Part shown: positions 1-64,000 of the stretch, in pieces
How the letters are laid out: every line of letters begins with the position of its first letter
Numbering within the stretch: position 1 is the stretch's first letter
Virus record (IMG/VR): IMGVR_UViG_3300031933_000215
Span: 124,001-188,000 of that record
From: a virus
Direction: 5' to 3' (one strand)
DNA: 64,000 nucleotides
Program-made: the position numbers and the translations under genes
Notes under the pieces: model-generated
Databases searched by the model: none
The model's input: only the letters and a program-made list of their open reading frames with translations
Told to the model about the DNA's origin: nothing

Positions 1-15
1 AACGAAGGACATGAC

Positions 16-978
16 ATGTTTTTCTACGACAAAACACCCAAGCAAATGCTCGTTGACTTGATCAACGAAGCAAACCCGGATCTGCCGTTCCCGATCAATG
101 TGACGGACTACGAGTTCCTCGATCCGGTCACCATCGAAGAAACCCCGGAAGGTCACAACACCCAGATCCGTCTGTACGCCCATCCCGAGGCCCCGTACTT
201 TGGTAACATCGTTCTGACGTACCGTCGGTTGGACCTGGCCCGCCTGTTCTGGGGCATTACCCCGCGCATTCAGAAGTGGTTCCCAGGCAGTGATGACGTT
301 GGGGACAACGGCGAGGTCATCGCCACCCTGTACGATATTCTTCCGTTGTTCTCGAAACAGTACGGTCTGTTATTGGACTCGTCCCAGATTCAGAACCAGA
401 ACATGACTGCGTACTACGGTGCCGAGGAAGGGCGTCTGTACACCATGCGGGCCCGTACGGACTCGTACATTTACGTGGGCAGTGTGAACTACAACTGGAT
501 GTCCGGTCGTCGGGGTCTGGAAGACGTGGTGACCAACGATGAAACCGTGGGCATTTACTACCCTGGCGGGAACGACTTCACCGACCCGGCAGCGCGTAAG
601 CGTTACCTAACTCCACTGACGTACGACTACGATTTCTCCCTGATGTATTTCAACAACTCGTATGAGTGGGATCAGACGTACCGTTACTATATCGGTCATA
701 GTTCCGAAGACGACCATCACCGGAACTTCGTGGAACAAATTGCCGATGTGATCGAAGCTGCCACCGGTATTCGCCCACCCCAGGTGATTTACAGCAACGG
801 TACTGAATACCGAAACACCGAATTCAGTCTGAACGGTTTCGACATCACACATACCTCACTGCCGAATGCGGCCTTCCCAGAAGCCAACGCGGAGTTCTTC
901 AACCGCGCCATCATTCTGGAATGTCCGGCAGATTGCCCATGGGGTGTTGGTAACCTCTACTTCCACTACAACAAGTAA
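16..978 (+). CDS. Virion (tail) protein, repeated-domain family, copy 1
   Basis: A 320-residue protein without signal peptide or membrane segment. The N-terminal part (about residues 6-75) carries the pattern 'LVDLINEANPD...NIVLTYRRLDLA' that recurs in the next genes. The middle has 'YDILPLFSKQYGLLLDSSQI' followed by 'YTMRARTDSYIYVGSVNY', and the protein ends in an aromatic 'NLYFHYNK' tail that also ends several neighbours. I see two half-domains of one beta-rich family. The start at 16 follows a GAAGGA ribosome site. It begins a plus-strand run of seven structural genes. A tail or baseplate role is inferred from context and from the link to fibre genes; no named family was recognised. Confidence 0.75.
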   Translation: MFFYDKTPKQMLVDLINEANPDLPFPINVTDYEFLDPVTIEETPEGHNTQIRLYAHPEAPYFGNIVLTYRRLDLARLFWGITPRIQKWFPGSDDVGDNGEVIATLYDILPLFSKQYGLLLDSSQIQNQNMTAYYGAEEGRLYTMRARTDSYIYVGSVNYNWMSGRRGLEDVVTNDETVGIYYPGGNDFTDPAARKRYLTPLTYDYDFSLMYFNNSYEWDQTYRYYIGHSSEDDHHRNFVEQIADVIEAATGIRPPQVIYSNGTEYRNTEFSLNGFDITHTSLPNAAFPEANAEFFNRAIILECPADCPWGVGNLYFHYNK

Positions 979-989
979 CAGGTGCATTC

Positions 990-1913
990 ATGAACCTTGA
1001 TCAGTTTACAAACTTGGCTGCGCTTCATCGGACCTCGCACGAAGCGCTGGTGGAATTCATTGCGCAGACCAACAACGTGGCCTTGAACCCCGACTACGTG
1101 TTCTTCTCGCCCCCGGCGCGGGTGGAGGACACTTGGCGGGCCGGGACCACCGATAAGAACACCATTATTCGGATGACCACCACCGAAGACAACCCAGACT
1201 ACCAAGGGACTGTCATCGTTGTTTACGACCGACTGAACTTAGCCGACCTGGGCAAGTTGGTGGAACCGGTGTTGGAGGTCTACCAACCCCAAACGACCCA
1301 CGATCTGATTCGCCCGTTTTTCTTGAAGTACGGCATTGTGTTGGATCAGGCCGATCTGGTGGACGAGCCGCTGGTGCGCATCAATGACAACGAGCTGGAA
1401 GACCCGATCTACGAGATCAACGCAGCTCCTACCTCTCTGCGATGGTACGGTACTTTGCAGGTGACGCACAAAGAAGGTCGAGGTGAGTTTAAGGATTACA
1501 TGACCGAAGACGTCCTGCCAGGCCTGAACTACCCGGTTGAGAACGATGACGGTACTCGGGGCTCGGCCATCGTGTACATGTACTCTCTGGATTTCACCGA
1601 CGTGAAAGACGTACTGGAGACCTACCCGGTAGAGTATGTGGTGGACGAAACCGACACGGCCCTGCTGGACGCGATTCAACAGATCGACACTGGCAACGGT
1701 AAGATGCTCTGGAACCTGGACCCGGCGGCGACCGCGTGGAGTCTGCATGGTGCTGAGATCATCGCCAGTGGTATCAACGACGAATCACTGCCGACCAACA
1801 AGTCGTACAAATATGTGTTGGGTATCCGCCTGCGGGCTGACGTGGACACCCCACCGGGTGACATGTACCTGCATTACAACGACGTGTTCGATCCGACGAA
1901 GTTGGTTCAGTAA
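990..1913 (+). CDS. Virion (tail) protein, repeated-domain family, copy 2
   Basis: A 307-residue paralogue of the preceding protein. Shared landmarks are 'HEALVEFIAQTNNVAL', 'GTVIVVYDRLNLADLGKL' (about residues 73-90), 'IRPFFLKYGIVLDQADLVDE' and 'PTSLRWYGTLQVTH'. The C-terminal half ends in 'RADVDTPPGDMYLHYNDVF', matching the aromatic tail of copy 1. The start lies 11 bases after the previous stop with AGGT just upstream, so the two are probably co-translated. A GC-rich hairpin follows the stop. Structural role is inferred from paralogy and position. Confidence 0.75.
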   Translation: MNLDQFTNLAALHRTSHEALVEFIAQTNNVALNPDYVFFSPPARVEDTWRAGTTDKNTIIRMTTTEDNPDYQGTVIVVYDRLNLADLGKLVEPVLEVYQPQTTHDLIRPFFLKYGIVLDQADLVDEPLVRINDNELEDPIYEINAAPTSLRWYGTLQVTHKEGRGEFKDYMTEDVLPGLNYPVENDDGTRGSAIVYMYSLDFTDVKDVLETYPVEYVVDETDTALLDAIQQIDTGNGKMLWNLDPAATAWSLHGAEIIASGINDESLPTNKSYKYVLGIRLRADVDTPPGDMYLHYNDVFDPTKLVQ

Positions 1914-1920
1914 TTCACAC

Positions 1921-1940
1921 GGGGGTGGGTCACCACCCCC
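1921..1940 (+). terminator. GC-rich hairpin between two tail genes
   Basis: An 8-bp stem of G/C and one T-A pair with loop GTCA lies between the stop of the preceding gene and the start of the next. It has no clear T-run, so it may attenuate transcription or stabilise mRNA rather than terminate fully. Confidence 0.35.
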
Positions 1941-1961
1941 ATGAATGCAAGGGTATTAGGC

Positions 1962-3764
1962 ATGGCCTTTTATGAAAAGAAACCCAATCAACTGTTGATC
2001 GATCTGATCAACCAAGCCAACCCGGACACGGGGATCGATCTTCGGACACTGCAAAACACCCGGTTGGGGACGCCTAAGCCCTACCCCACACTGCGTCAGC
2101 AAGAACAACTTCGGGTGGTAAAGGCATTTACCGAAGTCGGTGAACACATTTGGATTCCCCCCAAGGGCGTTGAGTACGTCGACCTGTTAGTGGTCGGCGG
2201 TGGCGGTGCTGGTGGTTGGGACCCTTACGCTTACTCAGCCAATACCGGCGGTGGCGGTGCCGGCGGTCTGGTGTTTATTCCCAACTACCCGGTAAAGCAT
2301 CTAAATAAGATAGTCGTCGGTGCCGGCGGTTCCGAGAGTTCTGATGGCGACGGGCACGACTCTTGGTTTGGCGAAGAGGTCGTAGCTAAAGGCGGGGGTC
2401 AAGGTGGTACACGTACGGCCACCAAAGCGGGCCGGTCTGGCGGTTCCAGTGGTGGTTACGGTTACAGTCCCGCAGACGATCCAGAAGTTGGGAAAGGTAA
2501 CGGGCGAGCTATCCAACCGCGCCTGTTTGGTCTGAGTGGTCAGTATGGTTTTGGTAACGAGGGCGGGATCAATCAACTGGGCGGTGCACATAACCCATTC
2601 GGCGGCGGTGGTGCCGGGGAGTCAGCGCCAATAGACGGTAAACGTCGCGGTGCCGGTGGTCACGGTCTATGCAGAGTCACTCCCGAAATTGGCCCGTACG
2701 ATCGCGAGTACCGTTTCGCCGACGTCTTTGGTGTCGACCACGGCCATGTCATTGAGGGGGAAGCTTGGTTCGCGGGCGGTGGTGGTGGTACATCACCAAA
2801 TCTCAACGTCTACACCGACGGATCTAACGGCGGTAATGGTGGCGGTGGTCGCGGCACTACCGATGACCCAGCGTCCGAAACCCCAGGCATGCCCAACACC
2901 GGTGGTGGCGGTGGGGGCAGTAGCTACGACCGTGACGATGGTGAGCCTGGTGGTTCCGGTATTGTCATGGTGGCGTACAATAACCCCCGTGTCAATCAGC
3001 CTGGGTTTAAGTACCAGACCGTCAACACCGAGATCGACATCTTCCCGGCCCATGACTCGCCCATCAAGGGCAAAGTCACCATGTACTACCGGCGGATCAT
3101 CCTCCAGGACTTCTTCAAGAACCGGGAGGTACGATTCGATCGTTGGACTGAGGACAACCGCCTGACGGTTCCCCAGTTACTGGAGTTGTACAACCAAGAG
3201 TTTGGCACCCAGTTCATCCCGGAAGACTTTGAAGACAAAACCTTCAGTCCGTCGTCCAACGAACAACGACTGAATGTGTTGGACACGTCGTTTACCTACC
3301 TCGGCTATCTGGAGTTTGTCTGGAACCCCAACGAACGGGAACTGGATCAGATTCTGGAAACCAATGCCATTGACGGGTATGTTTGGGACCCACGGTTTAC
3401 CACCGAACCCACGGACCCGAAACCGTATCTGACGTTCTTGGGGTGGGGGTTTGATTACGGTCGTCATTACGAGAACCTGATCGAATCGGTGCCCAGCGGT
3501 GCGGTGATCGACGAACACACGCCTGTACTGAACGCCTTGGTGGATCATTGCAACCGAGTTCACGGGACCAGTCTGGACACCGCAATACCCCACACCGAAA
3601 CAAACGGATTGGGTGGCTTGACCGTGGTACGGTACACCCTGCCGAACAACACGGTGGATGAGGCCAACGCGTTTAAGTTCAACAAGGTGTACATGATTCG
3701 CGCTCTGCCCGACTCGTGGTTCACTGGAACGCTGTTCTTCCATTACGATCCTAAGGAGGTGTGA
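1962..3764 (+). CDS. Tail adhesin: repeated virion domain with inserted glycine-rich module
   Basis: About 600 residues. The start at 1962 is chosen because AAGGG lies 8 bases upstream and the protein then begins 'MAFYEKKPNQLLIDLINQAN', aligning with copy 1; an ATG at 1941 would add seven residues and lacks a site. The repeated virion domain is interrupted after about residue 55 by 'VGEHIWIPPKGVEYVDLLVV' and a long Gly-rich tract (GGGGAGG, GGGGGTS, GGGGGGSS) to about residue 340, closing with 'GGSGIVMVAYNN'. The domain then resumes with 'GKVTMYYRRIILQDFF'. Two C-terminal half-domains end in 'TGTLFFHYDPKEV'. The Gly-rich module resembles those of phage receptor-binding adhesins, so host-surface binding is likely. 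Confidence 0.75.
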   Translation: MAFYEKKPNQLLIDLINQANPDTGIDLRTLQNTRLGTPKPYPTLRQQEQLRVVKAFTEVGEHIWIPPKGVEYVDLLVVGGGGAGGWDPYAYSANTGGGGAGGLVFIPNYPVKHLNKIVVGAGGSESSDGDGHDSWFGEEVVAKGGGQGGTRTATKAGRSGGSSGGYGYSPADDPEVGKGNGRAIQPRLFGLSGQYGFGNEGGINQLGGAHNPFGGGGAGESAPIDGKRRGAGGHGLCRVTPEIGPYDREYRFADVFGVDHGHVIEGEAWFAGGGGGTSPNLNVYTDGSNGGNGGGGRGTTDDPASETPGMPNTGGGGGGSSYDRDDGEPGGSGIVMVAYNNPRVNQPGFKYQTVNTEIDIFPAHDSPIKGKVTMYYRRIILQDFFKNREVRFDRWTEDNRLTVPQLLELYNQEFGTQFIPEDFEDKTFSPSSNEQRLNVLDTSFTYLGYLEFVWNPNERELDQILETNAIDGYVWDPRFTTEPTDPKPYLTFLGWGFDYGRHYENLIESVPSGAVIDEHTPVLNALVDHCNRVHGTSLDTAIPHTETNGLGGLTVVRYTLPNNTVDEANAFKFNKVYMIRALPDSWFTGTLFFHYDPKEV

Positions 3765-3766
3765 TC

Positions 3767-4243
3767 ATGGCGTTATGTGACACGCCGGTGGTTGATTTCA
3801 ACAAGAACGTCAACCGCCAAACCTTGACGTACCTGCCAGTAGATAACGCCATCCTGAGCCCGACATATCCATCGGAAGACCCAGCGGTCTGCCAACTGCG
3901 TCTGACCATGAAGGATGAGCAGGACTATCGCGGTACGCAGGTTCTGACCTACAATCGGTTGAACCTTGCGGACATCGAAAACATGTTGGTCACCAAGCCT
4001 CACGTCAATCCAGTCTCAGGTCGTCTTTACGGCCTGCTGGATGAGCTGACTCAGGGCCTTGGAATTCTACTGACCGAGGAAGATGTTTATGATGCGGGCA
4101 TTGTGATGGACCCGGTGCGGGGACTCAACGTGGAGCTTAAAGCTCGGCCGGAGTCGTACCGCTGGTATGGGATTCACCGTCTGTACTTTGACAACCTTCC
4201 ACCGTTGTCCACCACACTCACCCGGCTGGAATTTACATGGTAG
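3767..4243 (+). CDS. Virion protein, repeated-domain family, short copy
   Basis: A 158-residue protein equivalent to the first half-domain of the family: 'DYRGTQVLTYNRLNLADIEN', 'LDELTQGLGILLTEEDVYD' and 'ARPESYRWYGIHRLYFDNL' match the larger neighbours. The start at 3767 is preferred because AAGGAGG ends 7 bases upstream; a GTG at 3761 is too close to that site. It lies 2 bases after the previous stop, so translation is probably coupled. It lacks the C-terminal 'HYN' half. Structural role inferred from paralogy. Confidence 0.7.
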   Translation: MALCDTPVVDFNKNVNRQTLTYLPVDNAILSPTYPSEDPAVCQLRLTMKDEQDYRGTQVLTYNRLNLADIENMLVTKPHVNPVSGRLYGLLDELTQGLGILLTEEDVYDAGIVMDPVRGLNVELKARPESYRWYGIHRLYFDNLPPLSTTLTRLEFTW

Positions 4244-4249
4244 GTAACT

Positions 4250-5608
4250 ATGGCCATTACGAATATTGTCGGGTTTGATGATGTTGCCCGATTACAACTC
4301 AACAACTTGGTGGATTTGAAGACCATTGAGAATCTACCATTTGTTGCCTTGCAGGACAATCAGAACAACACCATCCAAGAGTCTTATTTCAAGCTAACCC
4401 TTCACGATCAGCGTGGGTGGTTGTCCACCGACCCGCACACGTCATCAAGACAACCTGTGTCTTATTGTTATTGTTCTGACTCGTCAAGTGGTTGGTGGGG
4501 ATATAACTGTTACCGACTGGGTCGGCGGCACGACACCGACGACACCAATCGCAAACGGTTAATGGATTCCAGTCTTAGAACGCCTTGCTTGGGCATTGAT
4601 TTTGAAAGAGCTTGGGGCGAACACTTTAACAATAATGAGGTGGATCGGTTTCTCACTGGATGCCGCATTTACTTCCCAACCGGTTTTCTGGAAGGAAATG
4701 ACTTCGTAAGCATTGCAATACGACCAACGGGTGATGCCATTAATCGTTTTGTGGATGGTAACTTCACGGTATTCACTAAGGAAGAGATCAATACGTCGTT
4801 AAGTCGCAACACGGTGTTTATCGAAATCGAGGTGGATCGTCGCACTGGTAAGATCCGGCGGTGGATCAATGAAGAGGAGGTTTCGCCAAAGTTACTTCCA
4901 ACCAACTATTTGGCTTCGTTTGAAAACCTTAGGTTCCAGTATGGTGAAAAGTCCAGGTCCACTGAGGGTGAGTATTACCAATTCCACGACCAGCGAGAAT
5001 ACTACGGGTGCCCGACCAGTCGTACTTCACAGTACGACTACGACGCCGGGGCGCCACAGAACCAAGACTTCTCGGTGACGGACTTCTACTTCTTAGCCGA
5101 CACGTTCGATCAGGACAACGGAACAACCTACAGCGATCGTTTGGGTGACATTGAAGTAAGGGACATGGATGTTTCTAACTTTCTGCTGAGTCAGTTCTGG
5201 ACTCCGTACTCTGGGGAAAACCCGAAGGACACCATTAACCGTTTAAAAGTGGGTACGAACGTACCCGTTCCTGGGGTTTTGGGAGATACGAACGCAGAAC
5301 GCGCTACAATACTCCCTCTACCACCTTCGTACGAACTCGGGGAAGAGATCATCTACTCGGAGTTTTACCTGTGGGGAGCGCCTGAGGACGTCTCAGGGGT
5401 ATTGGAGATGGATGTAACACCAATCGTCGGCAGTGAGTTGCAACCGGACGTGAAAATCACGCTCCCAGCCACCACCGTCTTTGAACCAGCCACGCACTAC
5501 CAGGTGTTCCGAGCCGAGGCCAATCCCACGGGCGATTCGTTGGAGTCTACCGTACTCAACCGTTTGCAATTTAAGGTCGGGTTCAGCGAACCCACCACTG
5601 AAACATAA
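4250..5608 (+). CDS. Virion protein with a large insert of foreign appearance
   Basis: A 452-residue protein. The first 60 residues ('DVARLQLNNLVDLKTIENLP', 'YFKLTLHDQ') and the last 170 ('IIYSEFYLW', 'LNRLQFKVGF') resemble the surrounding virion family. Between them lies an insert of about 210 residues with a Cys/Trp-rich start ('YCYCSDSSSGWWGYNCYR') and beta-strand-rich segments such as 'TVFIEIEVDRRTGKIRRWI'. That pattern suggests a carbohydrate-binding or lectin-like fold, but I cannot assign it. The insert is visibly more A+T-rich than its neighbours. The gene starts 6 bases after the previous stop. Function unproven; a host-recognition module is one possibility. Confidence 0.65.
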   Translation: MAITNIVGFDDVARLQLNNLVDLKTIENLPFVALQDNQNNTIQESYFKLTLHDQRGWLSTDPHTSSRQPVSYCYCSDSSSGWWGYNCYRLGRRHDTDDTNRKRLMDSSLRTPCLGIDFERAWGEHFNNNEVDRFLTGCRIYFPTGFLEGNDFVSIAIRPTGDAINRFVDGNFTVFTKEEINTSLSRNTVFIEIEVDRRTGKIRRWINEEEVSPKLLPTNYLASFENLRFQYGEKSRSTEGEYYQFHDQREYYGCPTSRTSQYDYDAGAPQNQDFSVTDFYFLADTFDQDNGTTYSDRLGDIEVRDMDVSNFLLSQFWTPYSGENPKDTINRLKVGTNVPVPGVLGDTNAERATILPLPPSYELGEEIIYSEFYLWGAPEDVSGVLEMDVTPIVGSELQPDVKITLPATTVFEPATHYQVFRAEANPTGDSLESTVLNRLQFKVGFSEPTTET

Positions 5609-5619
5609 GGAAACCCATC

Positions 5620-5952
5620 ATGCTTTGGAAAAACTATTTCTTTACCGTGGATTTCAGTGAGGAAGCTGAGTTCTTCAAACGGTTTGACGAAGGGGACACC
5701 CTGACCGGTCAGGACGCCGAAACGATGGCGGGGATTTTCCAGGAACGCGACCCCCACCCTTCCAAACAGGATCGGTGGAACGTGAACCCGGAACACGATT
5801 ACAGTCTAATGGACGCTAAGGTGGTGTATCATGGCATCAACACGGACTTGATGTGTACCAACGCCAAGTTCAACCGTGTGTTGGTATTGGATTTTGAACC
5901 GACGGATTGCGATCAGCCCGACGGACGCGTGTACTTGCAGTACAACGTGTAA
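5620..5952 (+). CDS. Small virion protein, C-terminal half-domain only
   Basis: A 110-residue protein whose end, 'FNRVLVLDFEPTDCDQPDGRVYLQYNV', parallels the tails of the larger neighbours (for example 'NLYFHYNK' and 'LFFHYDPKEV'). It therefore looks like a free-standing copy of the C-terminal half-domain, complementing the N-terminal-only gene at 3767. AAGGAAA precedes the ATG. Structural role is inferred. Confidence 0.6.
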   Translation: MLWKNYFFTVDFSEEAEFFKRFDEGDTLTGQDAETMAGIFQERDPHPSKQDRWNVNPEHDYSLMDAKVVYHGINTDLMCTNAKFNRVLVLDFEPTDCDQPDGRVYLQYNV

Positions 5953-6022
5953 CTAGGGGTTTGCGTGGGGTCCATGGGCGCCACCAAACGTTCCATTAAC
6001 CGATGCAATCTGTGAGGCTATC

Positions 6023-6778
6023 ATGTCGGAAACAACAACCACCGACACGACCTCAGAAGACCCGATCGTTGCCAGTGGCGTGCGTGGTAAAGTCATTTAC
6101 GCCCAAGGCAAATACCTGAAGCGCCGAAAACGATTGCCGGACTTTACTCGGTTCGGTCATCAGGTGTTATTGGATCGTTTGAACGACGCGAACCAAACCA
6201 AGTTCACGTTTAACGATCTGGAGTTCGGGGCTCCTGAGGTTCAGTACAACCAACCCTACAACACACGGGTTCGGGTGTACGCCAGAGCACCGGCTGGGTT
6301 GACACGTTACGTTGACATCCAGTACAACCGCGTCAGTATCCTCAACGCGTTATCGAGTAAAGAACTCGTTGACTACACACCCACCGTAACCGACACCACC
6401 ACTGTGCACGATTTGTTGACTGACATCAACTATCGCTACGGAGTGGCCTTGACGTCGGACGACGTGTACGACGACCCCGTTCCCACCGATGGCAGTTGGA
6501 TCACACTGCGGGTGAAAGAAACCAGTTACATCTTTGAAGCTGAAGACAGTGACTTGATACCAGTGGGCATTGAGATCCTGACCACTGACCTGACAGGGTT
6601 CACCGCCCCGGTGTTCAGTCTTACGACGGTGTTGACCATGACCGATCTCAGTGGGTTTGAAGACCCCGCTGTTAGTTTGGTTCCACTATTGACAATCACC
6701 GACCTCAGTGGGTTCACCAAAGAAGAGACCACCGAAGAACCGGTGTCGTTGTTCAGTCTGCTGGGCAACAACCTGTAG
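6023..6778 (+). CDS. Virion protein, repeated-domain family with C-terminal TDLSGF repeats
   Basis: A 251-residue protein. Residues 45-185 contain the family signature: 'HQVLLDRLNDANQTKF', 'VDIQYNRVSILNAL', 'LLTDINYRYGVALTSDDVYD' and 'LRVKETSYIF'. A C-terminal tail carries three imperfect repeats of the form 'LxxTDLSGFxxPxxSL'; a single similar element ('TTTDMSGF') ends the convergent gene at 6852-7403. A bidirectional hairpin follows the stop, so this gene closes the plus-strand tail operon. Structural role inferred. Confidence 0.7.
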   Translation: MSETTTTDTTSEDPIVASGVRGKVIYAQGKYLKRRKRLPDFTRFGHQVLLDRLNDANQTKFTFNDLEFGAPEVQYNQPYNTRVRVYARAPAGLTRYVDIQYNRVSILNALSSKELVDYTPTVTDTTTVHDLLTDINYRYGVALTSDDVYDDPVPTDGSWITLRVKETSYIFEAEDSDLIPVGIEILTTDLTGFTAPVFSLTTVLTMTDLSGFEDPAVSLVPLLTITDLSGFTKEETTEEPVSLFSLLGNNL

Positions 6779-6783
6779 ACGGC

Positions 6784-6815
6784 ATAAAACCCCTCCCATG
6801 TGGGAGGGGTTTTAT
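6784..6815. terminator. Bidirectional terminator between convergent tail genes
   Basis: A 15-base inverted repeat (ATAAAACCCCTCCCA and its complement) with T-runs on both sides lies between the convergent stops at 6778 and 6852. It belongs to a family of intergenic hairpins in this window framed by CATAA and TTATG. Confidence 0.85.
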
Positions 6816-6851
6816 TATGTCGTTTCCCTAACTGGAGTCAGGGGTCAGACA

Positions 6852-7403
6852 TTACGCCGGGTAGGTGAAACCGCTCATGTCGGTAGTAGTCACCTCGTCA
6901 CCGACCGGAGTTTCCGGTACCGGAATCGGGTTGATGGTCACATCAACTTGACCGATGTAGCACAGGCTTTCCGGCTTGGCGCGGACAGTGTACACCTTGG
7001 ACACGGTCAGAGCCGGCAGAGAGCTGAGCTCAGTACCAGTCTCGTCGAACAGAGCCAGTTCGGTTTCGATCAGATCAACCTGAGTGGCGATCGCGTCGAT
7101 CACGGACTGAACAGTGGAGGACTCAGACTTGGTGTGCTCCAGAGCAACGCCACCGCGCAGAACGTCCAGGTCCAGACGGTAGTAACGAATGTCCACAGAG
7201 CCCTTGTAACCGCTGTTAGCAACAGCAGAAACAGTGACGATGGTGTTACGATCGTTACCAGTGTCAGAACCAGTGTCAGTCAGCTCGTCCCATGCGGCAG
7301 GAACACCGATGGAAATTTCAGCAGAAGTCAGCGCAGTGCCGTTGTCCGCATTGATCAGGTCAATGACGTTCTTTTCGGCAGACTTCGAAGTATTGATCAG
7401 CAT
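6852..7403 (-). CDS. Virion protein, repeated-domain family
   Basis: A 183-residue family member: 'EKNVIDLINADNGTALTSAE', 'GSVDIRYYRLDLDVLRGG', 'VDLIETELALFDETGTEL' and 'VRAKPESLCYIGQVDVTI' correspond to landmarks of the plus-strand copies. It ends in one 'TTTDMSGF' element like those repeated in the gene at 6023. GGAG lies upstream of the ATG. It is the promoter-distal gene of a long minus-strand tail-fibre cluster. Confidence 0.7.
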   Translation of the reverse strand: MLINTSKSAEKNVIDLINADNGTALTSAEISIGVPAAWDELTDTGSDTGNDRNTIVTVSAVANSGYKGSVDIRYYRLDLDVLRGGVALEHTKSESSTVQSVIDAIATQVDLIETELALFDETGTELSSLPALTVSKVYTVRAKPESLCYIGQVDVTINPIPVPETPVGDEVTTTDMSGFTYPA

Positions 7404-7510
7404 GGGATATTACTCCAATTGCGTTTGATGTATGACCGCGATGAGGTCATCAGACTACACGCACGCGGTCAAGAGGGACGTGAGTTCCACAACTCACATA
7501 TTATTGGTAT

Positions 7511-8095
7511 TTACGCAGGTTCAATTAGTACCAACCCGTCGAGAATCATTTCACCGATCAACTGGTTCAGATCCCGTGCGTCGTAGTGGTACATGTACTG
7601 AACACTTACTTCATACCCCTCGATATCCAATCCCTTTGGATCAACGAGGAATCGATAAGGGTCAGCCGTGGCGGTCAGTTTCAAATGGTGAATTTGACCG
7701 TCCAGATCCAACTGAACCTTACCGTAGTTGAGAATACCGTTAATGCCCTCATGGGGGCTATACGTTAACGTGATTCCCCCACTGGAAATCATGGGAGTTT
7801 CTACGGTCACGCTAGGTCCGCCCATTTGCAGGGCACCCAACACGTACTCTCGAATGGCCGTGACATTCGCGGCCAGGGTATTCGATTCAAGGTCCGAGAT
7901 GTTCGTGGCCAGTTTGTCTGAGGTGACCGCCTCGTCCAAGTTCACCGCCTCGGTGGCCGTTAACTTGTTCAGCAGATCTCGGTCCTCGGCACTGAGCAAA
8001 CCACTGTCAAAAAGTTCCTGAACGCGTGATTCCAGGTCTCCTAACTGTGCCTTCAGCCCGAGAATACTGGCCCTATCCCGTTTAACCGTAGCCAT
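7511..8095 (-). CDS. Fibre-associated virion protein, coiled-coil N-terminus
   Basis: A 194-residue protein starting after TTGGAG. The first 75 residues ('AQLGDLESRVQELFDSGLL') look helical or coiled-coil. The C-terminal half ('GINGILNYGKVQL', 'LTATADPYRFLVDPKG', 'YEVSVQYMYHY') matches the C-terminus of the gene at 15974-16969 ('GVNGIMNFATVRY', 'VVATADPKVFTVN', 'SVRVQYLYSP'), as does the first line 'VKRDRASILGL' versus 'IKRNKSTIYGL'. These are paralogues flanking the collagen fibres. A fibre trimerisation or connector role is plausible but inferred. Confidence 0.65.
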   Translation of the reverse strand: MATVKRDRASILGLKAQLGDLESRVQELFDSGLLSAEDRDLLNKLTATEAVNLDEAVTSDKLATNISDLESNTLAANVTAIREYVLGALQMGGPSVTVETPMISSGGITLTYSPHEGINGILNYGKVQLDLDGQIHHLKLTATADPYRFLVDPKGLDIEGYEVSVQYMYHYDARDLNQLIGEMILDGLVLIEPA

Positions 8096-8210
8096 GGTCT
8101 AAACTCCAATGCGTCAGATTTTGTTTATACGACACCCTCCCAAATCTCCGTCAGAAAATGGGTAATGAAAACCACAGGACGGTGTAACCTGAACGGTTGG
8201 TTGAGGCGTG

Positions 8211-8225
8211 AGAATCTATAGTATT
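8211..8225 (-). promoter_or_regulatory. Putative phage promoter motif (minus strand)
   Basis: The minus strand reads AATACTATAGATTCT, about 120 bases upstream of the start at 8095. A near-identical 15-base motif, differing at two positions, lies upstream of the minus-strand gene at 62302-62811. Recurrence upstream of two unrelated genes suggests a phage promoter; there is no direct evidence. Confidence 0.3.
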
Positions 8226-8229
8226 GGCA

Positions 8230-9381
8230 TCAGAGATCGGCGGTTCTGTTATTCGGGAAATCCCGACCCGGACCCCAGATGATCCTCACGGCCCCGTTCG
8301 CACCGTTGACGGCACCGAAGAAGTTGTTAGAGGACACACCGCGAGCACCGGAGCCGTACAGACCGGCGGTAATCCACGTACCGTCCGCACCACCAGAACC
8401 GCCTTTACCGCCAGCGTTCGCGGTATCGCCACGAACCCCGGCCGCACCACTGGGACCTTGACCGTAGAGACCGACACCGCCACCGGGTGTGGCGTGATGG
8501 CTGTTATTGCTTTCGGTCAGGTAGTAACTACCCCCACCACCAGCGCCGCCTTCCCCGCCGGTAGCGTCCAGAACCGCGTTACCGCCATTACCACCGTTGC
8601 CGGAGTAACCGCCGGCACCGCCGCCCCCTCCGGGGCCGTTCTCACCGCCTTCAGCACCAATCCCGCCATCACCGCCACCGATGGTGTCGGTCAGGTCACT
8701 ACTGTCGGTTGTACCACCGCCACCAGCGGCGAGAAGGATACTGTCACCGCGTTTGAGGAACGAACTACCCCCTTGTCGGGTAGCCAGATCGGTACTGTTG
8801 GTGCCACCTTTGCCCACCTCAATGGTCAGCGTTTCACCCGGTACCACCGGGATGTCGTTCCGCCAGCGTAGGTCACCACCGTTGCCCCCTTTACCACGCG
8901 GGGTTCCGTCGGCCCCTTGACCGGCACCGACACACACGGCACTGATCTTGGTCACCTCGGGAGGTACGGTCCATTGCCGTATTTCAGCCGCCACCTGTAG
9001 GTGGTTGCCTTCCGGGTGGGTGGAGTAGACAATGTCCACCGGATTGGAGGACGCCACCACTGTACTGCTACTTGCGGATGGGTGCACATTCAACACCAGC
9101 GTTTCATCGGTGTCTTTGAACTCGTCCGCCAGCGTGGTGATTTCCACGATCGCCGGTGTGTCGTCGGAAAAACTGAACGTGCCAGAGGTCGGACCATCCA
9201 CCAACTCAGGAGGCAATGAACCCGCCACCGACCAGCTGTACTCGTAACCCAAAATTGGGTTTTCGGGTACAATGGTGAACTCCACCGGGTTACCGGCGTT
9301 GAACGAACTGGCGTTAGCGGTCACTGTAAAAGAGACACCGGGCGCACTATTGCCCGCTGCTCCAAGTAACGTTTCTAACAT
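8230..9381 (-). CDS. Glycine-rich tail adhesin / receptor-binding protein
   Basis: A 383-residue protein. The N-terminal half contains an Ig-like or Calx-beta-like beta segment ('FTVTANASSFNAGNPVEFTI', 'ADEFKDTDETLVLNVHPSAS'). From about residue 130 a glycine-rich domain begins with 'RQWTVPPEVTKISAVCVGAG' and continues through GGNGG, GGGG and GGAGGGGSYYL blocks to the C-terminus ('VRIIWGPGRDF'). The 'VPPGVT..VVGAGGGG' opening is typical of glycine-rich phage adhesin modules and recurs in the gene at 1962-3764. The gene overlaps the preceding fibre-assembly-like gene by 7 bases. Receptor binding is a strong inference. Confidence 0.75.
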   Translation of the reverse strand: MLETLLGAAGNSAPGVSFTVTANASSFNAGNPVEFTIVPENPILGYEYSWSVAGSLPPELVDGPTSGTFSFSDDTPAIVEITTLADEFKDTDETLVLNVHPSASSSTVVASSNPVDIVYSTHPEGNHLQVAAEIRQWTVPPEVTKISAVCVGAGQGADGTPRGKGGNGGDLRWRNDIPVVPGETLTIEVGKGGTNSTDLATRQGGSSFLKRGDSILLAAGGGGTTDSSDLTDTIGGGDGGIGAEGGENGPGGGGGAGGYSGNGGNGGNAVLDATGGEGGAGGGGSYYLTESNNSHHATPGGGVGLYGQGPSGAAGVRGDTANAGGKGGSGGADGTWITAGLYGSGARGVSSNNFFGAVNGANGAVRIIWGPGRDFPNNRTADL

Positions 9382-9986
9382 TGGAAGACTTCCTTAGTTT
9401 CTATCTGTCGTTTAAGGGTTTTGCACGCCTCGATGGTTTCGCAACACCGGATGGTTTCCAACGTCGCGTAATAACCCCGCTTCAACCCCCGTCGGTAGTG
9501 AACGGCCTGGTTGATTAACCGTAACCCAGCTTCCCAAGTGATCTCCATCACCTGACCGTTGCCCGTGGGAAACTGGACCGTCTCGGTCGAGCGTTCATCC
9601 CGCAGTGCTTGACACTCCATGTAACACCAATTTAGCTCCTCACTACTCGTGAGGTCAATGGGCTGGTCTTCGTGCGTAAACCCTCGCTTTAAAAGGGCGG
9701 TGTGGACCTGGTCCAATTGTCGTTTCAGGTCTTGACGCCAGGTGTTGAGGTCGGTGCTTTCCACCACATCCCACGTTTGGTAGAACTCACCGTCTTTGTA
9801 CCGAGGGTACCGTTCGACCACGTGCCTCCCAGCCGGTTTGGGCGTGGAGTGTACGTAGCAAAACCCCAGACGCATCATCTGTTCCACCGTGGGGTGTTTG
9901 GGGAGTGAGACCGTGAGCAGTTCCTTGCGCACCTCCTCCAGCGTCACTGGGTATTGGCCGGTGGTTAGGTTAATGTACGTGTCCAT
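9375..9986 (-). CDS. Tail-fibre assembly chaperone-like protein
   Basis: A 203-residue, soluble-looking protein rich in Trp, Tyr and charged residues. The C-terminal pattern 'LNWCYMECQALRDERSTETV' ... 'VMEITWEAGLRLINQAVHYR' resembles DUF4376-type tail-fibre assembly proteins (an 'A..R...E' helix followed by a phage-encoded beta hairpin and helix). Its place between the giant collagen fibre and the glycine-rich adhesin, overlapping the adhesin start, is the usual location for a fibre chaperone. The assignment is by pattern, not search; it could instead be a virion component. Confidence 0.5.
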   Translation of the reverse strand: MDTYINLTTGQYPVTLEEVRKELLTVSLPKHPTVEQMMRLGFCYVHSTPKPAGRHVVERYPRYKDGEFYQTWDVVESTDLNTWRQDLKRQLDQVHTALLKRGFTHEDQPIDLTSSEELNWCYMECQALRDERSTETVQFPTGNGQVMEITWEAGLRLINQAVHYRRGLKRGYYATLETIRCCETIEACKTLKRQIETKEVFQC

Positions 9987-10010
9987 AAACGTTCAACAGA
10001 AAACTGGGAG

Positions 10011-10030
10011 GAGGGAGGTTGCCCTCCCTC
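10011..10030 (-). terminator. Hairpin after the giant collagen fibre gene
   Basis: An 8-bp perfect stem (GAGGGAGG/CCTCCCTC) with a 4-base loop follows the stop at 10043 on the minus strand, with TTTT a few bases further on. It is probably a terminator or attenuator before the fibre-assembly gene. Confidence 0.6.
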
Positions 10031-10042
10031 TCCATTGGTGAA

Positions 10043-13000
10043 TTAAATGGCTTCCATCAACTTGCCAATCCAGATTGAACCCGTCCAGTACATGACCACC
10101 ACAGTGAAGTTGGTGCCCAAGGTTGGCGGTACTTCGTCCTTAAAGAACACATCCTGCGGCCAGGTAATGATGCCCTGGTCACCGGAGATGGTTACCACCA
10201 CGGTCATGGTCCGGTTGGCGCCCGGCTTGTTGGTGAAGGTCAACGTCTTGTCCCGGTCGGCGGCAATCGTGAAGGTTTGGGCCATGGACAGATCCATCGC
10301 CGTATCCACACTCTTGTTCGCCAGGGTGTACCGATCGAAACCAACCCACTTCTTGTTCCGGCGGAAGTACATTTGGTCATCCGCTGGGGCTTCGGTCAGC
10401 TCCATCGGTTTCCAGGCACCTTTTACCCGGTAGTGAGGTTGACTGGAATCCACGTCCGCCACATCCGGACGGTACACCGACCACGTGCCGTTCTTGCGCA
10501 TGTACGCTTCGCCGGTTTCCGGAGCGTCCGTGATCCCTTCGGTGAACGGCACCCACTTACCTTCGGACCGCACGTAACGACCGCCGGAGGTCGGCGCTTC
10601 TTCCACCGTACCACCGCCCATGCGACCGAGTTTCACCCAGAGCAGTTCGTCCGCTTTGAGGAAGTAGTCGTTGGTGATGGTGTTGATGGCGTAGTCGCCA
10701 CGACGGCCGTCCAGGGTCTCAGGATCGCGTTCAAAGGACAGCCATGCCGTACCCATCGGACCACGGTCACCTTTCGGGCCTGCGGGGCCCTCAGGGCCGG
10801 CTGGACCCTCGTAACCACGGGGACCTTGAACGATCCCCATGTCTTTCCAGGCTTGATCGACGTAAACGAACAGTTTGGGTCCCTTGCGGTAAATGTCGCC
10901 CGGCTCGTTGCCTTCCGTGGGCAGTTCTTCGGCCTCACCGAGTTCCCGTTGGAACTTCAGTCCAACACCGGTGTCGCCTTTCTCACCCTTGAGTGACAAC
11001 ACCCAGTCTTCGTAGGTGCCCACAAAGCCGTTGTCCAGCGCCAGCTCGTACGCACTCAGACCTGCTGGGCCACGCGGACCTTGCTTCCCTTCAAACTGAC
11101 CGAGGTCAATCCAGGTGACACCGTCGTAGGTGTAGACACGCCCTTCGATGATGTACGCATCCCCAACCCGGTGTTGACGTTCCGGGATGTCCGAGATACT
11201 GGGCAAGCTGCTCAGGATGTGGACGGAGATGCCCATGGGTCCTTGAATGCCCTGTTCACCTTGCACACCCTGCTCGCCCTGCGGACCTTGGATGCCACGC
11301 GGGCCCATCGGTCCTTGCGGTCCCTGGGGACCCCTATCCCCTTGCTCACCTTTCGGTCCTTGGATGAAACCAACATCCGACCACTGGTAGCCATCCCAGG
11401 CCCAGAAGCTCTGGCCAATGATGTACGCATCACCTGGAGCATTGCCACTGGTGGGGAGATCCGCCGTGCTATCAAGGCTACCCAGTACCGAAATGGAAGC
11501 AGCGGTATCGCCCTTCTCGCCTTTCTGACCTTCAGCCCCTACCGGGCCTTCGGGTCCTTGCGGACCTTGTTCGCCTTGAGGGCCTGTATTTCCCTGTGGG
11601 CCGGTCGGTCCGGTCGGACCTTGATCGCCTTTAATGCCTTGGGGACCTTGCAGGAAACCAACGTCTTCCCATTCGGTGCTGTTCCAGACGTAGAAACGAT
11701 CGCCCACAATGTACGCATCGCCCTGGGTTTGTGTGCCGTCAATGGGGAGGTCCCCCACGGTCGGCTGAGAACCCAGCACCGTAATGCTGGCAGCCGTAGC
11801 GCCTTGCAGACCGCGCTCACCCTGTGGGCCTTGAGCACCATCCACACCATCGACGCCATCCACACCGTCACGACCAGCAGGACCGGCCGGGCCAGTAGGA
11901 CCACGGAAGGGGCCGTAGTTGACCCATCGAGCGCCGTCCCAACCCCACATGTCGCCAGTGATGATGTAAAAATCCCCACGGGTGGCGTCCAGAGGAAGTT
12001 CGTCCGGACGTCCTTTCTCACCCAAAACCACCAGGTTTCGCCCGTCCTCACCAGGATCACCTTGGTCCCCTTTGTCACCCTTCGGACCTTGAGGGCCTTC
12101 CGGGCCAGTCCACTGACCAACGTTGATGAACGTCTCACCGTCGTGAATCCAGGCTTCCCCATCGATGGTGTAGAAATCCCCTTTCTTGGGGTCGGTGATC
12201 TGATTGAACAAGTAGTCGGTATCGACCGCCACACCACGCGGGGTGGGAATCGGACCCGGGGGTCCAGGAGGTCCTTGGACCGGACCGACGTCTTGCCATT
12301 CTCTACCATCCCATGCCCAGACGTTGCCGTCATCACCGTCGACAATGTACGCGTCACCCAACGATGGGCTGCTTTTCGCGCTCAGTGCGGCAATGGTGGA
12401 AACCCGACCCAGTACGTAGATGGACATGCCCATCGGTCCTTGGGGACCGTCGGGGCCTTGAACACCTTCGATCCCTTGGGGACCATCACGTCCTTGTGGA
12501 CCTTCTCGTCCCTCAGGGCCTTGCGGACCTTGCAAACCACGGGGACCTTCAACACCGCGAGGTCCCTGCAAGAAGCCTACGTTGGTCCATTGGACACCGT
12601 CCCATACGTGGAACTCTTCTTCGATGATGTACGCGTCACCGGGTTCGTTGCCTTCGGTGCTCAGGAAACTAACCGCCGGGACCGAACCCTTCACTTTGAT
12701 CGACGCGCCTGGAGAACCGGTAAAGCCGCGAGGACCTGGAGCACCCATCGCACCAGTACGACCTGTCCGTCCATTACGACCATAGCGTCCATTACGGCCG
12801 TTACGACCATTACGGCCGTTACGACCACGCTGACCGTCGGCACCGCGCGGGCCCCGTTCACCAGTCAGACCTTGGTCACCGGTATCACCTTTGTCCCCTT
12901 TCTCACCTTTTACTTCGCCGACGTTTTTCCACGCGCCCTCGGACTTGACGTAGAGTTCACGCTTGACAAAGAACGCATCGCCGTCGACGTGTTCGGTAAC

Positions 13001-14629
13001 GCTAGGCAGTTGGAGGACGTCTTCGTACGCACCTTTGACCTTAATACCGGTTCCAGTGTCGCCTTTGTCGCCCTTATCGCCTTTGTCACCCTTATCGCCC
13101 TTGTCCCCTTTGGGACCTTCAAAGCGACCCACATCAACCCATTCATTGTTCATGAAGATGTACAGGTGATCTTGCACCACGTATGCGGTGTACGGCGCTA
13201 CGTCGGTGGGCAGTGGTTGCGCTTGCGGGTCAACGATGTAACCGGAGATCTCCAGACTGCGACCCATGGGACCCTGTGGACCCATGGGACCTTCCGGACC
13301 CCGCATTTTCTCGTTCCATTCCTCCACCGAGGTCACCAGACCCAGTTCAATGGCGGTTTCGTAGGAGTTCTTACCCTTCAGCGATTCGAGCCACGCTTCT
13401 TCGTTTTCAATCTCGTTACCGAAATCGAATTCTTTGGCGATCTCGTAAGCGCTCTTACCTTGCAGAGAGGCAATCCAGGCTTCCTCGTCCCCATCGAACA
13501 GGTAGTTGTTGATGGCAACCTCGTAGGCACTCAGCCCTTCCGGACCTTGTTCTCCGGGAATACCGCGTGGGCCTTGCAGGCCTTGCTCGCCCTGTGGACC
13601 GACGATCTCACCCAGGTCTTCAAACCGGTCACCGGTGAACACCCAAAGGTTTTTCTGGATGAAGTACGCATCACCCGGCTCGTTGTTACCTTGTGGGAGG
13701 TCCCCGTAAGAAACCACCTTCCCCAAAACTTTGATGGCGTTGGCGGGCTCGCCCTTATCGCCCCGCAGACCACGAGGGCCCTGCGGGCCTTCCGGACCCA
13801 CCAGTGAGGCCAGGTAGTCCTCTTCAGTGCCCACAAAGCCATTTTCAACGGCCATCTCGTAAACGCTTTTACCTTGCAGCGATACGAGGTAGTCTTCCAT
13901 CGTCCAGTCGCTGGGGATGAGTTCGAACTCCCGAGCCAGTTGGTAAGCGCTCTGACCTTTGAGTCCTTCAAGGTACTGATTGATTGTTGTACCTTCTTCG
14001 ATTTGACCGGTCAATTTGGCCAAGTCGTAGGCACTCTTACCCGCAGGGCCGACTTGACCGACCTCGGCCCATTTCACGGTATCCCAAACATACATCTTCC
14101 GATCGATGATGTACGCATGGCCACGTACGGGCTCAACAAAGTCCAGCATTTCCAGGCTCGGCAACGATCCCCGGATGTTGATACCGATGCCGTCAGACCC
14201 TTTCAGGCTTTCTTTCCATTCGTCGTACGTGCCGGTAAAACCGTCTCGGGTTACCGCCAGCTCATAGGCGTTCTTGCCACTTTCGCCTCGGAATGAACCC
14301 AGGTTTTCCCACCGTTCACCAATCAGCGTGTAGTAGTGAGTGTCAATGACGTACGTGTCACCTGTGGCGTGTTCCCAGGCTTCCGGGAGGTTGTCCGGTG
14401 TCGACAGTGTTCCGACAATCACGATGCCGCTGTCAATGAGCTGGTCAACGCCTTCAATACTACCGCCGCTACCGGACTTGATGACGGACCCACCGGGGGT
14501 TTGACCGTCGTGAATACGCAGCTGTTTGAGCTCCGTATCAATGGTCACTTCCCCATCGTAACCAACGTAGCCGTCGTTATCGGCCGTTGTACCACGAGGG
14601 AAACGGTACCTTCTTTCTTGCTGTTGCAT
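10043..14629 (-). CDS. Giant collagen-like tail fibre (1528 aa) with Mtd_N-like start
   Basis: Residues about 7-48 ('[20 protein letters not shown]', 'IHDGQTPGG') match the N-terminal domain of phage hyaluronidase/Mtd-type fibres. The shaft alternates three modules. One is Gly-X-Y collagen-like stretches ([26 protein letters not shown]). One is a module of about 45 residues ending 'GDAYIVxxxxWxWDGxxWxDVGxxQG', seen about nine times. One is 'SAYExAxxxGFxGTEEEWLxSLKG', repeated mainly near the N-terminus. The C-terminal 300 residues hold short '[16 protein letters not shown]'-type repeats and a beta-rich domain ending '[15 protein letters not shown]'. Such fibres trimerise and bind host surfaces. 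GGAG precedes the ATG. Confidence 0.9.
12759..12832. repeat. Tandem 9-base repeats encoding Gly-Arg-Asn
   Basis: Inside the giant fibre gene, alternating near-identical 9-base units on the plus strand (CATTACGGC/CGTTACGAC) encode [11 protein letters not shown] on the minus strand. They form a highly basic collagen stretch that may vary in copy number by slippage. Confidence 0.8.
13058..13114. repeat. Tandem repeats encoding Gly-Asp-Lys
   Basis: Alternating 9-base units encode [19 protein letters not shown] on the minus strand within the giant fibre gene. GDK triplets stabilise bacterial collagen-like triple helices by charge pairing. Confidence 0.8.
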
Positions 14630-14645
14630 GAGTCAGACTCCTGTG

Positions 14646-15146
14646 TTACTGACCTAGTTTACCGCCGTCCACGACGCCAAGCCATACTCGACCACCGCCG
14701 GTCTCGCCATTACCACCACCGGAGTCGGTTCCACCGAACATTTTGTCGTGGTTCTCCATGGTGATCACCGCCGCGATTCGTGCCACGTTGGCGTCCACCA
14801 CGGTCGCGTCCCAGTGCGGTGTGACGTTACCGCTACGTGGAGTCATGATACCCCCACGGTGGACTGACCCCAATCCTGGAGACACCGATTCAGTGGTTTC
14901 GTCTTCCAACATGGACAGGGCCAGTTCAAATTTGTTGGCTCCGGCATCGAGTACTGTCACGGCTTCCACCACCCAGACGTTACCGCCCGGTTCGATTACC
15001 AAGTCGCCCACTTGCGCCGGGTTATCGGTGGCGTTTTGTTTACCGGGGTATTTAACGGTAACTTCAATGCCTTCCCATTGCTGGGTCTCGCTGTTGAACG
15101 ATTGCTTCCCGTTAAAAGAAGCAATCTCTACACCCGCATTGATCAT
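14646..15146 (-). CDS. Fibre-associated virion protein
   Basis: A 166-residue protein lying 16 bases upstream of the giant fibre. It opens 'MINAGVEIASFNGKQSFNSE', has a beta-rich middle ('VGDLVIEPGGNVWVVEAVTV') and ends in a Gly-rich linker ('GTDSGGGNGETGGGRVWLGV'). The linker-plus-'WLGV' end resembles short joins before fibre tips. No family recognised; position and composition suggest a fibre connector or tip. Confidence 0.6.
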   Translation of the reverse strand: MINAGVEIASFNGKQSFNSETQQWEGIEVTVKYPGKQNATDNPAQVGDLVIEPGGNVWVVEAVTVLDAGANKFELALSMLEDETTESVSPGLGSVHRGGIMTPRSGNVTPHWDATVVDANVARIAAVITMENHDKMFGGTDSGGGNGETGGGRVWLGVVDGGKLGQ

Positions 15147-15162
15147 GAGTCATCCCCTCGGG

Positions 15163-15846
15163 TTAAAACTGGATGGAAATGTCGAACTCTTCAAAGCTGG
15201 ACACGTTGGTGATGATGACCGTGTTCGCATCCACAATCTGGATGTTCCGAGTGTTGGTCGGGATCATCCCGGTCATGGGGTCAGACTCACGGATGAACCC
15301 AAACCACCCTTTCGGGAATTTGTTCTGTCCGTGGTTGATCTGAAGGGAACTGTCGGAGTAGATCTTCTCCACAGTAACACCGTCCGGGAGGTTAAACTGA
15401 CCGGCACTCCAACTCACTGCCTGAACCGTCACAAAGTTACTACCAGCTTCCCCTTTCTCACCTTTCGGGCCCTGTGGACCTTCCGGACCGGCCGGGCCAG
15501 TTGGGCCTTCCGGACCAGCTGGACCTACGTCCCCTTTGGGGCCCAGGGGACCAATCGGACCCTGCTCGCCCACATCGCCCTTGGGCCCACGCGGACCTTC
15601 CACGCCCTGCGGACCACGAGGACCGACGGGGCCTTCGGGTCCACGCAGACTGATGAGCCATTCTTCCAGTGTCCCTTCAAACCCATTCGCCACCGCGATG
15701 TCGTACGCGGAGTCGCCCTCGTTCCCTTTTACGGACAGTTTGCCGATGGGGAATTTCTTATTCCGACCGTTCTGAACAACTTCCAACAACTCCTCACCCG
15801 AGAGCGGGAGTTCAATGGGGTCCATTTCGGAAATACGCTTAGCCAT
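15163..15846 (-). CDS. Collagen-like short tail fibre
   Basis: A 227-residue protein. An N-terminal attachment segment ('[20 protein letters not shown]', '[20 protein letters not shown]') is shared with the fibre at 17778-19808. A '[19 protein letters not shown]' module and about 25 Gly-X-Y triplets follow. The final 95 residues form a beta-rich head ('[20 protein letters not shown]', '[20 protein letters not shown]') that could bind receptor. GGAG precedes the ATG. Confidence 0.8.
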
Positions 15847-15879
15847 GGTATTTCTCCATTGTCAAACAAAATAAACCCA

Positions 15880-15924
15880 GAGCTAACGTAGGAGGCGATT
15901 GATTTGCCCATCCCACGTTAGCTC
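15880..15924 (-). terminator. Terminator between fibre genes
   Basis: A perfect 10-bp stem (GAGCTAACGT/ACGTTAGCTC) with additional inner G-C pairs lies between the stop at 15974 and the next start at 15846. It is followed on the minus strand by TTTATTTTGTTT. Confidence 0.75.
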
Positions 15925-15973
15925 CAAGTATTTAAACGTCAGGTGTGTCCCGTTACCGAGACACGACTACCTG

Positions 15974-16969
15974 TTAAACCTGAGGGGAGTACAGGTACTG
16001 AACACGTACAGATTCGGTGTCCCACTGACCAGCGCTGTCGGCGTTCACAGTGAAGACCTTCGGATCGGCGGTTGCAACAACCGGCGCGTCCCAGGCCACA
16101 CCGTTGGCGTCAGTGTAACGCACAGTGGCAAAGTTCATGATGCCGTTGACACCACCACGTGGTTGATGGGTCAGAGTGATGTCGTCACCTGCGATAACAA
16201 CGGTTTCCATGAACGGAATCGCACCGCCAGCACGGGCAGCGGAATCAGCGTACGCTTTAACCGCAGCAACGGACGGAACCGCGTCGGTGGCATTGTTGCC
16301 AGCCAGGTCCTGGATCAGGTTGGCCTTGAAGACCGCGTCGTCCAGATCCACCGCACCAGTTACGCTGATGAAGTCAACCTTGGCCTTGGCAGCGTCAGTG
16401 AACGCGTTGGTGTCGTCGTTGGACTCGTACGCTGTCTTGAGACTGGCTGCTGTGAGGGAGTTCTCCAGCATGTCCTGGTCGGACAGCTTGACCCACTCAG
16501 TCACCGCACCGGTGCCTTCGTCGATGGTCATCGGCTGGTACAGGGCCCACTTGCCATCGCCGTCGTCGGCTACCAGAACGCGGTCAACGTTTTCCAGACC
16601 GGTCAGAGCGTCACGGCCGGCAACGTCGGCAACGTTGTAGCTGCGACCGAAGTTCAGCTGCGCGTCGGAGATCGCAGTGCTGACCTCGTCGCTGGACATC
16701 ACTTCCAGGTTGGTACGGGCAGCGGCTTTGTCGGCAACGCTGGCCAGGTTGTCGGCTTTGGTCAGGGCGTCAGAAGACACCTGATCAGCCGCACCCTTCA
16801 CTTCGTTGATCGCACCAACCAGGCTGGTTTTCTCAGCGGTGCTCAGGGTAGAGAGGTCACCGTCAGCGTTGGCACGTGCCGTGGCTTCGTCGGAGATGGC
16901 CTGGTTGATCTGGCCCAGGTCGTCCACAAGACCGTAAATCGTGGACTTATTACGCTTGATAATAGCCAT
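15974..16969 (-). CDS. Fibre-associated virion protein with helical N-terminus
   Basis: A 331-residue protein. It begins 'MAIIKRNKSTIYGLVDDLGQ', then shows tail-fibre-type helical segments ('ATARANADGDLSTLSTAEKT', 'SLVGAINEVKGAADQV'), a motif frequent in phage fibres. The middle contains 'SYNVADVAGRDAL...VLVADDGDGKWALYQP'. The C-terminal 80 residues ('GVNGIMNFATVRY', 'SVRVQYLYSPQV') are homologous to the gene at 7511-8095. AGGAGC precedes the ATG. Confidence 0.7.
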   Translation of the reverse strand: MAIIKRNKSTIYGLVDDLGQINQAISDEATARANADGDLSTLSTAEKTSLVGAINEVKGAADQVSSDALTKADNLASVADKAAARTNLEVMSSDEVSTAISDAQLNFGRSYNVADVAGRDALTGLENVDRVLVADDGDGKWALYQPMTIDEGTGAVTEWVKLSDQDMLENSLTAASLKTAYESNDDTNAFTDAAKAKVDFISVTGAVDLDDAVFKANLIQDLAGNNATDAVPSVAAVKAYADSAARAGGAIPFMETVVIAGDDITLTHQPRGGVNGIMNFATVRYTDANGVAWDAPVVATADPKVFTVNADSAGQWDTESVRVQYLYSPQV

Positions 16970-17000
16970 GCTATTGCTCCTGAAATTTCAGAGATGTTGA

Positions 17001-17714
17001 TTAAGAACCGGTTAAGTAGGACACGGTGATGGCACCGACCATGCCGTTCAATTCGGCCATGTCTGCTGCCGGGATCACTGCATACCATGTGGACGTTTCA
17101 GCGTCAAGTTGGGGCTTCACCCCCGACAATTCAACCACCGAACCGTCCATCAGATACGCCAGTCCCATGTCCAATACGAAATCCCCCATGGGGGGTGAGG
17201 GTAATGGTGCTCGGCCATCGGGTGCCACGGGCAGCCATTGTGCGGTCCGTAAGACCGCGTTTCCACTCCCTCCACCGTCGGACCGTGGTGCGTCCAACTG
17301 TTTCAGGTTTTGGTTCAGGATGTAGAAACTGAACGCATCGGTCATGTCCTGAACATCAGGGGACACCACCGGTAACAGACCCAAATGCTCACTGGGTCGG
17401 GAAACAACGCCTTCAGCACCAATCAGGTAATCCAGTTGCGGGTTGGCAATGTTGTTGTCGTTGGTGTCCATGTAGGAGATCGACAACTCAATCTCCCCGG
17501 TCCAACTGACGTTCATCACTTCATTGATAACGTACTTGGTGTACGTCCCGGGCTCCAATATGCCGGTGTTCAGTACAATGACATCGCCGCTTAACAGGTC
17601 CCGGGGACGGAAGAACCCTTCCCCGTCCCGGAAACCAATCTGAACCACCCACGCCTCACCATCCGGGATTGCACTCTTCAGGTCAATGGTGGCCTGAAAA
17701 TGTAGTTTCGACAT
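17001..17714 (-). CDS. Virion protein in the fibre cluster
   Basis: A 237-residue protein. The start at 17714 is chosen because AAAAGGA lies just upstream; the longer frame to 17747 would run back through the terminator hairpin. It is beta-rich ('FQATIDLKSAIPDGEAWVVQ', 'TYTKYVINEVMNVSWTGEIE') with a Gly/Ser linker ('SDGGGSGNAV') before 'WLPVAPDGRAPLPSPPMGDF'. No family recognised. Its place among fibre genes suggests a baseplate or fibre-attachment role. Confidence 0.65.
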   Translation of the reverse strand: MSKLHFQATIDLKSAIPDGEAWVVQIGFRDGEGFFRPRDLLSGDVIVLNTGILEPGTYTKYVINEVMNVSWTGEIELSISYMDTNDNNIANPQLDYLIGAEGVVSRPSEHLGLLPVVSPDVQDMTDAFSFYILNQNLKQLDAPRSDGGGSGNAVLRTAQWLPVAPDGRAPLPSPPMGDFVLDMGLAYLMDGSVVELSGVKPQLDAETSTWYAVIPAADMAELNGMVGAITVSYLTGS

Positions 17715-17732
17715 TTGACAATCCTTTTTATG

Positions 17733-17765
17733 TTGGGGTAGCGCCACAATGGAGCACTACCCCAA
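17733..17765 (-). terminator. Hairpin after the collagen fibre gene
   Basis: A 9-bp stem (TTGGGGTAG/CTACCCCAA) with an internally paired loop lies between the stop at 17778 and the next start at 17714. No long T-run follows on the minus strand, so termination may be partial. Confidence 0.55.
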
Positions 17766-17777
17766 TGGCGCTGGTGT

Positions 17778-19808
17778 TTACGACAGCATGTACTTCCAGT
17801 GATAGCCGTAGTTGGAGTTAACGTTGGCTTTACCGACGTTAACGTACCCATCCACCACTTCGTAGTTCTGGTAAGTAGTAGGCTGCAGTGTCGGTGGGTT
17901 AGAACGCGAGAACTGCTGGAATGTCGGAATCACCATGTCGCCCATGAACGTATCGCCCCAGTTATCCGGGAACTGAAGGTTAAACGAGCTACCAGTGTTC
18001 CATCCTGCATCATAAAATATAGTCACAGAATGCAGGTGCAGGCCAGCGGCCTTGTTGTCCAACCGAACGATGCTGCCGTTGTTCAGTTCTTCGATGGTCA
18101 GTGCGTCCATGTCGGTCTGAGAACCGAAACCAACCACAATGACGATGGCTTCCAACGTGCCGCGCATCAACTTAGCCCGTTTGCGAACCAGGTTCACAGA
18201 CCCACCGGTAGAACCACCACCGCCCGGGATGTCAATGGTCACTGCACCACCAGCTTCGGTGACGTTAACGCCTTCGCCGGTGAAGTTAAACGAAGCGGCG
18301 GCGTCTGTTACGGCGGTACCGTCTTCTTTAACCGCGACCGAACCGCCCGTGCCGGAACTGCCCTGCAGGGAATCCAGCCATTCCTGTTCGGTACCGGTGA
18401 AGCCATTAGCCACCGCCACTTCGTATGCCGAATCACCCTCAGGACCAGTCGGACCGGCAGGGCCTACGGGGCCTTGAGGACCTTCCGGGCCAGCCGGACC
18501 TTGAGGACCGTCGTTACCCTGAGGACCTGCGGGACCTTCGGGACCCTGAGTACCCTGGGGGCCTTCCGGACCGGCGGGACCGGCTGGCCCCATGGGACCT
18601 TGCTCACCGGTGTCACCTTTCGGCCCTTGGAGTGAACCACTATTGAACCAAGCAGAGCCGTCCCAGATCCACAGGTCAGTACCAACAACATAACCTTGAC
18701 CAGGATTCACGCCCGACATCGGCAATTCGGTGTCGCTGGCCAGTGTACCCAAGATCTGGATTGGATCACCCATCTCACCCTGGATGCCTTGGGGACCTTC
18801 AGGGCCCTGTGGGCCTTCCGGACCAGTCGGACCTGCAGGACCGGCCGGGCCGGTATCACCAACGTCACCCTTGTCACCCTTCGGACCTTGAGGCCCAGCG
18901 GGACCTGCGGGACCAATAGGACCTTCGGCACCGTCAGCGCCTTGAGGACCGGTGGGGCCCTGTGGACCCTGCGGACCTTCCGGCCCACGAATCGGACCGA
19001 GGTCTTCATACGCGTCACCGGTCCATCCCCAGAAGTTACCACCTACCAGATAGCCTTCGCCAAGGGTACCGGTTGAAGGCAGTTCGGCCGTGCTGGTCAG
19101 TGTACCAACCACGCTAATGCCCGGACCCATCTCACCTTGAATACCCTGTTCACCCTGAGGACCCTCAGGACCCATGGGGCCTTGGTCACCCTTGGGACCC
19201 TGTGGGCCGGTCGGGCCTGCAGGACCCTCGGGACCAGGGTCGCCCTTCGCGCCTTTGTCACCTTTCAGTGACGTCAGCCACTCGCTTTCAGTGCCAGTAA
19301 AACCAGCGGCCATGGCCGCTTCAAACGCAGATTGACCAGCGTCGCCTTGTGGGCCTTCCGGACCCATGGGACCCTGTTCACCGGGTGAACCTTGAGGGCC
19401 TTGAGGGCCTTCGGCACCATCCGCGCCCTTAGGACCCACAGGACCTTCGGGGCCCTGGTCGCCTTTCGGGCCTTGAATGCCCTGAGGACCGGCTTCGCCT
19501 TGAGGACCGACCAACGAGTCCATCCATTCTTGAACCGTTCCCTGGAAACCAGAGTCCTGTGCCATTTCATAAGCACTCTTACCCTGGGGTCCTTTGAGCG
19601 ACTGAATCCACTGTTCAAACGTGCCCTGGAAACCATCTTCCACGGCGAGATCGAACGCGGACTTACCTTCTTTCCCTTTCAGGTTAGCAACCGCCAGACG
19701 ACGGTTCACGTAATTACCCGACGCGTCCTTCTGGATCACCTCGACGTAATCGTCAGCTTTGATCTGACCGGCAACGTTCAGGTCAGAAATCTTCTTTGGT
19801 GTAGACAT
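17778..19808 (-). CDS. Collagen-like tail fibre (676 aa)
   Basis: The N-terminal segment ('[20 protein letters not shown]') parallels that of the short fibre at 15163. Three '[24 protein letters not shown]' modules follow, then long Gly-X-Y runs ([17 protein letters not shown]) broken by two 'GTLxSxxELPxxGxxGxGYxVGxxxWxW' modules like those of the giant fibre. After about residue 480 a Gly/Ser linker leads to a 180-residue beta-rich head ('[20 protein letters not shown]', '[20 protein letters not shown]'), probably the receptor-binding tip. AAGGAAA precedes the ATG. It is the first fibre gene after the endolysin. Confidence 0.88.
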
Positions 19809-19825
19809 AACACTTTCCTTACTGG

Positions 19826-20680
19826 TTAGCTAAGGGCAATGTCTTCGGCGTAGCGGTCGTACGCTTTGGCCATCTTGACATCGTATTGGTTCTTGGCATA
19901 GGCTGGGCCATTGTAGCCACGGGCAAACCGCGCCCAGTCCCGTTCACGCAATGCCGTCCATAGGTTACTGTCGGCCTTGATGAAGCGGATGAACGCCTGT
20001 AAGTGGAAACGCTCGTGATCGTACATCCCCGCCACGAACTCATGAACACTCTCGTAACCGAGGCGCTCCCAGTGGTAGCCCATGATCTGGAATGCCCCCC
20101 AAGAGGCGGATTCCAACGCAGACTCCACGTGAATGAGCTTGGCGCGTCCCAGACGACCGTGTTCGGCGATACCACCTTTATACCCACCGGTGGTGCGGGC
20201 TACCAGCGATGGCATCTCACGGTGGTATAGACGGGCGTCAATGCCATGCTCGCCCAAGCGGCGATACATGATGTGGCGTTCAAACAAAATGGCGGGTTGT
20301 CCATTGGAGAAAAAGCCACTGCCGCGTGATTCAACGCTGTTTACGGCCATCACCGACGCCACGGGAACGCCCAGTTCCTTGGCAGCTGCCTCCAGGTCCT
20401 TCTGGGTGAGGACACGACGCACAACAACTGGAACACCATCCATGACAGCGTAGGTCTTAGGACCAGCAATGCCATCCGCCACCAGGCCGTGTTTCTTCTG
20501 GAACGCCATCACCGCATCGCGGGTTTTCTTACCGTAAATCCCGTCAGGATACAGGTCAGCGCCCAGAGTGTTCAACTGGGCTTGGAGAGCCTTAACTGCA
20601 GGCCCGTGATCCCCACGCTGGAGGACCTCATCGTAATCTGGATCGAAGTTTTGATCGATCAGGTCTTTGTAAATGGTCAT
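19826..20680 (-). CDS. Endolysin: peptidoglycan-binding N-acetylmuramidase
   Basis: A 284-residue enzyme. Residues about 18-78 form a PG_binding_1 domain ('[20 protein letters not shown]', '[20 protein letters not shown]'). Residues 95-284 match the N-acetylmuramidase (DUF3380) family, with the likely catalytic Glu117 in '[11 protein letters not shown]' and the typical '[11 protein letters not shown]'. It cleaves peptidoglycan glycan strands, for lysis or as a tail-associated enzyme. The start at 20680 has GGGAG upstream; a longer frame to 20743 adds 21 residues without family support. There is no signal peptide, so release would depend on a holin or on virion delivery. Confidence 0.9.
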
Positions 20681-20735
20681 GGAAAAACCAAACTCCCTGT
20701 TACTGCAAATGGTGGAGTATTGGGTTGGATTCGGA

Positions 20736-21113
20736 TTACCCAAAGTTTCTCAGTTTCTTGCCCAACTCCTTGAACGTACCATACACACTGGTTGCCGCAC
20801 CCATCAAAACCCGTTGCCAGGTTGGGATGTTACAATGCAGCAGAGTCTGGCGGAAGACAGCGTTGGAGTGTTTCCAACTGTAGCCTTTTACCAGCAGGTA
20901 GTCGTGTGCCATGGCGGCTGGGAAATACCGTCCCACCGGTGGGAAAGCCCACCGCAGGAAAATAGGCACGGTGGCCCCATCAGTCACAAACCCAGCGGGG
21001 ATGGTTACATCGCCCACGGTGATTTTACGAATCACACGGTAACGTGCTTGACGGTACCAACGGGTCGGGAGCATGATGTCCACACGGTAATTGTCACGTG
21101 GTTCAATCTGCAT
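20736..21113 (-). CDS. DUF1353-type protein
   Basis: A 125-residue protein with 'TIPAGFVTDGATVPIFLRWA', 'AMAHDYLLVKGYSWKHSNAV' and a C-terminal helix, matching the pattern of DUF1353 proteins often found near phage lysis or tail genes. The conserved His-Asp pair ('AHDYL') suggests a metal or catalytic site, but the biochemical role of the family is not established. It lies directly upstream of the endolysin in the same operon. Confidence 0.7.
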   Translation of the reverse strand: MQIEPRDNYRVDIMLPTRWYRQARYRVIRKITVGDVTIPAGFVTDGATVPIFLRWAFPPVGRYFPAAMAHDYLLVKGYSWKHSNAVFRQTLLHCNIPTWQRVLMGAATSVYGTFKELGKKLRNFG

Positions 21114-21128
21114 GGAATGTCCTACCTG

Positions 21129-21662
21129 TTACTTGACTTCCAGCAGACGGTAGTCGCCGGTTTCAACCAGACGTGAGGAACCATCTTCCAGAATGCGGAT
21201 GTTCATGGGACGGTCGGTGGATTCCACGTAAACCGGAACGGAACCGTACCAGACCAATGAGTCTTCTTTGGCCGCCATGGTGTAGTTGAGGGGTTGACCC
21301 GGCTCGCCCATCGGCTCGTCGTTCATCTCAACGTCGTCCAGACCCAGGTTCATGTCACGAACCCGGTTGATTTCCTCAACGATGCGACGGGATGTAACTG
21401 GCGAATCCAGCTTGATCGTAATGCCGCCTTTGAACGTGATGTTCAAATCCAAACGGCGGTAAACATAATGCCGTTCCAGATTCAGGTCGGTTTGCTCTAC
21501 CTTAACAAAGGTTCGACCAGGGTTGGTTTCGGTCGGCGACGCGAAAGGTGGGTCAAAATGAGTATATTCTTCCTTCAGGTTAAAGCGCGGGTGCGTCTCT
21601 TGAATGAGACGAATCATCGCCAACCTGGAAGGCAGGTTATAGGGAAAAACGTCAGTAGCCAT
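21129..21662 (-). CDS. Virion protein, repeated-domain family
   Basis: A 177-residue member of the tail domain family seen at 16-6778: 'RLAMIRLIQETHPRFNL', 'YVYRRLDLNITFKGGITIKL', 'IVEEINRVRDMNLGLDDVEM' and 'AKEDSLVWYGSVPVYVE' align with the family landmarks. It is the first gene after the terminator at 21739-21775, so a promoter probably lies in the intervening A+T-rich DNA near 21690-21735. Confidence 0.7.
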   Translation of the reverse strand: MATDVFPYNLPSRLAMIRLIQETHPRFNLKEEYTHFDPPFASPTETNPGRTFVKVEQTDLNLERHYVYRRLDLNITFKGGITIKLDSPVTSRRIVEEINRVRDMNLGLDDVEMNDEPMGEPGQPLNYTMAAKEDSLVWYGSVPVYVESTDRPMNIRILEDGSSRLVETGDYRLLEVK

Positions 21663-21738
21663 TTTAGTATCCTCGTTGTCAATAGATAATTACTGAGGTG
21701 ACAACCCATAGCATAATATTTTTTCGGGGAGTAACGGC

Positions 21739-21775
21739 ATAAAGCCCACCATCCCTTACGGACAGTGGGCTTTAT
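21739..21775. terminator. Terminator downstream of the spanin operon
   Basis: The inverted repeat ATAAAGCCCAC/GTGGGCTTTAT lies between the stop at 21789 and the start at 21662, with the CATAAA...TTTAT frame shared by other hairpins in the window. Confidence 0.8.
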
Positions 21776-21788
21776 ATTTCAGTGGTCA

Positions 21789-22121
21789 TCAACGGAACAG
21801 AGAGAAAACACTGTACCCGGTCAATTCGAGTAAGGTTAGTAACATAACCCCAACACCAATCAAACCGGAGAGTGTCAGCACCGCCGATCGGTACGTATCA
21901 CTGTTTCGTACGGACCCAACCGGCTTCTGCAAGATTTTCTCCTGCAGCTCAGTGTCGTTGATCTGGTAAATGTCAGCCAGTAGTTCCTGACCTGTGTGAT
22001 TCACCGTGTACGTTTTATCGGTGGGTACCAAGGCATTGAGCATGGCTCGGAGTACTTTGGAGTAATCACTTTTGTGTAACGGCTGATCACCCAGATCAAT
22101 CAAGGCTTCTTCGACGTTCAT
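21789..22121 (-). CDS. Small membrane protein next to spanins (holin candidate)
   Basis: A 110-residue protein. The start at 22121 has AGGAGA 9 bases upstream; it overlaps the end of the outer-spanin-like gene by 26 bases. The C-terminus has one clear membrane segment ('VLTLSGLIGVGVMLLTLLEL') followed by a short tail ('TGYSVFSLFR'); the N-terminal 75 residues are soluble. Position beside spanins makes a holin or antiholin role possible, but a single C-terminal membrane span is not diagnostic. Confidence 0.6.
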   Translation of the reverse strand: MNVEEALIDLGDQPLHKSDYSKVLRAMLNALVPTDKTYTVNHTGQELLADIYQINDTELQEKILQKPVGSVRNSDTYRSAVLTLSGLIGVGVMLLTLLELTGYSVFSLFR

Positions 22122-22455
22122 CGTACTTCTCCTTTGTCTGGGCATTCATATCGACCCATTTTCGCAACTGCTTCATCTGACGATTGCAGTTACCAATGGC
22201 ATCCAATTCTTCGATGGTGTAATCCGTTAAGACCAGGAACCGAGCTTCCCAGATGTCAGTCACCCCAGGGAACTGGTCCCGTGGGTCACGCAACTCCTCC
22301 ATGGTGGGAGGTTTTGGGACGTAGCAGTCATTGGTCAGAGACGGCGGTGGCGCAAGAGGCGTCGGTGGGCTTGGCTCGACAGTAAGCGAGCTGCATGCTG
22401 TCAACCAGATGCTGGAGACCAGCAAGATCATCAGGCGGAGACTCTTGAGGCACAT
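22096..22455 (-). CDS. Outer-membrane spanin-like lipoprotein (Rz1-type)
   Basis: A 119-residue lipoprotein. The start at 22455 has AAGGAAA upstream and gives a classic signal: 'MCLKSLRLMILLVSSIWLTACSS' with lipobox LTAC, then a Pro-rich segment ('PSPPTPLAPPP'). The remaining 80 residues are charged and helical. It overlaps the inner-spanin-like gene by 128 bases in a different frame, the embedded Rz/Rz1 arrangement. The expected role is fusion of inner and outer membranes at lysis of a Gram-negative host. Confidence 0.75.
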   Translation of the reverse strand: MCLKSLRLMILLVSSIWLTACSSLTVEPSPPTPLAPPPSLTNDCYVPKPPTMEELRDPRDQFPGVTDIWEARFLVLTDYTIEELDAIGNCNRQMKQLRKWVDMNAQTKEKYDERRRSLD

Positions 22456-22888
22456 GGTTTGTTTCCTTAACCGGGGTTGGTTTGGGGGTAGGTTTTGGCT
22501 CAACGGTAATCTCAGTTTCCGGTTCCGGTTGGGGTTCCGGCTTAGACTCGGGTTCTGGCTCGGGAGGTAATTTAACGTTCTTGAGTTTCAAGTAACGATC
22601 CAACACCTGCTCCCGTTGTTCGTACTGTTCCCGAATCGACGACACCTGGTCGTTCATGAACTCGTAGTTAATGGCCCGATCAATCTCGATGGTTTCTTCT
22701 AGTTGATCTTCGTTGTGCTGTCCTTGTTTCATCACCACTTTGGCTTCGGCCAGGTCTCCTTTTAGGGACCCGACCTGTTGATACAGGAAATAACACACAC
22801 CAATGGTAGTTAGTAACAGTCCGATGAACAACCATTCGAACCACTGCAAACCGATCTTACTGAACAGGCCTTTGATTACTGAAAACAT
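22328..22888 (-). CDS. Inner-membrane spanin-like protein (Rz-type)
   Basis: A 186-residue protein with one N-terminal membrane anchor (about residues 14-36, 'WFEWLFIGLLLTTIGVCYFL'). A long helical, charged periplasmic region follows ('LAEAKVVMKQGQHNEDQLEE'), then a Pro/Glu-rich stretch (PEPEPESKPEPQPEPE, TPKPTPVKE) before the C-terminus. N-in/C-out topology and the overlapping lipoprotein gene fit an i-spanin. The Pro-Glu tract, about 45 residues, is unusual. AAGGAA precedes the ATG. Confidence 0.72.
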   Translation of the reverse strand: MFSVIKGLFSKIGLQWFEWLFIGLLLTTIGVCYFLYQQVGSLKGDLAEAKVVMKQGQHNEDQLEETIEIDRAINYEFMNDQVSSIREQYEQREQVLDRYLKLKNVKLPPEPEPESKPEPQPEPETEITVEPKPTPKPTPVKETNHVPQESPPDDLAGLQHLVDSMQLAYCRAKPTDASCATAVSDQ

Positions 22889-22898
22889 TGCACATTCC

Positions 22899-23462
22899 TT
22901 ATACCAGCACTAACATGTAGTACAGGGCAACTGCAATCGCATCCACACTGTGTTCGTCCAATGATTCCAAATCCACACCCCACGACAAGTCGGTCCTATC
23001 GCGCAACGCACGCCGAACCTCTTCCTTGTCAGACATAAACCCTTTGCGGACCCCCACGGTCTTCTTCACCGTGGTCGGGTCAACCTGGACCAATGGCATT
23101 GTGGGATCGTAGTTGAATAACGTTTGGCGGATATTCAACACACATTCCGTCAACGCCCCAAACGACTGAGCGAACTTGCCCATGAACGGGGATTCGGCAA
23201 CGACGGCGTGTGGTTGGACATTGTAGAAAATGGAGTGGAGTTCGTCGGCCTGTTGGTAAAACCGAGAGATACGACTGCCGTGAGTTTCGGTGATGGACTG
23301 GTATCCCAATAGCCGATCGTTGGCTTGCAGGGTGAACGCCATGTCGACGTGGAACTTCTGCGATACCATGTCCCAATGGACACCGGCGACTCCGAGAGTA
23401 ACGGTGCCGGGGTCAATCCCCAACACCTTCAGAGGCGTCGTGTTCGGTGGCATTACCAACAT
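22899..23462 (-). CDS. RuvC-like Holliday-junction resolvase
   Basis: A 187-residue RNase-H-fold nuclease. The first catalytic Asp is in 'LKVLGIDPGTVTLGVAG' (Asp17), a Glu lies in 'HAVVAESPFMG' (Glu90), and a C-terminal acidic pair lies in 'LDEHSVDAIAVALYY' (His171, Asp174). This is the RuvC order. It would resolve branched DNA before packaging. Length is near the bacterial RuvC length (about 170). Start at 23462 with AGGAGG 4 bases upstream; an ATG at 23453 is possible. It is transcribed ahead of the spanin genes. Confidence 0.85.
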   Translation of the reverse strand: MLVMPPNTTPLKVLGIDPGTVTLGVAGVHWDMVSQKFHVDMAFTLQANDRLLGYQSITETHGSRISRFYQQADELHSIFYNVQPHAVVAESPFMGKFAQSFGALTECVLNIRQTLFNYDPTMPLVQVDPTTVKKTVGVRKGFMSDKEEVRRALRDRTDLSWGVDLESLDEHSVDAIAVALYYMLVLV

Positions 23463-23471
23463 AACGCCTCC

Positions 23472-24359
23472 TTACACAACCGATGCGCCATCGACGTCCT
23501 GTTCACCCAACGTGGGTTCAACACCACCAACATCCAGTGTGAACTCGGCACCGTTGGTTGAGTAACCCAGCGCGTGGTACGTGGATACGTGGACATTGAC
23601 TTGTGCGGCAATGACTTCGTTGTACGTGAAGTTGCCAGCACCGCCACTGCTGCCCGATACTTCCTTATCCACACCAGAGACCAGGGCCAGTTCAGAAATG
23701 ACCGGAGACCGAGTGGAACCGGTGCGAATCCGATGGGCATTCAGGATCTCTTCGATGTCCTTAGGCCCCAAGGCCACCGTCACTACCGCCGAAGCGGATT
23801 CGGACGAGTTCGAACCAACAACCATACCGGAATTCGGAACTTTGGGACGCTGTGGGTTGAGGTTGTCAGTGGTAGGTACAAACGGAGTGACGGTCGCGAC
23901 GCCGTCCACAATCTCAACGCGCTGCAGTTGCGCGTTCACCTGGGTCATGTCAATCCGACGCAGGTAGTAGGCGATGTACTGACGACCATTGTGGGATTCC
24001 TGTACCCGCAGGGCGTACCGACTACGTTCGTGGGCCGGGAGGTCGTCGTTCATTTCACGCAATACAAACGGAATCTGTCCGTACAGCGCAGCGTCGGTGG
24101 CGCGATGTACAATGGGGACTGTTTCGTCACTGCCGTCGTCGGCTTTCACCGTCGCGTGACCGAGGTTGCCAATGGCCAAGTACCGCATGCTTGGCACTTG
24201 ATGACTTTCAGGTGCCACGCCGGACTGTACATTGAACCGTTCATTCAGTGTTGTGTTGGGTACCAACTTGAACGGCAGGCCCAGATTTTTGATGGTTTGC
24301 AGAAAGGTACCATACACCGTTCGGGTGATACCAATGATTTCCTGATCGATAGCTGCCAT
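23472..24359 (-). CDS. Virion structural protein
   Basis: A 295-residue protein. The start at 24359 ('MAAIDQEIIGITRTVYGTFL') has GGAG 10 bases upstream; a GTG at 24392 lacks a site. It is beta-rich with 'YALRVQESHNGRQYIAYYLR', 'VEIVDGVATVTPFVPTTDNL' and a Gly/Ser linker ('SGSSGGAGNFTY') before the last 60 residues. No family recognised. The neighbours and repetitive beta pattern suggest a virion role. Confidence 0.6.
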   Translation of the reverse strand: MAAIDQEIIGITRTVYGTFLQTIKNLGLPFKLVPNTTLNERFNVQSGVAPESHQVPSMRYLAIGNLGHATVKADDGSDETVPIVHRATDAALYGQIPFVLREMNDDLPAHERSRYALRVQESHNGRQYIAYYLRRIDMTQVNAQLQRVEIVDGVATVTPFVPTTDNLNPQRPKVPNSGMVVGSNSSESASAVVTVALGPKDIEEILNAHRIRTGSTRSPVISELALVSGVDKEVSGSSGGAGNFTYNEVIAAQVNVHVSTYHALGYSTNGAEFTLDVGGVEPTLGEQDVDGASVV

Positions 24360-24397
24360 TGTCTTAAGACTCCGTAATAAGTGGTCGTTCACACACG

Positions 24398-24425
24398 ATT
24401 ATACTACCTGGGTAGAACTACCCAG
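24398..24425 (-). promoter_or_regulatory. Putative promoter with operator-like palindrome
   Basis: On the minus strand TATAAT (24403-24398) lies about 40 bases upstream of the start at 24359. Directly upstream of it is the perfect palindrome CTGGGTAGAACTACCCAG (24408-24425). The arrangement suggests a host-type -10 element with an overlapping regulatory site; no matching -35 is obvious. Confidence 0.4.
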
Positions 24426-24522
24426 TGCGTGGGTGTGATGTGGAATACAGCGCCATGACGTCAAGAAACAAAAACAACGGACATACCGCTCATGTCATTC
24501 GCCTTTTCCTAAATGAGAATTG

Positions 24523-24792
24523 TCATAAGATATGGCATTGTAAGGACCGACTATGCGGAAATACTGGCGGATCAATGATCCGCCAGAGATCAGTCAAAGT
24601 GAACATCGCCGTCATCAATTCTTCATGGATTCGGTAGAGTTCGGGTGTTCCCCAGTATTTTAGAGGAAGATTGTTTTTGTCGTTGAGTTTATTGGACACG
24701 AGCAGACACTCAGTCACGGCTTGTTCCAAGTCACACTCACTGCTTAGGTCGTGGATTTCAATGTGCGTAGGTCATAAGGCTTCTTTGCTCAT
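24523..24792 (-). pseudogene. Small ORF with in-frame TGA at codon 7
   Basis: An ATG at 24792 overlaps the previous stop (ATGA) and has AGGAGA just upstream, so it is an excellent coupled start. It reads MSKEAL, then TGA (24774-24772), then continues open in the same frame for 82 codons ('PTHIEIHDLSSECDLEQAVT', 'YWGTPELYRIHEELMTAMFT') to 24523. Options are a recent nonsense mutation, UGA-C readthrough, a sequencing error, or restart at TTG 24729 (68 residues). No function recognised. It is the last gene of the radical SAM operon, and a strong hairpin lies near its 3' end. Confidence 0.55.
24564..24586 (-). terminator. Strong hairpin inside the 3' end of the last operon gene
   Basis: A perfect 10-bp stem (CTGGCGGATC/GATCCGCCAG) with a 3-base loop is followed on the minus strand by TATTTCC. 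It lies inside the last small reading frame and may end the radical SAM transcript. Confidence 0.5.
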
Positions 24793-25208
24793 ATCTCTCC
24801 TAACTCCTCTTTACAATAGCCGATGATAACCGAGTACAGTACTGTTGCTTTGAAGGAAGTGGTCAGAACCGCCGGTATCAGAGTATCGTAGACGACCGCC
24901 GTTTCTTCGTTGTAAGGTGTGAAATGGTCGTCGTCGTGGAGTAGTTGCGGGTGAGATAAAACCGAATAAAAGTTATTGTCGTATTGTTTTGAAATATAAT
25001 CGGCGTAACAAATCGCCACGATGTAGCTCTTCGCCGGGAACTCCAACGCTTCGACGTCACCATTGATCATGTTCAACGCACTGACAATCACATTGGGGTT
25101 ATACGATCCCCCAAAGTAATCGGTTTTATTGCCTTCCCGATGAAAGCGTCTAAGACGGTCTAGCCAACCACCATTCAATGAGTGATTTGTACCCACTGCA
25201 TTCGCCAT
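24789..25208 (-). CDS. Protein of unknown function, radical SAM operon
   Basis: A 139-residue soluble-looking protein: 'NPNVIVSALNMINGDVEALE', 'AICYADYISKQYDNNFYSVL', 'VVYDTLIPAVLTTSFKATVL'. Its 5' end overlaps the preceding radical SAM gene by 59 bases in another frame; AAGGAAGG precedes the ATG. The alternating hydrophobic helices give no family match by eye. Tight overlap with a radical SAM gene suggests a partner, such as a recognition or accessory subunit, but this is inference. Confidence 0.65.
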   Translation of the reverse strand: MANAVGTNHSLNGGWLDRLRRFHREGNKTDYFGGSYNPNVIVSALNMINGDVEALEFPAKSYIVAICYADYISKQYDNNFYSVLSHPQLLHDDDHFTPYNEETAVVYDTLIPAVLTTSFKATVLYSVIIGYCKEELGEI

Positions 25209-26049
25209 CCAATCCTTCCTTTCGTCGATAGTGTTCTGTCAAACATGTACCCTTAAACTCACACGAGCGACACACATCCGAAAGCAGGGTGTGTTTTTCT
25301 TTTTGGGTCCATTCAAGGTACGCATTGAAATCCGGGAGTTCCAGGAAAAACTCCCGATCGGCGTCGTCGAACTCCAAGACCCCAAAATTGCCATTTGGAG
25401 TGATGTAGACATGGTCGTCCGAGAACGCGTTACGGACACCGTCAGCGACGTCGTTCAATAATGCTGTGTTACGTAGCTGGCTGTTTGGAAAACCCATTAC
25501 CCAGCGTTTCACGTACTCTACAAAGGCATTGTTTGTATTACCTCGATCATTGGCCTGATTGGGACTGTAAGGTTTGATTTCCACCGAGTTCAAGTTCGCT
25601 AACGACCGGATCAATTCGATTTGCTGATCGACGTCACCGGCCATCACTTCCGGCGTGGCCAAAACAATGACGTTTATCGGACGTGAAAACACCAACATGT
25701 TTGTGAAAACTTGTTCATGGTGGGGCCGGTGGTCAAAGTCATACGAGACGTTGACGTCGATATCGTCGTCGTATAGCCATTCCGACATTTGGTAGAAATT
25801 GGTGGTTATGGAAATGGGACCATCGTAATATCGCCGAACGACCCCCTTTAGATCATGGACGTACGTCTGATCCAACAGGGTCACTTCACCACCATAAATC
25901 TCAACGGCTTCAATTTCGGGGAGTTCCGAGAGACGATGGTCCAGGTGTGTCAAATCCAACACGCGTCGAGACCGGAGCTGGTCTTCGGTTAAATAACAGT
26001 TCGCACATCGGAAATTACATCGGTACAAAGGGTTTATCGATACGATCAT
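25150..26049 (-). CDS. Radical SAM protein (enzyme E of five)
   Basis: A 299-residue protein with the radical SAM cluster motif C11-x3-C15-x2-C18 in 'INPLYRCNFRCANCYL' and the SAM-binding 'VEIYGGEVTLL' at about residue 50. A C-terminal Cys group ('VCRSCEFKGTC', about residues 265-275) resembles part of a SPASM or twitch auxiliary cluster site. It should cleave SAM reductively to start radical chemistry; the peptide-modifying branch is favoured by the C-terminal Cys group. It is tightly packed, with 22 bases after the 2OG-oxygenase-like gene and a 59-base overlap with the next. The substrate is unknown. Confidence 0.88.
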   Translation of the reverse strand: MIVSINPLYRCNFRCANCYLTEDQLRSRRVLDLTHLDHRLSELPEIEAVEIYGGEVTLLDQTYVHDLKGVVRRYYDGPISITTNFYQMSEWLYDDDIDVNVSYDFDHRPHHEQVFTNMLVFSRPINVIVLATPEVMAGDVDQQIELIRSLANLNSVEIKPYSPNQANDRGNTNNAFVEYVKRWVMGFPNSQLRNTALLNDVADGVRNAFSDDHVYITPNGNFGVLEFDDADREFFLELPDFNAYLEWTQKEKHTLLSDVCRSCEFKGTCLTEHYRRKEGLDGECSGYKSLIEWWLARPS

Positions 26050-26071
26050 TTAACACCCCATGATAGAGAGG

Positions 26072-26662
26072 TTAGTAACCTGTGGGGTGACCAAAGAACA
26101 GATCGCATGCTATCGACATACGCATAACCCCAGGACTGGGTTTTACGTAGTGTCCCAGATAACTTGGGAACACGTAAACCGTATCGGCTTCGGGCGTTAT
26201 TTGGTAGTTGGCAAAGTGGTTTTTCGTTATGTCCCACTCATAACCACGACCGGCACAACCACGTGGGTCGACGAGAACCAGATTCCCTGGATTGGGAATC
26301 AGATAGAAAACAGCACTCACTTGAGCCCCGTTATGCACGTGCAGATCAAGACCGTCATTATTCTGACTATAAATACACCACATGCTGGTTCTATAGTCTT
26401 TGTCGTTCAGCGTAATGCCGAACTCTTCTTGAACGTAACGGAGCAATGCGGGTAGTATAACGTCGTCGTGCAGTTTGCTCAACGTAGGCCGTTCGGCGGG
26501 GTCGTATAAGTCAACCCTACTACCATACGCATTGTTATTGCTGTCCTCGTTGATCCCCATGGAAAATATCTCGCCGATGGCGACGTCTATATCCACATCG
26601 TGATCCTCGATGTGGTCTTTGTGGATCACGGTTTTCCAAGGTTCTATGCGCTCGTATGCCAT
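26072..26662 (-). CDS. 2-oxoglutarate/Fe(II) oxygenase-like protein
   Basis: A 196-residue protein. 'GLDLHVHNGAQVSAVFYLIP' followed by 'GNLVLVDPRG' and later 'VYVFPSYLGHYVKPS' with 'VMRMSIACDLFF' match the TIGR02466-type 2OG-Fe(II) oxygenase pattern (H-x-H-N-x ... P-S-x-x-x-H ... R). Such enzymes hydroxylate amino-acid side chains or small molecules using O2 and 2-oxoglutarate. The iron-binding His residues and the Arg for 2-oxoglutarate are visible; substrate is not. It lies within a radical SAM operon, so sequential modification of one protein is possible. GGGGA precedes the ATG. Confidence 0.7.
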   Translation of the reverse strand: MAYERIEPWKTVIHKDHIEDHDVDIDVAIGEIFSMGINEDSNNNAYGSRVDLYDPAERPTLSKLHDDVILPALLRYVQEEFGITLNDKDYRTSMWCIYSQNNDGLDLHVHNGAQVSAVFYLIPNPGNLVLVDPRGCAGRGYEWDITKNHFANYQITPEADTVYVFPSYLGHYVKPSPGVMRMSIACDLFFGHPTGY

Positions 26663-26671
26663 TGTCGTCCC

Positions 26672-27364
26672 CTATGGGTTTTTGAACGTGGGGTCGCCTG
26701 GAAGTAGGTACTGTTTTATTTTGATCACTTCCAACGTGGATGCATCAAACAGACAACCAAACGCCCGTTTCTTTCGTGTGGTATCACCGTCATTCGGTGG
26801 CGCAACATTAAAAAAGGTACCTATTTCCTTCCCAGTCAGGTCGGTGTAAAAATAGATGTCCCGGAAACGAAGTAATCGTTCATCGTTTAAATGTAAACCT
26901 ACACCGAAATAGTCGATTGGTACACACCCAGGCGGTAGCCGTGGGTATTGATGTCGTGCGATGTTGAGGTCGTACACCTTTAATGCTTTTTGTTGCGTCT
27001 CCAATTGTAGCTTTAACGTGTAGGACGTACCTTGAACAAAACCCTCGGGTAGCTCACAATCAAACAATGGGGCGACCTGAGCAACGTCACACCGACGGTA
27101 CGATATCGAAATAGTGTCTTCGGGGTAGTTGGTATTGTTTTTGCGGGTAAGGCCGATCAACTCCCAATTCTTCAATTCCGGCCACGGACTGGCTAAGATT
27201 TCAGGACTGTGTTCGATAGCCATATTGAACAAGGGTAGTACCGGTTCTGATAACACGGGGAAGTTGGGACGGTAGGTATTCTCGGACAACCCATTGGAAT
27301 CAAGGGTGATTTCCTTTGCAGTCGGGTCGACCCCATCGATGTTAGTCAAAGAAACATTAGACAT
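26672..27364 (-). CDS. Unknown protein with weak likeness to the tail domain family
   Basis: A 230-residue protein. 'EDTISISYRRCDVAQVAPLF' recalls the 'NIVLTYRRLDLARLF' landmark of the tail proteins at the start of the window, and the remainder is beta-rich ('YTLKLQLETQQKALKVYDLN'). It overlaps the upstream radical SAM gene by 8 bases, with GAGGT upstream of the ATG. If the likeness is real, the operon would encode a structural-like protein beside its modification enzymes. Confidence in homology is low. Confidence 0.6.
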   Translation of the reverse strand: MSNVSLTNIDGVDPTAKEITLDSNGLSENTYRPNFPVLSEPVLPLFNMAIEHSPEILASPWPELKNWELIGLTRKNNTNYPEDTISISYRRCDVAQVAPLFDCELPEGFVQGTSYTLKLQLETQQKALKVYDLNIARHQYPRLPPGCVPIDYFGVGLHLNDERLLRFRDIYFYTDLTGKEIGTFFNVAPPNDGDTTRKKRAFGCLFDASTLEVIKIKQYLLPGDPTFKNP

Positions 27365-28391
27365 TTCTTACCTCAATCAAATCGACAATACCAACTTCAC
27401 TAGCTTGATTCAGTTCCGCTTCCAACGCTTTCATCTTACTGCAATGTTCGTCAACCCGACAACTTTCCTGTGTATCCATGATCGTTTTCCGACATCCGTT
27501 ACACAAACTGAAGAGTGAACATCCCCAACAGTCGTCATGCATGGACAGGTATAACATCGAATCCTGAAGAGGTGTGGTGATTGCGTCACTGGCCATCTCA
27601 TTTTCAAAATCAATCGGAAACATGTCATCGTCACCAAATGCACCACAACTGTAATACGACCCGTCGGGATGTAGGTTACGAATTCCTTTATCGCAGTCAC
27701 GACTTATGGGACATGTCGTCTTAAGTCCGCCCAAGGAACGTATGAACTGCTGTGTGTTGTATTCCCATGGAGTCAACCCCGCCTTATGTATTTCGAGGTA
27801 TTTGGCGTAAATGTCCCCCATCAAATAAGAAATACTTTGACGCCCGCTGGCGAATGCCCAATTAAGCTTACACACTACGCCCATTTTTTTGGCCAGTCTG
27901 ACATTATCCAAGGCGCGTTGAACGTTACTCTCGTCTATCACTGAGATGAAATCTGGACGGTACCCGACCCGCTCTAAGAACAGGTCACTGACTGCCCAAA
28001 AGTCCTCTTCTAAAAACACCCGTGTACGAGTAATTAATCGACTGTCACCGTAATGGAAGGACGTCCCCACCCCGATTTGTGGGTGGCGAAACAGCTCAGT
28101 CCATTTGTCGGGCCGCTTATAAAAGTCCCACAAGTTGGTCGTGAAGCTGACAATGGTTTCGGTCATGCCGCGTTCTTCCAACAGCTTGAGGATATCCCAA
28201 TAATAGTCGGGCCTGAGCATCAACGGATCACCACCGTTAACAATGATCGTTTGGGTGTTCGGAAACCGATCCAGAAAGCGAGCAATATAGTCCAGATTGA
28301 GAACGTCTTTCTTATCGTCGGTTATGTTGGTGGAGCTGCAGAACGTGCAGGCGAAGTTACAAAGTTCCGTTGGTTTGATGATCAGATCCAC
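27357..28391 (-). CDS. Radical SAM protein with SPASM-like C-terminus (enzyme D)
   Basis: A 344-residue protein with C11-x3-C15-x2-C18 in 'KPTELCNFACTFCSSTN' and 'IIVNGGDPLMLRPDY' (about residues 50-60) for SAM binding. The C-terminal region has many Cys ('DCWGCSLFSLCNGCRK', 'ESCRVDEHCSKM'), the spacing expected of a SPASM domain holding auxiliary Fe-S clusters. SPASM enzymes modify peptides or proteins (thioether, C-C or epimer products). It is the first gene after the terminator at 28461-28495 and may have its own promoter. Substrate unknown. Confidence 0.88.
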   Translation of the reverse strand: MDLIIKPTELCNFACTFCSSTNITDDKKDVLNLDYIARFLDRFPNTQTIIVNGGDPLMLRPDYYWDILKLLEERGMTETIVSFTTNLWDFYKRPDKWTELFRHPQIGVGTSFHYGDSRLITRTRVFLEEDFWAVSDLFLERVGYRPDFISVIDESNVQRALDNVRLAKKMGVVCKLNWAFASGRQSISYLMGDIYAKYLEIHKAGLTPWEYNTQQFIRSLGGLKTTCPISRDCDKGIRNLHPDGSYYSCGAFGDDDMFPIDFENEMASDAITTPLQDSMLYLSMHDDCWGCSLFSLCNGCRKTIMDTQESCRVDEHCSKMKALEAELNQASEVGIVDLIEVRNV

Positions 28392-28460
28392 GGGTAAACT
28401 CCTGTTCGGTATTGGATGACTATATAGTTAGACGTCGGCGTTGAAAACAACCACACACAG

Positions 28461-28495
28461 CATAAAACCACGGCCTCAGGTACCGTGGTTTTATG
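28461..28495. terminator. Internal terminator of the radical SAM locus
   Basis: A 13-base inverted repeat CATAAAACCACGG/CCGTGGTTTTATG lies directly after the stop at 28496. It divides the radical SAM locus into two transcription units; CTATATAGT at about 28422 may contribute to a promoter for the second. Confidence 0.85.
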
Positions 28496-29479
28496 TCACC
28501 ATTGGTTTACTTTGGCGATTGTTTCCTTCGGTAAAACACACTCGGTGATTCCATAATCTTCCATGATTGACAACACGCGATGGTCCAGACACGTCGGCAG
28601 AAACGGACACTCGCCACACTCTTTCGTTTTGGTGGTGTAAGCGTACTGTTCTAAGATGACGGCGTCGTACTTCTTACGATAGTCCTCTACCCCGTCAACC
28701 CGGTACCGGTCACGGATTTGTATCAAATCTTCGTAAACGATGGGGATGGCGTAAAACTCATTCTCATAAAAAATGATTACGCGTTCTAGTTTGTCGTGCG
28801 GACTCACCACATCGACGTGTTGGTCGACCATACAGCCGTCGTTAGTCGCCTGAGTGGTGACGGTCACAGATTTTAACCAGTTAAACGCGCGCCGGTACTG
28901 TTCTGGATCGTTACTGGTTCGAGCAAACGACAGATTAAAGTCCACACCTTGACCGTACTGTCTGAGGTAAAAGTTGTTCAACGTTTCGTAGTTATCGACT
29001 ACCAACGACTGACTCAAATTCAACTGTGGGTGCAGGTACAGGTTCGGGAACCGGGCTTTGACGTCCCGAACCTTCTCGGCAATGACCGCATTGTAGCGTT
29101 CGTTCAGGTTCTTCGATTCCGGAATGACCACGTTGATCTGAAGTTCCTTCATACCAAGACGATCAAGGGCGTTCAATACCTGTAAGTCGGGTTTCACCAT
29201 GGTGGAGTTGACAACCAGTCGATCAAACCTTTTGATTAATTCAGTCAACCGAATGTCATTCAGGATCTCCATCGTGTTGGTGGCGGTGAAGATATCGGTA
29301 CTACCCAAAACGACCGCATATGGGTCGAGGTGTTCTAGGAACTCATAGGCCACGCGGTACATCTTATCCGTAGCTTTATTGGGGGAATCACGATCAACAT
29401 GGCAACCCGCGCAATTGAATGCACAACCCGCTAAGATCTCCAACTGCAGTTCGAATGAGTTGAATTTTTCGATGTTCAC
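28496..29479 (-). CDS. Radical SAM protein (enzyme C)
   Basis: A 327-residue protein. The cluster motif C19-x3-C23-x2-C26 is in 'EILAGCAFNCAGCHVDRDS'. The GGE-type segment is replaced by 'AVVLGSTDIFTATNTM' (about residue 60). A C-terminal 'ECGECPFLPTC' resembles one SPASM or twitch site. Beta-alpha repeats such as 'LVVNSTMVKPDLQVLNALDR' fit the TIM-barrel core. The start overlaps the stop of the upstream radical SAM gene (ATGA), implying coupled synthesis. Substrate unknown; the altered GGE region suggests a specialised or divergent enzyme. Confidence 0.85.
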   Translation of the reverse strand: MNIEKFNSFELQLEILAGCAFNCAGCHVDRDSPNKATDKMYRVAYEFLEHLDPYAVVLGSTDIFTATNTMEILNDIRLTELIKRFDRLVVNSTMVKPDLQVLNALDRLGMKELQINVVIPESKNLNERYNAVIAEKVRDVKARFPNLYLHPQLNLSQSLVVDNYETLNNFYLRQYGQGVDFNLSFARTSNDPEQYRRAFNWLKSVTVTTQATNDGCMVDQHVDVVSPHDKLERVIIFYENEFYAIPIVYEDLIQIRDRYRVDGVEDYRKKYDAVILEQYAYTTKTKECGECPFLPTCLDHRVLSIMEDYGITECVLPKETIAKVNQW

Positions 29480-30480
29480 GAAATCACTCCATAGAGTCGT
29501 TTAAACTCACAATGTTTGTTTGTGATGTTCACGTGGTCACTGTGTAGAAAACAACCCAACCCGCAACGCTGATAAAACTCACAACTCAGGCACTCGCGTT
29601 CTTGAATGAACCGGACCTCGGACTCATGGATGTTGTCAACAACAGTCGGGTCCGATTTGAACTGGTCCCGATCGGCCAAAATCCGACAAGAGCCCGTATG
29701 TCCTGTCGGAAGAATGATGAACGAACTCCGACAGGTCGCTGTGTTGTGGTGATTCTCACGAAACCCTTTGACTGGTTGACATTCCGGATAGTGTTTATCC
29801 AACCACAGGAAAAAGTCAACCAGTTCAACATCACTGGGCTGTAAAATTTCAGCGTTATCTTCGGGTGAATAATAGTCAAAGAAAATCGGGTAGTCCTGGT
29901 AAAGTCGATCAAACACGACGTTGGAACCACGCATGAATCGTTCAATGTTAGGTCGGGTCAACACCACGGAAATGTTTGACAGCCAGGGTTTGAACTTGGC
30001 CAGGTTTTCCTCAAACAGTTTAAGCGTCTGAGAGTTAAACCGACCCGCAGCATCGTAAGACGTGCAAAAGGTGAACGGAATCAGCAGTTCTTCCAATGTC
30101 TTGATGAACCGCATCACCCGCTCGGCCTTCTCGAACACTAAGTTGGTCACGAAATTGATTTCACAGTGTTTAACTGATGTCACTACCCGATGACAGAACT
30201 CTACATAGTCGTCGAATACTCGATCGGGGAGTTCGTCCATGAACAACTCCCCACCCATGACGTTCACACTGTAAAAATCGTGATCGTTGGTGTTATTAAT
30301 GACAACGCTTGCTTTCTCAACAATCTCATCAACACCAGTCCAGTCGCTGTGGTCCTGCCAACAAAACCCACAGCTAAGGTTGCAGCGCTCAAAGAAGTTG
30401 ATGAAAAATTCTTTATTCTGTCCCCGCTTTGCTTCCACTATCTCCACCAGCGGTATCAGGTCCGGGTTGTTCGTGGCCAT
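29476..30480 (-). CDS. Radical SAM protein (enzyme B)
   Basis: A 334-residue protein. C33-x3-C37-x2-C40 is in 'NFFERCNLSCGFCWQDHSDW', and 'VNVMGGELFMDEL' gives the GGE motif at about residue 77. The C-terminus has 'CLSCEFYQRCGLGCFLHSDH' and a further 'KHCEFKRL', consistent with a SPASM-type auxiliary cluster. The 5' end overlaps the upstream gene by 68 bases, the 3' end overlaps the next radical SAM by 4. As with its neighbours, protein or peptide modification is the likely chemistry; the target is not evident. Confidence 0.87.
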   Translation of the reverse strand: MATNNPDLIPLVEIVEAKRGQNKEFFINFFERCNLSCGFCWQDHSDWTGVDEIVEKASVVINNTNDHDFYSVNVMGGELFMDELPDRVFDDYVEFCHRVVTSVKHCEINFVTNLVFEKAERVMRFIKTLEELLIPFTFCTSYDAAGRFNSQTLKLFEENLAKFKPWLSNISVVLTRPNIERFMRGSNVVFDRLYQDYPIFFDYYSPEDNAEILQPSDVELVDFFLWLDKHYPECQPVKGFRENHHNTATCRSSFIILPTGHTGSCRILADRDQFKSDPTVVDNIHESEVRFIQERECLSCEFYQRCGLGCFLHSDHVNITNKHCEFKRLYGVIS

Positions 30481-31165
30481 TGAGTATCTCCAAAGCGTAT
30501 TTGTTTAAAAGCAACCAGTTGGGGTTTTCTTTATCCCCAACGAAGAAGTGAAACAGGTTCTTTCCGTTGAACATGTATTCTTCAAACTGGACAGGGAAAT
30601 AAAACTGCCGGTAGTCCACCGCATCTCGGATAGAGAAAAACAACTCGAAGAACGAAGGAATCTCAAACAGCCAGACAACGTTAACACCGATATATTTCGG
30701 GTCGTTAATAACACCGTCATATCCCCGGAGATCTGGGTCTTTGTCATCGTCTATTGCTTTGATGTAGTCACAGTACTTGACCATCGAAGAGCAGAACAAG
30801 AAATACCGGGCCAGCAGGTCGGAGTGTTCTTCAACAAATTCATCTAAGAATCCATCTGGGGTTTCGAATGTAGCGATCCCAGAGGTGTCCCCCTCCATGA
30901 AATGGATCAGTACCAACAACACAAGAACGTTGAGTTCTTCACACTTAAAGAGTGTGTTGATTTCCATGTAAACACTGAGTAATTCTGAGAGTTCTTCTTT
31001 TGACAACGTCTCCACGTTGATCCGTGTTTTGACGTTCAGGTTTGCCAGGTAAAACACAAAGGGTTTCCCCTTTATTTTCGAATTACTGTAATCGACAGTA
31101 TACACTTTGTCGTTTTCGGCAATGACGTTGTGTAGGTCACTGATGGGGAGTGGTACGGTAATCAT
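30413..31165 (-). CDS. Unknown protein, divergent relative of the three-gene family
   Basis: A 250-residue protein. It starts 'MITVPLPISDLHNVIAENDK' and has 'KPFVFYLANLNV' and 'LFHFFVGDKENPNW', weakly echoing the 'VYINSLG' and 'WSxFFG' landmarks of the three proteins encoded upstream. The tail is a low-complexity 'GPDTAGGDSGSKAGTE' overlapping the next gene. It contains no catalytic motif that I recognise. Expression is coupled to radical SAM enzyme B by overlap, suggesting a shared function. Confidence 0.6.
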   Translation of the reverse strand: MITVPLPISDLHNVIAENDKVYTVDYSNSKIKGKPFVFYLANLNVKTRINVETLSKEELSELLSVYMEINTLFKCEELNVLVLLVLIHFMEGDTSGIATFETPDGFLDEFVEEHSDLLARYFLFCSSMVKYCDYIKAIDDDKDPDLRGYDGVINDPKYIGVNVVWLFEIPSFFELFFSIRDAVDYRQFYFPVQFEEYMFNGKNLFHFFVGDKENPNWLLLNKYALEILNGHEQPGPDTAGGDSGSKAGTE

Positions 31166-31175
31166 GACGTTTGCC

Positions 31176-32210
31176 TCATCCGTTCAGATTCATTTGTTTC
31201 AACACGTCTCGGTCTGCGTGGTACAAGTACCCGATGAAATTGTTATTCATGTTATCCCGAAATTCCGTGCGACCAAAAATTTGACTACAGTGGGTATTTA
31301 TATCCATGTTGACCAGGTCTCTGGCTTTCGTTACCGTGAACGAACCCTCAGGAAGAACCCTGAGTAGGTGGTTCAGGAATGGATCGGTGGTTCCATTCTT
31401 CGCATGGACTTTTTCGACAAGCTCACGTATTTCCTTGTGGTGCCTTTTAATAAACGCCACATTCCCTGGGTGGTTATCTGGATTGAACAGCACTGTGTCC
31501 TCCAGTGCTTCGATCTGGTCGTCGATATCGTCCCGTTCCAAGTCAATATCAAACCCAAAGTTTTGCTTTAGGTTGTAGATCCCATATAACAAGTCACGTC
31601 GCACGCCCACGAAGTCCCATGCCACTGATTTCCAGAGGATTGTTTCCATGCGCTCTACGAACGCGGATACGTAGCGATCAGATGGGTCAAAATCAACCAA
31701 GAGAACATGCGCCAGTAAGTATTCAAAACTGATACGCTCTTTCAGTTCGGCTGGGACGGGGCGCGGTTCTACTTCCTCATACCAAGCCCTTACAGCATCC
31801 AGGGTGGGGATTGTGATGTTTCGAAAACCGTCTTTTCGCGAACCTTTGGTACTGGTGCGACTTCCATGCTCGTACTTGTGGTTCACCGCATTCAGTTTCA
31901 AGAATCGATGTACCATCTCCACACTTGCCAGTGGGAATAAGGATCGCAGCCAGACCACCAAAAAGTAATTCAGGGAACGCTCGTCTATTAAAATGGTGGT
32001 CTTTTGTCCGATAGGCGTCAGGCATTCAACAAATGTGAATAGGTCACCAAAGTCTCTCTCGATTGCGTCGACCGACACAAACTGATACAATGGCCTAGGG
32101 CCATGCGTTACACGACACTGTCCAAGTGGTCCTACATAGACCAAGTTGTTGCGACCTACATTTCCAGTGAAATCGTAATCAATATAAACCTTATCCAACA
32201 AATGTAACAT
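31176..32210 (-). CDS. Unknown protein, radical-SAM-locus family copy 3
   Basis: A 344-residue protein paralogous to the next two genes upstream. Shared landmarks, in order: an N-terminal 'MLHLLDKVYIDYDFTGN', 'MVHRFLKLNAVNHKY', 'ISFEYLLAHVLLVDFDPSDR', 'ERMETILWKSVAWDFVGVRR', 'LLYGIYNLKQNFGFDIDLER' and a C-terminal 'IFGRTEF...NFIGYLYHAD'. The middle is mostly helical. No known family recognised. Three tandem copies imply either recognition of different substrates or subunits of one complex. Confidence 0.65.
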   Translation of the reverse strand: MLHLLDKVYIDYDFTGNVGRNNLVYVGPLGQCRVTHGPRPLYQFVSVDAIERDFGDLFTFVECLTPIGQKTTILIDERSLNYFLVVWLRSLFPLASVEMVHRFLKLNAVNHKYEHGSRTSTKGSRKDGFRNITIPTLDAVRAWYEEVEPRPVPAELKERISFEYLLAHVLLVDFDPSDRYVSAFVERMETILWKSVAWDFVGVRRDLLYGIYNLKQNFGFDIDLERDDIDDQIEALEDTVLFNPDNHPGNVAFIKRHHKEIRELVEKVHAKNGTTDPFLNHLLRVLPEGSFTVTKARDLVNMDINTHCSQIFGRTEFRDNMNNNFIGYLYHADRDVLKQMNLNG

Positions 32211-32232
32211 TATTTTTTTTACCTGCCGTCAG

Positions 32233-33270
32233 TCAGCCGTTCATTTTGAAATACTTCAAGGTCTCCGGCGTCAGATTGTAAAGATAATTAACAAAGACGC
32301 CGTTCGTGTCTTTGGTCATCTTCTCTCGACCAAAAAGAAAAGACCAGAGTGATTCTCTGTCGACAGCCACCAGTTCTTTCAGAACACTCCCGGTGAATGG
32401 TCGTTCCGGGTCTAAAAGGTCAAACAAGAAACGCCGATACTGGTCACCGTACCCAAGAAGCTCATCCACTTTATCCATCATCTTTCTGATGTACGCGTAA
32501 TCCGCTTTGACGACATCCACGTCTTTATAGGTTATTGCCGGGTCGAAAAACCGCTTAACCTCAGGCTGATTAAGTTGGTACTCGATATCATTTCGATCAA
32601 AATTAATCGGCAGACCAAGTGTTTTCTTCAACCTAAACCCATTGTAGAAAGCCGCCATTCGACGCTTAACAAAATCCCTAGCGCAGGATATCCACAACAT
32701 GTGTTCAATTTTCTTAGAAAGTTGATCTACATGCGGGTCAGCGTCGTCAAAATCCACACTTAAGGAGTGAGCCAAGAGTGTTTCATAGCTCAGGTGTTTT
32801 TTGAGTTCCGAACAATACCCACTACCATGTTTCGAACCCGCGTAAAAGCGTTTCGTGTCGTCCAGTGTTGGAGCCGGAAGCTGGTCAGCGTAATGATCGT
32901 AAGCAAACCCCCTAACTCGAACAAAACGATGGTGTATGTAGAAGGTCCTCAGGATTGCGTGGATGATTTCCACCGGCATCTCAGGATACACCGCTCGATA
33001 GTGGGTCACCACTAGCTGGTACATGTCGTCAATGTCCAACATTAACCACACGTCGCCTTCAGTAAGAATCAATGTTTCCATGAATGTAGGTAGGTCGCCA
33101 AAAGCATCCAACGCTTCTTCGAGGTTGGTGAATTCCATGAGTCCTTCGGGATGGAATTCATTTTGAGTATGCGTACGGTCGTCCAGATAAATGTACGAGT
33201 CGGTTGGTTGTTTCAGGTCAACGCTCGTAAATGCAAAGTCCGCCCGGACGTCATCAATTAAGTGCAGCAT
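32233..33270 (-). CDS. Unknown protein, radical-SAM-locus family copy 2
   Basis: A 345-residue paralogue. The start at 33270 aligns with copy 3 ('MLHLIDDVRADFAFTSV') and has AAAGGAAA upstream; a longer frame to 33399 overlaps the previous gene by 127 bases and is not needed. Landmarks are 'ISYE'-like 'LSYETLLAHSLSVDFDDADP', 'IEHMLWISCARDFVKRRM', 'LKKTLGLPINFDRNDIEYQL' and 'LWSFLFGREKM...NYLYNL'. Function unknown; helical composition suggests protein-protein interaction. Confidence 0.65.
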   Translation of the reverse strand: MLHLIDDVRADFAFTSVDLKQPTDSYIYLDDRTHTQNEFHPEGLMEFTNLEEALDAFGDLPTFMETLILTEGDVWLMLDIDDMYQLVVTHYRAVYPEMPVEIIHAILRTFYIHHRFVRVRGFAYDHYADQLPAPTLDDTKRFYAGSKHGSGYCSELKKHLSYETLLAHSLSVDFDDADPHVDQLSKKIEHMLWISCARDFVKRRMAAFYNGFRLKKTLGLPINFDRNDIEYQLNQPEVKRFFDPAITYKDVDVVKADYAYIRKMMDKVDELLGYGDQYRRFLFDLLDPERPFTGSVLKELVAVDRESLWSFLFGREKMTKDTNGVFVNYLYNLTPETLKYFKMNG

Positions 33271-33272
33271 GG

Positions 33273-34322
33273 TTATGTTTCCTTTGTTGGGGACAGGACC
33301 ATATCTGAAATCTTTACAGGCGTGACTGAATGCAGGTAACTGAATATAAGGGAGCCTGTTCCCCATAATGCATCGTCGATACCGAAGAATGCACTCCACG
33401 GACGCTTCCGGTCGGCGTCAATCAGCTCGATGAATTCGTCGTGTGTGATCTCATGGTCCTTCAAGAAGAAGCTAACGGCGAGCTCCTTGAAGTCCTCTAC
33501 AATGTTATTGCGTTTGTTGTTAACGCTAATAGCGTGGTGGATTTTCTGGGCGTTAGCTGCAGTTATCTCATTAAGTGATTCATCAAACCCCAGCGCTTCA
33601 TCCAGCTTTGAGATTTGTTCCTCGATGTCGTCCGCCAGCGGATCGATATCTAGGTCTAGGTTTTTCTTTAGACCGAAGATTCCTAATAACAGCCTACGGC
33701 GCCATGTGGTGTAGTCAGTCACCAACATTTGCCACAACAACGCTTCCATCCGTCGTCTAAAACAGATGACATAAGGATCTGACTCAGAATAGTTACACGC
33801 ATGTGCGTGAACCATAAGGTATTCAATAGAAACGTTCTCTTTTACCAAATCGGAGAACTCACCATTTACTCCCGCCTCTTCGTACCAAATGCGCGTCTGC
33901 ATTGGTGTCGGGACTGTAAGTCCGAGTCTACCCTCACGATTAATGCTCGCGCGGGTGGAAAGGCGAATCTGGCTGTATTTTTGGTCGATCGTCACCATTC
34001 TCAAGAACCGATGTGTGTTCTCAAGCGTGATGTTTGGAAAAATACCACGCAAGAAATGAACGTAAAAACGGTTTAGATCTTGCTCGTCGATGAACGCCGT
34101 GACATCACGACCACTGTGAATAATGGATTCGATGAATCCATTTATACCACCAGGGGCGTCTATAAGCACATCAAGATTGGGGTACTTCATCAGCGGAGTT
34201 GCGTCTTGAGAAAAAGCCTTAGACCCGAGGGAGTTAATATAAACAATATCTTTCGGGTTGGCCCTAGCGTTCGGACTGGAAAATGAGTAATCAAGCGACA
34301 GGCCGTTTGTCAACCGGATCAT
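33273..34322 (-). CDS. Unknown protein, radical-SAM-locus family copy 1
   Basis: A 349-residue paralogue beginning 'MIRLTNGLSLDYSFSSPNAR', with 'LENTHRFLRMVTIDQKYSQI', 'VSIEYLMVHAHACNYSESDP', 'RRMEALLWQMLVTDYTTWRR', 'LKKNLDLDIDPLADDIEEQI' and 'PWSAFFGIDDALW...FSYLHSV'. Its start overlaps the stop of the Cys-His-tailed substrate-like gene (ATGA), so the two are translationally coupled. That coupling makes a chaperone, recognition or immunity-like role for the substrate protein worth considering; nothing in the sequence proves it. Confidence 0.65.
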   Translation of the reverse strand: MIRLTNGLSLDYSFSSPNARANPKDIVYINSLGSKAFSQDATPLMKYPNLDVLIDAPGGINGFIESIIHSGRDVTAFIDEQDLNRFYVHFLRGIFPNITLENTHRFLRMVTIDQKYSQIRLSTRASINREGRLGLTVPTPMQTRIWYEEAGVNGEFSDLVKENVSIEYLMVHAHACNYSESDPYVICFRRRMEALLWQMLVTDYTTWRRRLLLGIFGLKKNLDLDIDPLADDIEEQISKLDEALGFDESLNEITAANAQKIHHAISVNNKRNNIVEDFKELAVSFFLKDHEITHDEFIELIDADRKRPWSAFFGIDDALWGTGSLIFSYLHSVTPVKISDMVLSPTKET

Positions 34323-34861
34323 CGTCTGCTCCTTGAACCGTGGCAGTTGCTGTGGCAGTTCGAATGACAGACTGACAGATCCACGATCTCACCGTTGTGA
34401 ATGCGTTCATATAACTCGTTCTGAACTGTTTGGATCAGGTCGGATAGATTTGACCGATCAGCATCGTTTCGAGTGGAAATGTAGGTCGGGTCACCACCGG
34501 CGGTTTTCAAGCTGTGTATGCTCTGGCGGTAATTATTGTTCAGTGCTGCAATACCCCACTCTTTATCGTGATCGCCGTTTGTGTAATTACTGCCAGAATA
34601 ATGACGCGCGGTGTAAACCTTGCGCATTGAAGTACAACGTTCCGCTTCGGCTTTGATCACGTCAACAACGTTACTTGCATCGACATCTCCGGTGTTTGCA
34701 TCAGTACCCCTATCAAAATGAGACAGTTCCACCAGCGGACTTTGGTCCATGTACTTGTCGTCCCGGGCAGAACCCTTCCACCATTTCGCTTGGTCCTTGG
34801 CGTACTGGTTGATGTTGTTATTGACAGCCGCGTGAAAATCACTCCGTTTTAAATCAGCCAT
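34319..34861 (-). CDS. Putative RiPP-like substrate protein with (CHSN)2CHGS tail
   Basis: A 180-residue hydrophilic protein. The first 160 residues are helical and polar ('SDFHAAVNNNINQYAKDQAK', 'NLSDLIQTVQNELYERIHNG'), like a leader or carrier domain. The end is 'CHSNCHSNCHGSRSRR', with Cys165, 169 and 173 at exact 4-residue spacing, each followed by His. A short Cys-rich repeated C-terminal core directly after a SPASM radical SAM gene (1-base gap) is the layout of ribosomally made, post-translationally modified peptides. It could instead be a virion protein modified at its tip, or a metal-binding tail. GAGG lies 9 bases before the ATG. Confidence 0.75.
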   Translation of the reverse strand: MADLKRSDFHAAVNNNINQYAKDQAKWWKGSARDDKYMDQSPLVELSHFDRGTDANTGDVDASNVVDVIKAEAERCTSMRKVYTARHYSGSNYTNGDHDKEWGIAALNNNYRQSIHSLKTAGGDPTYISTRNDADRSNLSDLIQTVQNELYERIHNGEIVDLSVCHSNCHSNCHGSRSRR

Positions 34862-34862
34862 G

Positions 34863-35999
34863 TTAGAATACCTCTACAACTGGGATCGTTTTTGTATCCG
34901 AAGTCAGCGCGGACGGCTCTTTCTCATACCGAATGCCTTCCTCACCCATGAACCCATTGAGTACTTCCTTCAGGATGTCCTGATCGGTGTTTTTCATGGA
35001 CCGCATCATGGACTTTGGAGAAGCACAGATATCGCCCTGCCAATTAAGTTGATGACAATCGCCATTACAAACGTCAAATACGTCACAACTGAAACAGACT
35101 TCGTTCAGGGTGCTTTCGGTTGCAATGTTACATCCACGTCCTTCCGAGAACACGATATCTGAAATGGTTTGATCCAAGGTTCCGAACGTCGTCTCAGGGG
35201 CGCCATTGGGACACCCGCCAATGGTACCATCGGCGTTCAGGGTTAGAATCTTCTGTTCGCATTCCCGACTACGGCACCCGGAAAACGTATTGAATACAGT
35301 GCTGGTCAGCAGGCTTTCTAGGAACATGTTCAAGATCTTTTCGTACGCCTTGTGTTCCAACGTCTGTTCCCACATTTTCAAGAACCACGCGTCCAACTCC
35401 AGATTGGTAGGAAAAATACCGGTGTTCTCACGGGCGTTACCATTCTCAGTGATGCGTTCAAAGTTGATGAACGCAACCCCAAGGTTGGTCATCTTGTTGA
35501 TCAAGTCGATTGGCTCAACATCCATCAGGTCTTTGGACACGCAAATCATGACCGTGACGTCTATGCCTTCGGCCACTAACTTACGGACGTTTTCTTCCCA
35601 CAGCGCTTCTTGGTTGCGGTTCCCTTGCCAACGGATGCTGTAATCCCAGGATGTCCCGATTGAAGTTCCTGCCACTTTCTTCAGAAACGCCAGTCGGTCA
35701 TCTGTCAGCTTATACGTCAGGTTGGTTTGAATACCCCATGTCAAGTTATCCCAGAGTCCATCCAGCTCATCGTAAACCTTTTCCATTTTGTCCAGCGGGC
35801 AGAGCATCGGCTCGCCACCATGGAACGAGATGTTGGCGGAACGGAAGGTGGGGAACTGAGCTTTCAGTCGGTGAAAGAAGTCAATGGTGGCATCCGGGTC
35901 AAACCAACCCTTCTTCCCGTTGGTACCACTTGTGAAACAGTGCTGGCAGTTTAACTGGCAAGTTTCGGTAGTTTTCAGGTAGACCATTAAATCACGCAT
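34863..35999 (-). CDS. Radical SAM/SPASM maturase-like protein (enzyme A)
   Basis: A 378-residue enzyme. The start at 35999 (GAGG 7 bases upstream) places C14-x3-C18-x2-C21 in 'YLKTTETCQLNCQHCFTSG', close to the N-terminus as in anaerobic-sulfatase-maturase-type SPASM proteins. 'ANISFHGGEPMLCPLDKM' gives the GGE motif (about residue 65). The C-terminal 'CRSRECEQKILTLNADGTIG' followed by 'VCFSCDVFDVCNGDCHQLNW' is a full SPASM pattern. Such enzymes form thioether, C-C or formylglycine-type changes in peptides. It directly precedes the Cys-His-tailed protein, its most likely substrate. First gene of the operon. Confidence 0.9.
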   Translation of the reverse strand: MRDLMVYLKTTETCQLNCQHCFTSGTNGKKGWFDPDATIDFFHRLKAQFPTFRSANISFHGGEPMLCPLDKMEKVYDELDGLWDNLTWGIQTNLTYKLTDDRLAFLKKVAGTSIGTSWDYSIRWQGNRNQEALWEENVRKLVAEGIDVTVMICVSKDLMDVEPIDLINKMTNLGVAFINFERITENGNARENTGIFPTNLELDAWFLKMWEQTLEHKAYEKILNMFLESLLTSTVFNTFSGCRSRECEQKILTLNADGTIGGCPNGAPETTFGTLDQTISDIVFSEGRGCNIATESTLNEVCFSCDVFDVCNGDCHQLNWQGDICASPKSMMRSMKNTDQDILKEVLNGFMGEEGIRYEKEPSALTSDTKTIPVVEVF

Positions 36000-36075
36000 G
36001 GTACGTCCTCGTTTATTTCTAATGAATGTCGCTACTGTACAATCATGACCATAAGTAAAAAAAGCAGCAGTGGGC

Positions 36076-37005
36076 TTACACCCACTGTGCCGGCCAAACG
36101 ACCTTCCAACCACCGTTGACGTAGGCTTGCAGTTGATTGTTACGGACCCGCAGACTGGTCTCGTCTGTAGAACCAATTCGCACGTAACGCCCGTCGTGGT
36201 GATTCACGTTCGGGTTAGCGTGGGTGGCAAGTGCGACACCCACGGCGTGTGGTGACATGTACCGGGTTTTGGTGGACATGTCCGCCGCCTGGGTATCCGT
36301 GGCCATTTTGTAGTTTTCGACGTCCCCCAGTCCCACCTGGGCCTTAGTAACCTTGTGTGGGTTGGTGCCGTCTTCCATGTGGTCGACCAAGCGGTTCTCG
36401 ACTCGGTTTCGATCTTCGGCTGCTTCTTCAAACAACATCAACGCGTAGGCACGCGTTTCATCGTGAAGTGCTTGGTCACCAGCCATGATCGCCTGAACAA
36501 TCCGTTCCAGTTCGGTGACAACCGGCTCAAACCCATACAGTTCCCACAAGGCGTGCAGGTGGCCAGCCGCTGGGTACTCGTTAGGCTTGCCGATGATGTT
36601 GGCCCACTCCACGGGCCGATCTTCTTCAGCCAGTGTGTCGATCACCTGCTGGAGTGCGTCGGTTGAAACTGCAAAGTCTCCACCCACTACCTGGTAATCC
36701 AGGAACACACTGGTCGAAACATTGGGGTTAACAACGATGATCGCCCCACAGACTTCCAGACCGCTTCGGGTCGTGGCCCGTTCGTACAGGTAAGTGGCGA
36801 TATAATCATCGCCCTTACGAAGCTCTGCACCTGACACATCCCGGAGGACCATGTCGCGGGTGTAGAACCCGCCGTAATTGGGAACCAAGACCCGGTAGTT
36901 ACCGGTGGTCACGGCGGCGTCCAGATCGTGTCGCTCGCCCAGGATGCGGTTATCCGGATTCCGGCCCGTCAAATCCAACGGGTATTTGTTAACAATGAGT
37001 GACAT
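36076..37005 (-). CDS. Tail-fibre/baseplate-like structural protein
   Basis: A 309-residue protein. The N-terminal 130 residues ('LVPNYGGFYTRDMVLRDVSG', 'TSVFLDYQVVGGDFAVS') match the N-terminus of the next gene upstream ('IPQAAPFYVESFEIRDQATG', 'VSMTYQTIGGHWGFSDQ'). 'DHMEDGTNPHKVTKAQVGLG' with 'VENYKMATDTQAADM' is the NPH-x-VTKxQVGL repeat common in phage tail fibres. The C-terminus ('GGWKVVWPAQWV') looks like a small tip. Likely a fibre or fibre-attachment protein. Confidence 0.75.
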   Translation of the reverse strand: MSLIVNKYPLDLTGRNPDNRILGERHDLDAAVTTGNYRVLVPNYGGFYTRDMVLRDVSGAELRKGDDYIATYLYERATTRSGLEVCGAIIVVNPNVSTSVFLDYQVVGGDFAVSTDALQQVIDTLAEEDRPVEWANIIGKPNEYPAAGHLHALWELYGFEPVVTELERIVQAIMAGDQALHDETRAYALMLFEEAAEDRNRVENRLVDHMEDGTNPHKVTKAQVGLGDVENYKMATDTQAADMSTKTRYMSPHAVGVALATHANPNVNHHDGRYVRIGSTDETSLRVRNNQLQAYVNGGWKVVWPAQWV

Positions 37006-37021
37006 TTAGACTTCTCCGAAG

Positions 37022-38668
37022 TTAGGCTTCAAGTTGGGCGGACGCGTCATCGAATGCCGCAATCAGGGTGTCCGTGACGTCTTGGGCACCGGCACCGACG
37101 GTGGGAATCGGTGTCCGACCACTTCCACGGGTTGGGTAGTACAGACCAGGATCGGGCAGGAACTGACCTGTCGGTTGACGCACTGGGATGAATGTAATTC
37201 CTTCAGCGGGAACGTTGGTCACATCCAGTGACAGTTCCATGACCCGCTCAGCGCCGGTACCGGTGATACCCAACATGAAATCCCGCATGGGCGGGATGCC
37301 GTTCAGTGTGGTTATGTTTACCGTTTCGTTTGTCCAGTCGGCTTCAATACTAACCCACGCTTTACGTCCATCGGGTCCTGGTACGCTACCAAGCATGTGA
37401 AGGGGTTCGTCGGTTTCACTGAGGTGATAAAACGGCAGATGTTCATCGCGTCCGAAACTGTCTCCAGAGGTGAAGTCCCAGGTATACGTTGCGAAATACA
37501 CAAATTGCGTGTACATGTCGTCCTTGATGTCACCATACGTCATGTTCTCCAGCATTTGGGAGTTAGCAGCCGTGCCCAACAGGATGTCCTGTTTCAACCC
37601 TTCGAGGGTCATCCCAAATGTCCGGTCGGTGTCGTAAGCGGTACCATCGACCCGGAGGTAATTCTGCAAGATACCGTTGATGGTATCCATGCTGATTGCG
37701 CCGATATCCGCAGCGGTAATTCCGTGGGGGTTATTGGTGTCACTGAAATGCGGTTCCAGAACCTCGTCCTTGAGGGCTTGGATGACCACCTCTACCAGAT
37801 ACGGGGTCATGTACCGGTCGTTACGGGTCCCGTCATACGCTTCGCCCGGTGTGGCGATTCCGAAGTTCTGTACTAGCGAAAGACCTACGTCGGCTTTATC
37901 AGTACCGTGGGGGTTGTCGGCGTTCAGGTGTTCGTCAATTTCCCGTTGTACAGCTGCCCCTACAGCAACGTCCGTCGACTTCGGTGACATATAACGGTCA
38001 CTGCGGAGTCCTTCGGCTGCCTCGGTCTCGTTGGCCATCGGGAAGTTTTGTACGTACTCCAGCCCCACCTGTTTCTTGGTGACCATGTGAGGGTTGTCCC
38101 GACTGTTCATGTGGTCGGTTACAGTCCCCGCTTCCGTATCACCCAGTGCACGATTGATATCACCGATGGCTTCAACCACTTCTTCGAAACCGATCAGTTC
38201 ACCGGTGCCCTGATCGTGTGGGATCGGTGGGAACAACGCCGGGAGTGTGTCAATCTGACTCCATGCGCGAGTCAATGGGTTGACAGCTTTATTCGACAGC
38301 TCTTCCAATACGGCTTGATCTGAGAAGCCCCAGTGACCCCCGATGGTTTGGTAGGTCATGGACACAATACCACCGATATCGCGACTCAGGAAGCGCAGAG
38401 AACCTGCCAGAGCCTTACCGGTGTTGTTGGAGCCTTCGGGGAAATAGTGACCAAAGAGAAAGTCACGTCCTTCCTTATACAGACGACCAGTTGCTTGGTC
38501 ACGGATCTCAAACGACTCCACGTAAAACGGAGCCGCCTGAGGGATGATGAAATAATAGTCATCCCGGCCAGGGACCTGCAGGGTCTGCAACTCCCCATCG
38601 ATTTTGTTTGCCGGGTTGGTACCGTACGGGTCGAACTCGTACAGTCCCGTGGTGTTTACAGTAGCCAT
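37022..38668 (-). CDS. Tail-fibre-like structural protein with NPHxVTK repeats
   Basis: A 548-residue protein, homologous at its N-terminus to the previous gene. It has three consecutive fibre repeats: 'NPHMVTKKQVGLEYVQNFPM', 'NPHGTDKADVGLSLVQNFGI' and 'NPHGITAADIGAISMDTING', each preceded by His/Asp ('DHM', 'EHL', 'PHF'). The remaining 200 residues are beta-rich ('YFATYTWDFTSGDSFGRDEH'). Probably a long fibre or baseplate-attached component; receptor specificity cannot be read. Confidence 0.78.
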   Translation of the reverse strand: MATVNTTGLYEFDPYGTNPANKIDGELQTLQVPGRDDYYFIIPQAAPFYVESFEIRDQATGRLYKEGRDFLFGHYFPEGSNNTGKALAGSLRFLSRDIGGIVSMTYQTIGGHWGFSDQAVLEELSNKAVNPLTRAWSQIDTLPALFPPIPHDQGTGELIGFEEVVEAIGDINRALGDTEAGTVTDHMNSRDNPHMVTKKQVGLEYVQNFPMANETEAAEGLRSDRYMSPKSTDVAVGAAVQREIDEHLNADNPHGTDKADVGLSLVQNFGIATPGEAYDGTRNDRYMTPYLVEVVIQALKDEVLEPHFSDTNNPHGITAADIGAISMDTINGILQNYLRVDGTAYDTDRTFGMTLEGLKQDILLGTAANSQMLENMTYGDIKDDMYTQFVYFATYTWDFTSGDSFGRDEHLPFYHLSETDEPLHMLGSVPGPDGRKAWVSIEADWTNETVNITTLNGIPPMRDFMLGITGTGAERVMELSLDVTNVPAEGITFIPVRQPTGQFLPDPGLYYPTRGSGRTPIPTVGAGAQDVTDTLIAAFDDASAQLEA

Positions 38669-38760
38669 GACCTCTCCTTACATGGTGTTTGGGCTGGTAG
38701 GCTGATCAATGGTTTGAGATCATAAGATTGACGCTTAACGCCTTAAACGAGGACATGCCT

Positions 38761-40008
38761 ATGTACAGTCTACACAGCGCTCATGTGCGGGTGGATCGTC
38801 GCAACGACCGTTGGGAGAAGAAAGACCTTGCCAACACCACTCTGCTTTCTTTGCGTAATGACTACGATGAGATCTGGTTATTCATCGACCATTACAGTTT
38901 TGACGCACCCCGAGCGTTGTACTTTGGGGACGTCATTCAACAAACGTACGACGACCCTAACGAACTCACACTCACCGAGTGGTTGTCGCAGGTTGGAAAC
39001 CAAACACTTCCGTTCCGGGCCACAGTTCCCCGACTCGATCCCAGTTACGTGAAATACGCACACGCTTGGCAACTCGGGTACACATTCACACCGGTGGGCG
39101 ACCCGGGAACCGTCCAGCAAGGTGGTAGTCGGTTTGACAAAACCGATCTGAAAGTTTACAAGGAAGGGATGGATAACGACTTTGTCGGTAAACACGCCAT
39201 TTTCAGTGTAAACGGTTTTCACCACATCACCGATTACGGACCGGACGGCGTGTTCGTTGTGGGCGGTAACCATTCATTGCGTCACGCCAACGACAACCAA
39301 ATCGGTCTATTGTCGTTTGAGGACATTGGTGAGATCAAATGCGTTCCAATCACCGATGACATGGTCACCGGAAACCAAGGCGACGTACCGCTGCGCAAGG
39401 GCGCTTACGTCACCATTCCGGACCACATCGACATTGAGAACAAAACCACACTGCTCGTCCTGGGTGGTTATCTTCAAGTGCTGGGTAAGACCTACACCCG
39501 AGTGAGCGATCGAACGTATCGTATTCAACTGGAACAATTGAACCTTTTGGAACGGTACTACGACAGTCGTCCGTATTTGGACTTCAGTTCATTGGGTCTG
39601 GATGTTAATGACGATAATCCGACCATGGTAAGTATCGATGAGTTTTTCCAAGACGATACGCTTCGCGCTTACCTAACGCTCCCTCAGAGTTTCTTGATCG
39701 TAGTGGACGCCGACAGCTTCTTCCAAGAACTGGAACCGCTGGAGCGATCGGGGTTGCCGGGTCGGTATTACGCACACACCGACTATCACCCGTATCCCGT
39801 GGTCGGCGCGTACGGACGCACCTTGGAATACCACACCCTTCAAGAAGACGGTACATTGGTATTGGCAACGGTTCGTAACCAACGCCATAATTACGACTTC
39901 TATCGTCAACCGTGGATGACTAACGAGCGGGTGGATTCGGGCCGATACCCCGAATGGCCGCATCAAGAAGGAGAGGCATACACCCGTCTGATCGGGGTTG
40001 AGAAGTAG
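38761..40008 (+). CDS. Virion-like protein of unknown family
   Basis: A 415-residue protein. The start at 38761 lies 8 bases after GAGG; ATG 38755 is too close to that site. It is beta-rich and Tyr/Asp-rich ('RNDYDEIWLFIDHYSFDAPR', 'ALYFGDVIQQTYDD', 'LLVLGGYLQVLGKTYTRVSD'), without membrane segments. It is a lone plus-strand gene between minus-strand blocks, ended by a bidirectional hairpin. A structural role is guessed from composition and neighbours. Confidence 0.6.
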   Translation: MYSLHSAHVRVDRRNDRWEKKDLANTTLLSLRNDYDEIWLFIDHYSFDAPRALYFGDVIQQTYDDPNELTLTEWLSQVGNQTLPFRATVPRLDPSYVKYAHAWQLGYTFTPVGDPGTVQQGGSRFDKTDLKVYKEGMDNDFVGKHAIFSVNGFHHITDYGPDGVFVVGGNHSLRHANDNQIGLLSFEDIGEIKCVPITDDMVTGNQGDVPLRKGAYVTIPDHIDIENKTTLLVLGGYLQVLGKTYTRVSDRTYRIQLEQLNLLERYYDSRPYLDFSSLGLDVNDDNPTMVSIDEFFQDDTLRAYLTLPQSFLIVVDADSFFQELEPLERSGLPGRYYAHTDYHPYPVVGAYGRTLEYHTLQEDGTLVLATVRNQRHNYDFYRQPWMTNERVDSGRYPEWPHQEGEAYTRLIGVEK

Positions 40009-40015
40009 CGACGAC

Positions 40016-40044
40016 ATAAAGCCCGCCTCGAAGGCGGGCTTTAT
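40016..40044. terminator. Bidirectional terminator
   Basis: ATAAAGCCCGCC/GGCGGGCTTTAT with loop TCGAA lies between the convergent stops at 40008 and 40058, with T-rich ends on both strands and the CATAAA...TTATG frame. Confidence 0.9.
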
Positions 40045-40057
40045 TATGCCGTTGGGA

Positions 40058-40741
40058 TCAGTCCTTACCGGAGCTTCCAAAGCCCTTATCGCCACGTTCG
40101 GTGACGGTATCGAACTCGTCCACCCATTGTGGATTCACCGGGTAGCATTTGGTGACCACATACTGCGCCACCCGCTCACCCGGTTGGATTTCCATGACCC
40201 GGTGAGTTTCGGTTTCATGACGATTCCACAACGCCAGTTTCAGCTCACCTTGGTAGTCGGAGTCAATAACCCCAACCAAGTTACCCAACACCACGCCTTT
40301 ACACCCCAAGCCACTGCGCGGTAGGATCAGACCCACAAAGTTAGGATGACCCAGATGCATGGCAACCCCGCTGTGAACCGTTGCCATTTCACCGGGTTGG
40401 AGGATCAGTGGTTCTTTACCGACGTAACGCAGGTCGTACGCTGCGCTCCCCGACGTGGCGTGACCCGACTCTTTGTACCGCCACTTGATCTGAGCGGCGA
40501 GTGTCTCGTCCATACCTTCAAAGGCTTCTTCAACGAAACGGGCTTTTGGGGTGACACACTCCACGTTGATAATTTGGGAATACGGGTTTCCCTCCACCAA
40601 GTGTTCGGCGGGGGTGTCCAACACGGAAGTCAGACCGGAGGGACGGGGCTTGCGTTTCAGGGTCACCGAGTTTTCATCCTGGTGGACTGTGGTGACTGTC
40701 ACGGCGTCTTTTTCAGTGAATTCATCGTTGTCTTTGGACAT
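40058..40741 (-). CDS. dut: dUTPase (trimeric type) with N-terminal extension
   Basis: A 227-residue enzyme containing all five trimeric dUTPase motifs: 'SAAYDLRY' (about 99-106), 'PRSGLG' (141-146), 'GVIDSDYQGELKL' (157-169), 'ERVAQYVV' (189-196) and the C-terminal P-loop-like 'RGDKGFGSSG' (216-225). It hydrolyses dUTP to dUMP, keeping uracil out of phage DNA and supplying dTTP synthesis. An N-terminal extension of about 80 residues beyond the usual 150-residue enzyme has no recognised domain. It lies 12 bases after the SbcC-like gene and is probably co-transcribed. Confidence 0.93.
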   Translation of the reverse strand: MSKDNDEFTEKDAVTVTTVHQDENSVTLKRKPRPSGLTSVLDTPAEHLVEGNPYSQIINVECVTPKARFVEEAFEGMDETLAAQIKWRYKESGHATSGSAAYDLRYVGKEPLILQPGEMATVHSGVAMHLGHPNFVGLILPRSGLGCKGVVLGNLVGVIDSDYQGELKLALWNRHETETHRVMEIQPGERVAQYVVTKCYPVNPQWVDEFDTVTERGDKGFGSSGKD

Positions 40742-40752
40742 GGTTCGATTCC

Positions 40753-43242
40753 TCAGGCTATGGTTACGTGTTGGTTGTAGGTTTGTGGGACGGTGATGTT
40801 GTTGGGGTCCAAGACACAGATCTCGGCTTGGTTGAACGCCCCGTGTACGGATGAGAAGTGGGAGATGTAGAAGATCTGGTTGACCTGACCCAACTCCATC
40901 ATGCGGTTCAAGAACGGAATCAGGTTCTGACGGTGTTGCTCGTCAAAGGTACTGCCAAACTCATCCAGGTACAACGGGTAGTGGGAGATGTTCAAGAACT
41001 TCATCACCAGCAGTTTGAACGCGAAGTTCACGATGTCCCGTTGGGAACTGGAACCCAAAGCGATGTCTGGGGCCGTGACCGACCCGTTGTTAACGTCCAG
41101 TGGGAACTTGTACGTCAGTTCGTCTTTTTCCATCGGGGACGGCATGACTTTCATTGGGTACGTCCAAATCTCATCACTGACGCTGTTGATGAGTTTCACC
41201 ACCACCTGCATGAACCCCATTAAGTAACGACCAATCAACCCGTCGGTGGGGCCGAGGGCCTTCACCAAGGCCTGATACTCTTTTTGGGCCGTGACGCTCT
41301 GGTCGTGTTGGGTTTGTATCTCACGCAGCACCCCTTCACGGACTTCCATCCGCGATAGCGACTCTTGTTCCTGAGCCAGCTGTATTTGCAAGTGACGGGT
41401 CTCTTCGGAAATGGCGTCCTGATACAGCGACTCCCGGTGCGTGTCCATGTCTTTAAAGAACGCTTCCAAATCCGCAATGGTGCTTTCCATGGCTTCTTTG
41501 AACCGAACCCGGTTGCGTTTGTGCGCGTCCAGTTCTTGAATTTCACGACCCAGTGTGCGTAACCGTTGGGTGGTGTTCTCGATCTCCTGTTCCAGTTGCT
41601 TACGGTGACGGTCGGTGCGGGTCAAAGCGTCCCGATCAATGGCATCCACGTAACGCAAGCGGTGTTCGATCACCTCCACTTCTTGTTTGAGTTCGTTGAG
41701 TTTGTTCAGGTTCTGCATGGCGTTGTTCCAGGACAACGCGTCGTTGAGATAATCCTTGGGCTGGCGGAACATGATTTTGTGCTCAACACACACGTCCCAA
41801 ACCGGCGCAAACCGTTGGTTTTCATTCACCAACTTCCGGAACGCCCGAACGTACGTCATGTACTCCTCGAACTTCTCTAGGTACTCCTTGAGGTGTTCCA
41901 TCTCCTTTTCAATCGCCGCAATGCGGGGACCACGTTCATCAATGGCTTGTTGGATGGCTTTGACTTCGGTTGGGTTCACCCCCGGTTGGAAGTCGTGTTC
42001 ACAGTTCGGGCAATGAACCGTCTCACACCCTTTGAGTCGTGACAACCGCCGCGCATCAGTGTTCTGATCGTTGTCCAAGGCCAGATGGGTTTTCTCCAAG
42101 TGCCGGTACCGCTCGTGGGCCTCTTTACCTTTCGCACTACTGAAACGCTCGTCGGCGTTGTTCGGGATAGTCTGAATCAAGTTGACCCATTCGTCGAATA
42201 CTTGTGCCAACGTCTCATGCGGACGACGGTCTTGGGGAATGTCCACCAGCGGGAAGATGCCTTGATAGTGATCCACGGCTTGTTTGGGTTCGAGCATCTG
42301 TTGGCTCAGTGACTTGACCTGTTGGCGCAGATCGTTGATTTGGGTCTCACTGAGTTCCGTGTCACGACTGGGAGCTTGTTCGTTGAGCTTCTGAAACTCC
42401 TCGGTCATGCGTTCCAACAACGTTTGCTGGCGACGGTACTCCTCGTTCTGTTCCGCACAGTACGCCTCAAACGCCGTTTCGTCTTCCAGTCCCGGAATGG
42501 CGTCCGGCAGCTGATAACGCAGTAGTTTCTCTGCCCGATCTGTCAGTGTCTTCAGATGATCACCCACCTCCCGTTCGTCCCGGTAATTCGATTGCACTCC
42601 GGCCTTGCGCTCTTCAAACAGCCGATCGAGTTTGGCGGTGAGTTCTTTGATGCGGGTTCGGTGATGACTCAAAACGTTGTCATCCGGTAGATCGTGATTC
42701 TCCTGACCCATACGCTTGGTCAGATGCTTCACCACGCCCTGCTGGTCTCGATGGGCCGTCTTGGCTTTATGGAACACGTTAAAGGCAAACCCCAAATCCA
42801 CCGGCGCCAGACGGGTGAGCCACTCCCGACGTTTGGCCGTGCTCAGGGAGGTAAACGGGGTGATGCCCACCAAGAGGTTATGGATCTCTCGGTTAAGACC
42901 GAACTCGTCCCACACCAGCTCCTTCTGAACCGCAAAGGTGTTGCCCTTGTTCAACTCCTCACCGTTCTTGACGAAGGAGTGATGGCCCGACCCGCCAGTG
43001 TACTCAGACACCAGTTCGTAATTGTCGTTCAAGTTACGCAGTCGCACTTCTTTACGACCACCTTTCGCAAACCCACTGTGGTGTGCAGGGAGCGGGGTAA
43101 GTTCTTCCAGGACCGACGACTTGCCCGAACCGTTACTGCCGATCAACAACTGCAGGTCCTGTTTCGGTCGGAACTCAAAACGTTGAATGTTCGACAACAT
43201 CAAACGCTTGTACTTTTCCAACAGCAAATAAGTAATGCGCAT
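40753..43242 (-). CDS. SbcC/gp46-like recombination ATPase (SMC/Rad50 type)
   Basis: An 829-residue protein. The start at 43242 ('MRITYLLLEKYKRLMLSNIQ') is chosen for family fit and AGAGAAAG upstream. Walker A is 'GSNGSGKSS' (about 35-43). Long coiled-coil arms flank a zinc-hook 'HCPNCEHDF' near residue 400. The C-terminal ATPase part has a signature-like 'SSSQRDIVNFAF', Walker B 'YPLYLDEFGSTFDE' and H-loop 'YISHFSSVH'. Such proteins pair with an SbcD/gp47-type nuclease to process DNA ends; no such nuclease is in this window. Length is shorter than bacterial SbcC (about 1050) and longer than T4 gp46 (560). Confidence 0.88.
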   Translation of the reverse strand: MRITYLLLEKYKRLMLSNIQRFEFRPKQDLQLLIGSNGSGKSSVLEELTPLPAHHSGFAKGGRKEVRLRNLNDNYELVSEYTGGSGHHSFVKNGEELNKGNTFAVQKELVWDEFGLNREIHNLLVGITPFTSLSTAKRREWLTRLAPVDLGFAFNVFHKAKTAHRDQQGVVKHLTKRMGQENHDLPDDNVLSHHRTRIKELTAKLDRLFEERKAGVQSNYRDEREVGDHLKTLTDRAEKLLRYQLPDAIPGLEDETAFEAYCAEQNEEYRRQQTLLERMTEEFQKLNEQAPSRDTELSETQINDLRQQVKSLSQQMLEPKQAVDHYQGIFPLVDIPQDRRPHETLAQVFDEWVNLIQTIPNNADERFSSAKGKEAHERYRHLEKTHLALDNDQNTDARRLSRLKGCETVHCPNCEHDFQPGVNPTEVKAIQQAIDERGPRIAAIEKEMEHLKEYLEKFEEYMTYVRAFRKLVNENQRFAPVWDVCVEHKIMFRQPKDYLNDALSWNNAMQNLNKLNELKQEVEVIEHRLRYVDAIDRDALTRTDRHRKQLEQEIENTTQRLRTLGREIQELDAHKRNRVRFKEAMESTIADLEAFFKDMDTHRESLYQDAISEETRHLQIQLAQEQESLSRMEVREGVLREIQTQHDQSVTAQKEYQALVKALGPTDGLIGRYLMGFMQVVVKLINSVSDEIWTYPMKVMPSPMEKDELTYKFPLDVNNGSVTAPDIALGSSSQRDIVNFAFKLLVMKFLNISHYPLYLDEFGSTFDEQHRQNLIPFLNRMMELGQVNQIFYISHFSSVHGAFNQAEICVLDPNNITVPQTYNQHVTIA

Positions 43243-43316
43243 GTCGTTACTTTCTCTATTTTGGCGGTTAATCTCTATAGGAAAAGACCCCACAGTAGAA
43301 GTTCAGGAGACCTCTA

Positions 43317-44375
43317 ATGCAAATGAGTCAATTACGCCCGTACAGTATCGGCGTGGCTTCGGAAAACAAACCGCTCGACACACGTCACTTGAATGTGACG
43401 CCCATTGAAATGTTGTCGGCCTTGGATGGGGAAATCAAGTTTGACCCTCAGGACGAGGTGGTTCGGGGTGTGGACAGTCGTGGGAACGAATACGAAATCA
43501 AGGTAACGATGGACAACTCCATCACTGCTGAATGGTACCCCGGGGCGTCCAATCGTGTCACACCGCCTGACATTCGCCGTGGCGAGCTGATCGAGATCTT
43601 TCGACTCGCTGATACGGATAAGTTTTATTGGCGTTGTATGGGCCTCAGAGACGATCTGAGGCGATTGGAAACCGTGATCTGGGCCTTCAATGGCACACCA
43701 AACGAAGGCGACAAAGGGATCAGTTACGAGACCTCCTATTTCTTTGAGGTGTCCACCCATAAGAAACTGATCACCATGAGCACATCCCAAGCCAATGGGG
43801 AACCGTTCCGTTACACCTTCCAGTTCAATACCGGGGAAGGCAATGTCCTATTGACCGACGACGTTGGTAACCATGTACTGTTGGATAGTGCTAACACCAA
43901 CATCCACCTAGAAAACATCGAAGGCACCATGGTGGAGTTGAACAAACAGGACATCAACTTTTACGCCCCCAACGACCTGAACGGCCTGGTTGACAACAAC
44001 GTCAATCTGAAGGTCGGGAACAACATGAACATTGACGTGGTCAAAGACATTAGCATCAAGGCGGGTAAAAACTACACGCTCACCGCTGGGGTGGACATCA
44101 CGACGAACGCTGGAAAGAACAGCACCCACAACGCTGGTATGAACTACAGTGTGACCGCCCAACAGATGGTGAACGTCCTGGCCATGAAAACCGCAACGGT
44201 CACGGGCAATGTCAGTGCGTCCTTAGTCAGTGGTGGGAATGGTCTAAACGTAACCCCCGCAGGGATCACCATGACAGGTGGCACATCAACCATGGGTATG
44301 ACACCGGCGGGCGTTCAGTTTGAGTCTCCGGCCATGAACATGAAGGTCGGTTCATTCGATGTAAAACAGGGGTAA
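43317..44375 (+). CDS. Baseplate central spike protein
   Basis: A 352-residue protein. The N-terminal half has an OB-like beta region ('LDGEIKFDPQDEVVRGVDSR', 'RRGELIEIFRLADTDKFYWR'). From about residue 180 it becomes a repetitive beta-helix with short periods ('VNLKVGNNMNIDVVKDISIK', 'TNAGKNSTHNAGMNYSVTAQ', 'GITMTGGTSTMGMTPAGVQF'), like gpV/gp5-type spikes. It punctures the outer membrane during infection. AGGAGA precedes the ATG; the PAAR gene follows after 4 bases. Confidence 0.85.
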   Translation: MQMSQLRPYSIGVASENKPLDTRHLNVTPIEMLSALDGEIKFDPQDEVVRGVDSRGNEYEIKVTMDNSITAEWYPGASNRVTPPDIRRGELIEIFRLADTDKFYWRCMGLRDDLRRLETVIWAFNGTPNEGDKGISYETSYFFEVSTHKKLITMSTSQANGEPFRYTFQFNTGEGNVLLTDDVGNHVLLDSANTNIHLENIEGTMVELNKQDINFYAPNDLNGLVDNNVNLKVGNNMNIDVVKDISIKAGKNYTLTAGVDITTNAGKNSTHNAGMNYSVTAQQMVNVLAMKTATVTGNVSASLVSGGNGLNVTPAGITMTGGTSTMGMTPAGVQFESPAMNMKVGSFDVKQG

Positions 44376-44379
44376 CGCA

Positions 44380-44643
44380 ATGCCAGGTATCAGTTTAGTG
44401 GGTGTCGACGCCGCTGGCGGAACTATTAACGGTGGTGGTCAAAGTGTCATGACAGTAGACGGTGCACCCGTAGCAGTCGTGGGTGACGCGGTGGCCGGTC
44501 ACGGTAAGTCCCCACACGCGGCGCCATCAATGACAGCGGGTTCCAGCATCATGCGCATCAACGGAATTCCTGTGTGTCGGGCAGGGGATTCGGCCAGCTG
44601 CGGACACGCCGCCAGTGGGCAATCGTGGTTCAATGTGGATTAA
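44380..44643 (+). CDS. PAAR-type spike tip protein
   Basis: An 87-residue PAAR-repeat protein: 'GGTINGGGQSVMTVDGAPVA', 'DAVAGHGKSPH', 'SSIMRINGIPVCRAGDSASC' and 'GHAAS'. The His and Cys residues (about H41, H46, C68, C76, H78) fit the metal site of PAAR cones that sharpen the spike of phages and type VI secretion systems. It is placed immediately after the spike gene and before a terminator, as expected for a two-gene spike unit. Confidence 0.92.
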   Translation: MPGISLVGVDAAGGTINGGGQSVMTVDGAPVAVVGDAVAGHGKSPHAAPSMTAGSSIMRINGIPVCRAGDSASCGHAASGQSWFNVD

Positions 44644-44644
44644 G

Positions 44645-44678
44645 GACATAAAGGCGCCCCGAAGGGCGCCAATATGTC
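44645..44678. terminator. Bidirectional terminator
   Basis: GGCGCCC/GGGCGCC with a CGAA loop, flanked by GACATA and TATGTC, lies between the convergent stops at 44643 and 44699. Confidence 0.85.
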
Positions 44679-44698
44679 GTCATTTAAGGTAGAACCGA

Positions 44699-46999
44699 TT
44701 AGGCGGTTTCACCTTTTTCTTTTTCTTTTTCTTCTTTTACTGCATGCTGTTTGTGGGTTTTGATGAAATACTCCAAAGTTGAAGCGTACGCTTTTGCTGT
44801 GGAAGCAACGTAAGCATGGAAATCACCTGTCGGTTTGACGAAGTTTCGGACGAGTTCGTTGAGGGTACGAACCGGAAGGTTGGTTCCGGCGCCGACCAAC
44901 AGCTCGCCAATAGAAGACGGACTCTTGCCGTTATTTTCATCCCTGACGATCTTGAACGTAACGTCGACCTTATCCGAAGACATCTTTCTACGGATCTGCT
45001 CGTACTTGTCTTGAGCGTTTTTCGAGTCCTCAAGAACCTTGACAAGAGTTTCCATGGATTTAAGCATACCCTTGATTTCATCCATGGATGGCAGGTCAAC
45101 CGCGTCCATTTCCGGATTTGTACCTGTATTTACAGGCACGAAATCGAAGTATGAGAACTTACTCAACGACGGGTTATTATTCCCCTTCACGAACGATTCG
45201 ATACGCGTCTGGGGTTGTACCCACAAGACCAGCGCACGATCCCCTGGAAGGAGTGAGGAGCGTTTGATGCCCTCATAGCCCTTAACATGGTCGGGCAGAT
45301 CCGATGCCTTTACATCCGTAGACCCAGGCAGTGGTTTAATGTGTTTCTGCGGGAGCATGAACAGTTCCCGAGCCGTCAGGTCCATAGTGGCTTTCAGGTC
45401 CTTTGACTTTGAGAAGTCGGTCGACATGATGTCGATGCCTTCTTTTATCATGCTCTCGTATTGGCGTGGGTATTGATTGAACATGTAATTAGACACGTCA
45501 ATCATTGCCTTAATGGTCTCTGGTTTTGTGGGTCCGAATACCCCGGAAACCATCAAACGTTTACCGCCTTTAACATTTACCTTCTTACTGCCAGCTCCGG
45601 ACTCAATGGACTCAACTTCTTTCTTAAGCTGATCCAGTTTCTTCTTGGTACCGGCGACGTCATCGTTGAATTTACCCCAAATGTGCCGGAGTAGTTCAAA
45701 CAGTTTTTCCATCGCCTTCTTGCCGGCAGCGATGGTGGCTTTGAAGCCCGACTGGACGCTTTCCAGAGACACCTGGGTTGCGTACTGACGCGAGCTGGTC
45801 TGACCGAACGCTTCATTGGAGGGAATCAGCTGATCGCCACTGAACGACTCGTCCATATGCTCAAGACCAATGCGGATGGACTCGGCGGTAATGGAATCAA
45901 TACCATCGCCACGTTCCAGAGCTTTGGTGAGAAGTGAATGGTAGGCTTCCAGAGACTCGCTCACTTTATCAAAATGGGCACCGTCTTGAGCGACCTGGTT
46001 CATGTCCTCGACCATCTTCTCTTCCGGTGAGGTAATGCCCACATCCAGGGACTCGTCTTCTTCAGCACTGACGGAAACATCGCCTTCGCCTTCACCGCTG
46101 GCTTCTTCGGTGCCCTTGGTGTCGGCCGATACCTCTTCTTCCGGCTTGGGAACGTCCTGTTGTGGACCTTCTTTCACTTCGCCAGTAGTTTCGGCTTCGC
46201 CGGATTCGGTTTCTTCAGACACAGTCACCGGCTGGTGTTCAACATCGCCGTTTACTTCGGCGTCGCCAGCGGTTTCTTCTTCCGGATCACCGGCTTCGGA
46301 TTCCACGTCGTCAGCTTCAGAGACCGATTCTTCTTCGGCTTGGGCTTCAGCTTCCGCAGGAGCTTCTTCAGCGGGTCCTTCTTCGACCACGGGTGTTTTC
46401 CCAGCTTCTTCCTCTTCCCCACCTTCTTCGGCGTCAGAGGCCGGCTCTTCACCAGACTGCTCGTCCACTTCTTCTTTTACAGCTTCGGCATCGTCGGCAT
46501 CGGCTTCAGCAGACTCTTCCTCGGCATCGTCGGAAGAGGTTTCTTCTTCCTGCTCGCCATCGTCGGAAGCTTCTTCCTCGCCAGCTTCCTCTTCTTCCTC
46601 ACCGGCTTCGGATTCTTCGCCGTCTTCTTCGGCTTCTTCCTCGTCCTTTTCTTCAGACTCTTCGTCTTTCTCTTCGGAGTCGTCGTCGGAGGACTCTTCC
46701 TCTTCCTCACGCTCCTCTTCTTCGTCCTTTTCCTCTTCCTCCTCTTCTTCCTTGCTGTCCTCGGAGGAAACGGTCACTTTTTGGTGACCTTGGTCTCTGG
46801 TCGTGTGTTTCGGAGCGTCGTCGGACGCCGCGTCGAGCTCCGCTACCGCCGGCTTGGCTGTATCCGCATCACCGCTCTGTTCATTGCTGGCGTCAGAGAA
46901 ATCGTCTTTCGGGGTTTCACCGTCCTGAACAACAACCTTCTGGTCTTCGTTGTTGTCTTCGTTACTGGACGTCAGCCATTGCTTGATAAATCGAGACAT
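44699..46999 (-). CDS. Acidic internal-head-like virion protein
   Basis: A 766-residue protein. Residues about 15-330 are extremely acidic and low in complexity (runs of E, D and S such as 'EEEEEEEKDEEEEREEEEES'). From about 330 a folded region begins with 'VSESLEAYHSLLTKALERGD' and 'ITAESIRIGLEHMDESF', then 'IPSNEAFGQTSSRQYATQVS' and helical segments; this resembles inner-head proteins of phiKZ-like phages as I recall them (not searched). The end is Lys/Glu-rich. The acidic half may be a scaffold-like or cleaved propeptide region, or may mimic DNA. A hairpin lies upstream at 47053. Confidence 0.7.
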   Translation of the reverse strand: MSRFIKQWLTSSNEDNNEDQKVVVQDGETPKDDFSDASNEQSGDADTAKPAVAELDAASDDAPKHTTRDQGHQKVTVSSEDSKEEEEEEEKDEEEEREEEEESSDDDSEEKDEESEEKDEEEAEEDGEESEAGEEEEEAGEEEASDDGEQEEETSSDDAEEESAEADADDAEAVKEEVDEQSGEEPASDAEEGGEEEEAGKTPVVEEGPAEEAPAEAEAQAEEESVSEADDVESEAGDPEEETAGDAEVNGDVEHQPVTVSEETESGEAETTGEVKEGPQQDVPKPEEEVSADTKGTEEASGEGEGDVSVSAEEDESLDVGITSPEEKMVEDMNQVAQDGAHFDKVSESLEAYHSLLTKALERGDGIDSITAESIRIGLEHMDESFSGDQLIPSNEAFGQTSSRQYATQVSLESVQSGFKATIAAGKKAMEKLFELLRHIWGKFNDDVAGTKKKLDQLKKEVESIESGAGSKKVNVKGGKRLMVSGVFGPTKPETIKAMIDVSNYMFNQYPRQYESMIKEGIDIMSTDFSKSKDLKATMDLTARELFMLPQKHIKPLPGSTDVKASDLPDHVKGYEGIKRSSLLPGDRALVLWVQPQTRIESFVKGNNNPSLSKFSYFDFVPVNTGTNPEMDAVDLPSMDEIKGMLKSMETLVKVLEDSKNAQDKYEQIRRKMSSDKVDVTFKIVRDENNGKSPSSIGELLVGAGTNLPVRTLNELVRNFVKPTGDFHAYVASTAKAYASTLEYFIKTHKQHAVKEEKEKEKGETA

Positions 47000-47052
47000 T
47001 AGGATTACTCCTCGTTGCTACGTAACAAATAGAGCTGTATGCTCCAAAGGAA

Positions 47053-47070
47053 ATGCCCGGCCGGGGGCAT
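47053..47070 (-). terminator. Short GC hairpin between structural genes
   Basis: A 6-bp stem (ATGCCC/GGGCAT) with loop GGCCGG lies between the stop at 47091 and the start at 46999. There is no T-run on the minus strand, so termination is uncertain. Confidence 0.4.
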
Positions 47071-47090
47071 GTATGATTCCAAAGCATTGG

Positions 47091-47708
47091 TTACTCTGGG
47101 ATCAAATTATTGTCTTTTAGGATCTGCTCCATGATGGCCAAACGCTGTTCGAGTTGGGCGTTTTTCTCCGACAACTCCAACACACGGGCATGGGACGTGG
47201 TGCGGTTGCTGATGGCCGCCGCGCGCGCGGTCTCCAACACCTCGTGCTGTTCGGGTGAGATGGTCCCTTTCATGGGAGCAACACCCAACTCCACTTTTGG
47301 TTGCATGCCGATGGTGTCTGACACCACCGCACCGACTTGATCCTGCAAGAAGGTTAAGTCTATATAATCGGGTAGGGGACCCAAAGACGCACTGAGCACC
47401 ACATGGTGGTAATTACGATGCGAGAGATCGGGGATCGCTTCAATATAACTACTGGGCACGTAGATGGGGGCGCTGGTCTCCGACGTCAGTGTGACGATTG
47501 CCACCTTTTCCCGTCGGTCTTTCTCAAAGACGTTCCGGTCCACCCCCATGGGCTGGTAGTAGTCTTCATAGACATCGAACCCAAGGTTCTCAATGTCCAC
47601 GAAGTAGCGGATCGCCGCACACGTGTACAGCGTGTCGGGCGAAGCGTTCCATGGGGACTTCAGACTGTAACGCCCTTTCATCCCCAACGTTGGGATAATC
47701 GATGCCAT
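47091..47708 (-). CDS. Virion structural protein with C-terminal coiled coil
   Basis: A 205-residue protein. The N-terminal 150 residues are beta-rich ('LYTCAAIRYFVDIENLGFDV', 'VAIVTLTSETSAPIYVPSSY'), and the last 45 form a coiled coil ('RVLELSEKNAQLEQRLAIME'). No catalytic motif is seen. It lies 8 bases after the gene at 47716-48846 in a run of virion genes; a neck, tail or baseplate role is inferred. Confidence 0.65.
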   Translation of the reverse strand: MASIIPTLGMKGRYSLKSPWNASPDTLYTCAAIRYFVDIENLGFDVYEDYYQPMGVDRNVFEKDRREKVAIVTLTSETSAPIYVPSSYIEAIPDLSHRNYHHVVLSASLGPLPDYIDLTFLQDQVGAVVSDTIGMQPKVELGVAPMKGTISPEQHEVLETARAAAISNRTTSHARVLELSEKNAQLEQRLAIMEQILKDNNLIPE

Positions 47709-47715
47709 GTTAACC

Positions 47716-48846
47716 TCATGTTCTTAGGACCTGACGGACAGTGCCGTTGTGGTCGCGATAAAAGACTTTTCGGGTCGTTGTACTGAAACACATCCGGCCC
47801 GGTTTTAGAATGTCGTCCAGATTACCGGCCACCACGGACCAACTCTGACCATCCCAATCGTGACGACTGCCATCACGCAAGTCGTAAACACTCAAGGCAT
47901 TGCCTGGGCGTTGATGCGCTTCCCAGATTGCGTTGTCCTGCGAGATCGCCACGTACCCATAAGGAGACGGACCTTTAAAGCGAGCCAAGGATGGATGGTC
48001 GTTCAAACTGAAGGTCAATGTGGCTTCCGGGACCAATCCAGGTACGTCGTAATTACTGGTCTCGATGGTGAACTGGTCACCATTGCGGGTGACGCGCAGT
48101 TGAATCCCGTTCGGTGCTTCCGCCCAGGGTTTTACTGCATATGGGGCCGTACCACCCAAACTCTCTTTCGTTGGGGCCGGTCCCGTGGCGGGAGTTCCGT
48201 CTACCCACAACAACCCTTCGTTCTGTTCGGCAATGACAATACCACCAATGGTGTTGTAGTCCACGGCAACCTGCATGGCCGAGTCCAAGCCGGAATAGTT
48301 GTCCCAAACCGAACGGAAAACAGTCAACGTGTGGGTGGTCCCATCTGGGTCACGGACGTAGCCGAGTAATAACCCCAACGGGTCGTTCTGCCACGTAGAG
48401 GTTGACTTCAAGGTGACGTCCAATACATAATCTTCATACGCGTCGGGCGATACAAACCCAACCATGGATTTGGTATCGACACTGTTCTTAATGACATCGT
48501 TGGTCGCGTCGTAAGTGAAGCCCGCCAGATCGCCAGGGATGGCGTTATCACTGAAACCCACCTCAGCTTTTGTCGGTGAATTGTTCTGCCAGTTACCCCG
48601 GGAGATTTTCTGCCAACTATTGAAAACGTATTCGTTGGATTGAAGGGTGGTTTTACTATACCCTAGATCTGTACTATTATTCACCACCGTGGTTTGCTTC
48701 ACCAACGGGTCGTTCAAAAAAGAGAACTGACCATCATGGTTATCAATAAACAGGGCATTGTTCACCGGACCCGATGCTCGGGCTAATACCGTTCGTATTT
48801 TACTGGTATAACCAAGCACTGAGTTCCGTAGAGTGGTCATGTCCAT
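47716..48846 (-). CDS. Virion protein, lectin-like paralogue 1
   Basis: A 376-residue protein paralogous to the gene at 49262-50323. Shared features: 'VFNSWQKISRGNWQN', 'GFTYDATNDVIKNSVDTKSM', 'DYVLDVTLKSTSTWQNDPLG', 'DGTTHTLTVFRS' and 'GIQLRVTRNGDQFTIETSNY', typical of a concanavalin-type beta-sandwich. The last 60 residues ('YDLRDGSRHDWDGQSWSVVA', 'VFYRDHNGTVRQVL') are a small domain also ending the next two genes. Carbohydrate binding is plausible; unproven. Confidence 0.68.
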   Translation of the reverse strand: MDMTTLRNSVLGYTSKIRTVLARASGPVNNALFIDNHDGQFSFLNDPLVKQTTVVNNSTDLGYSKTTLQSNEYVFNSWQKISRGNWQNNSPTKAEVGFSDNAIPGDLAGFTYDATNDVIKNSVDTKSMVGFVSPDAYEDYVLDVTLKSTSTWQNDPLGLLLGYVRDPDGTTHTLTVFRSVWDNYSGLDSAMQVAVDYNTIGGIVIAEQNEGLLWVDGTPATGPAPTKESLGGTAPYAVKPWAEAPNGIQLRVTRNGDQFTIETSNYDVPGLVPEATLTFSLNDHPSLARFKGPSPYGYVAISQDNAIWEAHQRPGNALSVYDLRDGSRHDWDGQSWSVVAGNLDDILKPGRMCFSTTTRKVFYRDHNGTVRQVLRT

Positions 48847-48861
48847 GTTGTTACCTTTGAG

Positions 48862-49254
48862 TTACATTGGGTTGGACCCGGTTGTGAGGTTCACCCGACT
48901 CAGTCGTAAATAACTGTCGCAGTAATACATCTTACCGGTGGGGGTAGAATAGCACAACGTGTTGGCCCGAAGGAAAGTCTGATCACCGCCATAGGTCGAT
49001 ACCGACCATGTCCCTGCCGTGAGTACCCACAGCTCAGTTGTTCGCATGTCGATGAACTGCGTCTGTGTTTGGCGGAGGGTGTTGATATCGGAGTCAGTCT
49101 CAGCGACCGCCAACGAACTGACCGGATAGGCTTCGGTCATAATCAAACCACTGCTACCACCTACCGCGTGAACCAAACTACCATTGGCCGGAAGCGATAG
49201 GAAACGACCCACCACCAGATCCAGCCATCGTCGAACCGATTGTTTTAATGACAT
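48862..49254 (-). CDS. Short virion protein sharing the C-terminal tip domain
   Basis: A 130-residue protein. The C-terminal 60 residues ('FIDMRTTELWVLTAGTWSVS', 'CYSTPTGKMYYCDSYLRLSR') match the ends of its two large neighbours. It lacks the lectin-like part. The N-terminus starts 'MSLKQSVRRWLDLVVGRFLS', like 'MTVVAALKRFATAFNQRTTL' in the gene upstream, suggesting a common attachment segment. It is probably a minor tail component. Confidence 0.62.
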   Translation of the reverse strand: MSLKQSVRRWLDLVVGRFLSLPANGSLVHAVGGSSGLIMTEAYPVSSLAVAETDSDINTLRQTQTQFIDMRTTELWVLTAGTWSVSTYGGDQTFLRANTLCYSTPTGKMYYCDSYLRLSRVNLTTGSNPM

Positions 49255-49261
49255 GTTCGCC

Positions 49262-50323
49262 TCACAGTCTTAGGATGTTGTTAGCTGGGTCAACGTAAAA
49301 GTATTTCCCAGTGGTGGGGTTATGATGCATCCAGTTAGGAATCAACTTACCGGTGGTGACCAGATCGGCAACCGTTGTGGACTTAGGCTGCCATGACCCG
49401 TCTACGTAATCGTACTGAGTCATGGTCCTGAGATCCAAGATCGACATGCGGTCCCCGGCGCGTTGCAATACATCCCACGTACTACCGGCCTGCGATTGGC
49501 ATGCGTACCCGTACCGCTGGGGCCCACGGAAAACCGCCAATTCAGGGTCGGAGGTAAGATCAATGACTGTTTTTGCTGGCTCATAATAAACCGTCGAGTT
49601 GATCTGGCTGGTTTCGATGGTAATGATGTCGTCTTCGCGAGTGACTTTCAATCGGATACCGTTAGGCCAATTACCCCACCCGTAAGCGCCTGAGTTTTGG
49701 TTGCCTGCAAACGACCCGGTCGCAGTACTACCATCGGGCCACTTCAATCCACTGAATACATTACGGATTACTAGGTTATCAATCCCCCGGTCTTTTAAAA
49801 TCCCCATAGGGGCTGCACCCATCAACGAACGCATGACATCCAAGGTATGGGTTCGGCCATTCACGTCCGTTGCGTGCGCTATGACCAACCCGATGTAATC
49901 GTCATCGTTGTTCGATGAACGCAGGATGGTTTCCAACGTGTAGTTGTTGTACCGTTGATTGGAGATAAACCCAATGAAACTTACTGAGTTTACCGTACTC
50001 CGAATTCGGTCATTGTCGGCGTCATACGACCATGAAGTCAATTCGCTGGGGTACGCCTCATCGTCGTATGGGTTATTAGGGTTCTCATCCCCTTTTCGGG
50101 CGAACCGTTGCCATTGATTAAACACCACGTCAAATGATTCTTTTTGCTCCTGCTGTAGGGCCAATTCCTCATCGGTTTCAATGATGCCCAGTTGATTAAC
50201 CACCGGTCTCGGTTTGAACACACCGTCCTTCATGGCCAATACCTGGTTCTTGGTATTTACTGGCAAGGTGGTTCGTTGGTTGAACGCGGTGGCAAACCGT
50301 TTTAACGCGGCAACCACGGTCAT
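49262..50323 (-). CDS. Virion protein, lectin-like paralogue 2
   Basis: A 353-residue paralogue of the gene at 47716: 'VFNQWQRFARKGDENPNNPY', 'SWSYDADNDRIRSTVNSVSF', 'NYTLETILRSSNNDDDYIGL', 'GRTHTLDVMRS' and 'GIRLKVTREDDIITIETSQI' align. It ends with the shared domain 'LDLRTMTQYDYVDGSWQPKS'. Divergence between the copies is high, so duplication is not recent. A role in surface recognition is possible. Confidence 0.68.
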   Translation of the reverse strand: MTVVAALKRFATAFNQRTTLPVNTKNQVLAMKDGVFKPRPVVNQLGIIETDEELALQQEQKESFDVVFNQWQRFARKGDENPNNPYDDEAYPSELTSWSYDADNDRIRSTVNSVSFIGFISNQRYNNYTLETILRSSNNDDDYIGLVIAHATDVNGRTHTLDVMRSLMGAAPMGILKDRGIDNLVIRNVFSGLKWPDGSTATGSFAGNQNSGAYGWGNWPNGIRLKVTREDDIITIETSQINSTVYYEPAKTVIDLTSDPELAVFRGPQRYGYACQSQAGSTWDVLQRAGDRMSILDLRTMTQYDYVDGSWQPKSTTVADLVTTGKLIPNWMHHNPTTGKYFYVDPANNILRL

Positions 50324-50384
50324 GTTAATACCTCACTTGGTTTTCAAAAAAAAATAACAACTATCGCCGGCATGTTGTTTGAGA

Positions 50385-50418
50385 ATTATAAAGGGGGCTT
50401 TCGCTCCCCCTTTATAAT
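50385..50418. terminator. Terminator downstream of the gene at 50454
   Basis: A 13-bp stem ATTATAAAGGGGG/CCCCCTTTATAAT with loop CTTTCGCT lies between the stop at 50454 and the start at 50323 and is strong on either strand. Confidence 0.85.
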
Positions 50419-50453
50419 GTTATTTTGTCCAACAAAACCAACTACCAAACTCT

Positions 50454-51773
50454 TTAACCATTACCTGTCAACTCTTCTACCGTTGGCTTACCCACAATCA
50501 GGTAGTTCGCATTTTCGTATGGGAAAATAACATACGAAACACCGCCCCGGGTGATCCGATTCATGGTCACTGGGAGCTCGCTGGTCGGACTCAGAGTCTC
50601 TGCGATTTTGACCGCTTCACTCAACAGGGTAAAGAACTCTTGAGTGCGCGGTTGCATCCGGTTGTAATCGGAAGATTCGTTAGAGACAATGAGGTAGTCC
50701 TCAAACTTACTGTAAAAGCTGGTAATGCCGTCCTGGTTTTGTGGGTTACCCACAACCCCAAATGCCAGCGACTTGTACAATAGGTTTGAAAGCTCGTACT
50801 CGTTGTTGATCCACGCATCGTTATACTGCGGTCCCAGTGTGGTCTTCCGTAACAGGCTGGTGATGTCTTTTGGCTTCACCGTAGGACTGTAGATACCCGC
50901 TTTCAGTTCACGGTTGGGTACGCCGTAATGAGTCCAGAACGGTGTGATCACAAACTCAGTGGTGATGAAGATCTCAGGTAGGATCTTGGACCAGTCATCT
51001 TCACCGTACTCGCTGTTAGCCAAGATGTAATCGACAATCGCCTGTTTCATCTTGTCGGGGTTATTACCCGCTGGACCATAAATGATGAGCAACCACTCGG
51101 TCGGGATTTCCCAACCGGTGTCGTTGGGGTCCACGTAATTAAAGCGCAGCGCTTTCAGGTCCGTGTATGGGTACTCACCCCGAGTGATTTCCACCTCACC
51201 CAGTTTCTCCACCAAGTCGAACTGATTCAACCGTTGCTGTACCCGCACCGGGTCCAAGAAGAAATCATCAATTGGGGTAAACGGTGGGATGACTTCAATC
51301 TGAGATTCGTCGTATTGGTACCGGAAGGCCGCGTCGGACAGCCAGACCGAAATGTAGTTTTCTTCACCGAGCTGCGAATCGGTAAAGCTGACCCAAGTGG
51401 GCATCCAAAGACCGTCCGAACGCTCCAACGGGCCAAATGTGAAATCGGCTATTTGATCAGCAAATTCAGCCTTGACCATCTGCAGAAAAGCGGTTCGGTC
51501 ACTGCTGATTGACTGCTCGTTGGCCCGGTCGTAAATGTACTGACCCAGCGTCAGTATACGGGTCACCAACGTCATGTTCGGGTTAACTGGTTGGTTGTCC
51601 TTTACGCTATGAAACGAAACAAGAGTCGTTACTGGAGCTTGTTCATCGGTGTGGTACGTTTTGTCTTTGGCATAGGTGGATGAATGCGTGGAAAGTTCGC
51701 CAAAACGGGCGACTGCATCACGTGTGTTATCGACCAACGTCGAATAGCTGAAAAACCCTTTCAGTACAAACAT
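50454..51773 (-). CDS. Virion structural protein (sheath/tail-like, unassigned)
   Basis: A 439-residue soluble protein: 'MFVLKGFFSYSTLVDNTRDA', 'TFGPLERSDGLWMPTWVSFT', 'DFFLDPVRVQQRLNQFDLVE', 'NSEYGEDDWSKILPEIFITT', ending 'YVIFPYENANYLIVGKPTVE'. The size and mixed alpha/beta pattern are typical of conserved jumbo-phage virion proteins, but I recognise no family. It is the first gene of the minus-strand block, reading away from the spanin-like pair, so promoters probably lie in 51774-51982. Confidence 0.6.
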   Translation of the reverse strand: MFVLKGFFSYSTLVDNTRDAVARFGELSTHSSTYAKDKTYHTDEQAPVTTLVSFHSVKDNQPVNPNMTLVTRILTLGQYIYDRANEQSISSDRTAFLQMVKAEFADQIADFTFGPLERSDGLWMPTWVSFTDSQLGEENYISVWLSDAAFRYQYDESQIEVIPPFTPIDDFFLDPVRVQQRLNQFDLVEKLGEVEITRGEYPYTDLKALRFNYVDPNDTGWEIPTEWLLIIYGPAGNNPDKMKQAIVDYILANSEYGEDDWSKILPEIFITTEFVITPFWTHYGVPNRELKAGIYSPTVKPKDITSLLRKTTLGPQYNDAWINNEYELSNLLYKSLAFGVVGNPQNQDGITSFYSKFEDYLIVSNESSDYNRMQPRTQEFFTLLSEAVKIAETLSPTSELPVTMNRITRGGVSYVIFPYENANYLIVGKPTVEELTGNG

Positions 51774-51982
51774 GCCTATTTTTCCTTTAATAAAGGTTGA
51801 AATCGATTGCGAGTTCCTATAAAATCAACGGGCGATGCGGGAGTTAACCCCCGGTCGTCGGTTCGTTCCTAATAGCAATATCGGGAGTTTAGCGCTGTTA
51901 CCTACCGTAAATGTGAAAAGACCTTCGTGACGGCCTAAGGTAGGAGTAGTATCACAACATGACAACTGTCACGAGGTAGTGC
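51774..51982. promoter_or_regulatory. Divergent intergenic region
   Basis: About 209 bases lie between divergent genes. Candidate elements are TTCCTATAAAAT near 51821 and, on the minus strand, TTTTATAGGAAC, resembling the CTATAG-type motifs elsewhere. No gene of useful length is seen. Promoters for both directions are expected here. Confidence 0.4.
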
Positions 51983-52321
51983 ATGTTATCAACCATACTA
52001 AAAGCCCTTGTGGTGGTCTGGCCTTTCTTCAAAGCCCTGATCTTTAAAGACCGTTCAGCCATGGAAGTGTTGAGCGATAATAAGCAGTTCACTGGCATGT
52101 TCGTAGTGTTGGTGGTGGTGGCTTTGATGTTTTACGTGACGTTGAACGAACTTTCTGAAACGAAAGTGGTTCTTCAAGCACGGGAGCAAGAATTGAGTCA
52201 ACTCCAAAAGCGCTGTCGAACACCGGTGGTTCCAGGTGTCAATTCGCCTGTAATAGAAAAAGACGAAGAACCGCCGTTCGATAAGAGTCCGGTCCTAGAA
52301 CTGCTGGACATCGAAGGATAA
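51983..52321 (+). CDS. Inner-membrane spanin-like protein, second pair
   Basis: A 112-residue protein with two hydrophobic segments (about residues 3-20 and 38-56, 'MFVVLVVVALMFYVTLNEL') followed by a coiled coil ('ETKVVLQAREQELSQLQKR') and a Pro-rich tail. It lies 3 bases before a lipoprotein gene. The anchor-plus-coil form fits an i-spanin, but two membrane segments could also indicate a holin-like protein. It is not obviously similar in sequence to the pair at 22 kb. Confidence 0.58.
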   Translation: MLSTILKALVVVWPFFKALIFKDRSAMEVLSDNKQFTGMFVVLVVVALMFYVTLNELSETKVVLQAREQELSQLQKRCRTPVVPGVNSPVIEKDEEPPFDKSPVLELLDIEG

Positions 52322-52324
52322 AAC

Positions 52325-52732
52325 ATGGAGTTTACCATGCTGCACCGTATTGGATTACTCAGCGGTGTTGTGTTGTTGGCATTGGGTGGGTGTACCGTGC
52401 ACGTGGGGTACACCCCCAAACTTTACCTCGCCCAATCCGACCGTCTCCAAACGGATCTCGACACATCACCCACGTTTACCTTACAGAGCGAATCACGACC
52501 TGCAGTGATTCCCAATCCACCCACAACTAACGGTGGTTGTGTAATACCACCCAAACCACCAAAAGTTCCCATTCCCGAACCGCTTCAACTGGTTAACCCC
52601 ACGGTCGACAGTGATAAGAAAGTCACCGAGGTGCTGGCCAACCACGTCGTACTGCTGCGTGAGTTCATTGAAGCCGAACGGAAACGGGAACAAGAGTACC
52701 ACACCGCCCTGCGTGAAGCGTGTAATCCGTAA
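52325..52732 (+). CDS. Outer-membrane lipoprotein, second spanin-like pair
   Basis: A lipoprotein of 131-135 residues with signal 'MLHRIGLLSGVVLLALGGC' (lipobox LGGC). ATG 52337 has GGAG 6 bases upstream and gives a better signal than ATG 52325. After the Cys come a Pro-rich stretch ('CVIPPKPPKVPIPEPL') and a helical C-terminus ('HVVLLREFIEAERKREQEYH'). The 'C-x-x-P-P/K-P-P' element also occurs in the lipoprotein at 22096 ('CYVPKPPTM'), so the two may be distant homologues. An o-spanin role is inferred. Confidence 0.6.
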   Translation: MEFTMLHRIGLLSGVVLLALGGCTVHVGYTPKLYLAQSDRLQTDLDTSPTFTLQSESRPAVIPNPPTTNGGCVIPPKPPKVPIPEPLQLVNPTVDSDKKVTEVLANHVVLLREFIEAERKREQEYHTALREACNP

Positions 52733-52791
52733 ATATTACCATCGGGCGTTATGGTGTAGCAGGTTCACCATAAGAAAAGGATAACGTTGTT

Positions 52792-54279
52792 TTGACTGAT
52801 ACCAATGAAAACAAAGGTTTGGGATTGGTTCTGTATGCCGATGGCAGTTTCCTACCGCGTCGCGCGGGTTGGGGTCTGCATGGGTATACCTTCACCCCCG
52901 AACCGCTCGTGAAGAAACCCAAAGGTAAATTTCTACCAAGTGAAAAAGGATATTTGGAAACCAAAGAGTTGGATCAGACGGTCACGCCGGTTGTCTACAT
53001 TGACTGTTACGGTCGGGTTGAAACCAACCCCACCAACAACACCGCCGAGCTACAAGCCGTCATCGAGGCGATCCGACTGGCCATGCGGTATCCGGTCACG
53101 CACCTGCACATTATGTCCGACAGTGAATACGTGCGCAAAGGTCTGACCAAGTACGTGAATACATGGCAGAAGAACAACTGGACCAAATCCGACGGGCAAC
53201 CAGTGGCCAACCAAGACTACTGGAAAGAACTGTTGGATGTGGAGCGGGAATGGAAGGCCGCTGACCGGACCTTGGACCTCGTGTGGGTCAAAGGTCACTC
53301 TGGGGAACCCGGCAACGACGCAGCGGATGCGAACGCTAAAACCGCCAGCAAGTCTCAACGGCGCTATCGGTTTAAGGAAACCCCGGCCGAGGAGTACGCG
53401 GCCAAATTGCCGGACGCCAACCCCTTGATCATGAAGACACGGATGTTGTTCAACATGGGTGGGGACGGTACTACCGAACGGCCTGAGAGTAATACGTATT
53501 ACCTCTACCAGCTCGGTCGCATGCAAACCTATGGTGTGAAACAACATGACACTGTGATAGAGCGACACAATAAGAGCGATCTTTTGTTGGGCCGTCGAAT
53601 TGCAGATGCCACGTTTTGTGTCCTTCAAACCCCAGAACAGGACGAGTTTCTGGAGTCGTTGATGGAAATGCACAGCGACACACATAAAAAGGAAACCATC
53701 GAGCTGGCCGTAGCACGTTTGGACAATGCCTACAAAGCATCGGTTCAACAACGCCTGCGACAACTGGGTGGGATGAGTTTGATTGGACGCAAGGTTAATC
53801 ACAGCTTGGTGACCCCGCATGAGGATTTGGTCACCAAAACCTTAGACCCGCCCCGTTTGGCTCGGGAAGCTGTGAGTCAGTTTGCCATTCTTCAAGAGCG
53901 TCTGGAGAAACATCTGGCCGGGAAGTCCGGTCGGAGCGTTACCACCAAAGACATCACCGATGCATTTTATGCGGAGGAGAAAAATGGTAACAAAAAGACT
54001 AAGGTAAAACTTCATAAACACATTACGAACAACCTACCGTACATTGAAGTTCCGGTCGAGTTCAAAGACCAGAAACTGAACATTCGGTTGGTATTGGGTG
54101 TGGACATCCCGCAACGCAACCCACTGTCACGGATTGCTGAACTCAATCCCAAGGTCAGTGCGTTGGTCGTCGCAACAGGACCAGCGGCGTACTCGTTTGC
54201 GGTCGTGTTCGAAACGGACGACGGTAATGCCATCTACCAGTCGCCGTATACCCAGTTCGTTCTCCCGTTAACCAAATAA
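52792..54279 (+). CDS. RNase H1 domain protein with long C-terminal extension
   Basis: A 495-residue protein with a TTG start 10 bases after AAGGA. Residues 10-190 are a type 1 RNase H: Asp17 ('YADGSF'), Glu86 ('NNTAELQAV'), Asp110 ('IMSDSEYV') and His169/Asp176 ('VKGHSGEPGNDAAD') form the catalytic set, with a loop of about 35 residues inserted after the first strand. It would remove RNA from RNA-DNA hybrids, for example primers. Residues 190-495 are an extension with 'LYQLGRMQTYGVKQHDTVIE' and helical parts, not seen in bacterial RNase HI (about 155 residues) and of unknown role. Confidence 0.88.
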   Translation: MTDTNENKGLGLVLYADGSFLPRRAGWGLHGYTFTPEPLVKKPKGKFLPSEKGYLETKELDQTVTPVVYIDCYGRVETNPTNNTAELQAVIEAIRLAMRYPVTHLHIMSDSEYVRKGLTKYVNTWQKNNWTKSDGQPVANQDYWKELLDVEREWKAADRTLDLVWVKGHSGEPGNDAADANAKTASKSQRRYRFKETPAEEYAAKLPDANPLIMKTRMLFNMGGDGTTERPESNTYYLYQLGRMQTYGVKQHDTVIERHNKSDLLLGRRIADATFCVLQTPEQDEFLESLMEMHSDTHKKETIELAVARLDNAYKASVQQRLRQLGGMSLIGRKVNHSLVTPHEDLVTKTLDPPRLAREAVSQFAILQERLEKHLAGKSGRSVTTKDITDAFYAEEKNGNKKTKVKLHKHITNNLPYIEVPVEFKDQKLNIRLVLGVDIPQRNPLSRIAELNPKVSALVVATGPAAYSFAVVFETDDGNAIYQSPYTQFVLPLTK

Positions 54280-54296
54280 ACCCATAGGCACTTGTC

Positions 54297-54713
54297 ATGT
54301 CATCGAAACCTTCTGTAATAAGAGGATTCTACAACGTCCTTCTACATTTGTGGTTTTACCTCTGGTCCAATGCAAACGATCGATGCAAGCGCATGTTTGT
54401 ACTGTCATCCCTGTACGCACGACTCATGCGCTGCGACGAAGATGACCTGGAAGAACTCAAGGAGCTGAACGAAAACCTGGATCTCAGTAGAGACACCAGA
54501 GCTTTACGAACGCCTACGTTGTTCTCGACGTGGGTGTGGGGGAACACTTTACCGCTGGAACGTGTGAATCTTGACCGCGTGGATTCTTACGTGATGCGAT
54601 TGGTGAAGAAAACCCCGTGTTGGCTTTGGTATGCAGACCAAGAAACTCGCCGTAAAGACATTCAAGATCTGATCTTATACTGCGTGGAGCGAAAGACCAT
54701 GGCTGTGGGATGA
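54297..54713 (+). CDS. Small basic/helical protein, unknown
   Basis: A 138-residue protein: 'SVIRGFYNVLLHLWFYLWSN', 'LYARLMRCDEDDLEELKELN', 'LFSTWVWGNTLPLERVNLDR', 'TPCWLWYADQETRRKDIQDL'. Trp-rich with one amphipathic or weakly hydrophobic helix near the N-terminus. The N-terminal pattern resembles that of the incomplete gene at the window end ('QGILCYLFRNTLLWRKVNQF'). The ribosome site is weak. Ends before a bidirectional terminator. Function unknown. Confidence 0.55.
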   Translation: MSSKPSVIRGFYNVLLHLWFYLWSNANDRCKRMFVLSSLYARLMRCDEDDLEELKELNENLDLSRDTRALRTPTLFSTWVWGNTLPLERVNLDRVDSYVMRLVKKTPCWLWYADQETRRKDIQDLILYCVERKTMAVG

Positions 54714-54730
54714 ACGTTCGATGAAGACGT

Positions 54731-54767
54731 CATAAAGGACTCCCCTCGTGTGGGGAGTCCTCTTATG
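54731..54767. terminator. Bidirectional terminator
   Basis: GGACTCCCC/GGGGAGTCC with a 6-base loop, framed by CATAAA and TTATG, lies between convergent stops at 54713 and 54775. Confidence 0.88.
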
Positions 54768-54774
54768 TCGCAAA

Positions 54775-55632
54775 TCAGCCAATGCGAATCAGTGTCCGTT
54801 CCATGTGTTTCAGTGCGGTGGTGGTGTCGATGATTCGGGTCACCTGCACCGAATACCACTCCACCCAACGACCGGCCAATTCCAGCTCGTCGGCGAGGGC
54901 TTTCAGTACTTGCTTACTGACGTTGCCGCGTTTCTTGATGGCACCGAACAACGACTCGGCAATCTTCACCAACGCTTGGGTGTCTTTCTGGACGTCCTTG
55001 GGGTTGGCTTTGGCCCACCGGACCTTGTTCACTTGATTGATGTGCGTCATGGCTTCAACGCACTGTTTGTTGTTTTCAAACAACTCACCGAAGTTAGCCT
55101 CGTTACTGCGGTTGCCTTCGATGTGCCACCGAGCCTCGGCTTCGATGTGTTTATTCAGCAGGTCGCGATTCAAGGCCATGATGCCTTCCTCAACGCGTTT
55201 TTCGTCGAGGTTGTCCAGGTCGTTCAGGTAGTACGCAAAACGCTTCCGACAGGCTTTGAGGACGTTCTCACGGATGGCGATGAGCGCTTCGAGACGTTCG
55301 GTGTCCAATTCTTTGCAGTACTGGTGAAGATTCCCCGTAAACGCCACCGGTTTGGCCACACGCACGTCGGCAAAATCGGTATAATGGTTCTTGCGCAGGA
55401 TGCCGCTGATTGACATGGCGTTCAGACCTTCCGGGCGACTGAAGTCCCACGTGGTCATGAAACGGAACGCGTCCTTCAGGGCCGCACTGAGTTTGGGCAA
55501 ACGCTCAGACACCACCTTTCCGATGTCGGATACGGCGAATGCCTCGTTGGAAACGGTTTGACAAGATTCCACCAGACGCTGAATTTCCAGAGTCTCGATG
55601 GCTGGGATTTGTGGGTTGTTGATCTCGGACAT
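54775..55632 (-). CDS. Helical protein of unknown function
   Basis: A 285-residue, almost wholly helical protein: 'LPKLSAALKDAFRFMTTWDF', 'RENVLKACRKRFAYYLNDLD', 'VSKQVLKALADELELAGRWV', 'WYSVQVTRIIDTTTALKHME'. No signal peptide or catalytic motif. The helical repeat style resembles internal-head or scaffolding proteins, which would fit the jumbo-phage setting, but I have no family match. CTATGACAC on the minus strand upstream (near 55685) may belong to its promoter. Confidence 0.58.
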   Translation of the reverse strand: MSEINNPQIPAIETLEIQRLVESCQTVSNEAFAVSDIGKVVSERLPKLSAALKDAFRFMTTWDFSRPEGLNAMSISGILRKNHYTDFADVRVAKPVAFTGNLHQYCKELDTERLEALIAIRENVLKACRKRFAYYLNDLDNLDEKRVEEGIMALNRDLLNKHIEAEARWHIEGNRSNEANFGELFENNKQCVEAMTHINQVNKVRWAKANPKDVQKDTQALVKIAESLFGAIKKRGNVSKQVLKALADELELAGRWVEWYSVQVTRIIDTTTALKHMERTLIRIG

Positions 55633-55813
55633 AGTAAAACCTATTCAGCAGGTGGGTGGTGACGCGGGGTCACGAGTATTGTGTCATAGAATGTTCCCAT
55701 AATAAGAAGTTAACCCATGGCAGAAAAAACCACCTGAAGGCCCAATGAAGTGACTGTATGCTCACAGAAGCGCCTTTTCCTATTAACACTCAACCGGATA
55801 AGAAGCACTGTCT

Positions 55814-57274
55814 ATGTTTAACAAAGCATTTGCAAAACCACGGTTTCGACCAGCCATCAACGTTGGTTGTTTAATGGACGTTAGTACCGGTAAGTACGAG
55901 CGCGGGATTCACGGTGAGAACATCCTTAACGGGGGCATCTCCGGGATCACGGGGATCTGTGCTCGACCCAACAACTTCAAGACGGCGCTGGCGGTGTACT
56001 GCATGGCTATGCTCCGACGCTCGTGTCATCACTCGCACGCGATCACCTACGACTCTGAGGGGACACTGTATCCCGTAGGTCGTTTCACCGCCGTTTCCAA
56101 GAACGACGAGTACCTCTCTGAAATCGATTACACCGAAGACGAACAGTTCGCCTTCACGGACATCTCCCAGTACACCGGGGACGAGTTCTTTGACTTGTTC
56201 CGCAAGACCGTGAACGAGAAGACCAAGGATGAGAAATCCCATTTGGGTACCACCCCGTTTGTGGATATGCACGGCAAACCGCGCACTGCACTCTACCCGT
56301 CCGGTGGCATGATCGACTCCCTGTCGCGGATGACCGTGAAAGCGGTGGAAGACATCTACGACAAGAACGTCATTGGTGAGTCGGGCATGAACACCGAAGC
56401 CATGAACAACGGTCGGGCCAAGAAGCAGATGTTCAACCAACTACCGCAGATTTGTGCCCGTACCGGCACCTACCTGTTCCTGACCGCGCACGTAAAAGAC
56501 GTGATCAACATGGAGATGTACCCGACCGACAAACGGAACCTGTCTTACATGAAAAAGGACACGGTGCTCGAAGGTGTGTCCGGGGGGTTCTACTCGCTGC
56601 CCAACAACGTGTGGATGATCACCGCCAACAAGCCGCTGCAGAACAAAGACAAGATGCCGGAGTACCCGTGGGACAACTCCGAAGCCATGAAAGGTGACAC
56701 CGACCTCTCCATCCTCACCATGATGAACATTCGTGGGAAGAACGGGCTGTCTGGCTTCCCCATCGACATCATCGTGTCTCAATCCGAAGGGGTATTGGCC
56801 TCACTGTCCGAGTTCCATTATTGCAAGGACACCGACCGGTTTGGGCTGGGCGGTAACCTGCAGAACTATTACATGGAACTGCTTCCGGATGTGAAACTCA
56901 GTCGCACCACCGTGCGTCAGAAGCTGAACAAAGACTACCGCCTGCGTCGTGCGGTTCAGATCACGGCGGAACTGTTGCAGTTGATCCAGTTCCATCGCGA
57001 CATGGACCCGGGTCTGCTCTGTGACCCCAAGACCCTCTACGACGATCTGACTGCCATGGGGTACAACTGGGACACGCTGCTGGAAACTCGGGGGTATTGG
57101 GTGTTTGATGAAGAGCTCAAGGAACATCCACGGAAATACCTTTCCACAAAAGACCTGCTGGAGATGCGGATTGGTAAATACGTCCCGTGGTGGCTGAGCA
57201 AGGAAGAGAAAGCCAACCTGAAGATGGAGAAAGCGGCCGGCGCCAGTAAGGCGGAGGATAAATCAGCCGCATGA
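55814..57274 (+). CDS. UvsX/RecA-like recombinase
   Basis: A 486-residue P-loop ATPase. The Walker A element 'TGICARPNNFKTALAVYCMA' has the F-K-T/S ending of T4 UvsX ('FKS') rather than bacterial GKT. Further RecA-superfamily features are 'ICARTGTYLFLTAHVKDVIN' (core strand), 'GVSGGFYSLPNNVWMITANK' (the L1/L2 region position) and 'GLSGFPIDIIVSQSEGVLAS'. It would form filaments for strand exchange in recombination-dependent replication. The tail is Ala/Lys/Asp-rich like RecA C-termini. First gene of a plus-strand operon with 4-20 base spacing; AAGAAG precedes the ATG. Confidence 0.75.
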   Translation: MFNKAFAKPRFRPAINVGCLMDVSTGKYERGIHGENILNGGISGITGICARPNNFKTALAVYCMAMLRRSCHHSHAITYDSEGTLYPVGRFTAVSKNDEYLSEIDYTEDEQFAFTDISQYTGDEFFDLFRKTVNEKTKDEKSHLGTTPFVDMHGKPRTALYPSGGMIDSLSRMTVKAVEDIYDKNVIGESGMNTEAMNNGRAKKQMFNQLPQICARTGTYLFLTAHVKDVINMEMYPTDKRNLSYMKKDTVLEGVSGGFYSLPNNVWMITANKPLQNKDKMPEYPWDNSEAMKGDTDLSILTMMNIRGKNGLSGFPIDIIVSQSEGVLASLSEFHYCKDTDRFGLGGNLQNYYMELLPDVKLSRTTVRQKLNKDYRLRRAVQITAELLQLIQFHRDMDPGLLCDPKTLYDDLTAMGYNWDTLLETRGYWVFDEELKEHPRKYLSTKDLLEMRIGKYVPWWLSKEEKANLKMEKAAGASKAEDKSAA

Positions 57275-57633
57275 TTGTCTACACTTACCAGTTGGCACAC
57301 TGGCGGCGATTAGCCAAAACCGGTGTGCCACTGGTTGACACAACCGTGAAAACCGGCGAGCTGCGTCTCGCGCCTTCCTGGGACATGGTCATGGGAATCA
57401 AGCGCGGGACGATCACTGAGGCGGAGTACACCCGCCTTTACCAGGCTCGTTTGGACCACTGGTGGTTTCAAGATCCTTTATTCTGGGATGAGTTGCTGAC
57501 TCATCCCGTTTTGGCGTTCGGCTGCTACTGCCGAGCGGGGACGTTTTGCCACCGTCATTTATTAGTCGAGTTCTTAAAACGCGTCACCCACGTAGAGTAT
57601 CGTGGCGAGCTGACCGGGGAACACGACCCTTAA
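57271..57633 (+). CDS. DUF488-like small protein
   Basis: A 120-residue protein overlapping the recombinase stop (ATGA). 'MIVYTYQLAHWRRLAKTGVP' is followed by 'WDELLTHPVLAFGCYCRAGT' and 'FCHRHLLVEFLKR'. The 'C-x-C-x(4)-FCHR-x-L' element is characteristic of DUF488-type proteins common in phages and bacteria; their biochemical role is not settled. Translational coupling to the recombinase suggests a DNA-metabolism context. Confidence 0.65.
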   Translation: MIVYTYQLAHWRRLAKTGVPLVDTTVKTGELRLAPSWDMVMGIKRGTITEAEYTRLYQARLDHWWFQDPLFWDELLTHPVLAFGCYCRAGTFCHRHLLVEFLKRVTHVEYRGELTGEHDP

Positions 57634-57651
57634 CCACATTCGGAGTTTATC

Positions 57652-57960
57652 ATGCCGCACCGCAACCACACCATCCGCACCAAAGTGTTTTACCTGATCC
57701 GCTACCACGACGTGGAGCTGGCGGAATCGTTCCTGCGTCACTGCCAACACGCCAACGACCTGGAAGACATCAACGCCTTCTTTCACCGTACCCTGGCTCA
57801 GATGACACCGGACACCACCGCCATCCGTTCGGTACTGGAAACCAACATCACCGAAGAGCAGTGGCTGCAGCGGTTTGACCAGCACGTGCTGCCGTTCCTG
57901 CGTGAGCATCGATTCCCTCCACTGTCAGGTAAAAACGTTCCGTCGCTGTATTCAGAATAA
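57652..57960 (+). CDS. Small conserved-looking protein, unknown
   Basis: A 102-residue protein: 'TKVFYLIRYHDVELAESFLR', 'ANDLEDINAFFHRTLAQMTP', 'NITEEQWLQRFDQHVLPFLR'. Helical, without Cys or membrane segments. It lies 18 bases after the DUF488-like gene and 9 before the next, so it is part of the recombinase operon. No function can be read. Confidence 0.6.
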   Translation: MPHRNHTIRTKVFYLIRYHDVELAESFLRHCQHANDLEDINAFFHRTLAQMTPDTTAIRSVLETNITEEQWLQRFDQHVLPFLREHRFPPLSGKNVPSLYSE

Positions 57961-57969
57961 GGACATTCC

Positions 57970-58266
57970 ATGTCAATGGCAGAAGAGTTAGGTGTTCAAC
58001 CGGTCGTGGTGGCTGCGGCGTGTCGCGTGGGTGATGTCATGGTAGTCAGTGCCCGCCACTTCGATCTGTTGATGCATCAGCAAATCAAACAACTGGGCAT
58101 GACGAAAGACTTCCGGACCAAGGCCGAACAGGGGTTCATTGACCAGTTCGGGGAGTTCCTCGATCGGTTCGAGGCGTTGGAAGTAGCCAAGGCGGCCGGG
58201 CAGTTGAACGTCCGGCGTCCCAAAACGTTCCCTCAAGACCGGTTATTCAGCGAAGACATCTACTGA
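57970..58266 (+). CDS. Small protein, unknown
   Basis: A 98-residue protein: 'GVQPVVVAAACRVGDVMVVS', 'FDLLMHQQIKQLGMTKDFRT', 'EQGFIDQFGEFLDRFEALEV'. The opening 'ACRVGDVMVVSARHFD' recalls small phage proteins of unknown role that begin with 'AAIK..G.I..G.RH.D'; this may be such a protein. AGGACATT precedes the ATG. Operon partner of the recombinase. Confidence 0.6.
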   Translation: MSMAEELGVQPVVVAAACRVGDVMVVSARHFDLLMHQQIKQLGMTKDFRTKAEQGFIDQFGEFLDRFEALEVAKAAGQLNVRRPKTFPQDRLFSEDIY

Positions 58267-58321
58267 GCCCAGCGCGGGCTATTTTATGACAGAGCCCCCT
58301 AACACAAAGAGAGGTCATCGC

Positions 58322-58996
58322 ATGACACCCAGAGAAAAGGCCACGCAAGAATTGTTGTACTTCATCGACCGTTTCGCGCCCGGTTCCGAAAACCGGGCCA
58401 TTTATGAGAAGCGGCTGAACGCCATGTCGAACCGCGAGTTCGAAGCGTTCATTGAGCGGTTGGAATCAGGCAGTGAAACCCTGTCCTTGTTCATTCCGAA
58501 TCTGAGCGAGCACAAGCTCGACATCAACCGCAACTTCGAGATCGCCGAAGAGTTGGGTCACGAGTTCTACCAGCACTTGTACTTGACCGACCCCCAAACG
58601 GGTCAGGTGGTGAAAACCCCAGTCAAACACTTGGTGTTGATGTTGCCATTGCGTCGTCAGGCGCAGATGCTGTACAAGAAGATTTCCATACCGGAAAACA
58701 ACCGCGCTGTGGACGATCGTTCCGGCCAGCCCACCGGGCCGTCGAAAGGCGCCAGTATCTCGTACCCGGAACTGCAGGTAAACGCCGCCAAAGGTTTGGA
58801 CAACATGGTACTGGAGCTGATCAAGTACCGGGGTGGTGACACCCGGTCGTTCAACGCCATGAACCGCAGTATCATGGAAACCGGCGAAGCGTCAATGAAT
58901 GAAATCGATAGCGAAGGCGATACCACCGTAAAGTCTACTCAGACCCTCGACGTTATGCTGAAAGCCATGCACCTGAATAGCAATCTACGACAATAA
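58322..58996 (+). CDS. Conserved-looking phage protein, unknown
   Basis: A 224-residue protein; the start at 58322 lies 7 bases after AGAGAGG, and a longer frame to 58286 is unsupported. 'VKHLVLMLPLRRQAQMLYKK', 'DRSGQPTGPSKGASISYPEL' and 'MVLELIKYRGGDTRSFNAMN' look like strongly conserved blocks, ending 'TLDVMLKAMHLNSNLRQ'. The pattern suggests a subunit of a phage-specific complex (replication or transcription) rather than an enzyme, but I cannot assign it. Confidence 0.6.
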   Translation: MTPREKATQELLYFIDRFAPGSENRAIYEKRLNAMSNREFEAFIERLESGSETLSLFIPNLSEHKLDINRNFEIAEELGHEFYQHLYLTDPQTGQVVKTPVKHLVLMLPLRRQAQMLYKKISIPENNRAVDDRSGQPTGPSKGASISYPELQVNAAKGLDNMVLELIKYRGGDTRSFNAMNRSIMETGEASMNEIDSEGDTTVKSTQTLDVMLKAMHLNSNLRQ

Positions 58997-59005
58997 GGAA
59001 TCGCA

Positions 59006-59521
59006 ATGCTATCACTGTACGAAGAAGTCACTGTGGCCGTTACCGGCGCCATCGAAGAAGAGTTGAAGCTCCAACCGCGTGAGATGCACAATACGTTTTA
59101 CGCTTGGGCATTACGGTTGCGTCACGAGCACCGCATTTATTACATCAACGCGGACATGGCACGCGAACAACTGTGGGCCGAGCTGCGCCGGGACGAGAAA
59201 CTGCTTGACCTGATACTGCGTGCCAGCATCGGTTTTTACAACCGTTTGATGGACGATAACGGTGGCGACCACCGGTTTAGTTCGCAATGCACGACGTTGG
59301 CAAAAGGCATCAGCTCTGCAGTCAACAAAGCTGGGAGCGTTGCGGACGACACGTTCACAGAAAAAGTGCCCAAGCAGGAAACAGTGGCCAACTTGTTGCA
59401 GTCGGAAATCTGGTTGTGTTTCACCCTGTCGCTGGAGCGTTGCCTCACCCGTGTGATTCCCGGAAACCTACTCGAACCCCTGGTGGCACGAACGTCCGGG
59501 AGTAAAATAACGGAGGAATAA
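59006..59521 (+). CDS. Unknown protein
   Basis: A 171-residue protein: 'VTVAVTGAIEEELKLQPREM', 'FYAWALRLRHEHRIYYINAD', 'LDLILRASIGFYNRLMDDNG', 'TVANLLQSEIWLCFTLSLER'. Mostly helical; no motif recognised. It lies 9 bases after the preceding gene and 3 before the next, within the same operon. Confidence 0.58.
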   Translation: MLSLYEEVTVAVTGAIEEELKLQPREMHNTFYAWALRLRHEHRIYYINADMAREQLWAELRRDEKLLDLILRASIGFYNRLMDDNGGDHRFSSQCTTLAKGISSAVNKAGSVADDTFTEKVPKQETVANLLQSEIWLCFTLSLERCLTRVIPGNLLEPLVARTSGSKITEE

Positions 59522-59524
59522 CCC

Positions 59525-60235
59525 GTGCGTAAAATCTACATTGATTTGGACGGTCTGTTGGACACCCGACTGGGGACGGTGGCGAAGCTCAACCCCGAAG
59601 CGGCGATTCAGGTCATTCAGGGCGACCGTTATTGGGATCGGGAACACACGGACTGGCACGAACTGTCCAATGGGTACCTGAACAACGAGCAGTTCACCGA
59701 AGCCTGGGAACAGCGTGACAAGGAAACCCTGAGGGAATCCGTCATGACGTCGATCCTGGCGGTGCTGGGGCGGGTTCTGGCTGAGTACCACCAGAACATG
59801 AAAGAAGGCATGACAGCCGACGAGGTGGCGGTTGAAATCAACGTGGCCCCGTACCCGTTCGACGACGAGGAAATGGAGGAGCTGGCGGACATCCTTAAGA
59901 TGAACACGTACAAGGATCTCCCGGTGTTCTTCATCTCCCGTCCCTTGGACGAGCTCACCCCCGAATTCATCCGGGATAACTACGATGCCATGATCCTGTT
60001 TGATTTTCATCAATGGGTGCGCCACCACCACACGGCGTTGGTGAGGTGTCATTGTCGGGACGTGACGTTCATCATTCCCCGGTTGTTCGAGCGCAAACCC
60101 GAACGCCTGACGGACGAACAAAAGCGCGACGAGTTCGTGGCGTTCCGGTTGGGGTTCTTGGACCACTTGGAGCTGGAGTTCATCGACCCGTCGTGGTTCT
60201 CGATGTTCCGCCCATTGAACAAACCGCCCGAATAA
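59525..60235 (+). CDS. HAD-like or conserved phage protein, unknown
   Basis: A 236-residue protein with a GTG start after GGAGGAATAA. It opens 'MRKIYIDLDGLLDTRLGTVA', where 'IDLDG' resembles the HAD nucleophile motif DxDG, and has 'DLPVFFISRPLDELTPEF' later. The remaining HAD motifs (Lys and acidic pair) are not clear, so an active phosphatase is doubtful. Ends at a terminator, closing the recombinase operon. Confidence 0.58.
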   Translation: MRKIYIDLDGLLDTRLGTVAKLNPEAAIQVIQGDRYWDREHTDWHELSNGYLNNEQFTEAWEQRDKETLRESVMTSILAVLGRVLAEYHQNMKEGMTADEVAVEINVAPYPFDDEEMEELADILKMNTYKDLPVFFISRPLDELTPEFIRDNYDAMILFDFHQWVRHHHTALVRCHCRDVTFIIPRLFERKPERLTDEQKRDEFVAFRLGFLDHLELEFIDPSWFSMFRPLNKPPE

Positions 60236-60240
60236 TAAGT

Positions 60241-60258
60241 GCCGTCCTTCGGGACGGC
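60241..60258 (+). terminator. Terminator of the recombinase operon
   Basis: GCCGTCC/GGACGGC with a TTCG tetraloop followed by GTTTATG lies directly after the stop at 60235. Confidence 0.85.
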
Positions 60259-60361
60259 GTTTATGCCGTCTTCAATTCCAAGCAAACTGACGCCTATATC
60301 ACTCAGGTGGTATAACTCCAATCGAGTTAACCCTTATCACATTACTTTGAGGAAAAGTATC

Positions 60362-60535
60362 ATGATCATTAAAGTTGGCCCCGTAAGCTTCAACACCCGC
60401 AACAAGAAAATCAACTTGGATCGTCGGACCATCAAAGGTCAATCCGCCGCCAAACACGTCACCTACATTGCCGTGGGTGCCGCTGCAACCGCCGGTGTGG
60501 CCGCTGCGGTGAACTTCGTCAACCGTCAGTTTTAA
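60362..60535 (+). CDS. Small membrane-active or membrane protein, 57 aa
   Basis: ATG 60362 is preceded by GAGGA at 8 bases. The product starts 'MIIKVGPVSFNTRNKKINLD' with a basic segment, then a hydrophobic Ala/Val-rich helix ('VTYIAVGAAATAGVAAAVNF') and a short 'VNRQF' tail. It looks like a single-span small membrane protein. Upstream, CCTATATCACTCAGGTGGTATAACTCC may hold a promoter. Function unknown. Confidence 0.6.
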   Translation: MIIKVGPVSFNTRNKKINLDRRTIKGQSAAKHVTYIAVGAAATAGVAAAVNFVNRQF

Positions 60536-60591
60536 TCGTAGGGTTTGTCAATGATGTGCATTATACTCAATTCAAAAGAGGAGTGATGACC

Positions 60592-61239
60592 ATGACCACC
60601 TATGAAACAAACCACGAAGCCAAGGCTTTGTTTGTGATTCTGATGGGGGCGATCCTGTTTGTCTTTGCCCAATTGCCGAACTCGATCGTCATTAACCATG
60701 CGTTCTTTGAACCGACCCCTGAGACTCAGGTGGTTGAGGTCGCCACTCCTAACGGGGTTAGCGGTAAGATCGTCCGCACCGTCCACGACGTACCCCCGGA
60801 AACCTGGCGGGACAACATTGCCATCGACCTACCGAAAGGTAACGATGTCATGACCGCCGATTGGAACGAAGTCGAATGCCTAGCGGTAAACATTTACCAT
60901 GAATCACGTAACCAATCCCAACTCGGGCAGGAGTTGGTAGCGCAGGTCGTGGTCAATCGGATGGAAAACCGACATTACCCCAACACCGCCTGCGAGGTCA
61001 TCCGTCAATCGTATCAGTTCAGCTGGACCCATGACGGTAAGAGTGACCAAGTTCGTGATCGGGTGGCGTATGAGAAGGCTTACACAACTGCAATAGAGTA
61101 TCTTCTATTGAAAAAAGTAGCTGATGTTGAAAACGCAAAACGTCTATTAAATTACCATGCCGACTACGTGAATCCAGGTTGGTATAATCTCACGGTCGCG
61201 GTAGTTGAGGGGGCGCATATTTTCTATACAAGGGGATAA
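60592..61239 (+). CDS. SleB/CwlJ-type cell-wall hydrolase with membrane anchor
   Basis: A 215-residue protein. The start at 60592 lies 8 bases after AGAGGAG; ATG 60586 is too close. An N-terminal hydrophobic segment (about residues 10-30, 'ALFVILMGAILFVFAQLPNS') is a signal or anchor. Residues 90-215 are a Hydrolase_2 (SleB-like) domain: 'VECLAVNIYHESRNQSQLGQ' with the likely catalytic Glu, then 'QVVVNRMENRHYPNTACEVI'. It should cleave peptidoglycan, helping lysis. The last 50 codons are visibly A+T-richer than the rest, and a homologous fragment follows the next gene. Confidence 0.8.
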   Translation: MTTYETNHEAKALFVILMGAILFVFAQLPNSIVINHAFFEPTPETQVVEVATPNGVSGKIVRTVHDVPPETWRDNIAIDLPKGNDVMTADWNEVECLAVNIYHESRNQSQLGQELVAQVVVNRMENRHYPNTACEVIRQSYQFSWTHDGKSDQVRDRVAYEKAYTTAIEYLLLKKVADVENAKRLLNYHADYVNPGWYNLTVAVVEGAHIFYTRG

Positions 61240-61244
61240 GTAAA

Positions 61245-61898
61245 ATGGGTAGTGCTCTTGACTTAACAGGTAAGACCTTTGGCAGACTTACCGTTGTTCG
61301 TTTAGAACCTAAAGAAAAAGGTAGACGGCGCTGGCGCTGTCTATGTTCTTGTGGCAATGAGGTAACTGTGATCAGTTATCAACTTACGGGCAATAAAACA
61401 AAAAGTTGCGGGTGCTACCACAAAGAACGTGTTTCCAAAATGTTTCGTAAGCATGGTAAAAGCAATAACCCTACTTACAAAAGCTGGCAGGCAATGAAGA
61501 ATCGTTGTGGAAATCCAAAAGCCAGTGATTACCCATACTACGGGGGTCGTGGAATAAAATACGACCCCCGTTGGGAGGACTTCGAAGCTTTCTTAAGCGA
61601 TATGGGTGAGAAACCGACACCAAAACACACCATCGAAAGGATTAACAATGATGGGGATTACACAAAACAGAATTGTTATTGGGCAACTCGTTTAGAGCAG
61701 GCTCAAAATCAAACCCATAGTGCCAGGATTGAATACCGTGGTGTGGAACACACGTTTATGGAACTCTCCAGACGTACTGGGGTTAAAGAGTCTATGCTTA
61801 GATATCGGATTCGCGTCATGGGTATGAGCCCTGAGGAAGCAGTGGAAACACCAAATCGATACTCTAACAAACCCGATCCGCACTACACTTCGCTGTAA
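61245..61898 (+). CDS. HNH-type homing endonuclease with zinc-ribbon N-terminus
   Basis: A 217-residue protein. Residues 1-65 ('DLTGKTFGRLTVVRLEPKEK', 'RCLCSCGNE', 'SCGCYHKE') form a Cys-rich DNA-binding element. The nuclease part is 'YKSWQAMKNRCGNPKASDYP', 'YYGGRGIKYDPRWEDFEAFL' and 'HTIERINNDGDYTKQNCYWA', the pattern of phage and mobile HNH-like endonucleases. A C-terminal 'HTFMELSRRTGVKESMLRYR' resembles a helix-turn-helix for site binding. The gene is A+T-richer than its surroundings and sits between two related hydrolase sequences, the mark of a homing insertion. Confidence 0.82.
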   Translation: MGSALDLTGKTFGRLTVVRLEPKEKGRRRWRCLCSCGNEVTVISYQLTGNKTKSCGCYHKERVSKMFRKHGKSNNPTYKSWQAMKNRCGNPKASDYPYYGGRGIKYDPRWEDFEAFLSDMGEKPTPKHTIERINNDGDYTKQNCYWATRLEQAQNQTHSARIEYRGVEHTFMELSRRTGVKESMLRYRIRVMGMSPEEAVETPNRYSNKPDPHYTSL

Positions 61899-61904
61899 GG
61901 TTAG

Positions 61905-62258
61905 GCCCGTGGTGAGCCCGAACTGGGCCAAGAACTCGTTGCTCAGGTCGTGGTCAACCGCATGAAGAAGAAATGGTGGCCTGAGACGGCCTGTGGCGTC
62001 GTCAGAGAGGCGTATCAGTTCAGCTGGACCCACGATGGCCGGTCAGACCAAGTCACCGATGAAGAGGCCTACAAGGAGGCGTACTTGATTGCGGTCGAGT
62101 ACCTACACCTCAAGAAGGTCGCCGAGTTGCCTTATGCCGAACAGATTGTCAACTACCATAATCACACTGTAGTACCCAATTGGGACAACATGCAGGCGGT
62201 TAGTACAGTAGGCAATCACCAGTTCTATCGACCCACGTACTACGTGACGTCGGCATAA
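61905..62258 (+). pseudogene. Truncated SleB-type hydrolase fragment
   Basis: The frame is open from just after TAG at 61902-61904 and reads 'ARGEPELGQELVAQVVVNRM', then 'AYQFSWTHDGRSDQVTDEEA' to a normal stop. It aligns with the C-terminal half of the hydrolase at 60592-61239 and carries the family-typical 'ARGEP' that the upstream copy has lost, but it lacks the N-terminus, the catalytic Glu and a ribosome site. A GTG at 61950 could start a 102-residue product. It is most likely the remnant of the original gene displaced by the HNH insertion. Confidence 0.7.
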
Positions 62259-62259
62259 A

Positions 62260-62281
62260 CAGAGGGGCGCGTGCCCCTCTG
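62260..62281. terminator. Bidirectional terminator
   Basis: CAGAGGGGC/GCCCCTCTG with loop GCGT lies between the convergent stops at 62258 and 62302, preceded by CATAAA. Confidence 0.85.
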
Positions 62282-62301
62282 TCACTCGGTCCTTTTCTTT
62301 T

Positions 62302-62811
62302 TTAATCACCCACGTCCTCATCCCCGGTAGGAGCCGGACGGACACCATTTTCCTTTTCCTTTTCCATGCGGGCCATGAACTCCTTGTAGGATTCATTGAC
62401 CACACCCACTTCGGTTTCACCTTCCACCAATTGATAATCGCCCAGCTTCTCCACATCCACACTGGGCGGCTGAAGTGACTCGGGTGCTGGTTGTTGGGGC
62501 ACAACGCCCCCATCGGTCGAACGCTGGAATGGGTTCTTGTTCTGCTGCATCTGAATGAACTCGCTCATGGCCTCGGCCACCTGTTTCGAGGTGTCGGCGT
62601 TGCCTTGGTCGATGTCGTTCTTCCGATCCATCAACACGGTCTTATCCATATCCCCCAGTGCCTTAAGGACAACGTTCAGTTCCTTGGGGTCACTGGGGAT
62701 ACTGCCCTCACCTACAAAGTGGTCGACGATGCGTTTTCGCACGCCTTGGCTGTAATTCAATGTCTCGCGATATTCCATGGTGGCATCGCCACCGTCTTTA
62801 TGTTCAGTCAT
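62302..62811 (-). CDS. Unknown acidic/helical protein
   Basis: A 169-residue protein: 'QGVRKRIVDHFVGEGSIPSD', 'ELNVVLKALGDMDKTVLMDR', 'KQVAEAMSEFIQMQQNKNPF', then a low-complexity Pro/Gln region ('PQQPAPESLQPP') and a Lys/Glu-rich end. The head-to-tail pattern recalls small accessory or terminase-like phage proteins with an N-terminal helical domain, but I recognise no family. A CTATAGA-type promoter motif lies about 40 bases upstream. Confidence 0.58.
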   Translation of the reverse strand: MTEHKDGGDATMEYRETLNYSQGVRKRIVDHFVGEGSIPSDPKELNVVLKALGDMDKTVLMDRKNDIDQGNADTSKQVAEAMSEFIQMQQNKNPFQRSTDGGVVPQQPAPESLQPPSVDVEKLGDYQLVEGETEVGVVNESYKEFMARMEKEKENGVRPAPTGDEDVGD

Positions 62812-62840
62812 GGGATTCTCCAGAGAAATTACGGGTTACT

Positions 62841-62856
62841 CAGACTCTATAGTACT
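62841..62856 (-). promoter_or_regulatory. Putative phage promoter motif (minus strand)
   Basis: AGTACTATAGAGTCTG on the minus strand lies about 30 bases upstream of the start at 62811. It matches the motif at 8211-8225 at 13 of 15 positions. Confidence 0.35.
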
Positions 62857-62950
62857 GAAGCCGACTTTAGACCTATATCATCAGTTTGGTATGACCAAAC
62901 CTAATAACGATGCGGTCTCGGAGACTTTTGTAAAACCATAGGGGACCTAC

Positions 62951-63451
62951 ATGTTCATACGCGCTTGGCGACTGCGCCGATACCGTCGTCTATTGGAAAA
63001 CTCATCCTTGGTGGTCACCGACAGTGAGACCATCACCAGCGAACTTGAGAAACTGTGGAGGTGCTTAAAACCAGAAGATCTTTTTCCCATTACCACCGAA
63101 TACCGCACGCAGCAACACGTGGCTGTGTGTTATCCCAACCTACCTGCCCTCGTGGCGGCGTTGAAAAACCAAAACCAACTGATCGCGGACGAAGCGGATG
63201 CGCAGTTGGAAAGAAGATTGGGACAGGACGGACGCGACACCAAGGTGGTCAGCTTGGACTTCTATTTGGCGGACGATCAACATCTCCCCATTGACGAGGT
63301 TCAGCTGTTCAACCGGTTACGCGGTTTGATCCAAGCCCATCACTGTCTGGTGACTCGGCACACCGGACATTTCTATGAAAGACACAGCGAGATGATCTAC
63401 AAGGATCTGGTCACTCTCATCCATGTGTTGATCAACTCAATCCAGTCATAA
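62951..63451 (+). CDS. Unknown protein
   Basis: A 166-residue protein: 'MFIRAWRLRRYRRLLENSSL', 'VVTDSETITSELEKLWRCLK', 'YPNLPALVAALKNQNQLIAD', 'VVSLDFYLADDQHLPIDEVQ', ending in helical 'DLVTLIHVLINSIQS'. Basic at the N-terminus, mixed alpha/beta. GGGGACCT precedes the ATG. No family recognised. Confidence 0.58.
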   Translation: MFIRAWRLRRYRRLLENSSLVVTDSETITSELEKLWRCLKPEDLFPITTEYRTQQHVAVCYPNLPALVAALKNQNQLIADEADAQLERRLGQDGRDTKVVSLDFYLADDQHLPIDEVQLFNRLRGLIQAHHCLVTRHTGHFYERHSEMIYKDLVTLIHVLINSIQS

Positions 63452-63570
63452 CAGAGGTCAAACGATGACATAATGATTCCTATTGCGACTGTATAAAGGC
63501 GTCAGTCGCACGTCGTTTGTGTTTTCACAAACCGGGTCAGTCTGGCCCAGCACCGTAGGGTGATAATAAA

Positions 63571-64000
63571 ATGAATCAAGATGTAAAAGATCTGCTCGCC
63601 GATCCCTTAAAAGGAACGAACCGAGCGCAGGGCATACTGTGTTACCTGTTCCGCAACACCCTGTTGTGGCGCAAGGTCAACCAGTTTACGTGGAACAAGA
63701 GGGCAAAGTTATTCTTTGAAAAACCTCACAACAAAAAGAAGGCCGACAAAGGCAACTTGAACAAGGCATTAACCCACGACGATTTCACGTGGGCCACGTT
63801 CAAGAAAGGGGTCGATTTTCTCAACCCTGTGTCGGCAACACTGACCATACAACTGACGTGGAAAAGCGGTCGGGTCTCGCGTTACCCGATTAAGATTGAT
63901 CCCGCTGAAGACGAAGCCGATCCCGAACTGAATACGTTTGGGCCTGAGGAAAGCAACGTGTTCAGCGACATGAAAAAGCCAGCCAACACACTGGCCCGCC
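63571..64000 (+). CDS. Unknown protein, incomplete at window end
   Basis: An open frame of 143 codons runs off the window. It reads 'MNQDVKDLLADPLKGTNRAQ', 'ILCYLFRNTLLWRKVNQFTW', 'HDDFTWATFKKGVDFLNPVS' and 'TLQL'-like strands 'ATLTIQLTWKSGRVSRYPIK'. 'RNTLLWRKVNQFTWNKRAK' and the later 'DDFTWATFKKGVDFL' suggest a compact helical/beta fold. AGGGTGATAATAAA precedes the ATG. The upstream 118 bases (63452-63570) hold no gene and probably contain its promoter (CTGTATAAAGG near 63491). Confidence 0.6.
   Translation, partial: MNQDVKDLLADPLKGTNRAQGILCYLFRNTLLWRKVNQFTWNKRAKLFFEKPHNKKKADKGNLNKALTHDDFTWATFKKGVDFLNPVSATLTIQLTWKSGRVSRYPIKIDPAEDEADPELNTFGPEESNVFSDMKKPANTLAR

Follow-up and report, generated by a model that had tools for sequence, protein, structure and literature searches.

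The window, i.e., the whole 64,000-nucleotide stretch of viral DNA analysed here (part of a 231,818-bp phage record), holds five radical SAM genes and a 2OG-Fe(II) oxygenase gene in one tight operon on the minus strand, together with the other genes listed in Table 1. The initial annotation had described the genes as overlapping or nearly touching, and this is borne out, with intergenic gaps of -127 to +104 bp. Scanning the window for tRNA genes and Rfam families gave no match.

Table 1. Genes and features of the radical SAM cluster, from high to low position.
Feature	Position in the window	Strand	Basis and remarks
Upstream virion/tail-fibre-like protein, 309 aa	36076..37005	-	First gene before the cluster; PHROG_2163 virion structural protein E=1.2e-96, PHROG_13857 tail protein E=2e-28
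rA, radical SAM, SPASM-like protein	34863..35999	-	Adjoins the proposed substrate gene; PHROG_1802 E=1.5e-53
CORE, proposed substrate, 180 aa	34319..34861	-	C-terminal CH-repeat signature
Conserved tail codons of CORE for CHSNCHSNCHGSRSRR	34322..34369	-	Stop codon 34319-34321
P2 family paralogue 3	33273..34322	-	Related to 31176 and 32233; possible substrate-handling partner
P2 family paralogue 2	32233..33399	-	Overlaps paralogue 3 by 127 bp as listed; true start probably inside the ORF
P2 family paralogue 1	31176..32210	-	BLAST kinship to 32233 and 33273
P1, helical accessory protein	30413..31165	-	PHROG_20767 E=2e-41
rB, radical SAM, SPASM/twitch-like Cys set	29476..30480	-	PHROG_1802 E=5.5e-33
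rE, divergent radical SAM	28496..29479	-	Pfam Radical_SAM E=1e-4; PHROG_31457 E=1e-11
rC, radical SAM, SPASM-like Cys set	27357..28391	-	Pfam 38.6 bits (cut-off 29.5); PHROG_1802 E=8e-48
F230	26672..27364	-	No family match; weak HMM relatives in some loci
2OG-Fe(II) oxygenase	26072..26662	-	PF13759 E=2e-12; PHROG_81 E=6e-25
rD, radical SAM, short C-terminal Cys set	25150..26049	-	PHROG_1802 E=5e-26; Pfam E=4e-4
S139, small conserved protein, cluster end	24789..25208	-	PHROG_20737 E=2e-16
68-aa ORF, doubtful member	24523..24729	-	ORF alone, without family support

The five CxxxCxxC proteins that had been proposed from the letters alone are all present (CQLNCQHC, CNLSCGFC, CNFACTFC, CNFRCANC and CAFNCAGC), and exactly these five and none else matched Pfam Radical_SAM (E = 1e-4 to 1e-10) when all six frames of the 231,818-bp record were searched; three of them score under the strict Pfam cut-off, yet significantly. 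PHROG_1802, a phage radical SAM family, is matched by four of the five (E = 5e-26 to 2e-53), and rE matches it weakly while keeping its Pfam match. With both motif and family profile, all five belong to the radical SAM superfamily, which is the outcome of the HMM check that had been suggested. Most were also expected to carry SPASM/twitch-like C-terminal Cys groups; rA, rB and rC do so, the sets of rD and rE being shorter. The set of rA is canonical (C247..C263..C302xxC305xxxxxC311xxxC315..C325), and rA reaches 26.5 of 27 bits on the SPASM model TIGR04085 with the full Cys pattern, rB and rC scoring lower. The best NCBIfam relatives of rA are peptide/protein maturases (anSME, DarE, CbpB, DynA), the anSME score of 66 bits being far under the cut-off of 349, and the closest solved structures in a PDB search are the anSME entries 4k37-4k39 (E=3e-10). 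The oxygenase is likewise what it had been taken for, with 47.7 bits for PF13759 (cut-off 27) and a PHROG_81 match.

The accessory proteins had been counted as four related unknowns. Three, the P2 paralogues, are indeed related (BLAST E = 8e-30 to 5e-47), while the fourth, P1, has no detectable kinship with them. Distant P2-type genes occupy a similar slot in other phages, and P1 follows directly after CORE in most viral loci and in most of those from predatory bacteria; its AF2 model (pLDDT 89) has no PDB counterpart. S139 lies near rD in many phages and is also found in predator clusters.

The Cys-His-tailed protein is real and is encoded by CORE, the most informative gene of the cluster. 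Its flexible C-terminal tail reads LSVCHSNCHSNCHGSRSRR, and the terminal residues, CHSNCHSNCHGSRSRR-stop, fit the signature (CHxS)2CHxSRxRR-stop. The general form, (CHxS)nCHxSRxRR-stop, occurs beside radical SAM enzymes in at least 115 IMG/VR stretches and in several cultured jumbo phages, and with few exceptions RxRR is the very end of the ORF in 119 viral stretches. Columns outside the search pattern are conserved as well (among unique tails, S at -13 in 108/118, S at -5 in 105/118 and G at -3 in 105/118). In a 59-sequence alignment C165, H166, C169, H170, C173 and H174 alone are invariant, with R177, R179 and R180 nearly so, whereas the N-domain retains only about 20% identity between phages. 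With the neighbouring rA instead of the motif as the query for relatives, all 73 complete genes downstream of rA had a CH-repeat end (seven further loci were cut by contig ends): 48 with the full motif, 22 with CHxxCHxxCHGS[I/L]-stop and 3 with CHxxCHxxHxxRxRR. As a negative control, the same tail pattern was sought in 257 Gb of bacterial and archaeal genomes, where it gave 88 matches; barring one contig-edge match, the ORF ends at the motif solely where the enzymes are nearby. The idea that the 88 matches are widespread bacterial RiPPs was rejected, as most are random matches without the enzymes. An invariant tail on a drifting remainder is the pattern one would expect in a protein that a RiPP-like modification system acts on. 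The initial annotation had listed the gene without recognising it as the likely substrate.

CORE has no Pfam or NCBIfam family, its sequence gave chance matches only against the PDB, and its significant matches in viral libraries are seemingly other COREs or unnamed proteins. A tblastn search of phage records with 41-aa ends of CORE gave no match, which a length/composition filter probably explains. The AF2 model (pLDDT 80; 74 and 51 in the last two blocks) predicts a folded alpha/beta domain in the N-terminal part (pLDDT up to 95) and a low-confidence tail; no PDB counterpart of the fold and no recognisable fibre-binding domain were found. The invariant Cys and His at a strict four-residue spacing could also be read as a metal site, in which the three CH pairs, possibly hydroxylated or cross-linked, would bind Fe, Zn or Cu in an assembled fibre or spike tip, either stabilising the structure or acting like a metallophore to bait the metal receptors of the host. 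T4 gp37 and some phage spike tips have HxH metal sites, and 2OG-Fe(II) and cupin/JmjC-type enzymes could hydroxylate such residues. Plain Cys/His metal sites, however, do not require a set of radical SAM enzymes, the metal-site idea does not account for the near-invariant R and S/N residues, and there are variants without the third Cys or the RxRR tail, as well as one predator genome (G089) with a shuffled order (CHSNHCSHSNHGSRGRR), so we consider this reading quite unlikely.

That the cluster genes co-occur in related genomes was confirmed by the co-conservation check. Within the DNA covered, a radical SAM gene is present in 197 of 203 CORE loci, with 3-9 such genes per locus where at least 7 kb downstream is covered, and rB is found in 32 of the 35 loci having at least 7 kb downstream of CORE. 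One scan of IMG/VR gave 376 relatives of rA; rC is 48-54% identical in named jumbo phages, other phages have an amplified rE type, with 5-6 copies, and a JmjC/cupin-type protein accompanies the cluster in most relatives. The cassette is carried by cultured phages of Pseudomonas, Burkholderia, Agrobacterium and Sinorhizobium. Named phages and about 200 viral loci carry these genes in a similar order, so that the arrangement is far beyond chance.

Such enzymes might instead modify host tRNA, lipid, sugar or nucleotide, with CORE as a scaffold whose Cys/His tail would hold a cofactor for them, Fe-S or another. There are indeed phage radical SAM modules whose neighbours are non-peptide genes: the Campylobacter phages CP220 and CPt10 have 11-12 radical SAM genes per phage, five of them in an exchangeable module next to an amidinotransferase and sugar-nucleotide transferases (PMC2853527). 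They resemble our phage in having many radical SAM genes in one genome, but the CP220 enzymes match our models weakly (best 30 bits), with no significant relatives of P1, rB, rD or rE, and no CHxxCH protein was found in the 49 kb examined. Given these differences in neighbours, tail protein and model matches, the CP220-type module was ruled out as the same system. Since no conserved RNA, sugar or lipid enzyme is seen at the cluster, and its constant partner is CORE, a non-peptide target appears very improbable.

In 128 of 153 viral loci the gene directly upstream of the cluster belongs to one of three fibre/virion families, so the cluster adjoins a fibre gene as expected for a fibre-tip adhesin; 108 of these are collagen-repeat and Peptidase_G2 fibres (PHROG_5073) at a median distance of 4 bp. 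A homologue of the upstream gene of the window precedes the cluster in loci L006, L007, L016, L017 and others. Fibre adjacency among phages partly reflects shared ancestry. The text on the Agrobacterium phage Atu_ph07 gives the virion cluster seen by ESI-MS/MS as the interval CDS 170-215 (PMC6102473), the first gene of which, FDI40_gp170 with accession YP_009611835.1, is CORE; this interval boundary indirectly associates CORE with the virion. The interval also contains a radical SAM gene (gp171).

The CORE cluster also lies on Bdellovibrionota contigs of 382, 219, 228 and 593 kb with bacterial genes, the predator genomes being metagenome-assembled. Pilin-like proteins carrying or related to Peptidase_S74, the chaperone type of phage fibres, are found within about 10 kb in five genomes (G001, G002, G003, G004, G092; S74 Pfam-confirmed in four, N_methyl in two), and no S74 fibre was seen within the 19 kb examined in G069 and G089. 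When the eight genomes with genuine motif matches were searched for Terminase_6C as a prophage test, seven had none and G008 had matches on other contigs. In the rA tree the predator rows are nested among phage rows at more than one place; a single acquisition by predators is not upheld by this tree, which fixes neither the direction nor the number of transfers.

One mark of a RiPP system is a gene for a precursor whose core region is conserved, close to genes for maturases, and CORE agrees with this (tail in 73/73, radical SAM in 197/203 loci). CORE could be the precursor of a true secreted RiPP, its N-part being the leader and the CHxS tail, once modified, being cut off and released; as an antimicrobial or signal it would give the infected cell, or the predator, an advantage over competitors. 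RiPP genes are usually laid out in this way, a precursor with a conserved repeat at its C-terminus lying beside several maturases of the SPASM type, the maturase relatives of rA agree with it, and two ABC-exporter-like genes, recognised by eye, flank one predator cluster (L315:11393-14783). On the other hand, Pfam, PHROG and NCBIfam recognised no leader-removal peptidase or transporter among the window's cluster proteins, and for this reason we class the system as RiPP-like, not RiPP. Furthermore, the N-part of CORE is a predicted folded domain in a protein of about 100-370 aa across relatives and not a short leader plus core, the cassette comes after fibre genes, and the virion interval given in the Atu_ph07 text starts at CORE. 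A secreted product is thus unlikely.

From the observed enzyme families, conserved tail, gene linkage in phages and predators and fibre adjacency, we suspect, with a probability of roughly 60%, that the operon is a RiPP-like modification system with its own substrate, CORE, and that its product is a chemically modified fibre-associated adhesin. The initial annotation had suggested a dedicated protein or peptide modification system, which the radical SAM folds and the co-occurrence of the genes favour, and of the three targets it had allowed (a secreted peptide, a part of the virion or a protein of the host), the evidence favours a virion or fibre part, encoded inside the operon. We infer that the CORE tail is modified: rA-rE, the oxygenase and, in most relatives, the JmjC/cupin-type protein would act, probably stepwise, on the flexible C-H-x-S/N repeat peptide that follows the folded domain, with P1 and the P2 proteins as putative handling partners. 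The finished CORE would not be a free toxin; the virion would carry it, most likely at the tip of the upstream-encoded tail fibre or close to this tip, where the modified Cys/His peptide may contact or react with the victim surface and so serve attachment. Bdellovibrionota predators would combine this cassette with pilin-anchored, tail-fibre-like (S74) adhesins. To hypothesize further, and somewhat short of even odds, this may be a hitherto unrecognised attachment machinery exchanged between tailed phages and predators, in which a multi-enzyme radical SAM cassette equips the C-terminal end of a fibre-tip adhesin with a non-natural Cys/His peptide, for a chemically modified, perhaps covalent or metal-binding, contact of the virion or predator with its bacterial victim.

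Unmodified protein tips are the usual explanation for how phages adsorb, and to our knowledge no virus has been shown to make a radical-SAM-modified virion peptide. In the literature searched, including phrases for phage or viral RiPPs, we found neither a description of the system nor a report of any modification of CORE. The cassette is common and is shared by phages and predatory bacteria with the same task, gripping another bacterium, and it looks like a dedicated means to chemically arm the gripping tip. The 16-residue tail provides a concrete, checkable substrate for jumbo-phage radical SAM genes that had been noted without explanation, and the enzymes are a new candidate set of peptide-modifying enzymes for one short sequence.

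Among known systems, anSME has the same SPASM Cys pattern as rA and acts on Cys/Ser of a protein substrate, but the relationship is remote, no sulfatase is recognised in the cluster and CORE has no CxPxR motif. The MAT fibres of Bdellovibrio are tail-fibre-like, partly S74-containing trimeric adhesins that recognise prey (PMC10769870); similarly, S74-type fibres adjoin the CORE cluster in the five predator genomes, but with pilin-like N-termini, and pilin is unmentioned in the text of that paper. The T2-type gp38 tip adhesin is, like CORE, a small protein encoded near a fibre gene, and is displayed at the fibre tip, without sequence or fold similarity shown between the two. We know of no enzymatic modification of gp38 and of no modification cassette for MAT fibres. 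Radical SAM/SPASM RiPP systems (sactipeptide, ranthipeptide, cyclophane, His-Xaa-Ser HxsA-D) differ in that every NCBIfam peptide-maturase model scores far under its cut-off here (for rA, CXXX-repeat maturase 24 of 350 bits and HxsB 26.2 of 370 bits; for rC, HxsC 26.9 of 267.9 bits), and in that the present loci combine 3-9 radical SAM genes with a 2OG oxygenase and a cupin, a large folded N-domain and, in phages, neighbouring fibre genes, the window's cluster having no exporter or peptidase. What they share with it are radical SAM enzymes, here SPASM-like, beside a small protein with a repetitive, conserved C-terminal peptide, and a short repeat unit with Cys, His or Ser.

The Cys/His-rich tail of CORE, the protein encoded directly after rA, is in our reading the substrate of the enzyme set, with a probability of roughly 0.85. 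In the window (bases 124001-188000 of the virus record) the operon occupies 35999 to 24789 on the minus strand, with gaps of -127 to +104 bp, in the order rA, CORE (180 aa, including the Cys/His tail), three related P2 proteins, P1, rB, rE, rC, F230, a 2OG-Fe(II) oxygenase, rD and S139 (P1 is a helical accessory protein, P2 a family of possible substrate-handling partners, F230 a protein without a family match and S139 a small conserved protein). The five radical SAM proteins (rA-rE) proposed in the initial annotation were borne out, with CxxxCxxC and profile support in 5/5, and a search of the whole 231,818-bp record found no sixth radical SAM gene. A full SPASM cysteine pattern is present in rA, whose closest solved relatives are anaerobic sulfatase-maturating enzymes, and 0/5 of the window's radical SAM proteins reached the cut-off of the NCBIfam maturase models.

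Coordinates of features in the window and in fetched loci (L-numbers)
Feature	Locus	Position	Remark
SMC/SbcC-like ATPase	window	40753-43293	same strand, few kb upstream of cluster; annotated SbcC-like gene likewise upstream in DT01
Virion/tail-fibre-type protein	window	36076-37005	immediately upstream of operon
rA	window	34863-35999 (-)	
CORE	window	34319-34861 (-)	
P1	window	30413-31165 (-)	
F230	window	26672-27364 (-)	
S139	window	24789-25208 (-)	
Dihydrofolate reductase-like pair	L007	13855-15032	consecutive genes
Dihydrofolate reductase-like pair	L010	13816-15029	consecutive genes
CORE, reshuffled tail	L326	14562-15167	..NYCHSNHCSHSNHGSRGRR
CORE, reshuffled tail	L323	10297-10608	..FICHSNCYTPPPKSRSRR
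..GRHWVKVK-type (or similar) ending	L316	7153-7704	beside S74 fibre
..GRHWVKVK-type (or similar) ending	L318	14546-15145	beside S74 fibre
..GRHWVKVK-type (or similar) ending	L324	10929-11525	beside S74 fibre
..GRHWVKVK-type (or similar) ending	L327	14129-14752	beside S74 fibre
..GRHWVKVK-type (or similar) ending	L329	6565-6864	beside S74 fibre
Small twin-arginine-signal-like protein	L313	430-729	by predator fibre gene
Small twin-arginine-signal-like protein	L316	5575-5952	by predator fibre gene
Small twin-arginine-signal-like protein	L318	12040-12411	by predator fibre gene
Small twin-arginine-signal-like protein	L324	9214-9594	by predator fibre gene
Extra 560-570 aa protein	L313	9628-11307	predator cluster; B12-binding radical SAM protein
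Extra 560-570 aa protein	L324	13568-15277	predator cluster

By tblastn, rC relatives were found in seven cultured jumbo phage records, namely Pseudomonas pPa_SNUABM_DT01, Burkholderia SURPRISE13, FLC6 and FLC8, Agrobacterium Atu_ph07 (two records) and Sinorhizobium Phosso. Cluster order is similar across the five loci read, a cupin/JmjC-type protein precedes rA, and the gene after rA, annotated “hypothetical”, has an alike C-terminal end in each (..CHTSCHTSCHSARGRR in DT01, ..CHSSCHTSCHGSRGRR in SURPRISE13 and FLC6, ..CHTSCHASCHSSRSRR in Phosso, ..CHSSCHASCHNSRSRR in Atu_ph07, and ..CHSNCHSNCHGSRSRR in the window). The Burkholderia phage clusters also contain two dihydrofolate reductase-like genes, and in FLC6 a GIY-YIG nuclease gene stands immediately ahead of the cluster.

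A DNA pattern encoding CHxxCHxxCHxxRxRR matched at least 119 stretches of IMG/VR, where, except in a few obvious chance matches, a stop codon directly follows RxRR; conservation extends to tail positions that the pattern does not specify (S at -13 in 108/118 unique tails, S at -5 in 105/118, G at -3 in 105/118). Since motif-based sampling would be circular, a second sample of 80 viral loci was retrieved via rA alone, and all complete genes after rA (73/73) carry a CH-repeat tail, the other 7 loci ending before the gene does. The full motif is present in 48 of these tails, 22 end in CHSNCHGSCHGS-I/L or near it, and 3 are without the third Cys. The COREs of 22 loci within L154-L195 end in CHSNCHGSCHGS-I/L without RxRR, so one phage group can do without the arginines but not without the CH repeat. 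Compared over 59 COREs, the N-terminal domain has ~20% identity to that of the window, yet no change occurs in the six Cys/His and hardly any in the three Arg. Among 257 Gb of bacterial and archaeal genomes the pattern gave 88 matches, mostly random; in about 14 contigs the reading frame stops at the motif, nearly all of these with the enzymes close by. Reshuffled tails in Bdellovibrionota, with rA and P1 still near, are natural variants of use for finding the residues that matter.

Where at least 7 kb of sequence follows CORE (35 loci), 3-9 radical SAM genes per locus were counted (rB present in 32, rC in 29, rD in 28, rA in 27 and rE in 19). A second architecture (27 loci) combines two COREs in tandem with as many as six rE genes, and several copies of one enzyme type together with the same short repeat suggest that the rE copies may be position-specific enzymes. 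Tandem loci include L014, L037, L066, L080, L082, L098 and L099; in most, COREs of 125-145 aa are followed by rE-type arrays, and in L056, L082 and L099 the cupin/JmjC-type protein, rA, and rC or rD are located elsewhere in the locus.

In the AlphaFold2 model of CORE the N-domain is folded and the tail has low confidence. Structure search gave no matching PDB entry and six matching entries in a viral structure library; organism and length identify one of these as the Atu_ph07 CORE, and another is probably the DT01 CORE, judged by length (both in the 13-14% identity range). CORE looks as expected of a carrier domain joined to a presumably modified peptide.

The closest same-strand gene upstream of the cluster was classified in 153 viral loci: in 108 it is a member of a collagen-repeat family that has a Peptidase_G2 intramolecular-chaperone domain (PHROG tail fibre, E = 9e-40), at a median distance of 4 bp, in 12 it belongs to another, weakly supported fibre-like family, and in 8 to the PHROG_2163 virion/tail family of the window's upstream gene. 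In Atu_ph07, virion gene clusters by ESI-MS/MS are CDS 31-76, 170-215 and 284-329 (Attai et al., PMC6102473); CDS 170 is CORE by RefSeq numbering (FDI40_gp170), with which gp132 and gp140 (tail sheath) of that paper are consistent. Since an MS-defined virion cluster begins exactly at CORE, its detection in virions is indirectly suggested.

Independently, the cluster was found in predatory bacteria: six genuine pattern matches lie in Bdellovibrionota MAGs, and a phylum search found rA in 5/144 genomes. Bacterial genes are present on these predator contigs (up to 593 kb), such as one for cytochrome oxidase subunit II close to the G004 cluster, and of the eight genomes with genuine matches that were searched for Terminase_6C, seven had no match. 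In G001, G002, G003, G004 and G092 the cluster adjoins proteins whose N-terminus resembles pilin and which carry a Peptidase_S74 tail-fibre chaperone (confirmed by Pfam, except for an HMM relative in G003). Also beside it are a twin-arginine-signal-like protein and a small conserved one ending ..GRHWV; those ..GRHWVKVK-type proteins that were tested matched no Pfam family, and a search of the viral loci gave none clearly related to them. As CORE has no evident signal peptide and small twin-arginine-signal-like proteins lie by the predator fibre genes, it might be exported by hitch-hiking. In Bdellovibrio, tail-fibre-like S74 and non-S74 adhesins recognise prey (PMC10769870). That the same cassette stands beside different fibre types in phage and predator speaks for involvement in fibre function rather than a merely inherited neighbourhood. 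In the rA tree, predator rows are interspersed with phage rows at several points. The window rA groups with predator rA (L313, L315, L324, L327) and four viral contigs (100/97), perhaps a hint that the window phage has a Bdellovibrionota host or took part in recent exchange.

To judge from operon structure, CORE would be produced together with the fibre; the Cys, His and Ser of its tail would be modified by rA-rE, the 2OG enzyme and the cupin protein, as their families and constant linkage indicate, while P1/P2, at a guess from linkage, might present the substrate. Modified CORE would then join the fibre, in line with the gene adjacency, the virion interval in the Atu_ph07 proteomics and the parallel in predators, and its tail may contact the victim. 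With less confidence than for the substrate, we lean towards this five-step mechanism as a whole, from CORE production to victim contact. In the literature searched, mostly outside subscription journals, no description was found of the tail or of a link of such genes to fibres. Campylobacter phage CP220 has many radical SAM genes too, but they form a different module, and by NCBIfam cut-offs the window cluster lies outside the His-Xaa-Ser system. Its proposed working is similar to that of RiPP systems, although it differs from them in that none of their usual leader-removal and export genes was recognised in it.

Follow-up and report, generated by a model that had tools for sequence, protein, structure and literature searches.

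Radical SAM locus beside tail genes

What does an undescribed protein family contribute to a radical SAM locus of a giant phage, and why is it present there in three tandem copies? The genes in question lie on the minus strand of the window, as we call the whole 64,000-nucleotide stretch that was analysed, itself part of a viral record of 231,818 bases. Beside tail genes, the locus encodes a 180-aa protein ending in a Cys-His tail (the CH-tailed protein), five radical SAM enzymes (A to E), a 2OG-Fe(II) oxygenase, a protein here termed B and three copies of the family here termed P. In the direction of transcription, the genes are:

37022-38668, minus: tail protein, encoded upstream of the cassette (phrog_13857 tail protein, E 1.1e-118)
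36076-37005, minus: virion structural or fibre-type protein, encoded immediately upstream of the cassette (phrog_2163 virion structural protein, E 1.2e-96; also several tail fibre PHROGs)
34863-35999, minus: radical SAM/SPASM enzyme A, 378 aa (phrog_1802, E 4.6e-54; CxxxCxxC)
34319-34861, minus: CH-tailed protein, presumed substrate, 180 aa (C-terminal 45 residues match phrog_35144)
34319-34369, minus: its C-terminal tail CHSNCHSNCHGSRSRR plus stop (pattern in 0 of 100 shuffles)
33273-34322, minus: P1, the 5'-most paralogue, 349 aa; its start codon and the stop codon of the CH-tailed gene overlap
32233-33270, minus: P2, second paralogue, 345 aa if counted from the homologous ATG (a GTG at 33399 opens the mechanical ORF)
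31176-32210, minus: P3, third paralogue, 344 aa, the copy whose structure was predicted
30413-31165, minus: B, 250 aa, separate conserved cassette family (phrog_20767)
29476-30480, minus: radical SAM enzyme B (PF04055, E 0.0024, below cut-off; CxxxCxxC; cassette orthologues)
28496-29479, minus: radical SAM enzyme C (PF04055, E 1.1e-4, below cut-off; cassette orthologues)
27357-28391, minus: radical SAM/SPASM enzyme D, the most highly conserved of the enzymes (PF04055, E 1.6e-9)
26672-27364, minus: 230-aa protein with relatives in 8 of the compared loci
26072-26662, minus: 2OG-Fe(II) oxygenase (PF13759, E 2.1e-12; phrog_81)
25150-26049, minus: radical SAM enzyme E (PF04055, E 3.6e-4, below cut-off; cassette orthologues)
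24789-25208, minus: 139-aa protein (phrog_20737), in 24 of the compared loci

The start of enzyme A was placed at the ATG matching a 378-aa frame in a related locus (L005), the mechanical ORF running to 36176; the enzyme also matched TIGR03942, below cut-off (E 3.7e-18). Enzyme D shares 48-54% identity with its counterparts in six named phages. The hallmark of the presumed substrate is the terminal pattern C-H-x-x-C-H-x-x-C-H-x-x-R-x-R-R-stop, which occurs once in the 64-kb window, with the CHxxCH core occurring once in the whole 231.8-kb record. The same tail class was found in at least 119 IMG/VR stretches, and becomes CHSSHSSHSSHSSRGRR in divergent Bdellovibrionota; across loci, the CH-tailed proteins measure 120-360 aa. 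That C, H and R are invariant in the tail alignment (A4) is built in, because its rows were fetched by that very pattern.

The three P copies and their neighbour B

The tandem paralogues recognised in the preliminary description are real: three open minus-strand frames, homologous to each other and united in one HMM family. Searched against the whole record, P3 matched exactly P1 to P3 (E 2.4e-241, 8.6e-45 and 3.0e-41), and pairwise local alignments of P1, P2 and P3 gave z scores of 48, 68 and 64 (200 shuffles each), with homology over the full length and a mutual identity of about 30%. The order of landmarks said to mark the family is likewise common to the three copies, with variation in sequence: HRFL in P1 and P3 is HAIL in P2; the second landmark reads EYLMVH, ETLLAH and EYLLAH in P1, P2 and P3, respectively, the third RMEALLW, KIEHMLW and RMETILW, the fourth LKKNL, LKKTL and LKQNF, and the last FFG, LFG and IFG, followed by YLH, YLY and YLY. 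The reported translational coupling was also confirmed, the P1 ATG and the TGA that ends the CH-tailed gene overlapping as ATGA (34319-34322). The genes being minus-strand, the coupled "first" copy is the 5'-most one, P1 (33273-34322).

All three copies are under purifying selection (pN/pS 0.26 for P1, 0.22 for P2 and 0.19 for P3) and all have been retained. In a P tree built without P rows shorter than 290 aa and without locus L016, a duplicate of L005, the window copies fall in a single clade, with three pairs of orthologues supported. P was triplicated in the lineage of the window; most viruses have one copy.

B had been taken for a distant fourth paralogue, a proposal that did not survive comparison: its z scores against the P copies were 0.8, 1.2 and -0.6, and the hhalign profile probability was 0.2%. 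With homology to P found neither by sequence nor by profile, 30413-31165 was rejected as a member, and B is a family in its own right, and a better conserved one. Its predicted fold had no structural match in the fold searches.

The family P is indeed undescribed, as first suggested. No Pfam family was matched by more than one of its 61 members, and its sole PHROG (phrog_36207) is of unknown function. Searches of Pfam, NCBIfam and PDB sequences with the P, B and CH-tailed proteins returned no convincing family; tblastn of P3 against the phages collection gave no match, and related-locus searches from a single P3 or B sequence recovered two contigs each.

Recurrence of the cassette

A widespread viral cassette regularly includes P, and the combination is found repeatedly, in viruses unrelated to one another. 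Its genes typically run from tail-fibre genes through cupin, radical SAM, CH-tailed protein, B and P to further radical SAM enzymes and a 2OG oxygenase. That P travels with the modification enzymes and the CH-tailed protein was found in scans anchored on the tail and on P alike, whose locus counts include close relatives and were not thinned; duplicate loci L001-L004, L011 and L012 were left out of the cassette HMM set. Of the single-tail loci, 49 had 3 kb or more of downstream sequence; among these, P was present in 41, B in 45 and radical SAM genes in all 49; the four loci scored without B carry it in the locus map, these misses being start-site artefacts. The independent P-anchored scan yielded 74 loci, 38 of them on contigs new relative to the tail-anchored set. 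Upstream sequence of 2.5 kb or more was available for 66 loci, of which 65 had a CH tail (63 strict and two variant tails, the remaining locus having one on the opposite strand) and 65 a radical SAM gene on the strand of P. Bdellovibrionota loci with P have radical SAM genes too. Cultured phages with the cassette are FLC6, FLC8, SURPRISE13, pPa_SNUABM_DT01, Phosso and Atu_ph07; in FLC6 and SURPRISE13 the CH-tailed proteins are gp72 and SURPRISE13_072, respectively.

By HMM, P was missing from 8 of the 49 single-tail loci and from all 11 twin-tail loci, and was not found in Atu_ph07 or Phosso; P is thus not strictly required. In twin-tail loci, the slot of P is occupied by a 367-aa family that weakly resembles it (probability 21%). 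Where P occurs it is nearly always single: one copy in 39/41 tail-anchored loci (two in the other 2) and in 71/74 P-anchored loci (two in 3).

Possible roles of P

The cassette is linked to the virion by its surroundings. Genes upstream of it in five further loci (L070, L104, L028, L013 and L079) match tail-fibre phrog_19602 (E 7e-10 to 1e-5). In Agrobacterium phage Atu_ph07, the CH-tailed protein (AUZ94952) counts as CDS 170, in a count with which six published numbers (gp125, 132, 140, 198, 204 and 215) agree, and the virion cluster determined by mass spectrometry was published as CDS 170-215 (PMC6102473). As read from this cluster boundary, gp170 would be in the virion. From the start of the cluster at the CH-tailed gene, we infer a role for the cassette in modifying a virion protein at its tail.

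We give an even chance to the reading that the locus is a phage maturation cassette for one virion protein, with P as a putative non-catalytic partner. The radical SAM enzymes and the oxygenase would act chemically on the Cys-His tail, and the protein so modified would become part of the tail or tail fibre, there contacting the host. Less surely, P may hold the CH-tailed protein for the enzymes as a non-catalytic adaptor or scaffold, by analogy with the leader-binding partners of peptide-maturation systems. One P gene would have become three diverged, retained copies, most simply if a hetero-oligomer does the job of a homo-oligomer.

The predicted structure of P3 was confident (pLDDT 89). The check by structure prediction proposed earlier was thereby run, with no transposase or capsid match in the sequence or fold lists, where a missing match excludes nothing. 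Residues 1-150 weakly resemble dual-specificity phosphatases (best Z 6.3, 4.0 Å, 145 aligned residues, the tool's trust level being Z 8), and all 50 of the top structural matches shown were PTP/DUSP superfamily phosphatases; the Foldseek match to a phosphatase-like fold had E 0.47, and the C-terminal 190 helical residues found no counterpart in the phosphatase alignment. The catalytic CX5R loop of these enzymes (HCX5R after the central strand) is missing at that place from all 61 P sequences, the motif occurring elsewhere 12 times in 11 of the 61 proteins. P was accordingly not adopted as an active phosphatase, and it is because this phosphatase-like region is without its loop that P is read as non-catalytic. 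P could instead be an enzyme that adds a group to the tail or removes one, using a different active site on a phosphatase-like fold. The conserved polar residues E163 (60/61) and D76 (53/61) could belong to such a site, in which case P would be an enzyme, and H3, Y9, D13, R22, D83, E172, D336 and N341 are invariant in 16 marine relatives; against the weak fold match and the missing loop, we consider this distinctly unlikely.

A role apart from the chemistry, as a fibre-assembly chaperone or as an assembly factor of the CH-tailed protein, would suit the adjoining tail-fibre genes, the coupling of P1 to the CH-tailed gene and the fact that the enzymes are universal in the cassette and P is not. 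The same-strand radical SAM genes in 65/66 P loci, together with those of Bdellovibrionota, tie P to the enzymes as closely as to the tail, however, and leave this role unlikely, if well short of negligible. Since the cassette abuts structural genes, P might also be an anchoring protein, a structural part of the virion rather than a maturation factor. We see very little chance of this: B and the downstream enzymes of Atu_ph07 sit just outside the virion cluster that starts at the tailed gene, although this cluster bears on P only indirectly, that phage being without P by HMM. The triplication had further been taken as a sign of specificity subunits or several substrates. Divergence to about 30% identity with retention of every copy would fit one P per enzyme or per substrate, but the single CH tail in the whole record argues against several substrates, and radical SAM genes are as numerous in viruses with one P (six in locus L023). 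One P per enzyme or substrate was rejected on these counts, and specificity subunits are quite improbable.

The maturation reading finds its closest parallel in radical SAM RiPP systems of precursor, radical SAM/SPASM enzyme and partner. As in these, the window encodes radical SAM enzymes beside a short conserved core motif, here C-terminal, with divergent leaders and adjoining oxygenases. It differs in that the substrate is a protein of 120-360 aa, probably a virion part, that one presumed substrate in the window is accompanied by five radical SAM enzymes, and that neither B nor P matches a known partner family in the scanned libraries; no RRE (PqqD-like) domain was listed for the ten scanned proteins or in the fold lists, a missing listing excluding nothing. 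The His-Xaa-Ser system (HxsA/HxsB/HxsC) has C-terminal His-Ser repeats that the divergent Bdellovibrionota tail resembles; the cassette is set apart by its phage and tail-fibre context and by the additional B and P, and the window enzymes stay below the HxsB and HxsC cut-offs (TIGR03977, at most 26.9 against 267.9 bits; TIGR03978, 26.9 against 370). The CXXX-repeat system (TIGR04115) likewise has Cys at every fourth C-terminal residue, and enzyme A matches it weakly (E 4.4e-5, 23.1 bits against a cut-off of 350), yet the cassette tail has His after every Cys and an RxRR end.

In pelagimyophages, radical SAM genes are reported as added cassettes in a host recognition cluster with tail fibres (PMC7029224), in passages that name no substrate, CH tail, P or B. 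Among open-licence PubMed Central papers, preprints apart, none was found to contain the tail strings, and no listed title dealt with radical SAM modification of phage virions.

More tentatively, at somewhat under even chances, phages and some predatory Bdellovibrionota may share a multi-step radical SAM modification of a (Cys-His)n-RxRR tail located at an adhesive fibre's tip, yielding a non-proteinogenic warhead or a metal site for host attachment, with P and B as dedicated new partner families; the class would be common and unrecognised. If the proposal is true, viruses finish a tail protein chemically, with several radical SAM enzymes, before that protein leaves the cell. Host recognition would then have a further layer, invisible to gene prediction alone, and radical SAM genes tallied in surveys as auxiliary metabolism would gain a function. 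The modification idea is directly testable in the six cultured phages that have the cassette, and P and B offer two sequence handles with which to find the system in any virome.

The P triplet and its neighbours

The full IMG/VR virus record comprises 231,818 bases, of which the window spans 124,001-188,000. The three family P genes lie in tandem between a gene whose product ends in the Cys-His motif C-H-x-x-C-H-x-x-C-H-x-x-R-x-R-R-stop (the CH tail, the presumed substrate) and the gene of a 250-residue protein:

34319-34861, minus strand, CH-tailed gene, flanking the triplet on the P1 side
33273-34322, minus strand, P1, tandem P gene
32233-33270, minus strand, P2, tandem P gene
31176-32210, minus strand, P3, tandem P gene
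30413-31165, minus strand, family B gene (250 aa), flanking the triplet on the P3 side

Homology of the three copies, proposed in the preliminary description, was borne out by a P3 search of the whole record, which matched P1-P3 (E 2.4e-241, 8.6e-45 and 3.0e-41) and no further copy, and by alignment z-scores of 48 (P1-P2), 68 (P1-P3) and 64 (P2-P3), from 200 shuffles each. The order of the sequence landmarks listed there is kept and their residues vary, P2 having HAIL where HRFL was expected. The P copy coupled to the tailed gene is P1, whose start overlaps the stop codon of that gene (ATGA). The 250-residue protein, suggested to be a distant fourth paralogue, was ruled out as such by a profile-profile probability of 0.2% and pairwise z-scores of 0.8, 1.2 and -0.6. 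It belongs to a separate family B (distinct from radical SAM enzyme B; phrog_20767, E 2.2e-41), whose confidently predicted structure (pLDDT 87.5) has no structural match, with a best Z of 2.2.

Phylogeny of 75 P proteins groups the window's three copies with the three of the related contig L005 in one clade (support 100/100), where every window copy has its L005 counterpart as partner; the triplication thus predates the split of the two viruses, within their lineage. The pN/pS ratios of P1, P2 and P3 (0.26, 0.22 and 0.19, compared with 0.14 for family B and radical SAM enzyme B and 0.22 for the tailed gene) are rough because synonymous sites are near saturation, and indicate that all P copies are conserved against change. 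Further multi-copy P loci are L106, L133, L146 and L147. The triplication had been read as a sign of several substrates, but the whole record holds a single CH tail and viruses with one P carry as many radical SAM enzymes as the triplet lineage, so extra P copies need not imply extra substrates.

Association of P with the CH tail and radical SAM enzymes

The CH tail, searched as a degenerate DNA pattern, matched once in the window (none in 100 shuffles) and in at least 119 IMG/VR stretches. Among the matches listed, 142 lie in frames, with widely diverging leaders, and tandem pairs of tailed genes are common. Sixty of the 119 tail-anchored loci, again among the matches listed, have at least 3 kb downstream (49 single-tail, 11 twin-tail). 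The single-tail loci contain radical SAM genes in 49/49 cases, P in 41/49 and family B in 45/49, the locus map showing family B in the remaining four too. Upstream, in the 69 single-tail loci where at least 2 kb was available, a cupin was present in 59 and a radical SAM gene in 64. The cupin is missing from the window lineage: HMMs detect none in the window, L004 or L005, and a single protein query of the whole record likewise gave none, a weak negative.

All 11 twin-tail loci (L013, L035, L044, L053, L063, L075, L077, L085, L093, L094 and L095) contain family B and none contains P, whose slot is occupied by a 367-residue family. The N-termini of that family and P align with E 0.001 and a probability of 21%, which is only suggestive of relatedness. 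Two CH-tailed genes, each encoding about 125-140 residues, stand in tandem in these loci, together with several type C radical SAM genes.

With iterative HMMs, over a set including named phages and genome contigs, 88 P frames were recognised in 77 loci and 119 family B frames in 117. A cassette usually runs from fibre genes through cupin, radical SAM A and the tailed gene to family B, P, radical SAM B, D, oxygenase and E; radical SAM C is present in some cassettes only.

The reverse scan of IMG/VR, with a P profile built from marine relatives, yielded 74 loci, and in 66 of them the sequence upstream of P extends for at least 2.5 kb. These 66 have a same-strand radical SAM gene in 65 cases, family B in 65 and the strict tail in 63; the other three have a variant tail (L235, L236) or a tail on the opposite strand (L231). 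Thirty-eight of the 74 contigs were new relative to the tail-anchored set: 33 have the strict tail, two the variant, and L182, L217 and L226, all ending early upstream, none. Since P-anchored scanning recovers tails in nearly all loci with enough flank, P is tied to the CH tail beyond mere adjacency in a single virus, and travels with the modification enzymes as first proposed.

Predicted structure of P and proposed chemistry of the tail

No Pfam family was matched by more than one of 61 P proteins, and 12 matched phrog_36207, of unknown function, in keeping with an undescribed family. The P3 structure predicted from 61 sequences (pLDDT 89.0, pTM 0.89) consists of a first, alpha/beta part some 150 residues long and a second, helical one. 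The best 50 VIA-align rows for the first part were all protein tyrosine or dual-specificity phosphatases, the top one at Z 6.3 (4.0 Å, 145 residues), where Z below 8 may reflect a common arrangement. Most leading Foldseek rows were also phosphatases (E 0.47). Among viral models, phage homologues came first, that of Ralstonia phage RSL2 scoring best (E 3.1e-11), and annotated viral phosphatases followed (E 0.47 and weaker). None of the 61 sequences has the catalytic CX5R where the central strand ends; D76 occupies that place in 53. We read the predicted P fold as that of a non-catalytic phosphatase look-alike or relative. Among the rival roles considered, that of a partner presenting the tailed protein to the enzymes is tentatively favoured as the likeliest; maturation of the CH tail by the cassette is proposed with fairly high confidence.

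The tailed gene upstream of P1 ends in VCHSNCHSNCHGSRSRR, and phrog_35144, of unknown function, was matched by 78 of 92 tailed proteins. Nine positions are invariant across 92 aligned tails, an invariance built in by the search pattern. Found without the pattern were the variant WCHSSCHSSHSSRNRR of L235 and L236, and CHSSHSSHSSHSSRGRR and CHSNHCSHSNHGSRGRR of two genomes (L163, L164) sampled from the phylum to which a Bacteriovorax genome belongs. The latter tails have one or two Cys and extra His. The Arg end and the His-Ser repeats seem more constant than Cys, and the Cys-poor, His-richer tails suggest that the modified residue could be His or Ser rather than Cys.

The cassette enzymes match many radical SAM models, none reaching a model's curated cut-off among the matches listed; enzyme D clears that of Pfam and, at E 1e-20, was found in seven of 50,697 named-phage records, representing six phages. 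Maturation of a short motif by radical SAM enzymes is a known kind of chemistry; the substrate, number of enzymes and partners are new as far as open-licence PubMed Central literature, preprints aside, shows. Enzyme D also matches ahbD weakly, so some of the viral "ahbD" heme genes, 261 of which were counted in a Baltic Sea survey (PMC9301287), may be misnamed tail-modifying enzymes. The question concerns the radical SAM genes at 25150-36000 of the window and their viral relatives.

Links to the virion and wider occurrence

The window encodes a virion structural protein at 36076-37005 and a tail protein at 37022-38668, and genes preceding the cassette in L070, L104, L028, L013 and L079 match the tail-fibre family phrog_19602. 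In Agrobacterium phage Atu_ph07, counting annotated genes from the record start gave head completion 125, tail sheath 132, then 140, portal 198, prohead core 204 and major capsid 215, in agreement with the published numbers, and made the CH-tailed AUZ94952 gene 170. According to the phage's description, most virion proteins detected by mass spectrometry are encoded in three clusters, among them CDS 170-215 (PMC6102473). That cluster begins exactly at the tailed gene, leaving family B (169) and the downstream enzymes (168, 165) outside; gp170, which the paper's text does not name, is presumably itself among the detected proteins. Pelagimyophages are described as carrying radical SAM cassettes within the host recognition cluster, where the tail fibres are encoded (PMC7029224).

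Contigs of Bdellovibrionota MAGs also carry the CH tail and enzymes (8/19 stretches), and family B occurs in 8 of 191 genomes sampled from the phylum, once on a 593-kb contig (L163); the loci concerned are L133, L134, L138, L143, L145, L146, L147, L150 and L157-L164. Predators with adhesive fibres may use the same modification. Pattern matches were also seen in Frankia, Pseudoalteromonas and Bordetella (L135, L136, L142); family B was not found in those genomes, and the matches are probably due to chance.

The cultured Burkholderia phage SURPRISE13 (L006), which carries the cassette, is reported to require host flagella for attachment (PMC11898562), and the modified tail might be assayed through this dependence.
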